A stretch of 64,000 nucleotides of DNA from Bacteroidales bacterium (lineage in GTDB: Bacteria > Bacteroidota > Bacteroidia > Bacteroidales > F082), in contig JAKSMU010000005.1 of the NCBI GenBank assembly GCA_024400455.1, positions 1-64,000 on the forward strand, in the 5' to 3' direction. Shown here one piece after another: positions 1 to 64,000 of this stretch (position 1 is the stretch's first letter; every line of letters begins with the position of its first letter). Position numbers and translations under genes: made by a program. A model generated the notes under the pieces. That model did no database searches and was not told where the DNA came from. It saw only the letters and a program-made list of their open reading frames with translations.

Positions 1-857
1 TTCAGCATCACCCATCCTCTAGGCAAATCTGTATAATGCGGGTTATCACAAGATACGACGGCATTAGGGTTGATGCGTTTCAACAATTCAGAAGCAGGTT
101 CTTCCGTTGGGTCTTGTGTCACCAGTTTGCCATGAATGGCGAGGTCAAGAATCTTTGATTTCGCATTTTTCAAGCCTTGCATCAAATCATTTGCCTCAGC
201 ACCCATACACTCAATAATATTCAAATACTGTAGCACAAAATCTGCAATGCGTTTCTGTTCTTCTAAAGGTGGAAGCAAAAGGTTCACTTCAACCACTGTG
301 GCTACAGATAGACCTGGTTGTGCTGTCGCTGTAGCATACTGATTAAGATTCATTGCTTCTAATACAAGACGAGCCCAATCAACATTCACACCAGCAAAAC
401 AAGTGACAACTACAGCGTGTTCTGTCGCGTAAAATTTACCCGTTGCAAAGTTGACATTACCACATAATGCTCCTTGTCTACCAATAATTGGGAATTGCCC
501 TTCTTTGTTGTATATGTCGACATAACCCCTGATGCCATTGCCCCCATAACAAGCATATGGAAACATGGGAGAATACTCATGTATGTCATTCGCAGAGATA
601 TTCTTCCCAGCTTGAAGGGAAAACACTTCTCCGATGGTAGTTGAGCACCAACCAACTGGCACGTTCTCATAATGGGGCGTATCGGAAGCGGTTGTATTCT
701 TTGCCCTCTTTATTTTCCCTTCTTTTATCAAGGTCTCTTTCTCGGCACGAATACGCTCCAGCAATACGCTTGCTGGTTCGTCTTTGGGGTCCTGAGGGAC
801 AAGCTTGCCGTGAATGGCAAGGTCGAGTATCTTTTGGCGGAGTTTCTTTGTATCCAT
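1..857 (-). CDS. hsdS: Type I restriction enzyme specificity subunit HsdS (partial, C-terminus beyond left edge)
   Basis: DNA-recognition subunit of a type I restriction-modification complex. The frame is open from ATG at 857 to the window edge (about 285 codons), so the end of the gene is missing. The N-terminus reads MDTKKLRQKILDLAIHGKLV, a typical HsdS opening, followed by PQDP and an EPAS-type helix. A first target-recognition domain follows (about residues 60-230), then the same helix motif recurs (ILDLAIHGKLVTQDP, about residue 235), which is the central spacer repeat preceding the second recognition domain. It lies 8 bases after hsdM on the same strand, so it belongs to the hsdR-HTH-hsdM-hsdS operon. 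The two spacer copies are direct repeats and could support recombination between specificity halves. Family call is firm; the target site cannot be read. Confidence 0.9.
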   Translation of the reverse strand, partial: MDTKKLRQKILDLAIHGKLVPQDPKDEPASVLLERIRAEKETLIKEGKIKRAKNTTASDTPHYENVPVGWCSTTIGEVFSLQAGKNISANDIHEYSPMFPYACYGGNGIRGYVDIYNKEGQFPIIGRQGALCGNVNFATGKFYATEHAVVVTCFAGVNVDWARLVLEAMNLNQYATATAQPGLSVATVVEVNLLLPPLEEQKRIADFVLQYLNIIECMGAEANDLMQGLKNAKSKILDLAIHGKLVTQDPTEEPASELLKRINPNAVVSCDNPHYTDLPRGWVML

Positions 858-865
858 ACCTTCTC

Positions 866-2275
<1,410 letters not shown>

Positions 2276-2596
2276 TTATTTTGTTAGAATTACCCAGTGT
2301 CCTGATTTTCTGCCGCCTTCCCTGCTTATTATGCCTGATTTGCGGAGAGTATCAATATCTCGTTTAATTGTGATCGGTGAGACTCCGGTCTTTTGTATCA
2401 TCTCATCAATTGTTATTGTATCATCCTGCCGGATAAGTGACAGAATAACATTCTGACGTTCAGTCAGTTCTTTTGTATCATCTTTTGTATCATTCTTACC
2501 ACGCCAGAAGGTGACAGTAACCTCAAATGGTGTCGCCTTCCATTCCGGCTCAGGAACGTCATTCTTGATAAGTTCCTTTATCTCATCTATTGTCAT
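2276..2596 (-). CDS. Small winged-helix protein inside the type I RM operon
   Basis: Protein of 106 aa. Residues about 45-105 form a DeoR/HTH_11-like winged helix (TERQNVILSLIRQDDTITID, then GVSPITIKRDIDTLRKSGII). The N-terminal part (VPEPEWKATPFEVTVTFWR) resembles the short strand that precedes the C-terminal winged helix in AlbA_2/divergent-AAA_4 transcription regulators, so this may be a detached C-terminal module of that family. It lies 8 bases after hsdR and 9 bases before hsdM, in the same operon. A role in controlling methylase expression is possible from position only. Family placement is moderate; function unknown. Confidence 0.75.
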   Translation of the reverse strand: MTIDEIKELIKNDVPEPEWKATPFEVTVTFWRGKNDTKDDTKELTERQNVILSLIRQDDTITIDEMIQKTGVSPITIKRDIDTLRKSGIISREGGRKSGHWVILTK

Positions 2597-2604
2597 GACC
2601 GATA

Positions 2605-5322
2605 TTATGCTGTTTTTCTGTAAACCACAAATTTATACAATGATGTCAGAGCAACATTAGCCTGTTCCATACCACCAAATGCCTGAATAATCTGAGCCGC
2701 ACGAGTCTTGTCATCCTCACGTATCTCCTTTATGGTGCATGCGCCATTCGAGGCCACGTAATCAACGACCTGACGCATCACTTCTATCTGCTTGGCCGTC
2801 TTCTCATTATTGCGCTGACCGCACCAGAGGTTGAAATACTGGGAGGCGGTTGCATATACGCTGTCAAGCTTGTCAATCTGATTGTAAGCGAAACGGACAA
2901 GCTGAATGATATTGGTAATTGCGGTCTGCTCTTCTTTGGTGGTATGCTTGCGAACATTGTTCGGTCTGAGAAGCGCATACAGGTTCCAAAGCCTGTTCTG
3001 GGAGAACCGGCAATTGGCGATTCGCATTTTGTCTTCCAAATCACGAAGTATGGCATATGTCAATGGCTCGCCTTCATTGTTCCAGATGATACTCAACGCC
3101 TTTATGTCATCCTGATGCTCTTTGCAGTACTTCTCAAATGCCTCAGTTGTCTCCCTTGCCTCTTCCATCGAGAAACCTTTGGAAATCAAGTTATCTTCTC
3201 CAGGCATCAGAGTCTCGATAAAGCCTGCATTGAGGATTAGCAGGTATTGACGGGCTTCCGGATGGTTCACGATACTGCTGACCAAACCTTTCCTCTCATT
3301 GTTTGGCTCATTGATATCCTCAAAAGGCGGCAAAGCGCCCTGTTCCAAAGCATTGAAGATGGAAGATGACAACTCCTTCATATCAACACCTGACAGCTCT
3401 ATAAACCTCGTGTTCTGTTCCTCCGAACACTTGTGGCTGATTCTGGCTAGTCTCGAAGCGAGAGAACGAAGGTATTTATCTTGAACATTTCCGTGCGTTA
3501 TCAGTTCGAGAAGTCTCTTGAAAGTAATGGTTTCAGTTGACTCATCATCACCACCGGTCGGAATGTATTTCTCGTGCTCAGTCACTCCAACCGCATCAAT
3601 CAGGAAGAAGCAGTCTTTTGAGAAAGCATTAGGAGTCACATTTCTCAGTTGCTCATCACCGATAGTGCGGACTCCCCTTCCCTTCATTTGAACATAAAGA
3701 GGCTCCGACTGGACATCGCGCATGAACATCACCACTTCAAGAGGCTTGACATCAGTTCCTGTCGCGACCAATGTGCAGGTTACTGCAATACGGAATTCCT
3801 TGTCATTTCTGAAATGACGGATCAGCTCATTGCTGTCCCCAGCCGAGTATGTTATCTTCTGAACGAACGGATCGTTTTCTCCGGTATGGCCGAAAACTTC
3901 CTTGGCAATATTCACGATGTTCGTGGCATGAGCCTCGTTAAGGGCGAATATCAGCGTTTTCGGCAGATAGTCCATATTGGGTTCACGCTGCGGATCCGTA
4001 AACAGTTCTGTATAAACACTGTCCCGATAGGTTTCAAGTACCAGCTTGATTTGAGTAGGGTTGACCACGCTTCGGTTCAATTCTTCCTTGGTGTATTGCT
4101 TTGTTTCTTTCTGGCTGATAGTCTCAACCTGCCCGGTATAACGGGTTACGACATGAAGCTTGTCGCCTTTTCTGATTGCTCCTCCATTCTCCGTCGCCTC
4201 AGTCTTGATGCGATAAATGCGGCAGTCCACATTGACACCATCAATGATGCTCTTCTCCAGCGTATAATTGACAATGCGGTTATTGTTGAAGAATGCCATT
4301 GTTTCAGGTACCGGAGTGGCCGTGAGACCAATCATCTTTGCTGAAGAGAAGTAATCAAGAACCTTTTTCCAGTTGCCGTAGATGCTTCTGTGGCATTCGT
4401 CAATGATTATCAGGTCAAAGAAATCCTTTGGCAAAGTCGGATTCTCCGGAAGTTCTACAGGTGAATCTACTGTATCTTCGTCATCGTCGGTATCCACTAT
4501 GTCTTCTCCCTTCAATAATGAGAATAGCCGCTGGATGGTCGATATTACGACGTTGCTGTCGCTTGGTACCTTAGATGATTTCAGGCGGTTAACCGTGTAT
4601 ATCGTATTGAAAGGGTCGCCATTCTCGGTAAGGCGGAACATACCGAACTCCCCTTCCGCCTGTTTGCCAAGGTTATTCCTGTCAACCAGGAACAACACCC
4701 GTTTCATAGGCGTGTAGGCCAAAAGGCGATATGACGCCAGACAAGCCGTATATGTCTTTCCGGAACCGGTAGCAAGGACCATCAGAGCTTTATTCTGTCC
4801 AGCCCGGAAGGATTTCTCCAACTCTGTTATCGCTTCAATCTGACAGGCTCTAAGCGCATTCTTCTCGTGCTTGCTCAATGCCGGAAGACCCGCATACGGA
4901 TCAGTGATGCCAAGCATCTTGGCCATTTCTTTTGGGGTGTGAACCCTGTGGACATAATTCAGACCACCATCAGGGTTGCGGAAGTCTTGGAAGAAAGTGT
5001 ACTCCCCATTAGACTGATATCCGAATGGTAATGGTCTGGACCATGCCTGATAGCAGTTAGGGACACCTTTGGCATACATGGCCGTTTGCTCACAGACCTT
5101 ATGAGAGGTAACATCTACCTCCTCCCTTTTTGCTTCAAGAACGCCTACCGCCTTTCCATTGAGGAAAAGGAAATAATCCGCTTCGTGATTTCCCTCCAGC
5201 AGACCTTCACGGATAGCCGCAGCAGTCATGGTCGGTGAATAGAAGTCTCTATCCACAACCTGCCAACCAGCATCCTCAAACATCTGGTCAATCTTTATCC
5301 TGGCTTTTTCCTCTGGTGTCAT
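2605..5322 (-). CDS. hsdR: Type I restriction enzyme restriction subunit HsdR (EcoEI-like)
   Basis: Motor and nuclease subunit (905 aa). The N-terminal nuclease has the PD-(D/E)xK pattern: EADYFLF then GKAVGVLEAKRE (about residues 45-66). The SF2 translocase follows: Walker A LATGSGKTYTA (about 183-193), DEAD-type box IIDECHRS (about 306-313), motif III MIGLTATP, and C-terminal helicase motifs VATGTDVKPLEVVMF and QMKGRGVRT. The C-terminal third matches the EcoEI_R_C helical domain that docks on HsdM/HsdS. First gene of the operon, with a TAnnTTTG promoter element about 45 bases upstream. Intact by length and motifs. Confidence 0.95.
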   Translation of the reverse strand: MTPEEKARIKIDQMFEDAGWQVVDRDFYSPTMTAAAIREGLLEGNHEADYFLFLNGKAVGVLEAKREEVDVTSHKVCEQTAMYAKGVPNCYQAWSRPLPFGYQSNGEYTFFQDFRNPDGGLNYVHRVHTPKEMAKMLGITDPYAGLPALSKHEKNALRACQIEAITELEKSFRAGQNKALMVLATGSGKTYTACLASYRLLAYTPMKRVLFLVDRNNLGKQAEGEFGMFRLTENGDPFNTIYTVNRLKSSKVPSDSNVVISTIQRLFSLLKGEDIVDTDDDEDTVDSPVELPENPTLPKDFFDLIIIDECHRSIYGNWKKVLDYFSSAKMIGLTATPVPETMAFFNNNRIVNYTLEKSIIDGVNVDCRIYRIKTEATENGGAIRKGDKLHVVTRYTGQVETISQKETKQYTKEELNRSVVNPTQIKLVLETYRDSVYTELFTDPQREPNMDYLPKTLIFALNEAHATNIVNIAKEVFGHTGENDPFVQKITYSAGDSNELIRHFRNDKEFRIAVTCTLVATGTDVKPLEVVMFMRDVQSEPLYVQMKGRGVRTIGDEQLRNVTPNAFSKDCFFLIDAVGVTEHEKYIPTGGDDESTETITFKRLLELITHGNVQDKYLRSLASRLARISHKCSEEQNTRFIELSGVDMKELSSSIFNALEQGALPPFEDINEPNNERKGLVSSIVNHPEARQYLLILNAGFIETLMPGEDNLISKGFSMEEARETTEAFEKYCKEHQDDIKALSIIWNNEGEPLTYAILRDLEDKMRIANCRFSQNRLWNLYALLRPNNVRKHTTKEEQTAITNIIQLVRFAYNQIDKLDSVYATASQYFNLWCGQRNNEKTAKQIEVMRQVVDYVASNGACTIKEIREDDKTRAAQIIQAFGGMEQANVALTSLYKFVVYRKTA

Positions 5323-5365
5323 TGCTTAATCTCTCAAGTTGTCTTGCGTGCACCTGTTGATAATG

Positions 5366-5373
5366 CAAAATTA
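5366..5373 (-). promoter_or_regulatory. -7 promoter element for the type I RM operon
   Basis: On the minus strand this reads TAATTTTG, a full match to the Bacteroidota TAnnTTTG element, 44 bases upstream of the hsdR start. No well-spaced TTG was found. Confidence 0.5.
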
Positions 5374-5768
5374 TCAATTTTTTCCAGTCAAGCATCATTT
5401 GAACCAAATAAAATTGGGATTTGCTAATAAAAATGGCGAATAATTCATTTTTTCAACTGTATTGACATGACAAATCTAAAAGAATTTGCACCTTTGTCAT
5501 CGTCATAGAGACAGACGAATTAAGGTTCACGGAGTTAAAAGGCATCATTACTTGTAAAATGCCGCAAATCTCCACTAATCTATGAGTTCGGACAAAAAGG
5601 CAAGGTACAAGCATGATATGCGTACTATATGATATTCAAACACTTGCATTTGTTAAGCATACACATCCAAAAAGTGAAATTTGCGTTTGTACCTTTCAAA
5701 TAGCCAGAACGCTGCTATTCTGCACGTTTCTCTTGATGCATCGGGAGATAAAAATGGTTTTTATAACA
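5374..5768. other. Long gene-free stretch upstream of the AAA/DUF4143 gene
   Basis: About 400 bases, AT-rich, with no convincing reading frame. On the plus strand TTG at 5463 and CACCTTTG at 5489-5496 resemble a promoter with one mismatch in the -7 element; transcription from it would run through 5500-5880. A short GGCAT...ATGCC stem is possible near 5542-5565. It may be a leader, an unannotated small RNA, or an eroded gene; I cannot tell which. Confidence 0.3.
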
Positions 5769-5852
5769 AATCACAATTGCCAATCGGTATATTTTTCAAA
5801 AAATCACGATTGTAAATATGGATTTTTTCAGAAAAGTTGCGATTACCAATCG
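5769..5852 (+). repeat. Three 33-bp operator-like direct repeats
   Basis: Copies begin at 5769 (AATCACAATTGCCAATCGG), 5802 (AATCACGATTGTAAATATGG) and 5835 (AGTTGCGATTACCAATCG), exactly 33 bases apart. The third overlaps the TTG of the promoter for the downstream ATPase. A spacing of 33 is about three helical turns, so bound proteins would line up on one face. An autoregulatory operator is a reasonable inference. Confidence 0.7.
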
Positions 5853-5869
5853 AAACTTTTGTACTTTTG
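5837..5869 (+). promoter_or_regulatory. Promoter of the AAA/DUF4143 ATPase gene
   Basis: TTG at 5837-5839 and TACTTTTG at 5862-5869, 22 bases apart, match the Bacteroidota promoter form; the start codon is 19 bases further on. Confidence 0.7.
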
Positions 5870-5888
5870 CAGCAAAAATAAATGATTT

Positions 5889-7160
5889 ATGGTAGCAAAA
5901 GAACAAATAAGGCAGGTCATATATGACCAGCGGAACTTATTCCCTGATTTAGGAATAGAACGACATATTGAGCAGCAGTTCGTTGACTGTCCCGAAGTTT
6001 TAGTAATAACCGGAGTCCGTCGTTGCGGCAAATCCGTGTTGATGCAGCAAATACGTGCCAAACGCAATGAAAAAGATTATTTCATTAGTTTTGATGATGA
6101 CAGATTGCTGCATTTTACGGTTGATGATTTTCAAACGTTATACGATGTGTTTGTTGAAGATTTCGGCTTGCAACACACGTTTTATTTTGATGAAATTCAA
6201 ATGGTTGACGGATGGGAGCATTTTGTCGACAGGCTATACAAACATGGCAACAAAGTCATTGTGACTGGCAGCAATGCAAAAATGTTGAGCCGAGAATTGG
6301 GCACGCTTCTCACCGGGCGGCATGTCAGCAAAGAAGTTTATCCTTTTTCGTTTGCTGAATACATGGCTCTATCGGGAACAGAAATAAATCGCGATACTTT
6401 ATACACCATTGAAGGCAGGGCAATGTTGCAGAACATTCAAAGCGACTATCTCCGTGAAGGTGGATTTCCGCAATACATCAAAAGCAAGAACGTGGAATAT
6501 CTGAAATCGTTGTACAACGACATCCTGTATCGTGACATAATAGTAAGGTACAAATTGCAGACCGAGAAACCAATAAAGGAAACAATGTACTACTTGATAA
6601 GCAATGCTACTCATCTATTTTCATACAACTCAGTAGCAAAAGCAGTTGGCGTGAAGAGTTCGGAAACGATAAAGGATTACATTTCTTATTTGGAAGAGAC
6701 CTACTTGGTAGGGCAACTATCAAAATACGATGTCAAGATTGGTGAACAGATAAAAAGTGCGAAAAAAATCTATTTCATCGACAATGCACTTGTCAACACC
6801 ATAGGATTCAGTTTCAGCAAGAACGAAGGCACACGACTTGAAAACGCTGTGTATGTAGAGTTGCGTCGGCGCGGAAAGGAACTGTTCTACCATAACGACG
6901 GCAACGAATGTGATTTCATCGTACGCGACGGAATGCATATAACAGAGGCTTATCAAGTGTCTGTTTCACTGCAAGACGAAAAGACCCGTCAGCGGGAACT
7001 AGACGGCGTATGTTCTGCCATGAAAGCCTATTCGTTGGCCGACGGCTTCATCATAACCCGCGAGGAAAACGAAGAAATAAAGGCGGATGAAGGTATCGTG
7101 CATGTGGTTTCTTTTGGAAGGTGGGTGATGAACGAGAAAACTATTAGCGGACACCAATAA
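5889..7160 (+). CDS. AAA_14 family ATPase with C-terminal DUF4143
   Basis: Protein of 423 aa. Residues about 35-170 are an AAA_14 ATPase: Walker A GVRRCGKSVLM (about 40-50), Walker B FYFDEIQMV (about 97-105) and sensor VTGSNAKML. Residues about 200-370 match DUF4143, with a restriction-nuclease-like fold at the end (ENAVYVELRRRG, then NECDFIVRDG). Such proteins are abundant and multicopy in Bacteroidales; their role is not settled, although an accessory or defence link is often suspected. The upstream 33-bp repeats probably control it. Complete by length. Confidence 0.9.
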   Translation: MVAKEQIRQVIYDQRNLFPDLGIERHIEQQFVDCPEVLVITGVRRCGKSVLMQQIRAKRNEKDYFISFDDDRLLHFTVDDFQTLYDVFVEDFGLQHTFYFDEIQMVDGWEHFVDRLYKHGNKVIVTGSNAKMLSRELGTLLTGRHVSKEVYPFSFAEYMALSGTEINRDTLYTIEGRAMLQNIQSDYLREGGFPQYIKSKNVEYLKSLYNDILYRDIIVRYKLQTEKPIKETMYYLISNATHLFSYNSVAKAVGVKSSETIKDYISYLEETYLVGQLSKYDVKIGEQIKSAKKIYFIDNALVNTIGFSFSKNEGTRLENAVYVELRRRGKELFYHNDGNECDFIVRDGMHITEAYQVSVSLQDEKTRQRELDGVCSAMKAYSLADGFIITREENEEIKADEGIVHVVSFGRWVMNEKTISGHQ

Positions 7161-7201
7161 AACTTTTTATCACCACTTATCTCTGCAAACAACAACAAGC
7201 C

Positions 7202-7444
7202 ATGCAAATCACATTTCGCTGTCACCAATGCAATCATCGTTTCATCCGTTCCTATGGCGTTGACATACAAGGCCGTGGCACCATGTATTGCCCCCGTTGC
7301 GGCAAATCGCAAAACTTCGACCTCAGTCTTGGCTGGGTTCCCTTAGACGACTGCGAATGTGGCGGCACCTTCTCAACCGACGCCTTAGGCTGCTGCCCGA
7401 ACTGCGGCGTGATGCTTGGAGATGAGGATAAGGTGGAGGAATAA
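7202..7444 (+). CDS. Small zinc-ribbon protein
   Basis: An 80-aa protein with paired cysteines typical of zinc ribbons: CHQC (7-10), CPRC (about 29-32), CEC (about 51-53) and CPNC (about 67-70). This suggests two rubredoxin-like knuckles binding two zinc ions. No other domain is visible. It follows the AAA/DUF4143 gene by 41 bases on the same strand and is convergent with jetD. Function unknown; a DNA, RNA or protein adaptor is possible. Confidence 0.75.
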   Translation: MQITFRCHQCNHRFIRSYGVDIQGRGTMYCPRCGKSQNFDLSLGWVPLDDCECGGTFSTDALGCCPNCGVMLGDEDKVEE

Positions 7445-7486
7445 AAGGGCAGCAAATTGTCAATTATACAACAAGATTTCCGATTT

Positions 7487-8338
7487 CTATTCATTCCCAA
7501 TATACCCTTCTTGGTCATAACATCGGTGATATTTTTGAATTAAGTTGTATAGCGGAAGCAAACGTTTGTCTGAAGGAATATATTGTTTGAGTCTTTCGTA
7601 TTGGCTATTGTAGCGTTCCGCACTTCCTTTTTGAATGCGTATTTCAATATCTTCAGGAATAAGAAATGAAGAACGTTCACGAAGATGAATATAGAATTCG
7701 GTTTCAAAAATATGCATTCCAGCTAAATCAAAATCCCCGAAATGAAGATATGGATTGGGAATAGACTTGAGCCACCGTATCAAATCACCGTTTTGAGGAT
7801 AACGCGCCACAAAAAGAATTTGACTGTCGGTGGGAAACAAGTATTTTTGCTTACGGATGTTACGAAAATTCTCCATATTTTCTATACCGATTATCAAGAC
7901 ATCCTTCGGAATCGAAAAAAGTTCCCAATCGGCGATGAACAACATGCTTCCGGCAACTGGAGAAATAAGGATTTCTTCGGCTCCTATGTGCGCAGGAATC
8001 GGAGAAAAACTATTCACCATGAATCCCGGACAGCTTCGGATTACACGTGTCTTTGAATTTCCCGAATGGACAGCTAACCCTGCCCGTGTGGTTGTAGCGG
8101 GAAACTCTTCTCCATTCCAATCAAAACCTCTTAACTCTTCAAAGTGCTGTTCCAAAAACTGACGCAAAACCTCTATAGAAACAGCACACACAGTCTTATA
8201 ACTGCCATGTGACTGAATGGTTACCAATTCTTCGGAAACCAATGTTTTCCTGACACTATCATTCAGGGCCGACCAAGCCAATGGTTTGCCTTGAAGTAAC
8301 GTCTTCAGGTGGCTGATTTGTGTCGCAGAAAGGCTCAT
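7487..8338 (-). CDS. jetD: Wadjet-type protein JetD (toprim-like nuclease subunit)
   Basis: Protein of 283 aa. The key motif is YLHFGDFDLAGMHIFETEF at about residues 197-215, the DxD toprim signature (G-D-F-D-x-x-G) of JetD, which cleaves DNA after the SMC motor has extruded it. The upstream half would be the winged-helix and arm region. It is shorter than many JetD proteins (about 380-400 aa), fitting a compact variant. Last gene of the jetABCD operon; its start overlaps the jetC stop by 4 bases, so translation is probably coupled. Confidence comes from motif and context together. Confidence 0.85.
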   Translation of the reverse strand: MSLSATQISHLKTLLQGKPLAWSALNDSVRKTLVSEELVTIQSHGSYKTVCAVSIEVLRQFLEQHFEELRGFDWNGEEFPATTTRAGLAVHSGNSKTRVIRSCPGFMVNSFSPIPAHIGAEEILISPVAGSMLFIADWELFSIPKDVLIIGIENMENFRNIRKQKYLFPTDSQILFVARYPQNGDLIRWLKSIPNPYLHFGDFDLAGMHIFETEFYIHLRERSSFLIPEDIEIRIQKGSAERYNSQYERLKQYIPSDKRLLPLYNLIQKYHRCYDQEGYIGNE

Positions 8339-11300
8339 TCGTTGTTGTTTTTGAGCAAGCGGGTTACTATAGTCATTGATTTCGAGTCTTTTGAAAGCAT
8401 GTAAGTGTATTTGTAATCATAAGCATTCAACGATTCAGGTGATGAATTGATGAGGAATATGTTACGTTGATTTGCAAACCGCAAAATTCCACGGACATTG
8501 TTGGAATGGAGCTTGCCTATTTCATCCATCATGCAGTGAATGATGAATTCCTGGTTTTTCTTGCGCATGGCTTTTTTCTTGAAGACATTGATCAGCATGA
8601 TGTTAATCATAGCTTTTACAAGAATGTCGGTACCATCGGAGCCGACATTGTTGATTCGTTCCACCCATCCCGTATCCTGATCGTTTTCTTTCACACGGAA
8701 TTGCAAGTCGAAAGTATCGGATATTGTAAGTTGCTGCCTGTTAGGTTCTTTTTGCAGATATTTCATGAACTGTATGAGATAACCCACCACTTTCCGATTA
8801 ATCTCATCCTTGTTGTTGTCGGAAAAAAGGTTTATTTCGCCCATGTTAAGAAAATTCTCATCCGTAAATGCCTTTATTCTCTGAAGGAGACGCATCATGC
8901 TGTTGTCGGACTGTTCCGCACGTAGTTCGATGCTTTTGATGACTCCCGCAAAATTCCTTTCAATAAAATCGCGGTTGATATCATTGATCACTTTTTCAAT
9001 TTCCGACTGATGATTCATCAGGTTTCCGACTTCACGCGACACGCCTTGCAAGATGTTTTGGTAATGTTCGCTCGTACGTTTGCGATATTCCTCTATCTTG
9101 TTGTTGTCCACAAACTCTTGCAGACTCAAAGCAATTTCAGTGTAGTCTTCATCGGTGACCGGGACCGTCGCGAAATGGAAAGTGTTATCAGGCGAAAAAT
9201 GGCTGTTAAAAACATTCACATTCCGCTTCAATTCTTCCTGTTTCCGCTTCTTATCATTAATGGCCCCACGAAGTTCAGCAATGACGGTCTGACATGATTT
9301 GGCATTTTGCAAACACTTCTCATCTTGCAGATATATTTCTGTAAGCAAATGCTCTATTTCAATTGCCTGCTTATATAATGCGAGACCATCTTTCCACTCC
9401 TTGATTTTCGACTCCTGTTTTTCACGCTGGGCGTTGAAATCTTTGATATTAACTAATACTTTTCTGACTTTTTCTTCATATTGACTTTGCAAACTTTCGA
9501 CCTTCCTTTCCAGCACTTTCTTCTCTTGCTTAATCGAATCTTCCTTATCAAATAACTCTTCTTTATCTTTCTGATATTCAATGATGTTTTTACGCTGATT
9601 ATTTATTATTGCCAATTGATTGTCAATGCCACTAATGATCTCCTCCTGTTTCCTAATGGCTGAAGCATCAGCTCCTTTCCCTAACAACTCAGCATCACGC
9701 TCGGTTTCAAGACTTCTTTTCTGCTGCCGGTATTTTTCCTGTTCATCTTTCATGTCGGACTCTTGGCGCATTTTAAAGTCGGCCAGTTCTTTTGCCAATG
9801 CTTTCCCTTTGCTTTCGCAATTTGCATTTATCTGCTTCTTTTCCTTCTCATGCAATGCGCGTTTGACCTCTTTTTCGTCTTTTGCCTTCGAGAATTTCAC
9901 GACGACATCATCATATTCCTGCTGCTGTTCCGCTATCTTAATCTCGCGTTCTTCCTTTTCCTTGCGCTCAAGTGTATCCAATTCTGTTTGTTTGTCACGC
10001 TTTTTTTGAGGAATTTGCTCCAGACGTACGCGATAATTGGTCACATCCTGCTTCAAAGGCTTTATTTTTTCAGTCAATCTATCGCTGATTTTCCGTATAT
10101 TTTGTTCTTTTGTCAGGAATAATTCTTCCTGTTGCTTATTGATGGCATCAATTTGTCCCTGAATCTCCTTACCTTGCCTACGATATTCATCAGGAGAACG
10201 ATGTGAAGGCTCCAATTGCGAAACATCAATCTTTACACCATAAAGGGTTCCCGATTCATCTGCGGCAACAGGTGACAGCCCATCGGCATACAGCACACGT
10301 TCTTCGTCAATCACACGTCCTATCGTGTTCTCCCATTGCGGTTTGTTTTGCACAAGCCACTCATACAGTGACCCTTTATATCGTGCTAAAAGGTTATTTA
10401 TGTTGTCCAATTTCGCTTGCAATTGCTGCTGGTCGTGTTGCAAACGTTCACACTCAATCTTATACCCGCTGTTTACTTTTTCCTCCTCGGTTAAGGCCTC
10501 TGCGCGAAGGCGTTCGATTTCCTGTTCCTTCGTATGCTTGAGGGCCGCCGATTCTTTTTCTTCTACCTCAAGTTGCTGCAATTCTTCTTTAAGAGTCGCT
10601 TTTTCATTAGCGTAAGGCTGCCACAAACGCAATTCCTTCAGCTTTTGCTCCGCTCTGTATTTGTCATCCTGCAAAGATTCAATACACAAGTCGATTTCAT
10701 CGCGGACAGTTTGGTAGCGTGAATCGGCATCTTCCAATTGTTGCTGCATTTCGGCGAGGTCTTGTTCCCGCTTTTGCCGAATCTCGTCCCTCAGCCTGTT
10801 TAGTTCGGTTTCCTGAATGTTTTTAAACCGTTCAAGATTGAGATCCAACTGCTCAAACAGGTTCTTGTATTTGGCTTCGACATCCGCAAACTGTTTCGTC
10901 AAAGTCCCCAATATTTCCTGCTGATGTTTCCGCTCGTTCTGCAATCTGGGTTCCGACTGATGCAACCTCATCATGGTTTCAATATTCATCGTGGCATAGA
11001 GTTTCCGCTTTTCTCGGATTTGCTCAATTAAGTATTTTTGCCTACCTATAGCCTCATTCAATTTCGCCAGTTCCCTATCTCGTTCAAGCACAATGTTCTT
11101 TTTCCTTTGTTCTTCCGAATCAATCTGTCCAATAGTCTTTTTCAGTTCTTCCTGGACAACCGGCAATTGCTCCTGCGCTTGCTGAACGGCAAAATTGAGT
11201 TCCTTGACCGAGCGTCGTATCTGTTGCTCAAACGCTATGGTCTCATGGTAGGTAGCAATGACTTGCTCTGCCTGCTTGCGCACCAAAACAACACCATTTT

Positions 11301-17560: not shown

Positions 17561-20500
17561 CTATTCCTTCCTCAGCACCAAATCGACCAGCAAAACAGCA
17601 TGTTCTTCCTCGTTTTTCGGGGCATCCTTCGGGCGCCAGGCTACGATGAAACGGATGGTTGCTGCGTTGACATGATAATTCTTTTCTGCCCAAAGACTTA
17701 GGTCGTTTTGCATCTTCTGCGACAGCTGACAGACTGAAAGATTCGTCTTTTTTTCATAGAGGCAGCTATTTTCAAAACGAAGTTGCTCTCCTGCCCTCAG
17801 CGCAAGAATTTCTTTCTTTCGCGGTTTGAAGAAATTGAGGTTCACGTCTTTATGCGAAAGCTGAAGTACGACCTCGTCGGGCATCCCGTAAGGGTTTTGG
17901 TTGGCAATCTTCCTGTCTGCCGGCAATCTGTCGAACATCGGACTGTTGGTGTGTATGAACAGCCGTTGCTTGGCTCGGGTAATGCCCACATAATAACGGC
18001 GAAGTTCCTCATCCGTAACATGAAGCGGTTTGGAAATCAGCATATAGACATCATCAAACTCCCTGCCTTTCGACTTGTGTATGGTCGAGACCACTACATC
18101 GGCACCCGAAAGGTCGCAAAAGTCCTCCACCGACGATTCAAACACAAACTCCTTGAAATCAGTCAGATATTTCATTTTGTTCGTTTCCTCGAACAATTGT
18201 ATGCATCGTTGCAGGTAATTAAGGCTTTCGGAATTGGCGTATGCGGCAAAAGTCTTGCGTTTAGCATCTTCCCATACCTCATCGGCAATGAGTGGCGTAT
18301 GTGTTTGGGCATCAATGTATTTCAAGAAAAGACGCACCTCCATCATGTTCCAGAAACGGAAACCATCCATGCTCTGAATCAGCTTGCTTTGCAGTCCGTA
18401 TTTTCTCAACAATGCCACAAGGATGACGGCTTCTTCGTTTGTTTGTGTGAGAACGCATACGGAACGCTTGCCTTGCTCAGAATCAGTGGCTTTATGTTGC
18501 TCAACAAGTTCGTTTACAAGAGGTTCATACATGCATTCCGACTGATGATGCGTCACACTGACAACACCATCGTCTTGACTCATCGACACGATTGGCGTGC
18601 TTTTCATTCTTTTATGAATATTCTTTACAAAAGCATTGGCGAAACCGACCACATGCCGCGAACTGCGGTAATTCTCGGTCATTTCGACAAAGCGTCCATC
18701 CGAATCCTTCAGCAACTGCGCCATGTATTTGGAGTCGGATCCACGGAATTCAAAGATATTCTGGTCGTCGTCACCCACGGCAATCACGCGCATTTCCTCG
18801 TTGGCGGTCATCAAAGCGCGTACAAGTGCATATTCTTCAGCACTCATATCCTGCGCCTCATCAATCACAAGCACGGTCTTAGCTATGCGGTTTGGTTCCA
18901 CCTCACCTTCAGTTATCATCCGAGCGGCACGTGCCACCACATCTTTCACTTCATCCAAATTGCCGATTCTGCCCAATAGGTCGAAACAATAGGAATGGAA
19001 GGTCTTAATTTCAACAAAATGAGCCGCATTGCCAATCAGTCCCATCAGCCGTTGCTTGAATTCTATGGCTGCAGCACGCGAAAAGGTGAGCATGAGCAGC
19101 TGTTCGTGTTTCACATCCTCAAGCATCAGCAGAGAGGCCAGTTTGTGTACCAGCACCCTTGTCTTGCCACTGCCTGGACCTGCTGCCACGACGATGCAGC
19201 GTGATTCCTTGTCGGAAATAATCTCCATCTGTTTCTCCGACAAAGTGCCAAAAAGCTGCTGGTATTTCTCAGGCGTCACATTGCGCTCTATCTCTTGCAA
19301 ACGATTGCCTTTGAAATACTTCGACACGAAACGCTTGTAGTCCATCTGGAAATAATCCTGCACATACTGCAAGGCGGCATCGTAGTCACGCACCATCAGA
19401 TTGGCATATTCGCCCACGATATGGACTTGCTGAATCTTCTGTTTGTAGAACTCGTTCAACATGCGGTAGTCGTCCTGCTTGTAACGCAATCTGTTATCCT
19501 TGATGCGGCGGATGTCCATGGCATTATACAACACGAGGAAACCGCCTTCCATTTTCAGAGCGCCAATCTTCGAAAGATAGAGCAAGGCTTCTTCCACATC
19601 CACAATCTGAACATCTTGAAGCGTGCCGAAAAGGTTCTGTTCCTGAGCCTTAAAGTCGTTCAACAGCTCCACAATCGAGAATTGCAAGCCTTTCTTCTGC
19701 GATTCCTCATCACTTGTTTGCTGTGCCTGATTGTAAAGCCATTCCACGGCAAAACGACAAATTTCCAATCGTCTTTCAAAACGTCTCAAAGTCGTCTCCA
19801 TATCCGCTTGACGCATCACTTCCAGATTGTGGGCAGCATCCTCTTTCTTTCGTGTGTAACCTTTCACAGTAAGGAAAAAGAGCAAGGTGCGTATGTCTTT
19901 CTCGGTGGCACTTGTTATGCCTTCATTCTGTGCATTGTCATTCAGTTGCTTGCAGGAAATCCTAAGGACATCATCAGGGATCTTGGTCAAGAGATAACGC
20001 TCCAGTTTTGAGAATCGTTCCAGCAGCCGTTTCGACTTGTTTTCCGACTCGCCCACATCGTTCAGATATGCTGAAATGTCTTTCGTATCGGCCAAAATAC
20101 CCTCCTGCCGCATGCGTTCAACTACCGACACGACTTCGCTTTTATTCAAGCCGAGAATGTCGGCCAGATAGTCCACACGCGATTCCGCTTCTGCATCTTG
20201 CGCCTTGGCTATGTATTTTTGCGAAATCAACGATTTGATGATACGCACGGCTTTTTCAACCTCATTGCTTTCGAAGAGCAACGACTCGGTGATACGCTGC
20301 CGTGCCTCGTCCATGTCCTTCACGGTGATGCCCGTGGCATAAACATGAGGGACGTTGTTTCCACGTTCCAGATAACCAGCTTGTTCGAGGGCTGCCAAGG
20401 CTGTCCGCACTCTCGTCTCAATGTCAGACACCGAGTCGTCCCAACCCGCCTTTCTCGCAATCTCCAAAGCCGAGCAACATGTCCGCATACGTTGTCGGGT

Positions 20501-22459
20501 CATGTCCTTAACGGCTTTCCAGACCTGCTGAATCTCGCTGATACTCAGTTTTGTCTGGTTTAACAGGACGAAATGTTTATCCAAATCAGCATCACTATAC
20601 AATACAAAACAACGAGCCTCGAGATGCGGGTCACGGCCGGCACGTCCTGCCTCCTGAACATAATTCTCCAAAGAATCGGAAATGTCGTAGTGAATCACGA
20701 GTCCGACATCCTTTTTGTCAACGCCCATGCCAAAAGCGGAAGTCGCCACAATGACGCGAACCCTGTCATTCATGAAGGCTTCCTGGTTGACAATTTTCTC
20801 GTCGGCATCCATCTTTCCGTTGAATGGCAAGGCCTTGTAACCGTCGCGGGTCAGTTTCTCCGCCAAATCCTTCGTGCGTTTGGTTCTTGAAACATAGACA
20901 ATTGTCGGACAAGACGACTCGGCTATCAGTGAACGGAGTTTCATGTACTTATCCTCATCGGTATCGGCATGGATGACGGAATAGCGGAGGTTAGTTCGCG
21001 AGGCTGTTGAGGCAAAAATGACAAGGTCGAGGTTAAGCGTTTGCTTGAAATAATCGCAAATGTCCTGTATCACTTTCTGCTTGGCCGTGGCGGTAAAACA
21101 CGACACGGGAATTGGCGCCTTACAGCGTTTCTTTTTCTGGTATTCGCTGATAAACTTGCCGATATAAAGATAATCAACGCGGAAATCCTGTCCCCACGAA
21201 GAAAAGCAATGCGCTTCATCAATCACGAAACGAACCACATGGCGTGCCAACAGAATCTTTTCAATCGTCTTCGAACGCAGCATTTCCGGTGCGATATACA
21301 AAAGCGAAGCATCGCCATCCTGAACGCGTTGAACGGCCAGCGAACGGCTGATAGGATCCAGTAATCCGTTGATGGTGACGGCATCGGTAATGCCTCTGTC
21401 AGCAAGGTTATCCACTTGGTCTTTCATCAGCGACTGCAAAGGCGAGATGACCACCGTAAGACCATGCACCGCGCGTCCTTCCATCAAGGCGGGCAGTTGG
21501 AATGTGAGCGACTTCCCACCGCCTGTCGGGAAAATCGCCAGCAATGACTTGCCTTCCACGGCTGCGCGAGCAGCATTTTCCTGCAAGGGTTCGCCTTCGT
21601 AGGTGCGGAACTGGTCATAGCCGAAAAACTGCTTAAGGTTATAATGCACATCCAATTCCTTGTTGCAGTATTCGCAGCCCTCAACACATTTCGTATGCCG
21701 CAACAGCATAACCACATTTTCAACATTCGGATAATTGTGCAGCACCCAAGACGGTGTCACCGAACGGTAATCCGTAGTGTCAATCAAGGCAAGGGCGTAA
21801 GCCAATTCTTCAGGTTGCCGATTCACAAGGTCCTCGAGAACGGCATGTTCACAAATCTTCCCTTTGTATGTTGCACGAATCAATTCAGGCAGTAAGGCCT
21901 TGTTTTCGGTTTTGGCATCAACAAATTCAAGGAAACCATCAAATTCAGGCACATTTTGCAAAAGCGAGGCATAAATCGTTCTTTTTGAATCCGGCAACAC
22001 ATTCCACCGCGCCACCTCATCCATCAGCAGATCACGGGCTTTCTCACAGTCGTTGACCGGATTATTCATCTGCTCACTCAGCAATTTGTCGTCCTTGAGC
22101 AAACGATGATAAGGCCTTTCGGGGAATAATAAAGGCGAGACAAACAAGGTATCAATCAAAGCCCATTTATGCGGTTCTTCACCAAACAGATACTTTGCAT
22201 CGTGATGGATGATATTGTGTCCACAGACGAAATCGACATTTTCCAAAAAATCCAAAGCCGCTTGTTTGTCAGCAGAATGAAGCACAGCTTCGTCACATCT
22301 TATGGCACCGATGTCATGTATTTTCTTATCCTTGACACCGACCTCCACATCCACAAAAGCATATCGGGAGGCACTGCGAGACACTTTCTCTTTTTCTTGC
22401 ATTTGTGGCTTGCGTTCTTCTCCACTGATTGTTTCTCTGATTTTGCTCCAAAATGACAT
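17561..22459 (-). CDS. DEDDh exonuclease - RecQ helicase - UvrD-like helicase fusion
   Basis: Giant protein of 1632 aa with three enzymes in one chain. Residues about 30-165: exonuclease with FVDVE (motif I), GHNIIHHDAKYL (II) and NPVNDCEKARDLL (III). Residues about 280-650: RecQ-type SF2 helicase with FPTGGGKSLTFQLPALM (about 313), VIDEAHCFSSWGQDFR, and the RecQ signature ENYVQEAGRAGRD. Residues about 1080-1545: SF1 UvrD/Rep helicase with AAGPGSGKTRVLVHKL (about 1091), VLVIDEAQDM, VGDDDQNIFEFRG, HKSKGREFDDVYML and YVGITRAKQRLF. The ATG at 22459 (MSFWSKIRE) is preferred over one 13 codons upstream. It is divergent from sbcDC. It may process DNA ends in repair or act against foreign DNA. Confidence 0.93.
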   Translation of the reverse strand: MSFWSKIRETISGEERKPQMQEKEKVSRSASRYAFVDVEVGVKDKKIHDIGAIRCDEAVLHSADKQAALDFLENVDFVCGHNIIHHDAKYLFGEEPHKWALIDTLFVSPLLFPERPYHRLLKDDKLLSEQMNNPVNDCEKARDLLMDEVARWNVLPDSKRTIYASLLQNVPEFDGFLEFVDAKTENKALLPELIRATYKGKICEHAVLEDLVNRQPEELAYALALIDTTDYRSVTPSWVLHNYPNVENVVMLLRHTKCVEGCEYCNKELDVHYNLKQFFGYDQFRTYEGEPLQENAARAAVEGKSLLAIFPTGGGKSLTFQLPALMEGRAVHGLTVVISPLQSLMKDQVDNLADRGITDAVTINGLLDPISRSLAVQRVQDGDASLLYIAPEMLRSKTIEKILLARHVVRFVIDEAHCFSSWGQDFRVDYLYIGKFISEYQKKKRCKAPIPVSCFTATAKQKVIQDICDYFKQTLNLDLVIFASTASRTNLRYSVIHADTDEDKYMKLRSLIAESSCPTIVYVSRTKRTKDLAEKLTRDGYKALPFNGKMDADEKIVNQEAFMNDRVRVIVATSAFGMGVDKKDVGLVIHYDISDSLENYVQEAGRAGRDPHLEARCFVLYSDADLDKHFVLLNQTKLSISEIQQVWKAVKDMTRQRMRTCCSALEIARKAGWDDSVSDIETRVRTALAALEQAGYLERGNNVPHVYATGITVKDMDEARQRITESLLFESNEVEKAVRIIKSLISQKYIAKAQDAEAESRVDYLADILGLNKSEVVSVVERMRQEGILADTKDISAYLNDVGESENKSKRLLERFSKLERYLLTKIPDDVLRISCKQLNDNAQNEGITSATEKDIRTLLFFLTVKGYTRKKEDAAHNLEVMRQADMETTLRRFERRLEICRFAVEWLYNQAQQTSDEESQKKGLQFSIVELLNDFKAQEQNLFGTLQDVQIVDVEEALLYLSKIGALKMEGGFLVLYNAMDIRRIKDNRLRYKQDDYRMLNEFYKQKIQQVHIVGEYANLMVRDYDAALQYVQDYFQMDYKRFVSKYFKGNRLQEIERNVTPEKYQQLFGTLSEKQMEIISDKESRCIVVAAGPGSGKTRVLVHKLASLLMLEDVKHEQLLMLTFSRAAAIEFKQRLMGLIGNAAHFVEIKTFHSYCFDLLGRIGNLDEVKDVVARAARMITEGEVEPNRIAKTVLVIDEAQDMSAEEYALVRALMTANEEMRVIAVGDDDQNIFEFRGSDSKYMAQLLKDSDGRFVEMTENYRSSRHVVGFANAFVKNIHKRMKSTPIVSMSQDDGVVSVTHHQSECMYEPLVNELVEQHKATDSEQGKRSVCVLTQTNEEAVILVALLRKYGLQSKLIQSMDGFRFWNMMEVRLFLKYIDAQTHTPLIADEVWEDAKRKTFAAYANSESLNYLQRCIQLFEETNKMKYLTDFKEFVFESSVEDFCDLSGADVVVSTIHKSKGREFDDVYMLISKPLHVTDEELRRYYVGITRAKQRLFIHTNSPMFDRLPADRKIANQNPYGMPDEVVLQLSHKDVNLNFFKPRKKEILALRAGEQLRFENSCLYEKKTNLSVCQLSQKMQNDLSLWAEKNYHVNAATIRFIVAWRPKDAPKNEEEHAVLLVDLVLRKE

Positions 22460-22520
22460 GATTGTATAATGATTAGATGAACAGAGGCTGTTAAGCACAG
22501 TCTTATCGAAAAAACAGATG

Positions 22521-22528
22521 CAAATATT
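22521..22528 (-). promoter_or_regulatory. Possible -7 element for the triple-fusion helicase
   Basis: Reads AATATTTG on the minus strand, one mismatch from TAnnTTTG, 61 bases before the chosen start. Confidence 0.3.
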
Positions 22529-22745
22529 GCAAAAAATTCAAAGCACTCGGCACACCAAAGGTAAATATTCTTATCTGTTAAAAATCAGCACAATGGATAT
22601 GGTTAGTTAAGCAATTGAACTATGGCATTATCAAAACATCCACTGAATCACTTGCAATTTTCCCCCATAGGCAGTATATTTACAACAAAAGACAATTCAT
22701 AGATTATGAATCACATTCATTTCCTTCGTTTCAAAGAATTATTCG

Positions 22746-22753
22746 TACTTTTG
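22746..22753 (+). promoter_or_regulatory. -7 promoter element for sbcDC
   Basis: TACTTTTG, full match to TAnnTTTG, 18 bases before the sbcD start codon, so the leader is very short. Confidence 0.6.
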
Positions 22754-22771
22754 TAGTCAAATTAAAATAAT

Positions 22772-24058
22772 ATGAAGATTATACACACTGCCGACCTTCA
22801 CCTTGGACAGGTCATTTACCAGAACTATGAACGCAGCGACGAACATCTGCATTTCTTCAAACAACTGAAACAATGGTGCATGGAGCATCATCCCGATGCA
22901 CTCATCGTCAGCGGCGACGTGTTCGACATCCAGCAGCCTTCAGCCGCTACAAAGAAAGCCTTCAACGACTATTTCGTTGACATTCACCGCTCTTGTCCTC
23001 AAATGGCAATTGTAATCACTGCCGGAAACCACGACTCGGCCTCGCGTATTCAGGCCGACAGCGCCATTTGGACGCTGGCTAACACGACAATGGTGGGAAC
23101 AGCACCTGCAACAGAACCTGAATTTGGCTGGGAAGAGAAATATATCGTGCGCATCCCAGCTGGTTATATCCTTGCCATGCCCTACATGTCAAGCGAACAC
23201 ACCGAAACGCTTCAGCACTTGCTCGATGTTGTGGCAAAAGAAAATGAAAAGGGATTGCCCGTCATCATGATGGGACACACTGCCGTGGCGGGTCTCGACA
23301 TCACCGGCCACAATATCGAAATTGGGAAGCTGAAGACACAAGGCACTGACTCCTTCGGCACTGGCTACGACTATCTCGCTCTGGGTCATATCCACAAACC
23401 GCAGACCATTGGCCATCAGGATGATGCCTTGAATGACGATGTAATTTATCCAGCCCCGGTGATCCGCTATTCAGGAAGTGCTTTGCATGTGAGTTGCGAC
23501 GAAACCTATCCCCACACGGTAAGTCTTGTTGAGATAGACAAACACGGTGGCAATGTAGAAATCAAGCAGTTGCGCATTGAAGAACTGCGTCATTTCTATG
23601 TCTTGCCCGAAAACGATTCGTCGTTCGAAAGTGCCGAAGACGCATTGAAAGCGATTATGGAGTTTTGTGAACATAACCAATCAGGGTATTTCCGTCTGCG
23701 AGTTGACATCAAGACGGACTTGCCTTCAAATTTCAACCAAATGGTCTACGACACCCTGGCGACGACGGGCGACGAAGTGCGTTACAACCCCAAAGTCATC
23801 TGGACAGGAAACACGGCCTTGACGGATTCGAACAACGAAAAACCTACTTTCGAAGTGGCGGAATTGCAGCAAATGGAAAATCCGCTTGACTTTATCGAAA
23901 AGACCATTGACCAATACCCTGCCCTTTCGCTCGATGAAATACGGAACGCTTTTAAAGAGGTCGAAGCGGAAATAAAACGAATGCAAGATGAGGAAAACCT
24001 AAAGGCCGCCGCCAAAGCAACGAAGAAATCATCAACAACCAAAACAGAAGGAGAATAA
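22772..24058 (+). CDS. sbcD: SbcD-like nuclease subunit (Mre11 family)
   Basis: Metallophosphoesterase nuclease of 428 aa, partner of SbcC in clearing hairpins and double-strand ends. The Mre11/SbcD metal motifs are in order: ADLHLGQ (about 7-13), SGDVFD (about 49-54), GNHDSASR (about 88-95), GHTAVAG (about 168) and LGHIHKPQ (about 207). The C-terminal 40 residues are a charged Lys/Glu helix likely to bind the SbcC coil. It is 4 bases from sbcC. Because the pair sits among defence-type genes, it may be an accessory copy rather than the housekeeping SbcCD. Confidence 0.93.
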   Translation: MKIIHTADLHLGQVIYQNYERSDEHLHFFKQLKQWCMEHHPDALIVSGDVFDIQQPSAATKKAFNDYFVDIHRSCPQMAIVITAGNHDSASRIQADSAIWTLANTTMVGTAPATEPEFGWEEKYIVRIPAGYILAMPYMSSEHTETLQHLLDVVAKENEKGLPVIMMGHTAVAGLDITGHNIEIGKLKTQGTDSFGTGYDYLALGHIHKPQTIGHQDDALNDDVIYPAPVIRYSGSALHVSCDETYPHTVSLVEIDKHGGNVEIKQLRIEELRHFYVLPENDSSFESAEDALKAIMEFCEHNQSGYFRLRVDIKTDLPSNFNQMVYDTLATTGDEVRYNPKVIWTGNTALTDSNNEKPTFEVAELQQMENPLDFIEKTIDQYPALSLDEIRNAFKEVEAEIKRMQDEENLKAAAKATKKSSTTKTEGE

Positions 24059-24062
24059 GAAC

Positions 24063-27000
24063 ATGAAGATAAAAGAATTACATCTGCGCAACATAGCTTC
24101 AATCGAAAAAGCCGACATTGACTTTGAGAACGAATTAAAAGACATCGTTACAGGCGAACCTGCCAGCATTTTCCTCATTGCTGGCGATACAGGCACTGGC
24201 AAATCCGTCATCCTCGACGGCATTTCCATGGCGCTCTACAAAAAGACTCCACGTATCGTTGGTGTTGCCAACAAGACGAATAATGAATACATTGACAATC
24301 AAGGACAAGCAATAAACATCAACAGCATTGAACAATACACGCGCCTGGGCATTTCAGAGAAAGACGAATGCTACAGCGAACTTGTCTTTGAAGGTAACGA
24401 TGGCAAGATATACCACGCCAAATTGGAGTTGGGCCTCACAAAAGGCAATACCGACGAAAAAGGCAACCGTCCGATAAAACACAGTACACCAAAGTGGACG
24501 GTAAAAGTAGGAAATGAAGATTGGCAGAAAGTTGAAGCCAAGACCGGTCAGCCCATCTTGGACGCCATTGGCCTTAGTTTTGAGCAATTCGGCCGTATGG
24601 CCATGTTGGCCCAGGGTCAATTCGCTTCCTTCCTTACAGGCGACAAATCGGAACGCGAACAGATACTTGAGCAACTGACCAATACCGAAAGATTCACAAC
24701 CTACGGCACGGCCATCAGCAATCTTTTTTCTACTGCAAAAACCAACAAGGCAAATGCTCAAACGACTTTAGAAACCGAGAAAAAGCATACACTGAAACCT
24801 GAACAACTCGAAGAACTCAACAGCCAGTTGACTATCTTACAAAAGGAAAAGGTTGTTTTGGACGATGAGCATGACAAGGTTCAAAACACGCTGAATACGG
24901 TTTGCGAGATCAGCGCTAACCTTGATGAACAAAAGAAGGCTGAAAAGCAAAAAGCCGCCGTTGTTGGAATCATCGAAAGCGATGACTACAAAGCAAAAAA
25001 GACCTTGGTTGCCGACTGGGATGCCACGAACAATGAACGCAGGCTGTTTTCCGACAAAACCGCAGCAGAGCAAAAGAAAGTAAAAGCGGAAAAATTACTG
25101 GCCGAAGCCAAAGATAATTTCGCCATTTATAGCGCCGACCTCGTCTATCGTAAGGAAGTCATTGAAAAGTATAAGCAAGACACGAACGAAATTCAAGCCG
25201 AGATTGACAGCCAGAAAGCGCTCGATGAAGTGTTTGCCAAAGCCGATGCCGTTGTGCTGCAATTAGGTCAATATCAAGGCACTTGCCGCAAGATAACGGC
25301 TGTGGAATCGTCGCTTGCAGCAGAAAAGGGAAAGACGGAAAGTCTCGCTAGTGCCGTAGCCGAGTGGGAATCAAAAGCAGCAACCGCAAAAGAAGCTGTC
25401 AAGGCAGAACAAGATTCCATTGATGCTTTAAATGATGAGCGCAATGCTCTCAATCCTATTGAGATAAATGCTGAATTCAAGGTAAACACTGAAAGAAAAA
25501 ACAACCTTAAAAATCTTCAGCAGCGCGTAGAGAAAATTGCGGAAAGCCAAGCTTCACTTGACTCATCAAGGCAGGAAATTGAGACGGAATCGACCAAGCT
25601 TTCGGAGCACAAAAAGGCTTTCGATGCCGCTCAGGACGAATACGATTCAATGCTGAAAAAAGAGGAAGAAGCACATTCCCTACTCAGCACCATGAAAATG
25701 AGCGTAGAAGAAACGCTTACCGAATTGCGTCAGCGTTTGCAGGCCGACCATGCCGACACCTGTCCGCTTTGCGGCCAGCACATCGACACACTCCATCTCG
25801 ACAACGATTTCCAACAAATGCTCACGCCATTGCAGCAACGCGAAGCGGAAGCCAAAAAGAATTTGACGGATGCAACTGCGAAACGTGACGATGCAAAGAG
25901 CAAATTCGACACCCTTAATGGTGTACTCAATAATAAGAAATTGGCATACGAAGAAGCCTTAAAGGATTTTGAAAGCGAAAAAACTTCAATTGTAGCGGAA
26001 TCGAAAAAATTATCACTTGACGCATCTCAAGACCTTGACCAGCAGATTACTGTTGCCATTCAGAAAACGGAAAAAGACCTTGCCATTCTTGAAGAAAAGC
26101 AGAGGAAGACAGAAGCATTGCAAACCCAAATCAACGATTTGGCAGAAGAGAAAAAGTCGCTTGACACGACACTCTCCAATGCCGAAAAAGAACTTCTGAA
26201 AGCACAGAATGCAGTGGTTTCAAATGGAAAAGACATCAGAAAATATGAAAATGACCTTGCCGAACTGAAAAGCACGAAGGACGATTTGAACAAAATATTG
26301 TCTTCTTGCCTCAACGCATCCTACCCGACTTGGCAAACCGACACTGATGCCATCAAGGCACAATTCAAAACCGATGCCAACGCATATTGTGACAAGAAAA
26401 AGAAAGTCGAGCATAGGAAGGCTGAAACAGAAAAATGGGAAAACCTGTTGGCATCAGTCAAAGATACGCGCACAAACATTCTTGCAAACCATAACGATTG
26501 GGACCAACCTGTTGAACCAAAGGAATATAAAACTGACAACCTCAATTCAATCTGGACTTCACTCCTGACTACAATTAGTCATCAAGACTTGGAAATTGAG
26601 ACGGCAATTAAGGTCATATCGGATGCAGAAACTGCGCTGAATGCCTATTACGCAAGCTCCGGAAAAACCGAAGAATCGCTCAAAATCATCATCAATGCTG
26701 AAAATTTGATTGCCGAAGCACGCAAGTTTGTCGGTGAAAAAGATTCCGAGCTCAAGTCGCGCACAGATGCCATCGCTGCTTATGACAAAAATATCGAAAA
26801 ACTGCTCAAGAAACTTGACATTGAGAAAATTGAAGACCTGCCAGGAAAAGAATCACTTGAAAATCAGCTCAATGAACTGAGAAAGAAGTTGCAGGAAAAC
26901 GCCGAAATAACAGGTTCCATCACCTCACAGCTCCGTTCGAATGAAGAAAACCTTAAGCGTCTGAGACAAGCTGAATCAGCATTCAACGCAGCGGATGCAG

Positions 27001-27518
27001 TGTTCACAAAATGGGATCGGTTGAATAAAGTCTTCGGTGGCACACGCTTCCGCACACTTGTGCAAACCTACATTCTGCGCCCATTGCTGAACAATGCGAA
27101 TATCTACTTGGAAAAGATAACCGACCGATATACACTTACTTGCAGCGAAGATAACGAACAACTGTCCATCCTCGTGCTTGACCGTTACAACAAGAACCAG
27201 GTCCGTTCGGTTACAGTCCTCTCCGGCGGTGAACGCTTTATGATTTCGTTAGCCTTGTCGCTTGCCTTATCTTCACTCAACCGTCAAGACATGAATGTCA
27301 ACATCCTTTTCATCGATGAAGGTTTTGGCACATTGGACGAGAACAACCTCAATTCGGTTATGGAAACGCTCGAAAAACTGCAAGAGATTGCCGGACAAAC
27401 AAACCGTCGCGTTGGAATCATTTCACATAGGGAAGAACTCGTCGAGCGCATCCCCGTAAAGATTCGCGTCAAGAAAAAAGGCGAAGGCCGCAGTCTGGTG
27501 GAAATAACTAACGAATGA
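24063..27518 (+). CDS. sbcC: SbcC-like SMC ATPase (Rad50 family)
   Basis: Protein of 1151 aa. N-terminal head with Walker A AGDTGTGKSVILDGISMALY (about 39-58) and a Q-loop region (MAMLAQGQFASFL). Two long coiled coils flank a zinc hook CPLCGQH at about residues 567-573. The C-terminal head has the signature LSGGERFMISLALSLALSSL and Walker B ILFIDEGFGTLD (about 1080). It works with SbcD as an ATP-driven nuclease on DNA ends. A 12-bp terminator overlaps the stop codon. Confidence 0.94.
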   Translation: MKIKELHLRNIASIEKADIDFENELKDIVTGEPASIFLIAGDTGTGKSVILDGISMALYKKTPRIVGVANKTNNEYIDNQGQAININSIEQYTRLGISEKDECYSELVFEGNDGKIYHAKLELGLTKGNTDEKGNRPIKHSTPKWTVKVGNEDWQKVEAKTGQPILDAIGLSFEQFGRMAMLAQGQFASFLTGDKSEREQILEQLTNTERFTTYGTAISNLFSTAKTNKANAQTTLETEKKHTLKPEQLEELNSQLTILQKEKVVLDDEHDKVQNTLNTVCEISANLDEQKKAEKQKAAVVGIIESDDYKAKKTLVADWDATNNERRLFSDKTAAEQKKVKAEKLLAEAKDNFAIYSADLVYRKEVIEKYKQDTNEIQAEIDSQKALDEVFAKADAVVLQLGQYQGTCRKITAVESSLAAEKGKTESLASAVAEWESKAATAKEAVKAEQDSIDALNDERNALNPIEINAEFKVNTERKNNLKNLQQRVEKIAESQASLDSSRQEIETESTKLSEHKKAFDAAQDEYDSMLKKEEEAHSLLSTMKMSVEETLTELRQRLQADHADTCPLCGQHIDTLHLDNDFQQMLTPLQQREAEAKKNLTDATAKRDDAKSKFDTLNGVLNNKKLAYEEALKDFESEKTSIVAESKKLSLDASQDLDQQITVAIQKTEKDLAILEEKQRKTEALQTQINDLAEEKKSLDTTLSNAEKELLKAQNAVVSNGKDIRKYENDLAELKSTKDDLNKILSSCLNASYPTWQTDTDAIKAQFKTDANAYCDKKKKVEHRKAETEKWENLLASVKDTRTNILANHNDWDQPVEPKEYKTDNLNSIWTSLLTTISHQDLEIETAIKVISDAETALNAYYASSGKTEESLKIIINAENLIAEARKFVGEKDSELKSRTDAIAAYDKNIEKLLKKLDIEKIEDLPGKESLENQLNELRKKLQENAEITGSITSQLRSNEENLKRLRQAESAFNAADAVFTKWDRLNKVFGGTRFRTLVQTYILRPLLNNANIYLEKITDRYTLTCSEDNEQLSILVLDRYNKNQVRSVTVLSGGERFMISLALSLALSSLNRQDMNVNILFIDEGFGTLDENNLNSVMETLEKLQEIAGQTNRRVGIISHREELVERIPVKIRVKKKGEGRSLVEITNE

Positions 27519-27552
27519 TTATTGGTGTCTTCGGACACCAATAATTTTTTTT
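27518..27552 (+). terminator. Rho-independent terminator of sbcDC
   Basis: Perfect 12-bp stem ATTATTGGTGTC (27518-27529) with GACACCAATAAT (27534-27545), 4-nt loop, then seven T. It starts at the last base of the sbcC stop codon and separates sbcDC from the next gene. Confidence 0.9.
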
Positions 27553-27584
27553 ACTCATTTTTCTCTTTATCCATTTCATTTTCG

Positions 27585-27592
27585 TATGTTTG
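27585..27592 (+). promoter_or_regulatory. -7 promoter element for the DUF4011 helicase
   Basis: TATGTTTG, full match to TAnnTTTG, followed by GCAA; 87 bases before the start codon. Confidence 0.6.
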
Positions 27593-27679
27593 CAACAAAC
27601 AATCTGTTATCAAGTTTTTTTATTTGCAAACACTTGATCAACAGCATTTAGTCCTTGAAAAACACAAAATAAACAAGTT

Positions 27680-30600
27680 ATGGTAGAATTTAGGATTGAT
27701 TACCTTCCCGCTGCAAACTATTCGCTGGTAAACAATAGAATAGCCATTTGTCAGTCAATCGAAATCAGCAACACTTCAAGTGAAGATTTGCGTGACATCG
27801 TAATTGAATGTTCCGGCGAGTTCTTTGCTCCTACACGCTCCAATGTGATTGACATAATCAAAGCGGAAAAATCAGTAAGGCTTCAAGGCGTTGATTTGCA
27901 ACTCATTCCCACAAAAGTCGCTTCCATTACCGAAAAAACGCTCACTACTTTCAGCGTAAAGGTTAATGTCAACGCAAGCAATGAAGCCGATTGTACGACG
28001 GTTTTCGCCAAAGACTACCAGATTGACATCATGCCATACGACCAATGGCTTGGAACCAGCATTCTGCCACAATGTCTGGCTTCTTTCGTCATCCCCAACC
28101 ATCCTGCCATCAACAACATTGTGGTAAAGGCTGCGCAAATTCTCAAGGACTTGTCAAAATCCTCATCTTTCACCGGATATCAGTCGGGAAACAGCAACGA
28201 AGTCAGGAAACAGATTGCAGCCATTTATGGTGCCTTGCACGCTGAGAACATCATCTACCGCCCAATGCCGGCATCGTTTGAAACCGTCGGACAACGGATT
28301 ACCCTCCCCGACCAAGTCCTTTCCTCCAAGCTCGGCAACTGCATTGAACTTTCTTTGCTTTTCGCCAGCATTCTGGAAAGCGTAGGCATTCATAGCGGCA
28401 TCGTCCTTCAGAAAGGGCACGCCTATCTAGCCGTTTGGCTTGTTGACGATTGCTGCCAGTACAGCGTCTGCGACGATTCTTCGTACATCGAAAAGAAGTG
28501 TTCCGAAGGCATCGGTGAAATGCTTGTCATTGAATGCACGCAAGTTACGGCAGAAAACACATCATTCGAAGATGCCCAGAGCATTGCTGAAAAAAATCTG
28601 GCCAACCTCAGCAAGTTTGAACTTTACATCGACATACGCCGATGCCGTCTTGAGCGGATTTTGCCTCTTCCCTTCAGAACAACGGTCAATGGCACAAGCG
28701 AAATCGACACCAATGGCGTTGAACATGACGGCTGTGGACTTGATGTAAAGGAACATTCGCGCTACGACCTTAGCAAAATCAAAGAAAGCAAGCGGGAACT
28801 GACCAAAATGGATTTGTGGGAAAGGAAACTCCTCGATTTCTCGCTCCGCAACTCCATGCTCAACCTCTATCTGCGCCAACGGGCCATCCAGTTCATATCA
28901 TTTGATGTGAACATTATTGAAGACCATTTGCAGGATGGCACCGAATATGTCATCGCTCCCAAGCCCGATGTGGACATTGAGATTCCAAATGATGACCGTC
29001 TTATCCGGTCAAAGCAATTGCCTGAATTGCACGAACTTGTCACAAACGACATCGAGCACCACACGCTTCATTCCTATCACACTGATATGGGAACGCGTAC
29101 CATTTTAAAGAACATATACCGAGCCTCCCGAAATGTCATTGAAGAAACCGGCGCCAACGCGCTTTATCTTGCCATCGGAACGCTAAGATGGTTCGAGACC
29201 GAACTCAGCGAAAAGCCACGCTATGCCCCAATTTTGATGTTACCTGTCGAAATGGTTTATAAAAAAGGGAATTATTACATCAGGAAACGGGACGAAGATG
29301 TGGTTTTAAACATCACTTTGATTGAGTTTCTGCGTCAGAATTTCGACATCAATATTGAAGGAATCAATTCATTGCCAAAAGATGAACATGGCATTGATGT
29401 GCCGCTGCTTTTCGCGCTCTTCAGAGAGGCGCTGAAGGACAAGAAACGCTGGGATGTTGAAGAGGAATCCATCCTCGGCATTTTTTCCTTCAGCAAATTC
29501 CTGATGTGGAACGACATCCACAATCACCGTCAGGAACTGTTGGAAAACGACATCATCAGAAGTCTTGTCAATCAGAAACTTGAATTCAATCCGGAAGCCA
29601 TTATCTCCGACCTGAAAGACGCTGACAAAGAGGATAAGCCCGACAGTCTCTCGCTGCCGGTTCCCGTCGACTCATCGCAGATGGCAGCAGTTGTCGAAGC
29701 GAGTCGTGGCCATTCGTTTATCCTTTACGGCCCTCCCGGGACAGGCAAGTCGCAGACCATTACGAACCTGATTGCCAACGCATTGTTCCACGGGAAGCGG
29801 GTCCTGTTTGTCGCTGAAAAAATGGCCGCCTTAAGTGTCGTCGAAAACCGTCTTCAAAAGATTGGACTTGAACCGTTTTGTCTGGAAATGCATTCCAACA
29901 AGATAACCAAACGCCATGTGCTCGACCAACTCAAAAAGGCGATTAGAGTTTCACATATCAAAAAGCCTGAGGATTACGCACGAACCGCAGAGCAACTTTA
30001 TGAACAAAGGACCAGTTTGATTGCCTACATGGAAGCTCTGCACAATGTCGAAAATGCTGATGGTTTGTCGCTTTACGACTGCATCGTCCGATATGAATCC
30101 ATTGACACTGAGGCCTTGGATTTTGATACCAACGACAAGGAGTTGAAGGAAAAATTCAGCATTAAGGAATTTGACAATTACAAGCATCTTTTACACGATA
30201 GGTACAACGTGATCGTCGACTTGGTCGGTCAGCCTTGCAAGCATCCTCTTAACGGACTTAACGTAACCGAATCAAACCTTTCCGACATTTCGCAACTGAC
30301 TCAAGAACTGAAGCAAGCTGCAGAAACGATTCAGTCAGGTATCGACAACAAGGAAAAACTTTCCACAACGGCAGCAAAAAAAACCGAAATCACCCGCGAT
30401 TGCAGCGAAGCCATTTTCAATGAAGACATCAATGCGTGGTATAATGAGTGGCGTAAAATCAAGGCCCAATGGTTTATTCCACGTTTCTTCGGAAAGAAAA
30501 ACTTCATCAAGAAACTGCGCAATTTCAATAATCTGATTGTTGAACAAGAAGTTGATTCATTCTTATCAAAACTTTTGGATTACAATGCCTTACATTCTGA

Positions 30601-33013
30601 AATCGACAAAATCAATGAGGTCATCGCCAAATATTTTGAAATCAAGACGACTGAAGACACACTTCCTTCGCAGCGTGTAATAAGCAACTGCATTGAGCGG
30701 CTTGAAAATTGGTCAAAGCATACCAACCAAGCCCGTGATTGGTACCAATGGTGCGCTTTCAAGCGCGAACTGAAAGATGCCGGGCTTGCCGTCGTAGCAA
30801 GAAAAATCGAAGAAACCGAAATTCCGGCAGGAACTTTATGCGACTCATTCTTCAAAGCGATGTTCAAGAGCCTTGCCAACGAAAAAATTGCGCAGTCGCC
30901 ATTGCTCAGGACCTTTGAAGGTTCCATCTTCGACGAAACGGTGGCAAGATACCGGAAACTCACGGAAGAGTTCCAGGAACTCAGTAAAAAAGAGTTATAT
31001 GCACAGCTTGCATCGCAAATTCCACATGTCACCGACAACATCAACAACAGCAGTGAATTAGGTCTGCTCAACAGAAACATTTCCAATGGCGGCCGAGGCT
31101 TGTCGCTTCGCGAACTGATGGATCAGATTCCTTCCTTGCTGCCTCGCCTCTGCCCATGCATGCTGATGAGCCCCATGTCGGTAGCTCAATTCCTTGACTT
31201 GTCGCAAGAGAAATTCGACTTCGTCATCTTCGACGAAGCCTCGCAAATGCCAACAAGCGAAGCCGTTGGGGCCATTGCCAGAGGAAAGTCTGTCATCGTT
31301 GTCGGCGACCCGAAACAGATGCCGCCAACCAGTTTCTTCGTTTCAACCAGTGTAAGTGAAGAAGAAGCGACAATCGACGATATGGAAAGCATTCTTGAAG
31401 ACTGCCGCACTTTGGGCATTCCGTCGCTGCAATTGAATTGGCACTACCGCTCGCGTCACGAATCGCTGATTGCATTCTCTAACAACGAATACTACGATGG
31501 ATCACTCATCACCTTCCCTTCTGCCGATGACCAGAACACCAAAGTGAAATACATCCATGTTGATGGAGTATACGACAAGGGTGGTCACAGATCAAATAGA
31601 AAAGAGGCCGAGGCCATCGTGAAAGAAATCGCAAGACGGCTCGAAATGCCCGACCATGCCGACAACAGCATTGGTGTCATCGCTTTCAGCGTCGTGCAGC
31701 AAAACCTTATCGAAGATTTGCTTCTGGAGATGCTTGAAACCAAGCTGAATCTACGCATGGCAGCCGATGAACTTTACGAACCGATTTTCGTGAAGAACCT
31801 GGAAAATGTGCAAGGCGACGAACGCGACATCATCCTCTTCTCCATCGGCTATGGTCCCGACAAGGATGGTAATGTATCAATGAATTTCGGTCCGCTCAAC
31901 AATGAGGGTGGCGAACGCCGCCTGAATGTGGCTGTCAGCCGCGCAAGAAAGGAAATGATGGTATTCTCCGCCTTAAGGTCGTCTCAAATTGACTTGAGGC
32001 GTTCCAAAGCAAAAGGCGTTGAAGGGTTGAAACATTTCCTCGAATATGCCGAACAGCAAGTCCTCGTTCTGCCAAGCAACACGAATTCTGAAACTAAAGA
32101 CACGGTTATGGCCGAACAGATTGCCGAAGCATTACGCAAAAAAGGCTATGTTGCCCATACCAATATCGGACGTTCCAACTTCAAGGTTGACGTGGCAATC
32201 AGTGAAGATGCCAATTCCAGCAACTATTGCTTAGGACTGCTCCTCGATGGCGAAAACTATCACAAGACCCAAACGACACGCGATCGTGAAATCGTTCAAC
32301 CATCAGTGCTTAAAAGTTTGAATTGGAGAATCATGCGTATTTGGAGCGTCGACTGGATTACGAATCCCAACAGAGTCATTTCGCGCATCGAAAAATTCAT
32401 CAAGGAAAAGCCAGAACCCAAAGAGGAACTTGTCAAGAAAACAGATTTCGACATCTCGCACGAAACAGTAGAAGAACAGAAAAGCAAAGTCACGGCATAT
32501 AACGCATTTGTTGGCAATGCTTTCGTGACGACCATGGACAACGCCCAGCTTGCTAAAGCCATTTTGAAATGCGAGCAACCCATGACATTGAACTATCTCT
32601 GCAAAAGAATCTGTTTCTTCCGCGATATGCCAAGGACTACACCTGCGATGTTGGCTAAAGTCACTGACTTGGTCAAAAACAAAATGTATTTTGAAAAAAA
32701 AGGTTCCAATATCGTTGTCTGGAATGATGTTGAAGCATCAAGGAATTTTTCCGGCTACCGGCAACACAATGACCGCGACATTACTGAGATTCCTTATATC
32801 GAAATTGCGAATGCCATTGTGGAAGCTGTCACTGAGCAGTTCTCAATCAACAAAGATGCCCTGAGCTTGATTGTGACAAAAAAACTCGGCTTCTCCCGCA
32901 GAGGCACAAAAGTCGACCAGGCATTGAATGAAGCACTCGATTATCTGATCAATAAAGGAAGAATATTCAACATTGACGGAAACATACGCTTAGGAAATAC
33001 ATCATCTCATTGA
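27680..33013 (+). CDS. Transglutaminase / DUF4011 / SF1 helicase / Vsr-like nuclease / DUF3320 protein
   Basis: Protein of 1777 aa. Residues about 145-250 resemble a transglutaminase-like fold with LSSKLGNCIELSLLFASIL (Cys about 221) and QKGHAYLAVW (His about 245). DUF4011 follows (about 370-600). The SF1 helicase has Walker A YGPPGTGKSQTITNLIANAL (about 683-702), FVIFDEASQMP (about 1180), VVGDPKQMPPTSFF, LNWHYRSRHESLIAF, VQGDERDIILFSIGYG and RRLNVAVSRARKEMMVF. Residues about 1475-1570 are a Vsr/MTES_1575-like endonuclease (FKVDVAISED, LLLDGENYHKTQTTRDRE). The end matches DUF3320. Related DUF4011 helicases occur in defence islands and some are linked to phage resistance. Monocistronic with its own promoter. 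Confidence 0.9.
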   Translation: MVEFRIDYLPAANYSLVNNRIAICQSIEISNTSSEDLRDIVIECSGEFFAPTRSNVIDIIKAEKSVRLQGVDLQLIPTKVASITEKTLTTFSVKVNVNASNEADCTTVFAKDYQIDIMPYDQWLGTSILPQCLASFVIPNHPAINNIVVKAAQILKDLSKSSSFTGYQSGNSNEVRKQIAAIYGALHAENIIYRPMPASFETVGQRITLPDQVLSSKLGNCIELSLLFASILESVGIHSGIVLQKGHAYLAVWLVDDCCQYSVCDDSSYIEKKCSEGIGEMLVIECTQVTAENTSFEDAQSIAEKNLANLSKFELYIDIRRCRLERILPLPFRTTVNGTSEIDTNGVEHDGCGLDVKEHSRYDLSKIKESKRELTKMDLWERKLLDFSLRNSMLNLYLRQRAIQFISFDVNIIEDHLQDGTEYVIAPKPDVDIEIPNDDRLIRSKQLPELHELVTNDIEHHTLHSYHTDMGTRTILKNIYRASRNVIEETGANALYLAIGTLRWFETELSEKPRYAPILMLPVEMVYKKGNYYIRKRDEDVVLNITLIEFLRQNFDINIEGINSLPKDEHGIDVPLLFALFREALKDKKRWDVEEESILGIFSFSKFLMWNDIHNHRQELLENDIIRSLVNQKLEFNPEAIISDLKDADKEDKPDSLSLPVPVDSSQMAAVVEASRGHSFILYGPPGTGKSQTITNLIANALFHGKRVLFVAEKMAALSVVENRLQKIGLEPFCLEMHSNKITKRHVLDQLKKAIRVSHIKKPEDYARTAEQLYEQRTSLIAYMEALHNVENADGLSLYDCIVRYESIDTEALDFDTNDKELKEKFSIKEFDNYKHLLHDRYNVIVDLVGQPCKHPLNGLNVTESNLSDISQLTQELKQAAETIQSGIDNKEKLSTTAAKKTEITRDCSEAIFNEDINAWYNEWRKIKAQWFIPRFFGKKNFIKKLRNFNNLIVEQEVDSFLSKLLDYNALHSEIDKINEVIAKYFEIKTTEDTLPSQRVISNCIERLENWSKHTNQARDWYQWCAFKRELKDAGLAVVARKIEETEIPAGTLCDSFFKAMFKSLANEKIAQSPLLRTFEGSIFDETVARYRKLTEEFQELSKKELYAQLASQIPHVTDNINNSSELGLLNRNISNGGRGLSLRELMDQIPSLLPRLCPCMLMSPMSVAQFLDLSQEKFDFVIFDEASQMPTSEAVGAIARGKSVIVVGDPKQMPPTSFFVSTSVSEEEATIDDMESILEDCRTLGIPSLQLNWHYRSRHESLIAFSNNEYYDGSLITFPSADDQNTKVKYIHVDGVYDKGGHRSNRKEAEAIVKEIARRLEMPDHADNSIGVIAFSVVQQNLIEDLLLEMLETKLNLRMAADELYEPIFVKNLENVQGDERDIILFSIGYGPDKDGNVSMNFGPLNNEGGERRLNVAVSRARKEMMVFSALRSSQIDLRRSKAKGVEGLKHFLEYAEQQVLVLPSNTNSETKDTVMAEQIAEALRKKGYVAHTNIGRSNFKVDVAISEDANSSNYCLGLLLDGENYHKTQTTRDREIVQPSVLKSLNWRIMRIWSVDWITNPNRVISRIEKFIKEKPEPKEELVKKTDFDISHETVEEQKSKVTAYNAFVGNAFVTTMDNAQLAKAILKCEQPMTLNYLCKRICFFRDMPRTTPAMLAKVTDLVKNKMYFEKKGSNIVVWNDVEASRNFSGYRQHNDRDITEIPYIEIANAIVEAVTEQFSINKDALSLIVTKKLGFSRRGTKVDQALNEALDYLINKGRIFNIDGNIRLGNTSSH

Positions 33014-33039
33014 AGTCGCCAGCCTGCTGGCATCTTCAA
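33010..33039. terminator. Bidirectional hairpin between convergent genes
   Basis: TTGAAG-tc-GCCAGC-ct-GCTGGC-at-CTTCAA is a nearly perfect palindrome at the end of the DUF4011 gene, between convergent transcription units. It lacks a long T run, so terminator activity is likely but not certain. Confidence 0.5.
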
Positions 33040-33075
33040 ACGAAATGATTTCTCACCATGATATCTTGGGAACCA

Positions 33076-34746
33076 CTAATCGTTGAAGCTGCTTCCTCCG
33101 ATAAATTGCCTTATCATTGAAGTTGAAGGGATTTCCTTGTCGGGAACAGGTGTGAAATAATGGATGAAACGCAACAAGCGATGCGCTTCAGTGTATTCCG
33201 GACAGTTTTTCGGCACGCTTGCCAAGATAGGTTCAGCATGGTTGCGCATTACAGCAAACTCCAAAAGATAGGCCGAATTGAACATCACATCAGCATTTTC
33301 CTGGAAAGGTATAATCCATTTTTCTTCCGCAGCGCATACGCTCGGCCATTGACTGATGGTCTGGCGCGCCGTGAAAGCACCTTTGTTGTAATCACGCACA
33401 ATACGACGCAACAAGCGGTTGTCGTCGGCAGGAATCCAGTTATGGTCATCAAGCGAAGTGCAAGTTAAGGTTGAAATGAATATACGGAACTTACTGTCTT
33501 CCAGCACTTTCTCCGTCAAGCGAGGATTAAGCGCGTGTATGCCTTCTAGAAGCAAAACCGAGCCCGGTTTCAGACTTAAAGTCTTGCCATTGTATTCGCG
33601 GATGCCGGTTACAAAATTGTATTCCGGAACTGACACTTCTTCCCCATTCAATAACGACAAAAGGTCGCGTTCCAAAAGACGGTAATCGACGGTCTCAAAA
33701 TTGTCGAAATCATAAGTTCCATCGGGAAATTTCGGCGTATCGACACGATTAACGAAATAATCATCTGTCGAAAATGAAATCGGATTCAGACCGCAAGCTT
33801 TGAGTTGAATGCTGAGACGCCTACAAAAAGTAGTCTTTCCGCTGCTGCTCGGACCAGTAATCAGAACGACACGCACAGGTCTTTCGCTATGGTAACGACG
33901 GTCGATTTCTTCAGCAATCTGCACGATTTTCTTTTCCTGCAAGGCTTCGGCTACCTGAATGAGTTCGCTCGCTTTTCCGTTCTGGCAAGCCTGATTAACG
34001 TCACCGACATTGCTCAGTTTCATGAAATCGTTCCATCTCAGACTTTCGGAAAACACTTCAAAAGTCTTCGGTTGTTCACAAAATTCGGCCAACTGATTCG
34101 GGTTGCATGAATCAGGCACACGCAAAAGCAAACCGTCACGATAAGCCTCCAAGCCCCATACCCTCAAGAAACCTGTCGATGGCACCAATCGGCCATAATA
34201 GTAATCCGTGGCATTGTCCAAAGTATAATAATCCCAATAAACCTGACCACAAGTTTCCATCAGTTTCACCTTATCACTTTGTCCCAATGCAGTGAAAATC
34301 TGAATGGCCTCTTCAGTCCGCGCCTCATGACGATGAAACTGAATATCCTCGTCAACAAGCTTTTGCATTGTTTTCTGCAAAGCGCCAATTTCAGATTCGT
34401 TCAAAAGATTACCATCCGCTTTGAATATTTTACCATAAAACCCATTGGCGATAGGATGCTCCATATTCAGTTTGCAACCTGGAAAAAGGTCTTGTGAAGC
34501 CTTAAACAAAAGAAAGCACAGGGAACGGCAATACACTAGCATGGCGCTGTGTTCCCTGACATCAAGAAACTCAACATCGCGACTGTTAAAGACTCGGAAT
34601 TTCAATCCTTGCGAAACATTGTTGACCTTGGCCGATACAATCGGATAAGGCTTTTCAAACTGAAAGCCTGCAAGAATTTCCAACAAGGTTGATCCTTCCT
34701 GAAACTCTTTTGTAGTACGGGTGTTTTTGCAGTAAATACGGAGCAT
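33076..34746 (-). CDS. Nucleoside kinase with TGS domain (uridine-kinase-like)
   Basis: Protein of 556 aa. The N-terminus (about 1-60) resembles a TGS/ThrRS-like domain, followed by a ThrRS second-additional-like region with HRHEARTEEA (about 137-146). The C-terminal half is a uridine kinase/phosphoribulokinase P-loop kinase with Walker A ITGPSSSGKTTFCRRL (about 286-301), STDDYFVNR and LLLEGIHALN. This arrangement is standard for Bacteroidota proteins annotated as nucleoside kinases, thought to phosphorylate uridine/cytidine. It follows the TPR lipoprotein by 16 bases. Confidence 0.9.
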   Translation of the reverse strand: MLRIYCKNTRTTKEFQEGSTLLEILAGFQFEKPYPIVSAKVNNVSQGLKFRVFNSRDVEFLDVREHSAMLVYCRSLCFLLFKASQDLFPGCKLNMEHPIANGFYGKIFKADGNLLNESEIGALQKTMQKLVDEDIQFHRHEARTEEAIQIFTALGQSDKVKLMETCGQVYWDYYTLDNATDYYYGRLVPSTGFLRVWGLEAYRDGLLLRVPDSCNPNQLAEFCEQPKTFEVFSESLRWNDFMKLSNVGDVNQACQNGKASELIQVAEALQEKKIVQIAEEIDRRYHSERPVRVVLITGPSSSGKTTFCRRLSIQLKACGLNPISFSTDDYFVNRVDTPKFPDGTYDFDNFETVDYRLLERDLLSLLNGEEVSVPEYNFVTGIREYNGKTLSLKPGSVLLLEGIHALNPRLTEKVLEDSKFRIFISTLTCTSLDDHNWIPADDNRLLRRIVRDYNKGAFTARQTISQWPSVCAAEEKWIIPFQENADVMFNSAYLLEFAVMRNHAEPILASVPKNCPEYTEAHRLLRFIHYFTPVPDKEIPSTSMIRQFIGGSSFND

Positions 34747-34762
34747 AAAAAAATTCTAAATG

Positions 34763-35797
34763 TTATTCTTCAGCCTGGTTTTGAATGCGGTTGATAGCCT
34801 TAATGGCCAATTCATAGTCATTCTGGCGGTTCAACACTTCCTTGTAAATGTCGATGGCATCAGCATATTTCCCCATTTGTTCCAAAACACGGCCTTTGTT
34901 AAACAAGGCGTCAATGTAGTCGGGATTCAGTTCGTATGAACGGCTGAATAATTCCAAAGCCTTTTCATTATCATGAAGATAGATAAAATAGACATAAGCC
35001 TTGTTGTAAATCACCATGAAGTTCTCTGGCTGTTCTATCAGCAAGGTGTCGTAATGCAGAAGTGCTTCCTCGGGTTCTCCATGTTCCTGAAGGTACATGG
35101 CAAGTTCATAACGGGCATTGGCCTTGTCGGGGAAATTTTTCTGAATGCTTCTAATGTATTCCAAGGCAAAAGGCGGCTGCTGAACCGCATAAATCCTACA
35201 TATCTGTTCGACTGGATCATAAAAATTGCCATCTTGCTCGTATGCATATTGGAAATTCTTCAAGGCATTGACCGTATCTTGTTCGGCAATAATGAAATAC
35301 ATGCCTTTAACGAAATAGGCTTTCGGATTATACGAATTGACTTTCAATGCCTTGTCGATGTAGGCGGCTGCAAGATTGAAGTTCTGTTGCAGTAAATTCA
35401 ACTCTCCCAATTTCACCAAAGGACGCGCATCCGATGGGTCAATTTCGGCTGCACGGTTCAATGTGGCACTGATATTGGCTTCATCGCCTAACATGTAATA
35501 AATGTCGGCAAGCATCAAATACGAATCCACATCATTGGGATTCAACGAAATGGCTTTGTTGACATCCATCATGGCCGCACCGACCTGTTCTTCAGCCATA
35601 TAGGCACGGGCACGATTCAAATATAAATCAGAGCGCAAACTGTCTTGCGCGATAGAATCAGTGTAAATGGCAATCGGACTGCCAGGAGCGACAGTTTGTT
35701 CGTCAGTTGACTGTTCAATCGTTTCTTTCGGCTTATCGTTGCATGCGGCGAATGCCAGGCAAATGCCAAATAGTAAAAATAATTTCTTCATATTCAT
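34763..35797 (-). CDS. TPR-repeat lipoprotein
   Basis: Protein of 344 aa with a lipoprotein signal (KKLFLLFGICLAFAAC, lipobox LAFAAC, Cys about 19), so it is probably membrane-anchored. From about residue 55 onward it is a run of tetratricopeptide repeats with typical A-Y-x-x-x-x-x-P signatures (NPNDVDSYLMLADIYY, NPKAYFVKGMYF, NPDYIDALFNKGRV). TPR proteins scaffold complexes; the partner is unknown. Start could be Met1 or Met3. Separated from recA by a hairpin. Confidence 0.9.
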   Translation of the reverse strand: MNMKKLFLLFGICLAFAACNDKPKETIEQSTDEQTVAPGSPIAIYTDSIAQDSLRSDLYLNRARAYMAEEQVGAAMMDVNKAISLNPNDVDSYLMLADIYYMLGDEANISATLNRAAEIDPSDARPLVKLGELNLLQQNFNLAAAYIDKALKVNSYNPKAYFVKGMYFIIAEQDTVNALKNFQYAYEQDGNFYDPVEQICRIYAVQQPPFALEYIRSIQKNFPDKANARYELAMYLQEHGEPEEALLHYDTLLIEQPENFMVIYNKAYVYFIYLHDNEKALELFSRSYELNPDYIDALFNKGRVLEQMGKYADAIDIYKEVLNRQNDYELAIKAINRIQNQAEE

Positions 35798-35809
35798 TGT
35801 TATAAATCA

Positions 35810-35839
35810 CGGATAGAGACACTTAAGCATCTCTATCCG
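35810..35839 (-). terminator. Hairpin terminator after recA
   Basis: Perfect 10-bp stem CGGATAGAGA (35810-35819) with TCTCTATCCG (35830-35839), 12 bases after the recA stop. The following U-rich run is weak. Confidence 0.65.
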
Positions 35840-35851
35840 TTTGAAAATTCA

Positions 35852-36880
35852 TTATTGTTCGCTGTTTTCCAAGGCTTCGAAAATCTTAGCCGTGAGTTCA
35901 TCAGCCAATTCCGGATTGTCTTCGATGAGTTTTTTCACGGCATCGCGGCCTTGCGCCAATTTCGAATCGCCGTAACTGAACCATGAACCGCTCTTCTTGA
36001 TGATGCCCATTTCGACGCCAAGGTCAACGATTTCGCCCGTGCGTGATATGCCTTCACCATAAAGGATATCGAATTCAGCCTTGCGGAACGGAGGCGCAAC
36101 TTTGTTCTTCACAACCTTGACCTTTACACGGCTACCCAAAATGTTTTCGCCGTCCTTAATCTGACTTACCTTACGGATGTCGATGCGAACAGAGCTGTAA
36201 AATTTCAATGCATTACCGCCTGTGGTCGTTTCAGGATTGCCGAACATGACGCCAATCTTTTCACGCAGCTGGTTGATGAAAATGCACACGCAACCGGTCT
36301 TATTAATCGTAGCCGTGAGTTTACGCATAGCCTGCGACATCAAACGGGCCTGCAAACCCATCTTGCTGTCGCCCATTTCGCCTTCAATTTCGCTCTTTGG
36401 CGTCAAGGCAGCGACAGAGTCGACGACGATGACATCGATGGCACCTGAACGGATCAGGTTTTCAGCGATTTCAAGAGCCTGTTCACCATAGTCAGGTTGG
36501 GAAATGAGCAGGTTTTCGACATCAACGCCCAATTTGGCGGCATAGAAACGGTCGAATGCGTGTTCAGCATCGATGAAAGCAGCAATGCCGCCTTTCTTTT
36601 GCGTTTCGGCCACGACGTGCAAGGCCAATGTTGTCTTACCTGAACTTTCTGGTCCGAAAATCTCAATGATTCTTCCTTTAGGCAGACCACCAATGCCCAA
36701 GGCATAGTCCAAGCCGACCGAACCGGTGGAGATGCTCTCCATCTTTTCGGCCTCAGCGCCGAGACGCATGATGCTGCCTTTTCCGAAATTCTTTTCAATG
36801 TTACCGAGGGTGGCTTCCAAAGCCTTTAACTTCTCTTGCTTTAACTTAGCGAGTTCGTCTTGCGATTTTTCAGTTGTCAT
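35852..36880 (-). CDS. recA: Recombinase RecA
   Basis: Protein of 342 aa, normal length. Strand-exchange ATPase for homologous recombination and SOS induction. Visible landmarks: [14 protein letters not shown] at the N-terminus, Walker [18 protein letters not shown] (about 75-91), [20 protein letters not shown] (Walker B, about 149), the loop L2 region [20 protein letters not shown] and the C-terminal acidic tail. No intein or frameshift. I found no clear LexA-type operator upstream. Confidence 0.98.
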
Positions 36881-36924
36881 AACGTATTTATTTTAAAGAT
36901 TTAACATTCTATGATTTATAGATT

Positions 36925-36962
36925 TTTTGGTTTTCAGTTATCAGTTTTTGGTTTTCAGTTCA
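36925..36962. repeat. Short direct repeat of a TTTTGGTTTTCAGTT spacer
   Basis: TTTTGGTTTTCAGTTATCAG is followed directly by TTTTTGGTTTTCAGTTCACT upstream of recA; a related stretch (GGGTTTTAGGTTTTCAGTT) lies in the transketolase gap near 43278-43296. Dispersed intergenic repeat, function unknown. Confidence 0.5.
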
Positions 36963-36998
36963 CTCAACACTGTTCACCAACAACCCATCACCTTTTAT

Positions 36999-37445
36999 TT
37001 ACTTCACAATTTGCGCAGCATGATCAGCGACCTTCACCTTTTCGATGACCTCCTCTATCCTGCCCTCTTCGTCAATAACAAAAGTAGTGCGCACCACGCC
37101 CATATATTCACGGCCACACATTTTCTTGAGTTGCCAAACGCCATAGGCATTCATGATTTCCTTGTCGGCATCGGTGAGCAGTTGGAACGGCAGGTTTTGC
37201 TTCTGCGTGAATTTACCGTGCGAAGCCTCCGAATCAGGACTGATGCCCAATACGACATAGCCTCTCGACTGCAAGAGCGTATAGTTGTCGCGCAAGTTGC
37301 ATGCCTCTTGAGTGCAGCCTGGGGTATTATCCTTCGGATAGAAATACAACACGACTTTCTTTCCGCGGAAATCACTCAGTTTCACTCTATTACCAAATTG
37401 GTCGGTGGTTTCAAAATCCGGAGCCAAAATTCCTTTTTCTAACAT
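36999..37445 (-). CDS. bcp: Thioredoxin-dependent peroxiredoxin (Bcp/PrxQ)
   Basis: Atypical 2-Cys peroxiredoxin of 148 aa that reduces hydroperoxides using thioredoxin. The catalytic motif YPKDNTPGCTQEACNLRDNY carries the peroxidatic Cys in TPGC and the resolving Cys five residues on, as in PrxQ/BCP. The N-terminus (APDFETTDQFGNRVKLSDFR) and RTTFVIDEEG near the C-terminus are typical. Promoter element TATTTTTG lies 24 bases upstream. Confidence 0.95.
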   Translation of the reverse strand: MLEKGILAPDFETTDQFGNRVKLSDFRGKKVVLYFYPKDNTPGCTQEACNLRDNYTLLQSRGYVVLGISPDSEASHGKFTQKQNLPFQLLTDADKEIMNAYGVWQLKKMCGREYMGVVRTTFVIDEEGRIEEVIEKVKVADHAAQIVK

Positions 37446-37468
37446 AGACTTTCAAATTATTAGGGTTA

Positions 37469-37476
37469 CAAAAATA
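37469..37476 (-). promoter_or_regulatory. -7 promoter element for bcp
   Basis: Reads TATTTTTG on the minus strand, full match to TAnnTTTG, 24 bases before the start codon. Confidence 0.5.
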
Positions 37477-37579
37477 GTAAATTATCTTTTTATAAGTCGT
37501 ATTTCTTCTCAATTCATTTCCATTTATTTATCCTTTCCTTTTCTCGCTGCAAAATAACGACATCCATAAAAAAGAAAAA

Positions 37580-37621
37580 CGACAACAAACGTTTGTAGTC
37601 GACTGTAAGCGTTTGTTGTCG
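37580..37621. promoter_or_regulatory. Perfect 12-bp inverted repeat upstream of bcp
   Basis: CGACAACAAACG (37580-37591) and CGTTTGTTGTCG (37610-37621) are exact inverted copies 18 bases apart; GTTTGTTGTC is then repeated once more, and CAAACGTTTG is itself palindromic. It lies after the lipoprotein gene and before bcp; either a terminator hairpin for the former or an operator. Confidence 0.6.
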
Positions 37622-37669
37622 TTTGTTGTCGGATAGATAATTAATAATCAACCATCTATAAAAAGCAAT

Positions 37670-38500
37670 CTATTCACAAAAATGCACAAGTCTGACGGAA
37701 TAGCCAAGAAATTTAGCATGTTTCTCTGATGTGCCGTAATCTGTATTAAAAAAAGCCATGCAGTTAGCCCAATCCATACTGTATCCCGAAGCTGTCCAAT
37801 AACGGCCGTTTTCAGCAATGGCACCCACTACTTTCCCATCGCGGAGACCAGCAGCCGGAAAGAACACTGCGCCCGAGGTTTCCATCAACTGCCATTCATC
37901 AAGGGTATATTGGTTTTTGTTCCAACCAGTGCCTTCCGTTGAAAAACTTGCGCCATCAGGCTGAATCCATTTGTCAGGCAAGATCACCAATCCGCAAATT
38001 CCATTAATCTTGGCTTGCGCACATTTTTTGTCGGCATCTTTACGAAAATGGAAAATATACTCCCATTGTTCATCATTTAAGGTGTGCCACATATCCCACC
38101 GGTCTCCCCCATTGGCGATACGGTTCACGCCCCAATCAGCGCCGTTATCATGATTGAGATTCAACTTCCCGTTTTCATACTGGGGTTTATAATAATTGCC
38201 AGGCTCATAGCACACTGGTCCTTGCAAATAACCGGATGTGCCCCAACCGAACAAATCAATCCATCCATCATAATCCGGACCAATGTTTTCATTGTCCTTG
38301 CCAATGAAATCATATTGATGTTCGGCAAAACGCCAGCAGTCCTCAACGGCATTATATTGCAGGTTTCCTTGCGAAAAGGTCACCATGCGATAGTCTGAAA
38401 TTGAGAATTCAGCCTCAAAGCTTCCCTGTGGCAAATCCTCTTTCTTGCATGAAGATATGACGCAAAGCATTGCGCCAAGTAATACTAATGTCTTTTTCAT
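37670..38500 (-). CDS. Secreted lipoprotein with FISUMP/lectin-fold-like region
   Basis: Protein of 276 aa with a lipoprotein signal (MKKTLVLLGAMLCVISSC). The mature part has the aromatic, Gly/Asp-rich character of C-type-lectin/FGE-like folds found in Fibrobacter-Bacteroidota paralogous families: FSQGNLQYN near the start, and near the end FFPAAGLRDGK, GRYWTASGYSMDWANCMAFF and GYSVRLVHF. Likely surface exposed; ligand unknown. Its ATG overlaps the nth TGA (ATGA), so the two genes are translationally coupled although the functions look unrelated. Confidence 0.8.
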   Translation of the reverse strand: MKKTLVLLGAMLCVISSCKKEDLPQGSFEAEFSISDYRMVTFSQGNLQYNAVEDCWRFAEHQYDFIGKDNENIGPDYDGWIDLFGWGTSGYLQGPVCYEPGNYYKPQYENGKLNLNHDNGADWGVNRIANGGDRWDMWHTLNDEQWEYIFHFRKDADKKCAQAKINGICGLVILPDKWIQPDGASFSTEGTGWNKNQYTLDEWQLMETSGAVFFPAAGLRDGKVVGAIAENGRYWTASGYSMDWANCMAFFNTDYGTSEKHAKFLGYSVRLVHFCE

Positions 38501-39138
38501 TTACAATTCTTTTTATAGTAACAACATATATTTTTTATTCCGCATTTTTCGCACTGTGGGTTGCGAGCCATGCAGACATAACGTCCGTGCAAAATCAGCC
38601 AATGGTGAGCGGTTGAAAGTACTTCTTTCGGAAAATGCGCCGTCAGCACCTTTTCGGTTTCCAGCACATTCTTCGAGTTTTTCGTCAAGCCAATGCGGTT
38701 GGCGACACGGAAAACGTGCGTGTCGACAGGCATGGCAGGTTTGCCGAAAGCCACGGCCAAAATCACATTTGCAGTCTTGCGGCCTACGCCTGGCAAGCGT
38801 TGCAAGTCGTCGAGATTATCAGGGACAATGCCGCCAAATTCGTTCATCAAAGTCTGCGCCATGCCCAACAGGTTCTTTGACTTGTTGTTGGGATAAGATA
38901 TTGATTTTATATAGGAATAGATTTCCTCAACGGTAGCCTCCGCCATGTCCTTCGGTGATGGAAAACGCTTAAACAGCGCCGGTGTGGTCATGTTCACGCG
39001 TTTATCGGTGCATTGTGCCGACAGAATGACCGCCACAAGCAACTCGTAAGGATTGCTGAAATGCAGTTCCGATTCCGCCACGGGCATGTGCTCGGCGAAA
39101 TAGGCAACAAAAGCATCATATCTTTCTTGCAGGGTCAC
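38497..39138 (-). CDS. nth: Endonuclease III
   Basis: Base-excision DNA glycosylase/AP lyase. Motifs: helix-hairpin-helix LPGVGRKTANVILAVAFGKP with catalytic Lys, then VDTHVFRVANRIGL with catalytic Asp, and the C-terminal Fe-S cluster C-x6-C-x2-C-x5-C (CMARNPQCEKCGIKNICC). The frame is open 25 codons further upstream to 39213, but that part lies in an intergenic palindromic element and has no Nth homology. I choose the GTG at 39138, giving 213 aa, the usual length; TTG at 39147 is the alternative. Confidence 0.92.
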   Translation of the reverse strand: MTLQERYDAFVAYFAEHMPVAESELHFSNPYELLVAVILSAQCTDKRVNMTTPALFKRFPSPKDMAEATVEEIYSYIKSISYPNNKSKNLLGMAQTLMNEFGGIVPDNLDDLQRLPGVGRKTANVILAVAFGKPAMPVDTHVFRVANRIGLTKNSKNVLETEKVLTAHFPKEVLSTAHHWLILHGRYVCMARNPQCEKCGIKNICCYYKKNCK

Positions 39139-39155
39139 AAAAATCAATTTATCTC

Positions 39156-39218
39156 CGCTCCCTGAGCTTATCGAAGGGACGTTGCACGCATATTTGTCGT
39201 TCGACAAGCTCAACGAGC
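39156..39218. repeat. REP-like imperfect palindrome
   Basis: GCTCCCTGAGCTTATCGAAGGG (39158-39177) is inverted, with a few mismatches, as TCGTTCGACAAGCTCAACGAGC (39197-39218). The CTGAGC...TCGAAGGG form is a widespread dispersed intergenic element; a relative is at 54006-54034. Confidence 0.65.
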
Positions 39219-39224
39219 AAATAA

Positions 39225-39674
39225 TTAAATGATATTCCCTTGGTCGTCGACCAAAACGCCCCAGCTGACGGCAGTCATGCCCTCTTCGTCAAAAAAGAAG
39301 TCAATGAGTGCATCTTCAAACGAAACGCGGAGTTCGCCGTCTTCGGTTTCCTGTTCCAATTCCACATAGCCTTGCGCTTTCATCAATTCAATGACTGCAT
39401 TTTGATCCAAATCGAAGACTTTTTTGCCATAAAGTGTGGCGTTTTCATTCTCAGTCTCAAAGCAAGCCACCACCGATTTCGTTATGCCTTCGAAATAAAT
39501 GTTGGTCTTCAAATCATCATATTCATAGTAAATAGAACGGTTTTCCGTTTCCTCCATATCGTTCAGTTCCTCGTAAAAGTTTGGCATTCCGAGCATTTTG
39601 ACAGCTTCGTCGAGCGTCATTCCGAAAGGTATTTCACCGTAACCTTTCAACGGTTCAATGGTAAAGTTTTCCAT
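39225..39674 (-). CDS. Conserved-looking hypothetical protein, 149 aa
   Basis: I do not recognise the family. The protein is strongly acidic, cytoplasmic (no signal or membrane segment) and looks like an alternating alpha/beta fold. It begins IEPLKGYGEIPFGMTLDEAV, where FGMTLDEAVKMLG recalls the G-M-s-x-x-E-V-x-x-l-G helix of BamE-like or outer-membrane assembly repeats, a weak resemblance only. Single gene between nth and the LolC/E-like permease, same strand. Confidence 0.75.
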   Translation of the reverse strand: MENFTIEPLKGYGEIPFGMTLDEAVKMLGMPNFYEELNDMEETENRSIYYEYDDLKTNIYFEGITKSVVACFETENENATLYGKKVFDLDQNAVIELMKAQGYVELEQETEDGELRVSFEDALIDFFFDEEGMTAVSWGVLVDDQGNII

Positions 39675-39773
39675 ATTTCAAATGTTGATTTCAAGCGGTG
39701 AAAATAGCACTTTTTCTTCAATTAGGAAGAAAAAAAGTAATTTTTAATGATTTAATTTAGAATGGCAACATCC

Positions 39774-41048
39774 TCATTCAAACCGGATAGAGCGCGATGG
39801 CGTGATTCTGTTGATAACGCTCGTTGGAATAAGCAGCATCAGAGTCCACAGAATGAATGTACCTAAATTGATGGCAATTACAGTAGTAAGATGCAATTCG
39901 ATTGGCACCGCGGAAAGATAATAGGTTTCGGCGGGCAACTTTATCAATGAGGTGTATTGCTGCAAGAAACAGAAACCAAGACCAAGCACATTGCCAATCA
40001 GCATGCCGATGCCAAGAATTTTCATCGAGCGCAACAGAAATACATTTCTGACAAACTTGTTTGTTGCCCCCATTGCTTTCAGAAGGCCAATTGTGGATGT
40101 ACGCTCAATGATGATAATCAGCAGCATGCTGATGACCGTAATACCTGCCACCAAGAGCATCAGTGCCATGATGAGCCACACATTCGTGTCGAGCAAATCA
40201 AGCCAGTCGAAGATTTGCGGATTGCTTTCGCGTGCAGTATAGGAAGCCAAATGGGGCGGTATGCTATAATAGAGTTTCGCATTCACATCTTCCGGTGCAA
40301 TGCCGTCTTTGAGCCAAATTTCAAGCAATCCGGCTTCGTTTTCCGACCAACCGTTCAGCTTGCGGATTTGATTGATGTCGGCAAAGACGAAACGCTCGTC
40401 AAACTCATACAAGCCCGTTTCAAAAATGCCTTTTACGGTGAATTTTCGTCCCCTCGCCTGCATGTCTTTATCGACAAACCAAACGCGGACCTCGTCACCA
40501 GTCTTCAACAGCATTTTGTCAGCTACGACTTTGGAAATCAAGACTTCAGTGGAACGCACACTATCGGTATAGATTGGCACTTCACCATCGATAACGCAAG
40601 AAGAGAAATACGACCAATCGTAATCCGAACCAACGCCTTTCAGCACCACGCCTTGAATTTCATCTTCGGTCTTAATCATGCCAGCTTTGTTTGCAACCAT
40701 CTGGTAATGACTGATTTCGTCAAAAGCACTTAATCGGCTGACCAAAAGTGAGTCCAATTGGAAAGGCGTTTCTTCAACCGATTCGTTCTTATCCAAAGCC
40801 TGGACATGAACCGGGGCTACAAAACCGATGACCTTGTCGCGAATCTGGTTCTTAAAGCCAACGACCACTGCCCACGAAATAATCATAACGATGATAGCCA
40901 ACGCCACGCTTGTCACCGCGAGGCGCATCACCGTCGAAGATAGGTTTTGCTTCGAGAGCGAAAACAAACGGTTTGCTATGAATTTTGAACCTGATACCAC
41001 TGTTTTCGTATTATGCTGCAAAGATAGGCTTTTATCCTTTACACTCAC
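39774..41048 (-). CDS. LolC/E-like ABC transporter permease (FtsX family)
   Basis: Protein of 424 aa with the MacB/LolCE plan: one N-terminal membrane helix (VTSVALAIIVMIISWAVVVGF, about 46-66), a periplasmic domain of about 210 residues, then three C-terminal helices (about 290-320, 345-370, 385-410) forming an FtsX domain. Likely part of a lipoprotein-releasing or related mechanotransmission ABC complex in the inner membrane. The ATPase partner is not adjacent. A terminator from the upstream phosphatase gene lies just before its start. Confidence 0.87.
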   Translation of the reverse strand: MSVKDKSLSLQHNTKTVVSGSKFIANRLFSLSKQNLSSTVMRLAVTSVALAIIVMIISWAVVVGFKNQIRDKVIGFVAPVHVQALDKNESVEETPFQLDSLLVSRLSAFDEISHYQMVANKAGMIKTEDEIQGVVLKGVGSDYDWSYFSSCVIDGEVPIYTDSVRSTEVLISKVVADKMLLKTGDEVRVWFVDKDMQARGRKFTVKGIFETGLYEFDERFVFADINQIRKLNGWSENEAGLLEIWLKDGIAPEDVNAKLYYSIPPHLASYTARESNPQIFDWLDLLDTNVWLIMALMLLVAGITVISMLLIIIIERTSTIGLLKAMGATNKFVRNVFLLRSMKILGIGMLIGNVLGLGFCFLQQYTSLIKLPAETYYLSAVPIELHLTTVIAINLGTFILWTLMLLIPTSVINRITPSRSIRFE

Positions 41049-41075
41049 GAATCCTTGCCTATAAGTCGCATTTTA

Positions 41076-41110
41076 ACAAAAAAAAAGAGACCGGACATTG
41101 TCCGATCTCT
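41076..41110 (-). terminator. Rho-independent terminator of the tkt-phosphatase unit
   Basis: Stem AGAGA-c-CGGAC (41086-41096) with GTCCG-a-TCTCT (41100-41110), one mismatch, followed on the minus strand by nine T. It lies 22 bases beyond the alkaline phosphatase stop. Confidence 0.8.
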
Positions 41111-41131
41111 ATCATTTAAACTTGTTATGAA

Positions 41132-42304
41132 TCAATTCTTCGGGTTAGAATCAAAATTAGTTTTGACTGGAGCAATCGTTCTGACAGCCTTCACCGTCTT
41201 ATTCTCTTTTGATTCAATGCCGCATGCATTCAGAATCTTTCCTTTCAAGTCGCTGTTTTCCATCCAGCCAGTGAATTGCTCTGCGCCCGGACCATAAGCG
41301 AACACCATGACAGGCAAGCAAGTATGGCTATGTGTTGAAAAAGCCGTTCCTGGATCGCTGTAGTGCCCGTTGGGATCTCTCAATGTCAGGCCGCCTGTTT
41401 CATGGTCGGCAGTAACAACGACCAACGTATTATTATGAGTTTTGGCATAATCTAAAGCCACTTGAACGGCATCGCTGAAATCTTTTGTTTCATCAACCAT
41501 ACATGCAGAATCATTGGCATGGCAAGCAAAGTCAATTTGTGAACCTTCTACCATCAGGAAGAAACCGTTTTTGCAACCTTCCAAAGTTTTGATGGCGGTT
41601 TTCACACCTTGAGACAAGAAATCGCCTCTTTTAGAAAAAGCAGGAAGATGATCATCGTCAGCAAGGACTGCATATTTCTTGCCAATTACATCCACATCTG
41701 ACAGATTGTCATAAACTTTCCAACCTTTCTTTGACATTTCCTTAAGCAAGTTTCTGCCATCTTCGCGTTGATTGAAATGTTTGCGGCCTCCGCCAATCAT
41801 CACATTAAGTTTGTCGCAATTCATCATTTGCACTGCGATGTCCTCATATTGCTTCCTATCAGGCACTTTCGCATAGAAAGTTGCTGGCGTTGCATGCGTT
41901 GCATAACAGGTTACTACGATGCCTGTTTTTTTCCCATTGTCAGCCAAGACATCCAAAACGGAACTCATAGGAACGCCGTCAGAATTTACACCTATCATGC
42001 CGTTTTTGGTCTTTTCGCCACAAGCCAATGCTGTGCCAGCAGCAGCTGAATCGGTGATTTCGTTGCTTGCCGATCTTGTCGTCACAATGCCGGAATACGG
42101 AAATTGACTGAAAGCCAAATCATCGTTTGTTGCTAACATAGTGGCATAGATTTCAGGCAACGACATGCCATCACCAATCATATAAATGACATTAACTGCT
42201 TTTGGCTGTTCCGGCTTATTGTTTTCCGGATCGTCTCCATTGCCGGAAGCAAAAAGATTCGGTATTAAAAATAATAATAATAGGAAAATAGATAGTTTAC
42301 GCAT
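41132..42304 (-). CDS. Alkaline phosphatase (PhoA superfamily)
   Basis: Protein of 390 aa with an N-terminal signal peptide (MRKLSIFLLLLFLIPNLFAS). Motifs: IYMIGDGMSLPEI (first metal Asp), NEITDSAAAGTALACG (nucleophile Ser in DSAAAG), HATPATFYAKVPDR, and VVVTADHETGGLTL (metal His/Asp). The length suits a compact periplasmic phosphatase. It follows the transketolase C-terminal gene by 11 bases and is probably co-transcribed; whether this is functional or incidental is unclear. Confidence 0.93.
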   Translation of the reverse strand: MRKLSIFLLLLFLIPNLFASGNGDDPENNKPEQPKAVNVIYMIGDGMSLPEIYATMLATNDDLAFSQFPYSGIVTTRSASNEITDSAAAGTALACGEKTKNGMIGVNSDGVPMSSVLDVLADNGKKTGIVVTCYATHATPATFYAKVPDRKQYEDIAVQMMNCDKLNVMIGGGRKHFNQREDGRNLLKEMSKKGWKVYDNLSDVDVIGKKYAVLADDDHLPAFSKRGDFLSQGVKTAIKTLEGCKNGFFLMVEGSQIDFACHANDSACMVDETKDFSDAVQVALDYAKTHNNTLVVVTADHETGGLTLRDPNGHYSDPGTAFSTHSHTCLPVMVFAYGPGAEQFTGWMENSDLKGKILNACGIESKENKTVKAVRTIAPVKTNFDSNPKN

Positions 42305-42315
42305 AGTTTTGATTT

Positions 42316-43269
42316 TTAATGTTTTCTTGCTACAACTTTTTTCACTGCCTCAACGATGTCAGGCGTATCCAAATGATAAGCCTTCAGCAGTTCGTCAGGC
42401 GTACCGCTTTGACCAAACACATCATTCACTGCAACCATTTCCATCGGGCAAGGAATGTTCATGGCGAGGACTTGTGCAATGCTGTCGCCAAGACCGCCAT
42501 TGCGCTGATGTTCTTCTGCCGTCACGACGCACTTTGTCTTTGCCACTGATTTCAACACGGCATCAACATCCAAAGGCTTGATGGTATGAATGTTAATCAA
42601 TTCGGCATTGATGCCTATTTCTTTCAGAATCGGCAGTGCCTGAACTGCTTTCCAAACCAGATGTCCGCAAGCAAAAATGGTAACATCGGTGCCTTCTTGC
42701 AACATTTGTGCCTTGCCGATTTCAAATTTTTCGTCAACCGGAGTGAAATTCGGCACTTTCGGACGACCAAAACGCAAATAGACTGGTCCATCATATTCAG
42801 CAGCTGCAATCGTAGCAGCTTTTGTCTGGTTGAAATCGCATGGAACGATGACCGTCATGTTAGGCAACATCTTCATCAAGCCGATGTCTTCAAGAATCTG
42901 ATGTGTTGCGCCATCTTCGCCAAGCGTGACGCCAGCATGCGATGCTGCAATTTTCACGTTCTTATTGGAATATGCCACCGACTGTCGGATTTGGTCGTAA
43001 ACGCGGCCCGTTGAGAAAGCAGCAAAAGTACCTGTAAATGGCACAAAACCGCTCAATGCCATACCGGCAGCCATGTCAATCATGTTGGCCTCAGCAATAC
43101 CCGTCTGGAAGAAACGCTCAGGAAATTCCTTCGCGAAATCGCCCATCTTCAATGAGCCAGTCAAATCGGCGCAAAAAGCGACCACTTTCGGATTACGGCG
43201 ACCAGCTTCCAATAAGCCTTCACCAAACCCTGATCTTGTATCTTTATTATTCTGTACTGTGAAATCCAT
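42316..43269 (-). CDS. Transketolase, C-terminal subunit
   Basis: Protein of 317 aa covering the pyrimidine-binding and C-terminal domains: EANMIDMAAGMALSGFVPFT (with the conserved Glu region), GVTLGEDGATHQILEDIGLM, and GLGDSIAQVLA. It pairs with the N-terminal subunit gene 76 bases upstream to make one thiamine-diphosphate transketolase of the pentose phosphate pathway, in the split form common in Bacteroidota and archaea. Confidence 0.95.
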   Translation of the reverse strand: MDFTVQNNKDTRSGFGEGLLEAGRRNPKVVAFCADLTGSLKMGDFAKEFPERFFQTGIAEANMIDMAAGMALSGFVPFTGTFAAFSTGRVYDQIRQSVAYSNKNVKIAASHAGVTLGEDGATHQILEDIGLMKMLPNMTVIVPCDFNQTKAATIAAAEYDGPVYLRFGRPKVPNFTPVDEKFEIGKAQMLQEGTDVTIFACGHLVWKAVQALPILKEIGINAELINIHTIKPLDVDAVLKSVAKTKCVVTAEEHQRNGGLGDSIAQVLAMNIPCPMEMVAVNDVFGQSGTPDELLKAYHLDTPDIVEAVKKVVARKH

Positions 43270-43345
43270 ATTCTTTTGGGTTTTAGGTTTTCAGTTATCG
43301 GTTTCAATCTATGACTGTTGAAAAATGACAACTGAAACCAGTTAT

Positions 43346-44188
43346 TTAATAATCTCCTAATGTTTCTTCAAGTTGTGAAAGCGCATTGGCGGCCTGTTCA
43401 TCATTTGGAGCAGAACCATGCCACTTGTGTGTGCCCATCATGAAATCAACGCCCATGCCCATTTCGGTATGAGCAAGAATCAATTGCGGTTTGCCTTGGT
43501 GAGCGCCTTTACGGGCTTGATTCAGAGTGTCAACCACTTCCTGCATGTCGTTACCATTCATTTCAATGACTGTCCAACCGAAAGCCTCATATTTGGCTCG
43601 CATATCTCCAAGATTCATGACATCGTCGGTCGAGCCATCGATTTGTTTCTTGTTGTAATCCACAATGGCAACAAGATTGTCAACGCCTTTGGCGGGAGCA
43701 TACATGGCGGCTTCCCAAATCTGACCTTCTTCTTGTTCACCGTCGCCCATGAGGACAAAAACAAGATGATTGTCGCCATTCAAACGCTTTGCCTGAGCAG
43801 CGCCAACGGCAACAGAAAGACCTTGACCGAGTGAACCGCTGGCAATACGAACGCCAGGCAGACCTTCAGCCGTTGTTGGATGGCCTTGAAGGCGAGTCCC
43901 AAGACGGCGGAATGTAGCTAATTCGCTGACAGGGAAATAGCCACGATGTGCCAAAATGCTGTAAAACATAGGGCTAATGTGACCATTGGAAAGGAAGAAC
44001 ATATCCTCTCCTGCTCCGTCCATACGGAATTGTTCGGGGTTGATTTGCATTTGGTCAAAATAAAGCGCTGTAACGATGTCCGTTGCGCCCAAAGAACCGC
44101 CCGGATGTCCCGATTGGCAACCATGCACCATGCGGATAATATCGCGGCGCACTTGCTTAGCAATTCTTTCCAGCTGAGAGATTTCCAT
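43346..44188 (-). CDS. Transketolase, N-terminal subunit
   Basis: Protein of 280 aa holding the thiamine-diphosphate pyrophosphate-binding domain: GHPGGSLGATDIVTALYF (about 27-44), ASGSLGQGLSVAVGAA, and the GDGE...N motif FVLMGDGEQEEGQIWEAAMYA. It lacks the pyrimidine domain, which is supplied by the next gene. First gene of the unit, with a well-spaced promoter upstream. Confidence 0.95.
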   Translation of the reverse strand: MEISQLERIAKQVRRDIIRMVHGCQSGHPGGSLGATDIVTALYFDQMQINPEQFRMDGAGEDMFFLSNGHISPMFYSILAHRGYFPVSELATFRRLGTRLQGHPTTAEGLPGVRIASGSLGQGLSVAVGAAQAKRLNGDNHLVFVLMGDGEQEEGQIWEAAMYAPAKGVDNLVAIVDYNKKQIDGSTDDVMNLGDMRAKYEAFGWTVIEMNGNDMQEVVDTLNQARKGAHQGKPQLILAHTEMGMGVDFMMGTHKWHGSAPNDEQAANALSQLEETLGDY

Positions 44189-44249
44189 TTTTATAATGTA
44201 TTGAGTTTTACTATTTTGTTATTTTAATGCCATTTCAATTAGCATCTGG

Positions 44250-44279
44250 CAAATATATGGGATTAATTCAAATCATCAA
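44250..44279 (-). promoter_or_regulatory. Promoter of the transketolase operon
   Basis: On the minus strand TTG (44277-44279) is followed after 19 bases by TATATTTG (44250-44257), an ideal Bacteroidota promoter, 61 bases before the start. Confidence 0.75.
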
Positions 44280-44313
44280 ATAAGAATTGATGTATTTTGA
44301 AAATAATTCCAAT

Positions 44314-45399
44314 TTAAAGATTGTCAATTATTTCCTTCATTTCACTTAGTTTCCCCAATGCCGACTCAAACAGTTTCCATTGGGCGCGGGTACGAACCAT
44401 ATTATGACAAGGATATTTTATTTTATAATAGGTGTCGCCATTGATATAATCGGCCAAGAATCGAACTGCCTGCATATAAGGGAATAGCAGCGCAGCATAC
44501 GGAAGATTCTCTTTTTCAATCGGTAACAGAAACGACTTGGTTCCTTTGACATAGCCTTCAGCAAATGCCTTGAAAATCTCCATGTTGAATGTGACATTGT
44601 CCAGATTATCGTCATCTTCAGCACCTGTATTAGCTGCCGAACGCAAAAAGTCACCAAAATCGGAGAAGACGAAGCTCGGCATGACCGTATCCAAATCGAT
44701 GACACACAAAATGTTGCCTTCCGCATCAAAAAGCATGTTGTTGACTTTGGTATCGCAATGGCATATGCGCTTCGGTAGTTTTCCTTCGCGATATAGTCTT
44801 TCGCCCAAAGTCATTCGTTCTGCATGTTGCAGGATCAGAGACACATAATTTTGCACTTCTTTATTCCTCATTCTTCCGGCCATGTCAGCAGCGACGGCTT
44901 CTTCAAGTTGCTTCAAGCGGAATTCGATGTTATGAAAATCGGGGATGATTTCTCCTATTGGCTCTTTCAAATCGGCCAAAAGCGACTCGAAATCGCCGAA
45001 AGTCAAACCGGCATAATAGGCATATTCCGGCGTAACCGTTTCGTAAGTATAGGAATCGGAAACAAAATCCATCATTCGCCAATATTTTTCATTTTCAACG
45101 ATATAGGTTTTCCCAGTGTCAGCTTTCAAAAAATGCAGCACCCTACGGTCGATATCCTCAACACCTTGATTTTCATATTTCTGGCGAATGTGTCGCGTCA
45201 CGGTTTCGATATTGTTCTGCAACATTTCAACATCGGTGAAAACAGCATTGTTGATACGCTGCAAGACATATTTCGGTTTATCATTACCCTTCACAAAAAC
45301 CTTAAAAGTGTCATTAATCAGTCCGTTGCCCAAAGGAAGGATTTCTCCAATCCAATCTACAGGAATGTAATGAGAAACAATTTTTACGAGTTCGTTCAT
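44314..45399 (-). CDS. APH-family phosphotransferase, NahK-like sugar kinase
   Basis: Protein of 361 aa with an aminoglycoside-phosphotransferase-like kinase fold. N-terminus: GNGLINDTFKV, then PKYVLQRINNAVF (ATP Lys region). Catalytic loop RICHCDTKVNNMLFD (Asp in HCDTKVNN, about 208) and metal Asp in VIDLDTVMPSFVFSDFGD (about 226). This pattern is close to N-acetylhexosamine 1-kinases (NahK) rather than drug-resistance enzymes. It is divergent from a GH109-like glycosidase, which would supply such a sugar. Substrate is inferred. Confidence 0.82.
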   Translation of the reverse strand: MNELVKIVSHYIPVDWIGEILPLGNGLINDTFKVFVKGNDKPKYVLQRINNAVFTDVEMLQNNIETVTRHIRQKYENQGVEDIDRRVLHFLKADTGKTYIVENEKYWRMMDFVSDSYTYETVTPEYAYYAGLTFGDFESLLADLKEPIGEIIPDFHNIEFRLKQLEEAVAADMAGRMRNKEVQNYVSLILQHAERMTLGERLYREGKLPKRICHCDTKVNNMLFDAEGNILCVIDLDTVMPSFVFSDFGDFLRSAANTGAEDDDNLDNVTFNMEIFKAFAEGYVKGTKSFLLPIEKENLPYAALLFPYMQAVRFLADYINGDTYYKIKYPCHNMVRTRAQWKLFESALGKLSEMKEIIDNL

Positions 45400-45496
45400 A
45401 ACAGATTATTTTCTGCGAAAATAAGCAATTAATCCATCAAAACGATTTTTTGCCTATTTTTATGCCTTGAAAAAAGCAAGAAAAATCAACAATCAT

Positions 45497-46909
45497 ATGA
45501 ATAACAGATTTTTACACCTGATTCTTGGAATCATACTCTTGATAGGCGCAACCAGTTGCGGCTCAAAAAACGAAAAGAAAAACTACAAAATCGTTGACGG
45601 CACCATCGTTTTCGATGAACCGCAACGTGAAAAAGGCCAGCAAAGCGTGTTGCAGTTTGCCGTCGACCCGATTGAAAACGTGCGCATCGGCTTCATCGGC
45701 CTTGGCATGAGAGGTCCCGATGCCGTCAACAGAATGACTTGCATTGATGGCGTCACCGTGGTTGCCCTTTGCGATTTGGAGCCTAACCGCGTGGAAAAAG
45801 TTCAATTGGAAATCCTTAATGCCAAAGGACTTCCTAAAGCTGCTGCCTACAGCGGCGAAGACGGTTGGAAGCAACTTTGCGAGCGCGATGACATTGATCT
45901 AGTGTATATTTGCACCAATTGGCAGACACACGTTCCAATGGCCGTTTATGCCATGCAACATGGTAAGCATGTGGCCGTCGAAGTACCCGCCGCAACTTCC
46001 TTGGAAGAATGCTGGCAACTTGTCGATGTGGCTGAACAAACGCAGCGTCATTGCATGATGCTCGAAAACTGCTGCTACGATTTCTTCGAAATGACTGCCC
46101 TCAACATGGCGCAGCAAGGCCTGTTGGGCGAAGTCATTCACGGCGAAGGCGCTTACATTCACAATCTTGAACCTTATTGGCCTTATTATTACGACAATTG
46201 GCGTCTCGATTTCAATCAGAAACACAGTGGCGACGTCTACCCTACTCATGGTTTGGGACCTCTTTGTCAAGTGTTTAACATTCATCGTGGCGACCGCATG
46301 AAGACGTTGGTCTCGATGGCAACGCCATCCTACAACGGCAAGAAACTCGCCCGCGAAATGATGCAGACCAACGATTTTGCCAATGGCGACATGACCACCA
46401 CCATGATTCAGACCGAACAAGGAAAAACCATGCTCATCGAACACGACGTCTACACCAACCGTCCTTATAACCGCTTGTATCAGTTGACTGGAACTGAAGG
46501 TTTTGCCAACAAATATCCGAGCGAAGGCTTCACAGTTTTGGAAAAGAATCTGCCTGAATATCTGCTACCAGAAGATCATGAAGCACTCGATCCTCACGAT
46601 TTTGTACCAGAATCCATCAAGGTCATTCTTCTTAATGCTTATAAACATCCGATTGCCAAGGAAATTGAAGAAAAGGCAAAGGAAGTCGGCGGTCACGGCG
46701 GCATGGATTTCATTATGGATTACCGCCTGATTTACTGCCTGCACAATGGTTTGCCGTTAGACGAAGACGTGTATGATGCCGCCGAATGGTCATGCTTAGG
46801 CGAACTCACCGCCGCCTCTATTGAAAACGGCGGAATGCCCGTCGCCATGCCCGATTTCACACGCGGCGACTGGAACAAAGTGCATGGTTTCAGACATGCC
46901 GTGAAGTGA
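45497..46909 (+). CDS. Gfo/Idh/MocA-fold lipoprotein, GH109-like glycosidase
   Basis: Protein of 470 aa from ATG 45497 (an in-frame ATG 10 codons earlier lacks signal character). Lipoprotein signal MNNRFLHLILGIILLIGATSC. NAD-binding Rossmann motif IGFIGLGMRGPDAVNRM (about 60-76), then the GH109 hallmarks YWPYYYDNWRLDF and GDVYPTHGLGPLCQVFNIHR. GH109 enzymes use bound NAD to hydrolyse alpha-N-acetylgalactosaminides, such as blood-group A or mucin glycans. Location in the envelope and the NahK-like neighbour fit host-glycan use. Confidence 0.9.
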   Translation: MNNRFLHLILGIILLIGATSCGSKNEKKNYKIVDGTIVFDEPQREKGQQSVLQFAVDPIENVRIGFIGLGMRGPDAVNRMTCIDGVTVVALCDLEPNRVEKVQLEILNAKGLPKAAAYSGEDGWKQLCERDDIDLVYICTNWQTHVPMAVYAMQHGKHVAVEVPAATSLEECWQLVDVAEQTQRHCMMLENCCYDFFEMTALNMAQQGLLGEVIHGEGAYIHNLEPYWPYYYDNWRLDFNQKHSGDVYPTHGLGPLCQVFNIHRGDRMKTLVSMATPSYNGKKLAREMMQTNDFANGDMTTTMIQTEQGKTMLIEHDVYTNRPYNRLYQLTGTEGFANKYPSEGFTVLEKNLPEYLLPEDHEALDPHDFVPESIKVILLNAYKHPIAKEIEEKAKEVGGHGGMDFIMDYRLIYCLHNGLPLDEDVYDAAEWSCLGELTAASIENGGMPVAMPDFTRGDWNKVHGFRHAVK

Positions 46910-46928
46910 AATAATAATTATCGGTATT

Positions 46929-46960
46929 AAATAGAGCCGCAGATGCGGCTCTATTTATTT
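46929..46960. terminator. Bidirectional terminator between GH109-like and malY-like genes
   Basis: AAATAGAGCCGCA (46929-46941) pairs with TGCGGCTCTATTT (46944-46956), flanked by T-rich DNA on the right and A-rich on the left, between convergent genes. Confidence 0.85.
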
Positions 46961-46965
46961 ATAAA

Positions 46966-48129
46966 TCATTCAAAAACAGCTTTCAATCGGCGCATGGCTT
47001 CTTCTACCGTTGCACGCGGACATGCCAGATTGACGCGGAAGAAATTCGTTCCCTCTTTGCCGAACTCGCTGCCACGGTTAAAACCGAGTTGCGCTTCCTG
47101 CGTCATTTTGCGCCACATTTCCTCTTCCGAAAGGCCGTAGCCGTTGAAATCGAGCCACATCATGTAAGTTGCCTGAGGCTTGAAGAATTTCACCTTAGGC
47201 AGATTGTCCTTCAGAAAATCAGACACATAATCGACATTGCCCTGAATGTAATCCAAAAGTTGGCCTAACCATTCATCGCCGTGTGTCATAACGGCTTGTG
47301 TGGCGACTTTTCCGAAAATATTGCCCAAATCGGCTTCCATGGAATGAACGTAGCCATTCACCAAATCGCGAAGTTCTGGGTTCGGAACAATGCAAGTCGA
47401 TGTTGCTAAACCAGCCAGATTGAAAGTCTTGCTTGCCGCATGGAAAGTGATGCTGTGCTGCGCAAACTCCTCATTGATAGAGGCAAAAGGCGTGTGCTTG
47501 AAACCTGGCAGCACCAAATCGCAATGAATTTCATCAGAAATCACCGTTACACCGTTTTTCATGCAGATTTCGCCCAAACGCGTCAATTCATCACGCGACC
47601 AGCAACGGCCAACAGGATTGTGGGGATTGCACAAAATCAACAATTTTGCAGTTTGAGTTTGTTTCTCGAGCAGTTCGTAATCCATCACATAACCGGTTTC
47701 ACCTTTAATCAGCGGATTGTAAACCAGTTTTCTACCATGATTGCCTGCCGCATGATGGAAAGGCGGATAGACTGGGGATTGAATCAAGACCTCATCACCT
47801 TCTTTCGTCAATGCCATGACTGCCATCATGAAACCGCAGACCACACCTGGCGTGAAAAACATCCATTCCTGCTGCACTTCCCATTGGTGACGACGTTTCA
47901 GCCAACCGATAACTGACTGAAAATAAGCATCATCCTTGAAATGATAACCATAAACAGAATGCTCAGCGCGTTTTTTCACGGCATCTCGGGCAAAATCGGG
48001 CGTTTCAAAATCCATGTCGGCCACCCACATCGGCAGCACATCGGGATTGCCAAAAACATTCTTCCTCAAATCATACTTAACGCAGTTAGAATCAGCACGA
48101 TTCACTATTTTATCAAAGTCGTATTTCAT
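46966..48129 (-). CDS. MalY/PatB-type aminotransferase (cystathionine beta-lyase)
   Basis: Fold-type I PLP enzyme of 387 aa. The start is ATG 48129 (MKYDFDKIVNRADSNCVKYD); an in-frame upstream start at 48276 would overlap tRNA-Tyr and is rejected. Motifs: PMWVADMDFETP, NPHNPVGRCWSRDEL, ISDEIHCDLVLPG, and SITFHAASKTFNLAGLATS with the PLP lysine in ASKTFN. Family members cleave cystathionine or act as aminotransferases, giving a role in methionine/cysteine metabolism. Confidence 0.93.
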   Translation of the reverse strand: MKYDFDKIVNRADSNCVKYDLRKNVFGNPDVLPMWVADMDFETPDFARDAVKKRAEHSVYGYHFKDDAYFQSVIGWLKRRHQWEVQQEWMFFTPGVVCGFMMAVMALTKEGDEVLIQSPVYPPFHHAAGNHGRKLVYNPLIKGETGYVMDYELLEKQTQTAKLLILCNPHNPVGRCWSRDELTRLGEICMKNGVTVISDEIHCDLVLPGFKHTPFASINEEFAQHSITFHAASKTFNLAGLATSTCIVPNPELRDLVNGYVHSMEADLGNIFGKVATQAVMTHGDEWLGQLLDYIQGNVDYVSDFLKDNLPKVKFFKPQATYMMWLDFNGYGLSEEEMWRKMTQEAQLGFNRGSEFGKEGTNFFRVNLACPRATVEEAMRRLKAVFE

Positions 48130-48177
48130 ATCAAAAAAGTTTAGTGCTGCAAAATTGCGAAAATTATTCGTGTCTTT

Positions 48178-48210
48178 TTGTCGAAGCAAAGAAAAAACAT
48201 CGTATTTTTG
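48178..48210 (+). promoter_or_regulatory. Promoter of tRNA-Tyr
   Basis: TTG (48178-48180) and TATTTTTG (48203-48210), 22 bases apart, 40 bases before the tRNA. Confidence 0.7.
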
Positions 48211-48249
48211 CAGCGTCAAATCCGAAAGGAAGACGTTCTTTAAAATCTT

Positions 48250-48331
48250 GGGGGAGTCGCATAGTGGCAATTGCAACAGACTGTAAATCTGTCCTCGGAT
48301 GAGTTCGGTGGTTCGAGTCCACCTTCCCCCA
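48250..48331 (+). tRNA. tRNA-Tyr (GTA)
   Basis: 82-nt class II tRNA. Acceptor GGGGGAG pairs with TTCCCCC; anticodon loop CTGTAAA gives anticodon GTA; a long variable arm is present; T-loop TTCGAGT; discriminator A; no encoded CCA. Confidence 0.95.
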
Positions 48332-48335
48332 CAAG

Positions 48336-48366
48336 AAAACGGGTCGCAAAAGCGATCCGTTTTTTG
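48336..48366 (+). terminator. Terminator after tRNA-Tyr
   Basis: AAAACGGGTCGC (48336-48347) pairs with GCGATCCGTTTT (48352-48363) around a 4-nt loop (one G-T pair), followed by more T. Confidence 0.8.
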
Positions 48367-48481
48367 TTTTTACGAACTGGTTTTCCACGAATTTTCTACA
48401 TTTTTATTATAAATCGGCAATTCCAATCAATATTTTTTTTGTAAAAAACATAAAAAAAAGCGCAACGTATTTATTTTTAAG

Positions 48482-48489
48482 TATATTTG
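48482..48489 (+). promoter_or_regulatory. -7 promoter element for the RRM gene
   Basis: TATATTTG, full match to TAnnTTTG, followed by CACG; 20 bases before the start codon. Confidence 0.6.
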
Positions 48490-48509
48490 CACGTTTAAAA
48501 CTCATAAAC

Positions 48510-48824
48510 ATGAAGATATTTGTAGCAAAATTGGCTTTCAAAACGACGACAGAAGATTTAAAAGCCCTTTACGAACAGTTCGGAACCGTTACTTCATGCA
48601 GGGTCATTATGGACCATGAAACGGGTCGCTCGAAATGTTACGGATTTGTTGAAATGCCAAACGATGCAGAAGCATACAAAGCCATTGTCGAAACTGACGA
48701 GAGTGAATTTCAAGGCAGCGTGCTTCAGGTGAAGAAATCGCGTCCGCAAACCGAAACGTCATCAAAACCTGTCGAAAAGTCGAAAAAACCACACAAGTCT
48801 TTCACTCCAAAACCACAGCAATAA
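48510..48824 (+). CDS. RRM-domain RNA-binding protein
   Basis: Protein of 104 aa. Residues 1-75 form one RNA recognition motif with RNP2 IFVAKL (3-8) and RNP1 KCYGFVEM (about 43-50). The tail (about 76-104) is Lys/Ser/Pro/Gln-rich and disordered. Small single-RRM proteins of this type are common and abundant in Bacteroidota and are thought to act as general post-transcriptional regulators or RNA chaperones in place of Hfq. Confidence 0.93.
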   Translation: MKIFVAKLAFKTTTEDLKALYEQFGTVTSCRVIMDHETGRSKCYGFVEMPNDAEAYKAIVETDESEFQGSVLQVKKSRPQTETSSKPVEKSKKPHKSFTPKPQQ

Positions 48825-48853
48825 GTTTTTGACATTTTTTTCAAGAAAAAGCA

Positions 48854-48883
48854 TTGCCCTAATTGAAAAATTGTCTATTTTTG
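48854..48883 (+). promoter_or_regulatory. Promoter of tRNA-Arg
   Basis: TTG (48854-48856), 19-base spacer, TATTTTTG (48876-48883): a textbook Bacteroidota promoter 17 bases before the tRNA. Confidence 0.75.
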
Positions 48884-48900
48884 CAGCCGCAAACAGAGAT

Positions 48901-48974
48901 GGTCTGGTAGCTCAGCTGGATAGAGCAACAGCCTTCTAAGCTGTGGGTCTTGGGTTCGAATCCCAACCGGATCA
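48901..48974 (+). tRNA. tRNA-Arg (TCT)
   Basis: 74 nt. Acceptor GGTCTGG pairs with CCGGATC (two G-T wobbles); anticodon loop CTTCTAA gives TCT; T-loop TTCGAAT; discriminator A. It directly precedes mobile-element-type genes, so its 3' end is a plausible integration site. Confidence 0.93.
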
Positions 48975-48988
48975 CTAAATATTCAACC

Positions 48989-49024
48989 AACCCTAATTGA
49001 TAATCAGTCAGTTAGGGTTTTTCT
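48989..49024 (+). terminator. Terminator after tRNA-Arg
   Basis: AACCCTAA (48989-48996) pairs with TTAGGGTT (49012-49019), then TTTTC. Confidence 0.7.
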
Positions 49025-49045
49025 TTTGGAAAAATTTCGCTTCTC

Positions 49046-49067
49046 AGCCCACATTTAGCCCACATTT
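49046..49067 (+). repeat. 11-bp direct repeat near tRNA-Arg
   Basis: AGCCCACATTT occurs twice head-to-tail (49046 and 49057), with a partial third AGCCCA at 49076. Short direct repeats beside a tRNA end resemble arm-type integrase sites; this is inference only. Confidence 0.5.
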
Positions 49068-49175
49068 GAAAAATTAGCCCATCGTTCGTAGCCATTTATC
49101 ACATAATTATAGATGTTTTTCCCCTTCCCTCCCTCTTCAAAAAACTCTTTTCACTGAATAGCAACAACCATTCAT

Positions 49176-49183
49176 TATTTTTG
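49176..49183 (+). promoter_or_regulatory. -7 promoter element for the 49233 gene
   Basis: TATTTTTG, full match to TAnnTTTG, 49 bases before the start codon. Confidence 0.5.
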
Positions 49184-49232
49184 CTAATATTGTAGGCGAC
49201 AATTTTGCTATTAACCTTCAAACCCTTTTGCC

Positions 49233-50195
49233 ATGTCGTCGCCAAGATTTCGCCATCAGCCAAGAAAGTCAATCAACGATTTTCTTTCAGAGAACATCCC
49301 AAACCAAATTATCTACAAATGCCTAAAAGATAATGTTGGATTGTCAGCCCCTACCATCCTCGACGCTTTCAACAATGCTTATTCCATTTGCATCGAAGTC
49401 ATTGCCAATCCCGACCTTCACACTGCTCGCAGCGAGAACTTCAAAAACGCCTTTTCAATCAACCAAGATTCCCTATTGGCCAACAGCATCGCATTCGCTC
49501 TACTATCCTTCCATGAAAAGGCGCCTATACTTAGCCGATTCCTAAACAACCTGAAAGACCTGCTTTACCGCCAATTTGAAGACATCTTTCAGCCCCTTCT
49601 CATTGCAACCAGCGCATTGACCCCAATTCTAAAGAACTCAGTCAGTTTTCTCCCACCTTCCTATGTGGCCGAAACGCCTATCATTTCTCCAGATAAGCAA
49701 TATATCAGCATCCCGAAATTGATGCAAGGCACCAAGGACCTGCCAAAAAGTGATGCGATGACAGTTCTATCTTTCCTCCGTCGTAATTTGCTGGAGGCCT
49801 ATGGCGATTGGGGTGAAGTCCTGGCGATGGAAATAGATAGGGTCTCTCGGCTTCCCGAATCAGCCCCTACCATAAGCAGATACCGCATCGCCAAAGACCA
49901 TCAAACCACCTTTGTCAAGCTCCTCAAAATCATTTGCCAAACGCACATCTTTGAAACCACCGACGGCAAACACGTCTCCAATTTCGAGGACTTCATCCGC
50001 GACATTGCTTCTTTCCTCAACACAGACATCAAGAACCCTTCTTCGCTGCTGGCCGCTTCGCGTCGCACCGAAAACTTCATGGCCATCTTCGACACCATCC
50101 ACGACTATGCCCTGGACTACTACACCAAAGAAGATGCTCTTGACCAAAAACGCGCCAACAACCAGTCTCGTTTTCGCCAAGGTGAAATTTTTTGA
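49233..50195 (+). CDS. Hypothetical protein, 320 aa, first gene of the tRNA-Arg element
   Basis: I do not recognise a domain. It is helical and soluble with no signal peptide. The N-terminus is Arg/Ser-rich (RFRHQPRKSINDFLSENIPN) and the last residues are basic. Similar-sized unknown proteins often head the gene set HTH / BT4734-like / DUF3987 in Bacteroidales integrated elements, so it may be an element-specific replication or control protein. It has its own promoter and is about 120 bases from the HTH gene. Confidence 0.78.
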   Translation: MSSPRFRHQPRKSINDFLSENIPNQIIYKCLKDNVGLSAPTILDAFNNAYSICIEVIANPDLHTARSENFKNAFSINQDSLLANSIAFALLSFHEKAPILSRFLNNLKDLLYRQFEDIFQPLLIATSALTPILKNSVSFLPPSYVAETPIISPDKQYISIPKLMQGTKDLPKSDAMTVLSFLRRNLLEAYGDWGEVLAMEIDRVSRLPESAPTISRYRIAKDHQTTFVKLLKIICQTHIFETTDGKHVSNFEDFIRDIASFLNTDIKNPSSLLAASRRTENFMAIFDTIHDYALDYYTKEDALDQKRANNQSRFRQGEIF

Positions 50196-50318
50196 ATATA
50201 GGTGTAATTGAGGTGTAATTCACATCTCTTCACAAACCCTCATCTTTGCCCACGATTTAACCGCCGTGGGCTTTCTTTTTGTGGCCACAAGAATCCCGCA
50301 GCACAAAACAGAAATAAT

Positions 50319-50690
50319 ATGTCAGTAGAAAAATTAACTTTCGACCAAATGCCTTCAGCAATCGCAACCATTTTGGAGAAAGTCACCGAAATGAGCGAAA
50401 TGATGCAGTCCAAAACTCAATCCGCCGACGATGTTGTTTATTTAACCGTTGAGCAGCTTCGCGAATATCACCCCGACAAACCTTCTGATTCAACAGTCAG
50501 AAGATGGATTCGCAAAGGCTACATCCCCTATTATAAAGATGAAAACACGCGCCGCATAAAATTCAAGAAATCGGAAATCGATGAATGGATTGAAAAAGGG
50601 CGCAGATTGTCCAAGAAGGAACGCGATGCCATATTTGACCAACAAACACGCTCGCGCCGTTATGCCTTAAACGAAGAATTTGATGACTAA
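50319..50690 (+). CDS. Excisionase-like helix-turn-helix protein
   Basis: Protein of 123 aa from ATG 50319 (MSVEKLTFDQ); an open frame upstream to 50208 has no coding character. Residues about 45-95 form a MerR/excisionase-type HTH (VVYLTVEQLREYHP, then STVRRWIRKGYIPYYKDENT and IKFKKSEIDEWI), the HTH_17 pattern. An N-terminal helix may dimerise. Such genes regulate excision or transcription of integrated elements. Confidence 0.88.
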   Translation: MSVEKLTFDQMPSAIATILEKVTEMSEMMQSKTQSADDVVYLTVEQLREYHPDKPSDSTVRRWIRKGYIPYYKDENTRRIKFKKSEIDEWIEKGRRLSKKERDAIFDQQTRSRRYALNEEFDD

Positions 50691-50707
50691 CTCAAACCCC
50701 TCGCGCC

Positions 50708-51364
50708 ATGAACCCCATACCCATATCATCAGAAAAATATTGGGAGGTGCCAGGATGTCAAAAGGCATACATTGCTCCCAAGTACAACGGCATAAACCAA
50801 CCCTTCTTTTCCCTATTCCGTTGCCCCATTCAGACGACAACACCCTGCCTGTCTATCAATTTGGCTGATGCCTACAACTACATCATTTCGCCCTATGCCA
50901 AGGAACGCACCGAACAATTAAGGAAAATCACGGACACGAAGCAGCACAGTCAATTCAAGACCGTCTCTTTCGATTTCTGCACCTTCTCAGGCATCTTCTC
51001 AAAGAGAACCGACAGAAACCTGATTTTCCACTCCAACCTTATCTGTCTCGACTTCGACCATCTTCCAGATGTCGAAGCCACCTTCAACGCACTGAAAGAA
51101 GACCGCTATTTTGAAACGCAGCTTCTTTTCCATAGTCCTTCAGGCGATGGCCTCAAATGGGTCATCTCGTTCCTCGATTCCTATCTAAAATACCGCGACG
51201 GCAACGAGACCAAAGCCGAATATCAGCAGCGTCTTTTCAAAAGCCTCTACAACTACATTTTCAACCATTACAATGTGCAAGTTGATAAGATGTGCCGCAA
51301 CGTGTCTCGTGCATGTTTCCTCCCCTACGACCCGCAAGCCTTCCTAAATCCAAAACTGCTATGA
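50708..51364 (+). CDS. BT4734/BF3469-like (VirE N-terminal) protein
   Basis: Protein of 218 aa matching the N-terminal domain found before primase-helicase modules in Bacteroidales elements: SFDFCTFSGIFSKR, NLICLDFDHLPDVEATFNAL, and LLFHSPSGDGLKWVISFL. The DFDH and SPSGDGLK motifs are those of a prim-pol-like fold, so this is probably the primase half. Its TGA overlaps the ATG of the DUF3987 gene (ATGA), so the two act as a coupled, split version of proteins that are fused elsewhere. Confidence 0.87.
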   Translation: MNPIPISSEKYWEVPGCQKAYIAPKYNGINQPFFSLFRCPIQTTTPCLSINLADAYNYIISPYAKERTEQLRKITDTKQHSQFKTVSFDFCTFSGIFSKRTDRNLIFHSNLICLDFDHLPDVEATFNALKEDRYFETQLLFHSPSGDGLKWVISFLDSYLKYRDGNETKAEYQQRLFKSLYNYIFNHYNVQVDKMCRNVSRACFLPYDPQAFLNPKLL

Positions 51365-53169
51365 AATCCGCTGTCTTCAATCCGGCCGAATGGGCATCCG
51401 CCAAGGGACTTGCGTCCCTTCCGGCTCCAGCCCCTGCCAATGCCAACCATTCTCGTATCGAGAACCTCGTCCAAGCTGTCGAAGCGTCAGGCAACGACAT
51501 AACTGGTTCTTACTCCGAATGGCTGTCCATCGCTTTCGCTCTTTCCAGCGAACTTGGTCCTGATGGCGAAGACTATTTCATCCGTTTAAGCAAATATAAC
51601 AGCGAATTTAACGAGCAAAACGCAAGAAAACAGTATAAGAATTGCCTCAATCACGATGGCAACGGCATTACTATCGCCTCACTCTACTTTATCGCAAAGC
51701 AGCACGGAATCAGCGTTTTGCCTCCTCAACGGTTTGGCAACGTGAAACCTCAGCCCATCCAAATTCCACCCATTTCCGCAAAAAACGAAGTTGCGGAAAC
51801 TGCGGAAACTGCGGAAACTGCGGAAATCCCGCTGCCATCATTCTCCAGCACTATCAGGAACGACCTCCCCGCCATCCTTCAGGATGTCATCGCCGATGCC
51901 GTCTCTGACACCGATGCCGACCTGCTCATCCTTGGTGCGCTCACCACCTTTTCCGCTTGCATCCCCAATGTCTTCGGCATCTACGATAAGCGCGAAGTCT
52001 TCGCCAACCTGTTTCTTTTCGTCACAGCCCGTGCATCGGCTGGCAAAGGGCGGCTCTCCTTGTGCCGCCATCTCGCTGCGCCATTGCACCAGGCACTCCG
52101 CGACAAATACAAAAAGCAGATGGAGAAATACGAAGCCGCCCAAGCCTCCTATGCCGTCAACCGCAAGAACAGCTTGGAAGCACAGCCAAAGGAACCACCG
52201 TTCCTCACTTTGTTCGTTCCGGCTAACAGCACCGCCACAGTCGTCTATCAGACATTGGCAGAAAACAACGGTGTCGGCCTCCTCTTCGAGACCGAGGGCG
52301 ACACCTTGGCCAATGCCTTCAATTCCGACCTCGGAAACTACTCTGACGGCTTCCGCAAAGCGTTCCACCATGAGACCATTTCCTACCTCCGCAAAAAGGA
52401 TCATGAGTATGTTGAAATCCTTCGTCCAAAGTTCTCCGCCATCCTGTCGGGAACACCTCAGCAGATTTTCAACCTCATCCCCGATACTGAAAACGGCTTG
52501 TTCAGCCGTTTCATTTTCTACTCCATGCCCACGCAACTCGTCTGGCACGACATCTTTGCCGCCTCCGACGGCAGCACTGCCGACGACCGTTTCAAGGCCA
52601 TCGGCGAAAGGTTCTACAAGTTCCAGAAGGTTCTTTCACGCACACGCTTCATCCAGTTCACACTTTCCAAGGCACAGCAATCGAAATTCAACGATTTCTT
52701 TGCTGCCATCCAAACCGAATACGCCGAGCGTTACGGCGATGAAATCATCGCCTCCGTCCGTCGCTTCGGCCTCATCCTTTTCCGCTTCGCCATGGTGCTC
52801 AGCGTCCTCCGCCTAATGGACGACAAAGCAACGGCCTCCAAAGTCACAGACCGCCTCATTTGCTCCGACACCGACTTCAACACTGCCTTAACGATGGTCA
52901 AAGCGTTGCTTTGCCACACCGTTTCAGTTTTCCACACCATACCAGCGAAGCCCTCGCTTCGCGTCAGGCAACACGGCGCGGAAAACACCAGGCAGAAATT
53001 CCTCGATGCGCTTCCACCATCATTCGACCGCCCTGGCTACATGCAGACCGCTGCAAGCATCGGCATCAATGTCCGAACCGCCGAAAGATACATCAACGAC
53101 CTTTGCGATTCCGGCAAACTCATTCACCTATCGCAAGGCTCATATCAAAAAAACACCTCAAAACCTTGA
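51361..53169 (+). CDS. PriCT-2 / DUF3987 primase-helicase-type protein
   Basis: Protein of 602 aa from ATG 51361. Residues about 35-110 match PriCT-2 (GSYSEWLSIAFALSSELG and NSEFNEQNARKQYKNCLNH). A short TAETAETAE linker (about 145-156) comes from a 9-bp DNA repeat. Residues about 165-560 are DUF3987, a helicase-like domain, with a P-loop-like ARASAGKGRLSLCR (about 224-237), TEGDTLANAF and LSGTPQQIFNLI. The last 50 residues look like a winged helix (GYMQTAASIGINVRTAERYI). It probably replicates the element together with the upstream gene. Confidence 0.88.
   Translation: MKSAVFNPAEWASAKGLASLPAPAPANANHSRIENLVQAVEASGNDITGSYSEWLSIAFALSSELGPDGEDYFIRLSKYNSEFNEQNARKQYKNCLNHDGNGITIASLYFIAKQHGISVLPPQRFGNVKPQPIQIPPISAKNEVAETAETAETAEIPLPSFSSTIRNDLPAILQDVIADAVSDTDADLLILGALTTFSACIPNVFGIYDKREVFANLFLFVTARASAGKGRLSLCRHLAAPLHQALRDKYKKQMEKYEAAQASYAVNRKNSLEAQPKEPPFLTLFVPANSTATVVYQTLAENNGVGLLFETEGDTLANAFNSDLGNYSDGFRKAFHHETISYLRKKDHEYVEILRPKFSAILSGTPQQIFNLIPDTENGLFSRFIFYSMPTQLVWHDIFAASDGSTADDRFKAIGERFYKFQKVLSRTRFIQFTLSKAQQSKFNDFFAAIQTEYAERYGDEIIASVRRFGLILFRFAMVLSVLRLMDDKATASKVTDRLICSDTDFNTALTMVKALLCHTVSVFHTIPAKPSLRVRQHGAENTRQKFLDALPPSFDRPGYMQTAASIGINVRTAERYINDLCDSGKLIHLSQGSYQKNTSKP
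51792..51827 (+). repeat. 9-bp tandem repeat TGCGGAAAC x4
   Basis: Four head-to-tail copies (last ends in T) inside the DUF3987 gene, coding an Ala-Glu-Thr linker. The same 9-mer, inverted, recurs at 54040-54065 beyond the operon. Confidence 0.85.
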
Positions 53170-53177
53170 CCGTCATT

Positions 53178-53206
53178 CCCGCCGTCATTCCCGCGAACGC
53201 GGGAAC
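53178..53206. repeat. Palindromic intergenic repeat
   Basis: TTCCCGCG-aa-CGCGGGAA (53188-53205), preceded by two copies of CGTCATTCCCG(C). It is a dispersed hairpin element placed between two genes of the operon; it could modulate expression of the genes after it. Confidence 0.7.
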
Positions 53207-53243
53207 CTTATTATCACAACCACAATCTCTAAAAATCAGCAAA

Positions 53244-53750
53244 ATGGAAAAATCAGAAATCATCAAAAAGCAAAACGAGCTCCGCAGGAAAATCTTCCGC
53301 GTTTACACGCTCGAAAAGGAACTCACACAAGAATTTGTTGCCACCCATCCCGACATAGTTGGCGCAGCCCTAAAGTACAAATCAGGCGATGCCCTTACTT
53401 TCAAGAAAGTCACGGGCATCCTGTCTTACGACAGCTTTCAGCCCGCCCTGATTCTGCAATGCATCATCGACAAAATCACCTTCACCGACACCGCTGAATG
53501 TGTCACTGGCTTGGTCGAAGACATCCCCTTCGACCATTTCACCACCTACCGCACCACAAGCGAAGACTACGAAAAAGCCGCCCGAGACTTCATCCACGAA
53601 CTTTGTTTAGGACCAAGCATCCAAATCAGCGACGAAGACCTTGATTTCGACAAGCTCAACATGGCGCAGGTCTTCAACAAATTCTACTACATCATCAACC
53701 CTCTCGATAAAGAAGACCAGGACACCACACCCAGCACCGCAAAACCATGA
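53244..53750 (+). CDS. Hypothetical protein, 168 aa
   Basis: Start at ATG 53244 (MEKSEIIKKQNELRRKIFRV). Acidic, helical and soluble, with no recognised domain. It follows the DUF3987 gene after a 74-base gap containing a palindromic repeat, and its TGA overlaps the ATG of the next small gene. Probably an accessory gene of the same element; function unknown. Confidence 0.75.
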   Translation: MEKSEIIKKQNELRRKIFRVYTLEKELTQEFVATHPDIVGAALKYKSGDALTFKKVTGILSYDSFQPALILQCIIDKITFTDTAECVTGLVEDIPFDHFTTYRTTSEDYEKAARDFIHELCLGPSIQISDEDLDFDKLNMAQVFNKFYYIINPLDKEDQDTTPSTAKP

Positions 53751-53998
53751 AATCCCAACTCCTTATCACAACCCAAACCCGCAACGCCTACCGTGCCATC
53801 AGGACGGCACTCGTCAACTCCCAAATCGGAGATTTAGGCGTTTCGGGCATGACCTTCAGCGCGATAATCGACTTCGCCGATTATGCGCTGCTGGTCGATA
53901 CCATCCGGATGGAAACCGACCGCGCTGCCGTCCTTCCTGATGAATATACAATCACCACAGCCCAGCAGTTTATCCCCATTACGCCTTCGCCTCAATAA
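53747..53998 (+). CDS. Small hypothetical protein, 83 aa
   Basis: Translationally coupled to the upstream gene (ATGA at 53747). One possible weak membrane or hydrophobic stretch (SGMTFSAIIDFADYALLVD, about 33-51). No recognised family. A REP-like element, 9-bp repeats and a terminator follow within 130 bases. Confidence 0.6.
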   Translation: MKSQLLITTQTRNAYRAIRTALVNSQIGDLGVSGMTFSAIIDFADYALLVDTIRMETDRAAVLPDEYTITTAQQFIPITPSPQ

Positions 53999-54005
53999 AC
54001 CGCCG

Positions 54006-54034
54006 CCCTGAGCGGAGTCGAAGGGTCGGCTCAG
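54006..54034. repeat. REP-like element
   Basis: CCCTGAGCGGAGTCGAAGGG with an inverted GCTCAG (54029-54034) pairing CTGAGC (54008-54013). Same class as the element at 39156. Confidence 0.6.
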
Positions 54035-54039
54035 TCCCT

Positions 54040-54065
54040 TTTCCGCAGTTTCCGCAGTTTCCGCA
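54040..54065 (-). repeat. 9-bp repeat GTTTCCGCA x3 (inverted copy of 51792 repeat)
   Basis: Three tandem copies (first lacking one base) of the complement of TGCGGAAAC, intergenic here. Confidence 0.75.
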
Positions 54066-54089
54066 ATGCGTAATCTTGCGGAAAACGAC

Positions 54090-54124
54090 AAAACCCCGAC
54101 AGCTTAACGCCATCGGGGTTTTGT
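54090..54124 (+). terminator. Terminator at the end of the tRNA-Arg element operon
   Basis: AAAACCCCGA (54090-54099) pairs perfectly with TCGGGGTTTT (54113-54122), followed by GTTT; it can also serve the convergent secretion operon. Confidence 0.8.
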
Positions 54125-54332
54125 TTATCTTTGACAAATATAATCACCACAATTCGCCCCACCATTGGAGAAGTCTCGCCGGATTGTTCATCATCCACCC
54201 AGCGGAAGCTCGAACTTTGATGAAGACTTTTACGACCCACACTCTCTGTATCCGTAATGACAAGGCGTTTCATCTTATACCCCTCGGTAACAGCAGTGAA
54301 TGTTCTATGAACATTCGTCAATTTAACTTTTT

Positions 54333-62732: not shown

Positions 62733-64000
62733 TCAAAAATCCTTCGAATACAGATTGGTCATAAATTGCTCCCATTGCTCATGCGACACGCCATGTTTAA
62801 GCATGTAATCTGCAAAATCAGCGAATGTATATGTTTCCATTTTGTTGATATGCTTGTAAAACCCTTGGCATATCTCCATAAAACGGTGTTCGCCGACATC
62901 TTTTGCAAGAAGATGCAAGCAATATGGAGTTTTCACGTAGGTTACATAAAACGAGCCGCTGCCGTCAATCCCCATCAGGTTGTTTTCTACTTGAAAAATG
63001 GATGGGAAACCATCAAGCAGTTTGCCATATTTTTCCATCCTTTTAATAAAAACACTATCAATGCTGGTTTTCTCTGGTGTGCCAAAATAAACCGAAACGA
63101 ACTCCGTCATAGATTCGTTAAAGAAATAATAAGAAGAATCGTTGCGGCAAGGCAATTTTGTGTTAAAGCAATGCACCGTTTCATGACACCACTGATAGTC
63201 GTTCCAGAAAGACGTGTCCATAACGATAAACCAATTTTCATCATCAATATCGTAGGCCGCTCCCCAACACGATTCGTCATCATTGTCTACAAGGGTTGTG
63301 TAGGTGTCAATATACTCCAGGCTTGCAACTCTCTTGTTGAAAAAGCTTGACAAGTTATCGATTACACTTGCAACATTTGATGGCAGGCGACTTTTTGGAT
63401 GGCTTTCTTCATCAGGCTCCCAATCGTGCCAATCTCCGGTTATTGTATCTTGCCATGCATTATTGCCTTTGAACAAGAATGCGGTGATGTCAGGGTTTTC
63501 AGAAAGAGTGTCATTAACGTAATACTCCAAATTTATCAGAAAGGCATTAATGGTTGGATTATTTAAATTATGCATCGTAAAACGATTGTCTTTGTGGACG
63601 TATGGACCCTCCAAAAACATGTTGATGCCATCTGCGCAAATAACGTTTATTTCATCAAACTCCATGTTGGAACTTGTGAAAAACATCGAATGCCATCCTG
63701 ATTGATACATGGTAATTCCACCGAATGCCATTTTGTATTTGTACAACATGAGTGAATTCGGGTTAAAATAGAATGAAATGTCTATTGTGTCATAGCCTTG
63801 ATTATCAATGGCAACGCCAACATTAGATAAATCGAATTGCAAAGGCTCTTTGTTCCCGTTGTCAACCCCATACACTTCCATGTTGTTGTAGAAAAATGGT
63901 AGTAGTGCTGGGTGAAAGTTGCACACTTCAAGGTCTAATTTCACGCTGTCCCCCAGATGTTTCTCTATTGTAACTCTTTGTGCCACATGGCAGCAATAAT
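62733..64000 (-). CDS. HExxH metallopeptidase-like protein (partial, N-terminus beyond right edge)
   Basis: At least 417 aa. The frame stays open through 64000, so the true start is outside the window; a GTG at 63986 is not a convincing start. The zinc motif is WCHETVHCFN (HETVH) with NESMTEFVSVYFG about 20 residues on, giving a gluzincin-type HExxH...E site. The N-terminal 200 residues are beta-rich (VKLDLEVCNFHPALLPFFYN) and resemble nothing I know. It shares the site type with the RiPP-operon peptidase at 60489 but is separated from that operon by the GC-rich element. Possibly a surface or periplasmic peptidase. Confidence 0.78.
   Translation of the reverse strand, partial: YCCHVAQRVTIEKHLGDSVKLDLEVCNFHPALLPFFYNNMEVYGVDNGNKEPLQFDLSNVGVAIDNQGYDTIDISFYFNPNSLMLYKYKMAFGGITMYQSGWHSMFFTSSNMEFDEINVICADGINMFLEGPYVHKDNRFTMHNLNNPTINAFLINLEYYVNDTLSENPDITAFLFKGNNAWQDTITGDWHDWEPDEESHPKSRLPSNVASVIDNLSSFFNKRVASLEYIDTYTTLVDNDDESCWGAAYDIDDENWFIVMDTSFWNDYQWCHETVHCFNTKLPCRNDSSYYFFNESMTEFVSVYFGTPEKTSIDSVFIKRMEKYGKLLDGFPSIFQVENNLMGIDGSGSFYVTYVKTPYCLHLLAKDVGEHRFMEICQGFYKHINKMETYTFADFADYMLKHGVSHEQWEQFMTNLYSKDF

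What the first reader, a model, noticed from the sequence alone, without database searches (positions are those of the whole stretch)
17561..33013. Candidate multi-unit defence cluster: exo-RecQ-UvrD, SbcDC, and transglutaminase-DUF4011-helicase-nuclease
Three adjacent transcription units encode over 4900 residues of DNA-end processing machinery beside type I RM and Wadjet. The DUF4011-type helicase class has been linked to phage resistance, and an SbcCD pair here may be an accessory copy. They may act as one system or as neighbouring systems in an island.
Basis: inference. Interest (0 to 1): 0.7.

Follow-up and report, generated by a model that had tools for sequence, protein, structure and literature searches.

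The report
Three neighbouring DNA-processing modules, not one
A bacterial defence island next to recA holds a known anti-phage gene, the genome's only SbcCD nuclease pair and an unnamed mobile exonuclease-double-helicase gene; they arrived separately and are very unlikely to be one system.

Summary
The four ORFs are real, intact and correctly placed; only the RecQ-UvrD start should move to ATG 22459 (1632 aa). They are three independent transcription units and three independent acquisitions. (1) proA (27680-33013) passes the curated cut-off of NCBIfam 'anti-phage protein ProA' (1803.5 vs 1500 bits): a known defence family. (2) sbcDC (22772-27518) is canonical and is the only SbcCD found in a 99.6%-complete genome, so not an accessory second copy. 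It is not a fixed core locus either: its sbcD is 59-62% identical to that of genus members whose housekeeping RecQ is 92-93% identical, and the closest genome has a different one. (3) The exonuclease-RecQ-UvrD gene is a mobile one-gene cassette: 95.6% (aa) and 91.7% (nt) identical in a genus member whose housekeeping RecQ is only 75.7%/72% identical, with unrelated flanks. Its N-terminal DEDD exonuclease, missed by Pfam in 31 of 31 homologues, is supported by invariant acidic residues and by fold. A strong terminator separates sbcC from proA. In 54 fetched loci from elsewhere no second unit was found nearby; in 295 genomes of the order ProA (16) and the exonuclease-RecQ-UvrD (21) coincide in two. 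Open lead: the latter as a solo anti-invader gene.

The parts
21920..22372 (-). DEDD-type 3'-5' exonuclease-like domain (about residues 30-180; D37, E39, D87, D137)
   Evidence: invariant in 31 of 31 homologues; AlphaFold2 model with a 4-row alignment, pLDDT about 80-93 over most of the domain; VIA-align best match S. aureus DinG Z 12.6; Pfam finds nothing
20450..21637 (-). RecQ-family helicase domain
   Evidence: TIGR00614 268 bits over cut-off 219.8
17945..19240 (-). UvrD/PcrA-type SF1A helicase domain
   Evidence: PF00580 and PF13361
17535..22478 (.). block of 91.7% DNA identity with an unrelated locus of another species; flanks not homologous except a short promoter-side stretch to about 22550
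22725..22753 (+). Bacteroidota-type promoter-like motif before sbcD (consensus recalled)
22772..24058 (+). sbcD, 428 aa, all five metallophosphatase motifs searched are present
   Evidence: TIGR00619 116.8 bits over 77.65; motifs
24063..27518 (+). sbcC, 1151 aa, Walker A, zinc-hook CPLC, signature LSGGE, Walker B
27517..27553 (+). intrinsic terminator after sbcC (13-pair stem, T run)
   Evidence: dG -17.2 kcal/mol, z -6.8
27560..27592 (+). Bacteroidota-type promoter-like motif before proA (consensus recalled)
27680..33013 (+). proA: transglutaminase-like + DUF4011 + SF1 helicase + MTES_1575 nuclease, 1777 aa
   Evidence: NF058533 1803.5 bits over cut-off 1500; PADLOC PDC-S37 1115 bits
28187..28414 (+). 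transglutaminase-like domain of ProA (C-H-D triad)
   Evidence: PF01841; triad complete in the window and 10 of 16 aligned homologues by reading the printed block
29666..31969 (+). SF1 helicase region of ProA
   Evidence: PF13086, PF13087; motif conservation in 17 sequences
32114..32401 (+). MTES_1575 restriction-endonuclease-like domain of ProA
   Evidence: PF18741
33076..36880 (-). core flank: uridine-kinase-like, TPR and recA genes, conserved in 6 relatives that lack this island at that side

Best explanation
The span holds three separate modules gathered in a lineage-specific defence island beside the recA-TPR-kinase core genes. (A) ProA is a stand-alone anti-phage protein of a known family; inferred mechanism: an SF1 helicase sensor that engages invading or damaged DNA, opens it and cuts with its MTES_1575 nuclease, with the transglutaminase-like N-terminus as a regulatory or recognition part. 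(B) SbcCD is the genome's only Rad50-Mre11-type end/hairpin nuclease; it most likely does the ordinary SbcCD job (trimming hairpins and blocked ends), but was acquired horizontally in place of whatever SbcCD relatives carry. (C) The exonuclease-RecQ-UvrD protein is a mobile single-gene DNA-degrading machine; inferred: its two 3'-5' helicases load on ends, gaps or forks of foreign DNA, unwind it, and the DEDD exonuclease removes the exposed 3' strand. Shown by sequence: domain content, intact motifs, predicted separate transcription signals, independent distribution and origin. Inferred: all biochemical activities and the defence role of (C).
For: Independent distribution: 60 relatives searched per protein; no other unit found beside 31 exonuclease-RecQ-UvrD, 17 ProA or 6 close-type SbcCD loci (flanks); order-wide 295 genomes: ProA 16, exonuclease-RecQ-UvrD 21, both 2. 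Independent origin: exonuclease-RecQ-UvrD 95.6% in G001 and 85.2% in G053 (1273 aa piece), where housekeeping RecQ is 75.7% and 64.1%, but 56.7-61.4% in genus members with RecQ 84.6-93.1%; ProA nearest in G246/G224 (55-56%, other families) against 45.7-47.4% in genus members G010/G023; SbcD 59-62% at RecQ 92-93%. Separate transcription. Only SbcCD. ProA membership. Exonuclease fold. Mobility of (C): plasmids and IMG/VR contigs L320-L322, each near methyltransferase or type III RM genes.
Against: Within the 36 genus genomes the close SbcCD type sits in 5 of 6 genomes that also hold exonuclease-RecQ-UvrD (9 of 36 do): hypergeometric P 0.0018; SbcCD with ProA 3 of 4 (P 0.010), both uncorrected for kinship and for three tests; the labels are not clustered on the RecQ tree. 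So a loose functional link acting from separate loci is not excluded. In the genus SbcCD (G002, G021, G031) and ProA (G010, G023) use one and the same neighbourhood. A PADLOC scan of 100 of 206 genes flanking exonuclease-RecQ-UvrD showed no clear excess of defence genes over 100 of 146 flanking other SbcCDs, which weakens a defence role for (C).
Confidence: 0.8

Rival explanations
1. One multi-gene defence system: exonuclease-RecQ-UvrD, SbcCD and ProA jointly recognise and degrade phage DNA ends.
For: Adjacency in this genome; co-presence in genus genomes G000, G010, G021 (statistics).
Against: No linkage found in any other fetched locus; two coincidences of ProA and exonuclease-RecQ-UvrD in 295 genomes against about 1.1 expected, on different contigs in G290; terminator between sbcC and proA; different nearest relatives for each unit.
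Confidence: 0.05
2. Accessory SbcCD: a second, defence-dedicated SbcCD besides a housekeeping one, comparable to the SbcC-like LmuB of Lamassu.
For: It sits in a defence island; PADLOC LmuB models match SbcC (best E 4.2e-22); SbcCD turns over strongly in the genus and is undetected in 11 of 36 genus genomes.
Against: No other SbcC or SbcD in the 99.6% complete genome; its partner is a canonical SbcD; all searched catalytic motifs are SbcCD-like; solved-structure matches are SbcC/Rad50.
Confidence: 0.12
3. The exonuclease-RecQ-UvrD protein is a recombination/repair helper of mobile elements (plasmids, prophages, integrative elements) rather than a defence protein.
For: Found on plasmids next to ParA/ParB (Aliarcobacter) and on circular records of Bacteroides, Nostoc, Allochromatium and others; in IMG/VR contigs; no clear excess of defence genes around chromosomal copies.
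Against: Neighbours often include restriction-modification: the window, Allochromatium type I RM, an MmeI-type enzyme (L277), type III RM directly upstream in L320 and methyltransferases in L321 and L322; CRISPR type I-D genes near the Thiothrix copy.
Confidence: 0.35

Closest known systems
NCBIfam NF058533 'anti-phage protein ProA' / PADLOC PDC-S37
   Same: Full-length match of the 1777-aa protein over the curated cut-off (1803.5 vs 1500 bits); PDC-S37 1115 bits.
   Different: Nothing that I could detect; a somewhat shorter member (1777 aa, model 1903 positions).
Hhe (NF042953, DUF4011 anti-phage protein)
   Same: DUF4011, SF1 helicase, nuclease architecture.
   Different: 759.9 bits against a cut-off of 2000: relative, not member.
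SbcCD / Mre11-Rad50
   Same: Metallophosphatase motifs, Walker A/B, zinc hook and signature all present; SbcC (6s6v) is the best solved match.
   Different: Sequence-divergent; sits in an island instead of a fixed core locus.
WRN (human exonuclease-RecQ) and DinG (exonuclease-helicase)
   Same: DEDD exonuclease fused N-terminally to a helicase; S. aureus DinG is the best fold match, Z 12.6, rmsd 3.8, 206 residues aligned; WRN chains match the RecQ part.
   Different: Neither has RecQ plus UvrD in one chain (recalled); likeness of fold and architecture only.
Hachiman HamAB (helicase-nuclease defence; PMC12278908, passages seen)
   Same: Works-like comparison only: a helicase senses DNA ends or damage and licenses a nuclease.
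   Different: Two proteins, a different helicase (HamB, likened there to Hel308) and a different nuclease (HamA); no sequence relation tested.

Membership tests
NF058533 anti-phage protein ProA | whole-protein score over the curated cut-off (1500 bits) | tested here: met
   1803.5 bits
NF058533 anti-phage protein ProA | phage protection | not testable with these tools
   needs a laboratory assay
Hhe (NF042953) | score over the curated cut-off (2000 bits) | tested here: not met
   759.9 bits
SbcCD | SbcD subfamily TIGR00619 cut-off 77.65 | tested here: met
   116.8 bits
SbcCD | SbcC subfamily TIGR00618 curated cut-off 478.5 | tested here: inconclusive
   204 bits, under the cut-off; but only 1 of 14 control genomes passes it while all 14 ring, so the cut-off does not decide membership here
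SbcCD | Walker A, zinc hook, signature, Walker B; five metallophosphatase motifs; adjacent sbcD-sbcC | tested here: met
   (motif set recalled)
Lamassu | LmuA effector beside the SMC-like LmuB | tested here: not met
   neighbours are SbcD and ProA; neither matches an LmuA model
RecQ family helicase | TIGR00614 cut-off 219.8 | tested here: met
   268 bits
DpdF (Dpd system) | NF041063 equivalog cut-off 550 | tested here: not met
   205.2 bits; matches only the RecQ helicase region
Gabija GajB | UvrD-type GajB beside the nuclease GajA | tested here: inconclusive
   GajB models match only the UvrD part; SbcD, SbcC and ProA match no GajA model; a GajA further off was not sought
DEDD exonuclease superfamily | four acidic residues on an RNase H-like fold | tested here: met
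   D37, E39, D87, D137 invariant in 31 of 31; fold matches; the usual H/Y of the last motif is N132 here, so the subtype is open
   divergent gene, terminator and separate promoter-like motifs; prediction only

The most novel reading that the evidence does not exclude
The exonuclease-RecQ-UvrD protein is an unnamed single-gene defence system against invading DNA: a WRN-like exonuclease-RecQ machine with a second, UvrD-type motor, carried between distant bacteria as a one-gene cassette with its own promoter, and found in at least four bacterial phyla.
Probability: 0.33. Interest if true: 0.6.

Novelty: new member of a known kind. Interest (0 to 1): 0.36.

Why it matters
It shows that a visually tempting 15-kb 'system' is a stack of separately acquired parts, and isolates the one part without a name: a horizontally mobile exonuclease-RecQ-UvrD protein whose exonuclease domain Pfam misses and that PADLOC and NCBIfam match only through its helicase domains. 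It also shows SbcCD, usually thought of as housekeeping, being swapped between types in one genus, which bears on why SMC-like end-processing machines keep turning up in immunity (PMC10586767, passages seen).

Tried and rejected
One-system hypothesis: rejected on linkage, distribution and origin. Accessory-copy hypothesis: rejected for lack of a second copy. Guilt by association for exonuclease-RecQ-UvrD: of 206 flanking ORFs (150 aa or more, within 8 kb, 22 loci) 128 passed a length limit and I scanned 100; of 146 control ORFs around other SbcCDs 112 passed and I scanned 100. No clear excess; the tool lists only the 25 commonest of 130 matching families, so the exact number of defence-like neighbours is not known: inconclusive. 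Genome contigs with SbcC gave one relative, viral contigs with ProA none, phage records only RecQ-part matches, 0 of 21 records covering 80%. Folding the N-terminus alone gave a useless model (pLDDT 35.6); with three viral-contig homologues it reached 70.4. Foldseek alone gave weak E-values (best 9.9e-4). A solved-structure profile search of the N-terminal alignment found mainly the RecQ edge and weak exonuclease matches (E 0.02). Literature: searches (listings read) showed no paper on ProA of this family and none on a RecQ-UvrD fusion in the held library; I do not claim that none exists, as most subscription papers are not held.

Full report
What is there. The window is the first 64 kb of contig C45 (217,516 bases) of a 2.9-Mb, 75-contig genome, 99.6% complete; the nearest named SbcC relative is from a Bacteroidales MAG, so a Bacteroidales host is my inference. 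The four ORFs are as described. The RecQ-UvrD gene should start at ATG 22459: its 95.6%-identical homologue in G001 starts there, and homology upstream fades except for a promoter-side stretch to about 22550.

ProA. The 1777-aa protein has Transglut_core, DUF4011, AAA_11/AAA_12 helicase and MTES_1575 nuclease domains. It passes NCBIfam's curated cut-off for 'anti-phage protein ProA' (1803.5 vs 1500 bits) and fails that for Hhe (759.9 vs 2000). Helicase motifs are near-invariant in 17 sequences; the transglutaminase C-H-D triad is complete in the window and in 10 of 16 aligned homologues, altered in 2, and the domain is missing in 4 (read from the block printed). It is rare: 16 of 295 genomes of the order at E 1e-50; 320 plasmid records match it or its DUF4011 relatives at E 1e-60. 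Neighbourhoods of the 17 fetched loci share no other unit of this window.

SbcCD. SbcD passes TIGR00619 (116.8 vs 77.65 bits); SbcC stays under the strict TIGR00618 cut-off (204 vs 478.5), as do 13 of 14 control genomes. All motifs searched are present. It is the only SbcC and SbcD found in this genome; the third SbcC-model match, E 5e-5 on C1, is weak and on a 552-aa frame. In the genus 25 of 36 genomes have a detectable SbcC and the same 25 an SbcD. Only five others (G002, G010, G012, G021, G031) carry the close type, SbcD 59-62% identical where housekeeping RecQ is 92-93% identical; other genus members measured show 34-42% SbcD at RecQ 81-95%. In G002, G021 and G031 the close type sits in a shared neighbourhood different from this window; ProA of G010 and G023 sits in that same neighbourhood. 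The nearest genome by RecQ, G014 (98.0%), has an SbcD only 44% identical and only partial helicase matches to ProA and to the exonuclease-RecQ-UvrD protein. SbcCD here is thus both unique in its genome and non-core in its genus.

Exonuclease-RecQ-UvrD. Nine of 36 genus genomes hold a full-length copy (a tenth, G029, has a C-terminal fragment at a contig edge), and three of the other 24 relatives hold one (split over two contigs in G053); 21 of 295 in the order by the N-terminal part. The N-terminal 300 residues match no Pfam exonuclease in any of 31 sequences, yet D37, E39, D87 and D137 are invariant in all 31 (window plus 30, including Bacteroidota, Campylobacterota, Cyanobacteriota and Pseudomonadota). 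An AlphaFold2 model from four sequences (mean pLDDT 70.4) gives, on second-look alignment, S. aureus DinG at Z 12.6 with rmsd 3.8 over 206 residues; I read the other 49 listed entries as exonuclease or polymerase-exonuclease structures too. The pattern scan of viral contigs for this domain also picked up eight proteins of another kind, two of which I tested and found to be family-A polymerases with the match in their N-terminal part. Mobility: 4,944 bp at 91.7% DNA identity with G001, ending at the gene's borders, flanks unrelated, against 72.0% DNA identity for housekeeping recQ of the same two genomes; 85.2% protein identity (1273-aa piece) with G053 of another family against 64.1% for RecQ. 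Homologues sit on plasmids (25 records at E 1e-60, 5 covering 80% or more) and in three IMG/VR contigs, one directly behind a type III restriction operon, one beside a C5 methyltransferase, one beside two N6/N4 methyltransferases. Chromosomal neighbours are mixed.

Are they one system? Transcription: the RecQ-UvrD gene is divergent from sbcDC; a 13-pair hairpin with a T run ends sbcC (-17.2 kcal/mol, z -6.8, 0 of 200 shuffles as good) and promoter-like motifs precede sbcD and proA (consensus recalled; 23 such motifs in the window, about 0.1 expected per 300 bp). Linkage: none found in 54 fetched loci from elsewhere (31 exonuclease-RecQ-UvrD, 17 ProA, 6 close-type SbcCD), with the caveats that several loci are cut short by contig ends, that the comparison required 35-40% query coverage, and that one of the 17 ProA loci (L242) is a distant match below that coverage. 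Distribution: ProA and exonuclease-RecQ-UvrD coincide in 2 of 295 genomes, about 1.1 expected. Against me: in the 36 genus genomes the close-type SbcCD coincides with exonuclease-RecQ-UvrD in 5 of 6 (P 0.0018) and with ProA in 3 of 4 ProA genomes (P 0.010), and exonuclease-RecQ-UvrD with ProA in 3 of 4 (P 0.041), without correction for kinship or for three tests; on the RecQ tree these labels are not clustered. I cannot explain this and leave it open.

Island context. On the right, recA, TPR and kinase genes are conserved in six relatives, whose sequence beyond them shares nothing with this island apart from a weak 27% HsdM-like hit; on the left lie type I RM and a Wadjet-like operon. The picture is a defence island at a variable site by recA.

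How it most likely works. ProA: helicase-gated nuclease acting on phage DNA (family known; mechanism inferred). SbcCD: hairpin and blocked-end nuclease in ordinary repair, with possible side effects on phage or plasmid DNA (inferred). Exonuclease-RecQ-UvrD: two 3'-5' motors and a 3'-5' exonuclease in one chain, suited to processive removal of DNA from ends or gaps (polarities recalled from the families); a defence role is my best guess at about one in three, a mobile-element repair role is the main rival. A works-like parallel is Hachiman, where a helicase sensing DNA ends licenses a nuclease (PMC12278908, passages seen).

Noticed in passing
window 7487-13736 (-): Wadjet-like operon (DUF7281, DUF3584/MukB-like, MksE, 399-aa protein without Pfam match); NCBIfam recognises none of the four and PADLOC gives only a weak JetC match to one of the two scanned: a divergent member.
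   Followed up: partly
window 16577-17107 (+): Free-standing DnaQ/Rv2179c-like exonuclease (176 aa) next to the exonuclease-RecQ-UvrD gene; annotated 3'-5' exonuclease genes also lie within about 10 kb of the plasmid homologues in Allochromatium and Thiothrix.
   Followed up: no
window 48242-48340 and L149, L153, L154: In G005 and G032 a divergent SbcCD lies directly beside the tRNA-Tyr that in the window stands next to the aminotransferase 46966-48276 without SbcCD; possibly an alternative SbcCD site.
   Followed up: partly
window 54333-61721 (-): Peptidase-C39 ABC transporter, HlyD and radical SAM genes; GC drops to 30-31% over 58000-62000: looks like a peptide (RiPP-type) export cluster.
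   Followed up: no
window 49233-53940 (+): DUF3987/PriCT_2 primase-like gene and neighbours beside tRNA-Arg 48901, with strong GC skew: probable integrated element.
   Followed up: no
L138, L140, L141, L157, L158: A shared chromosomal neighbourhood in the genus hosts SbcCD in three genomes and ProA in two: a candidate hotspot.
   Followed up: partly
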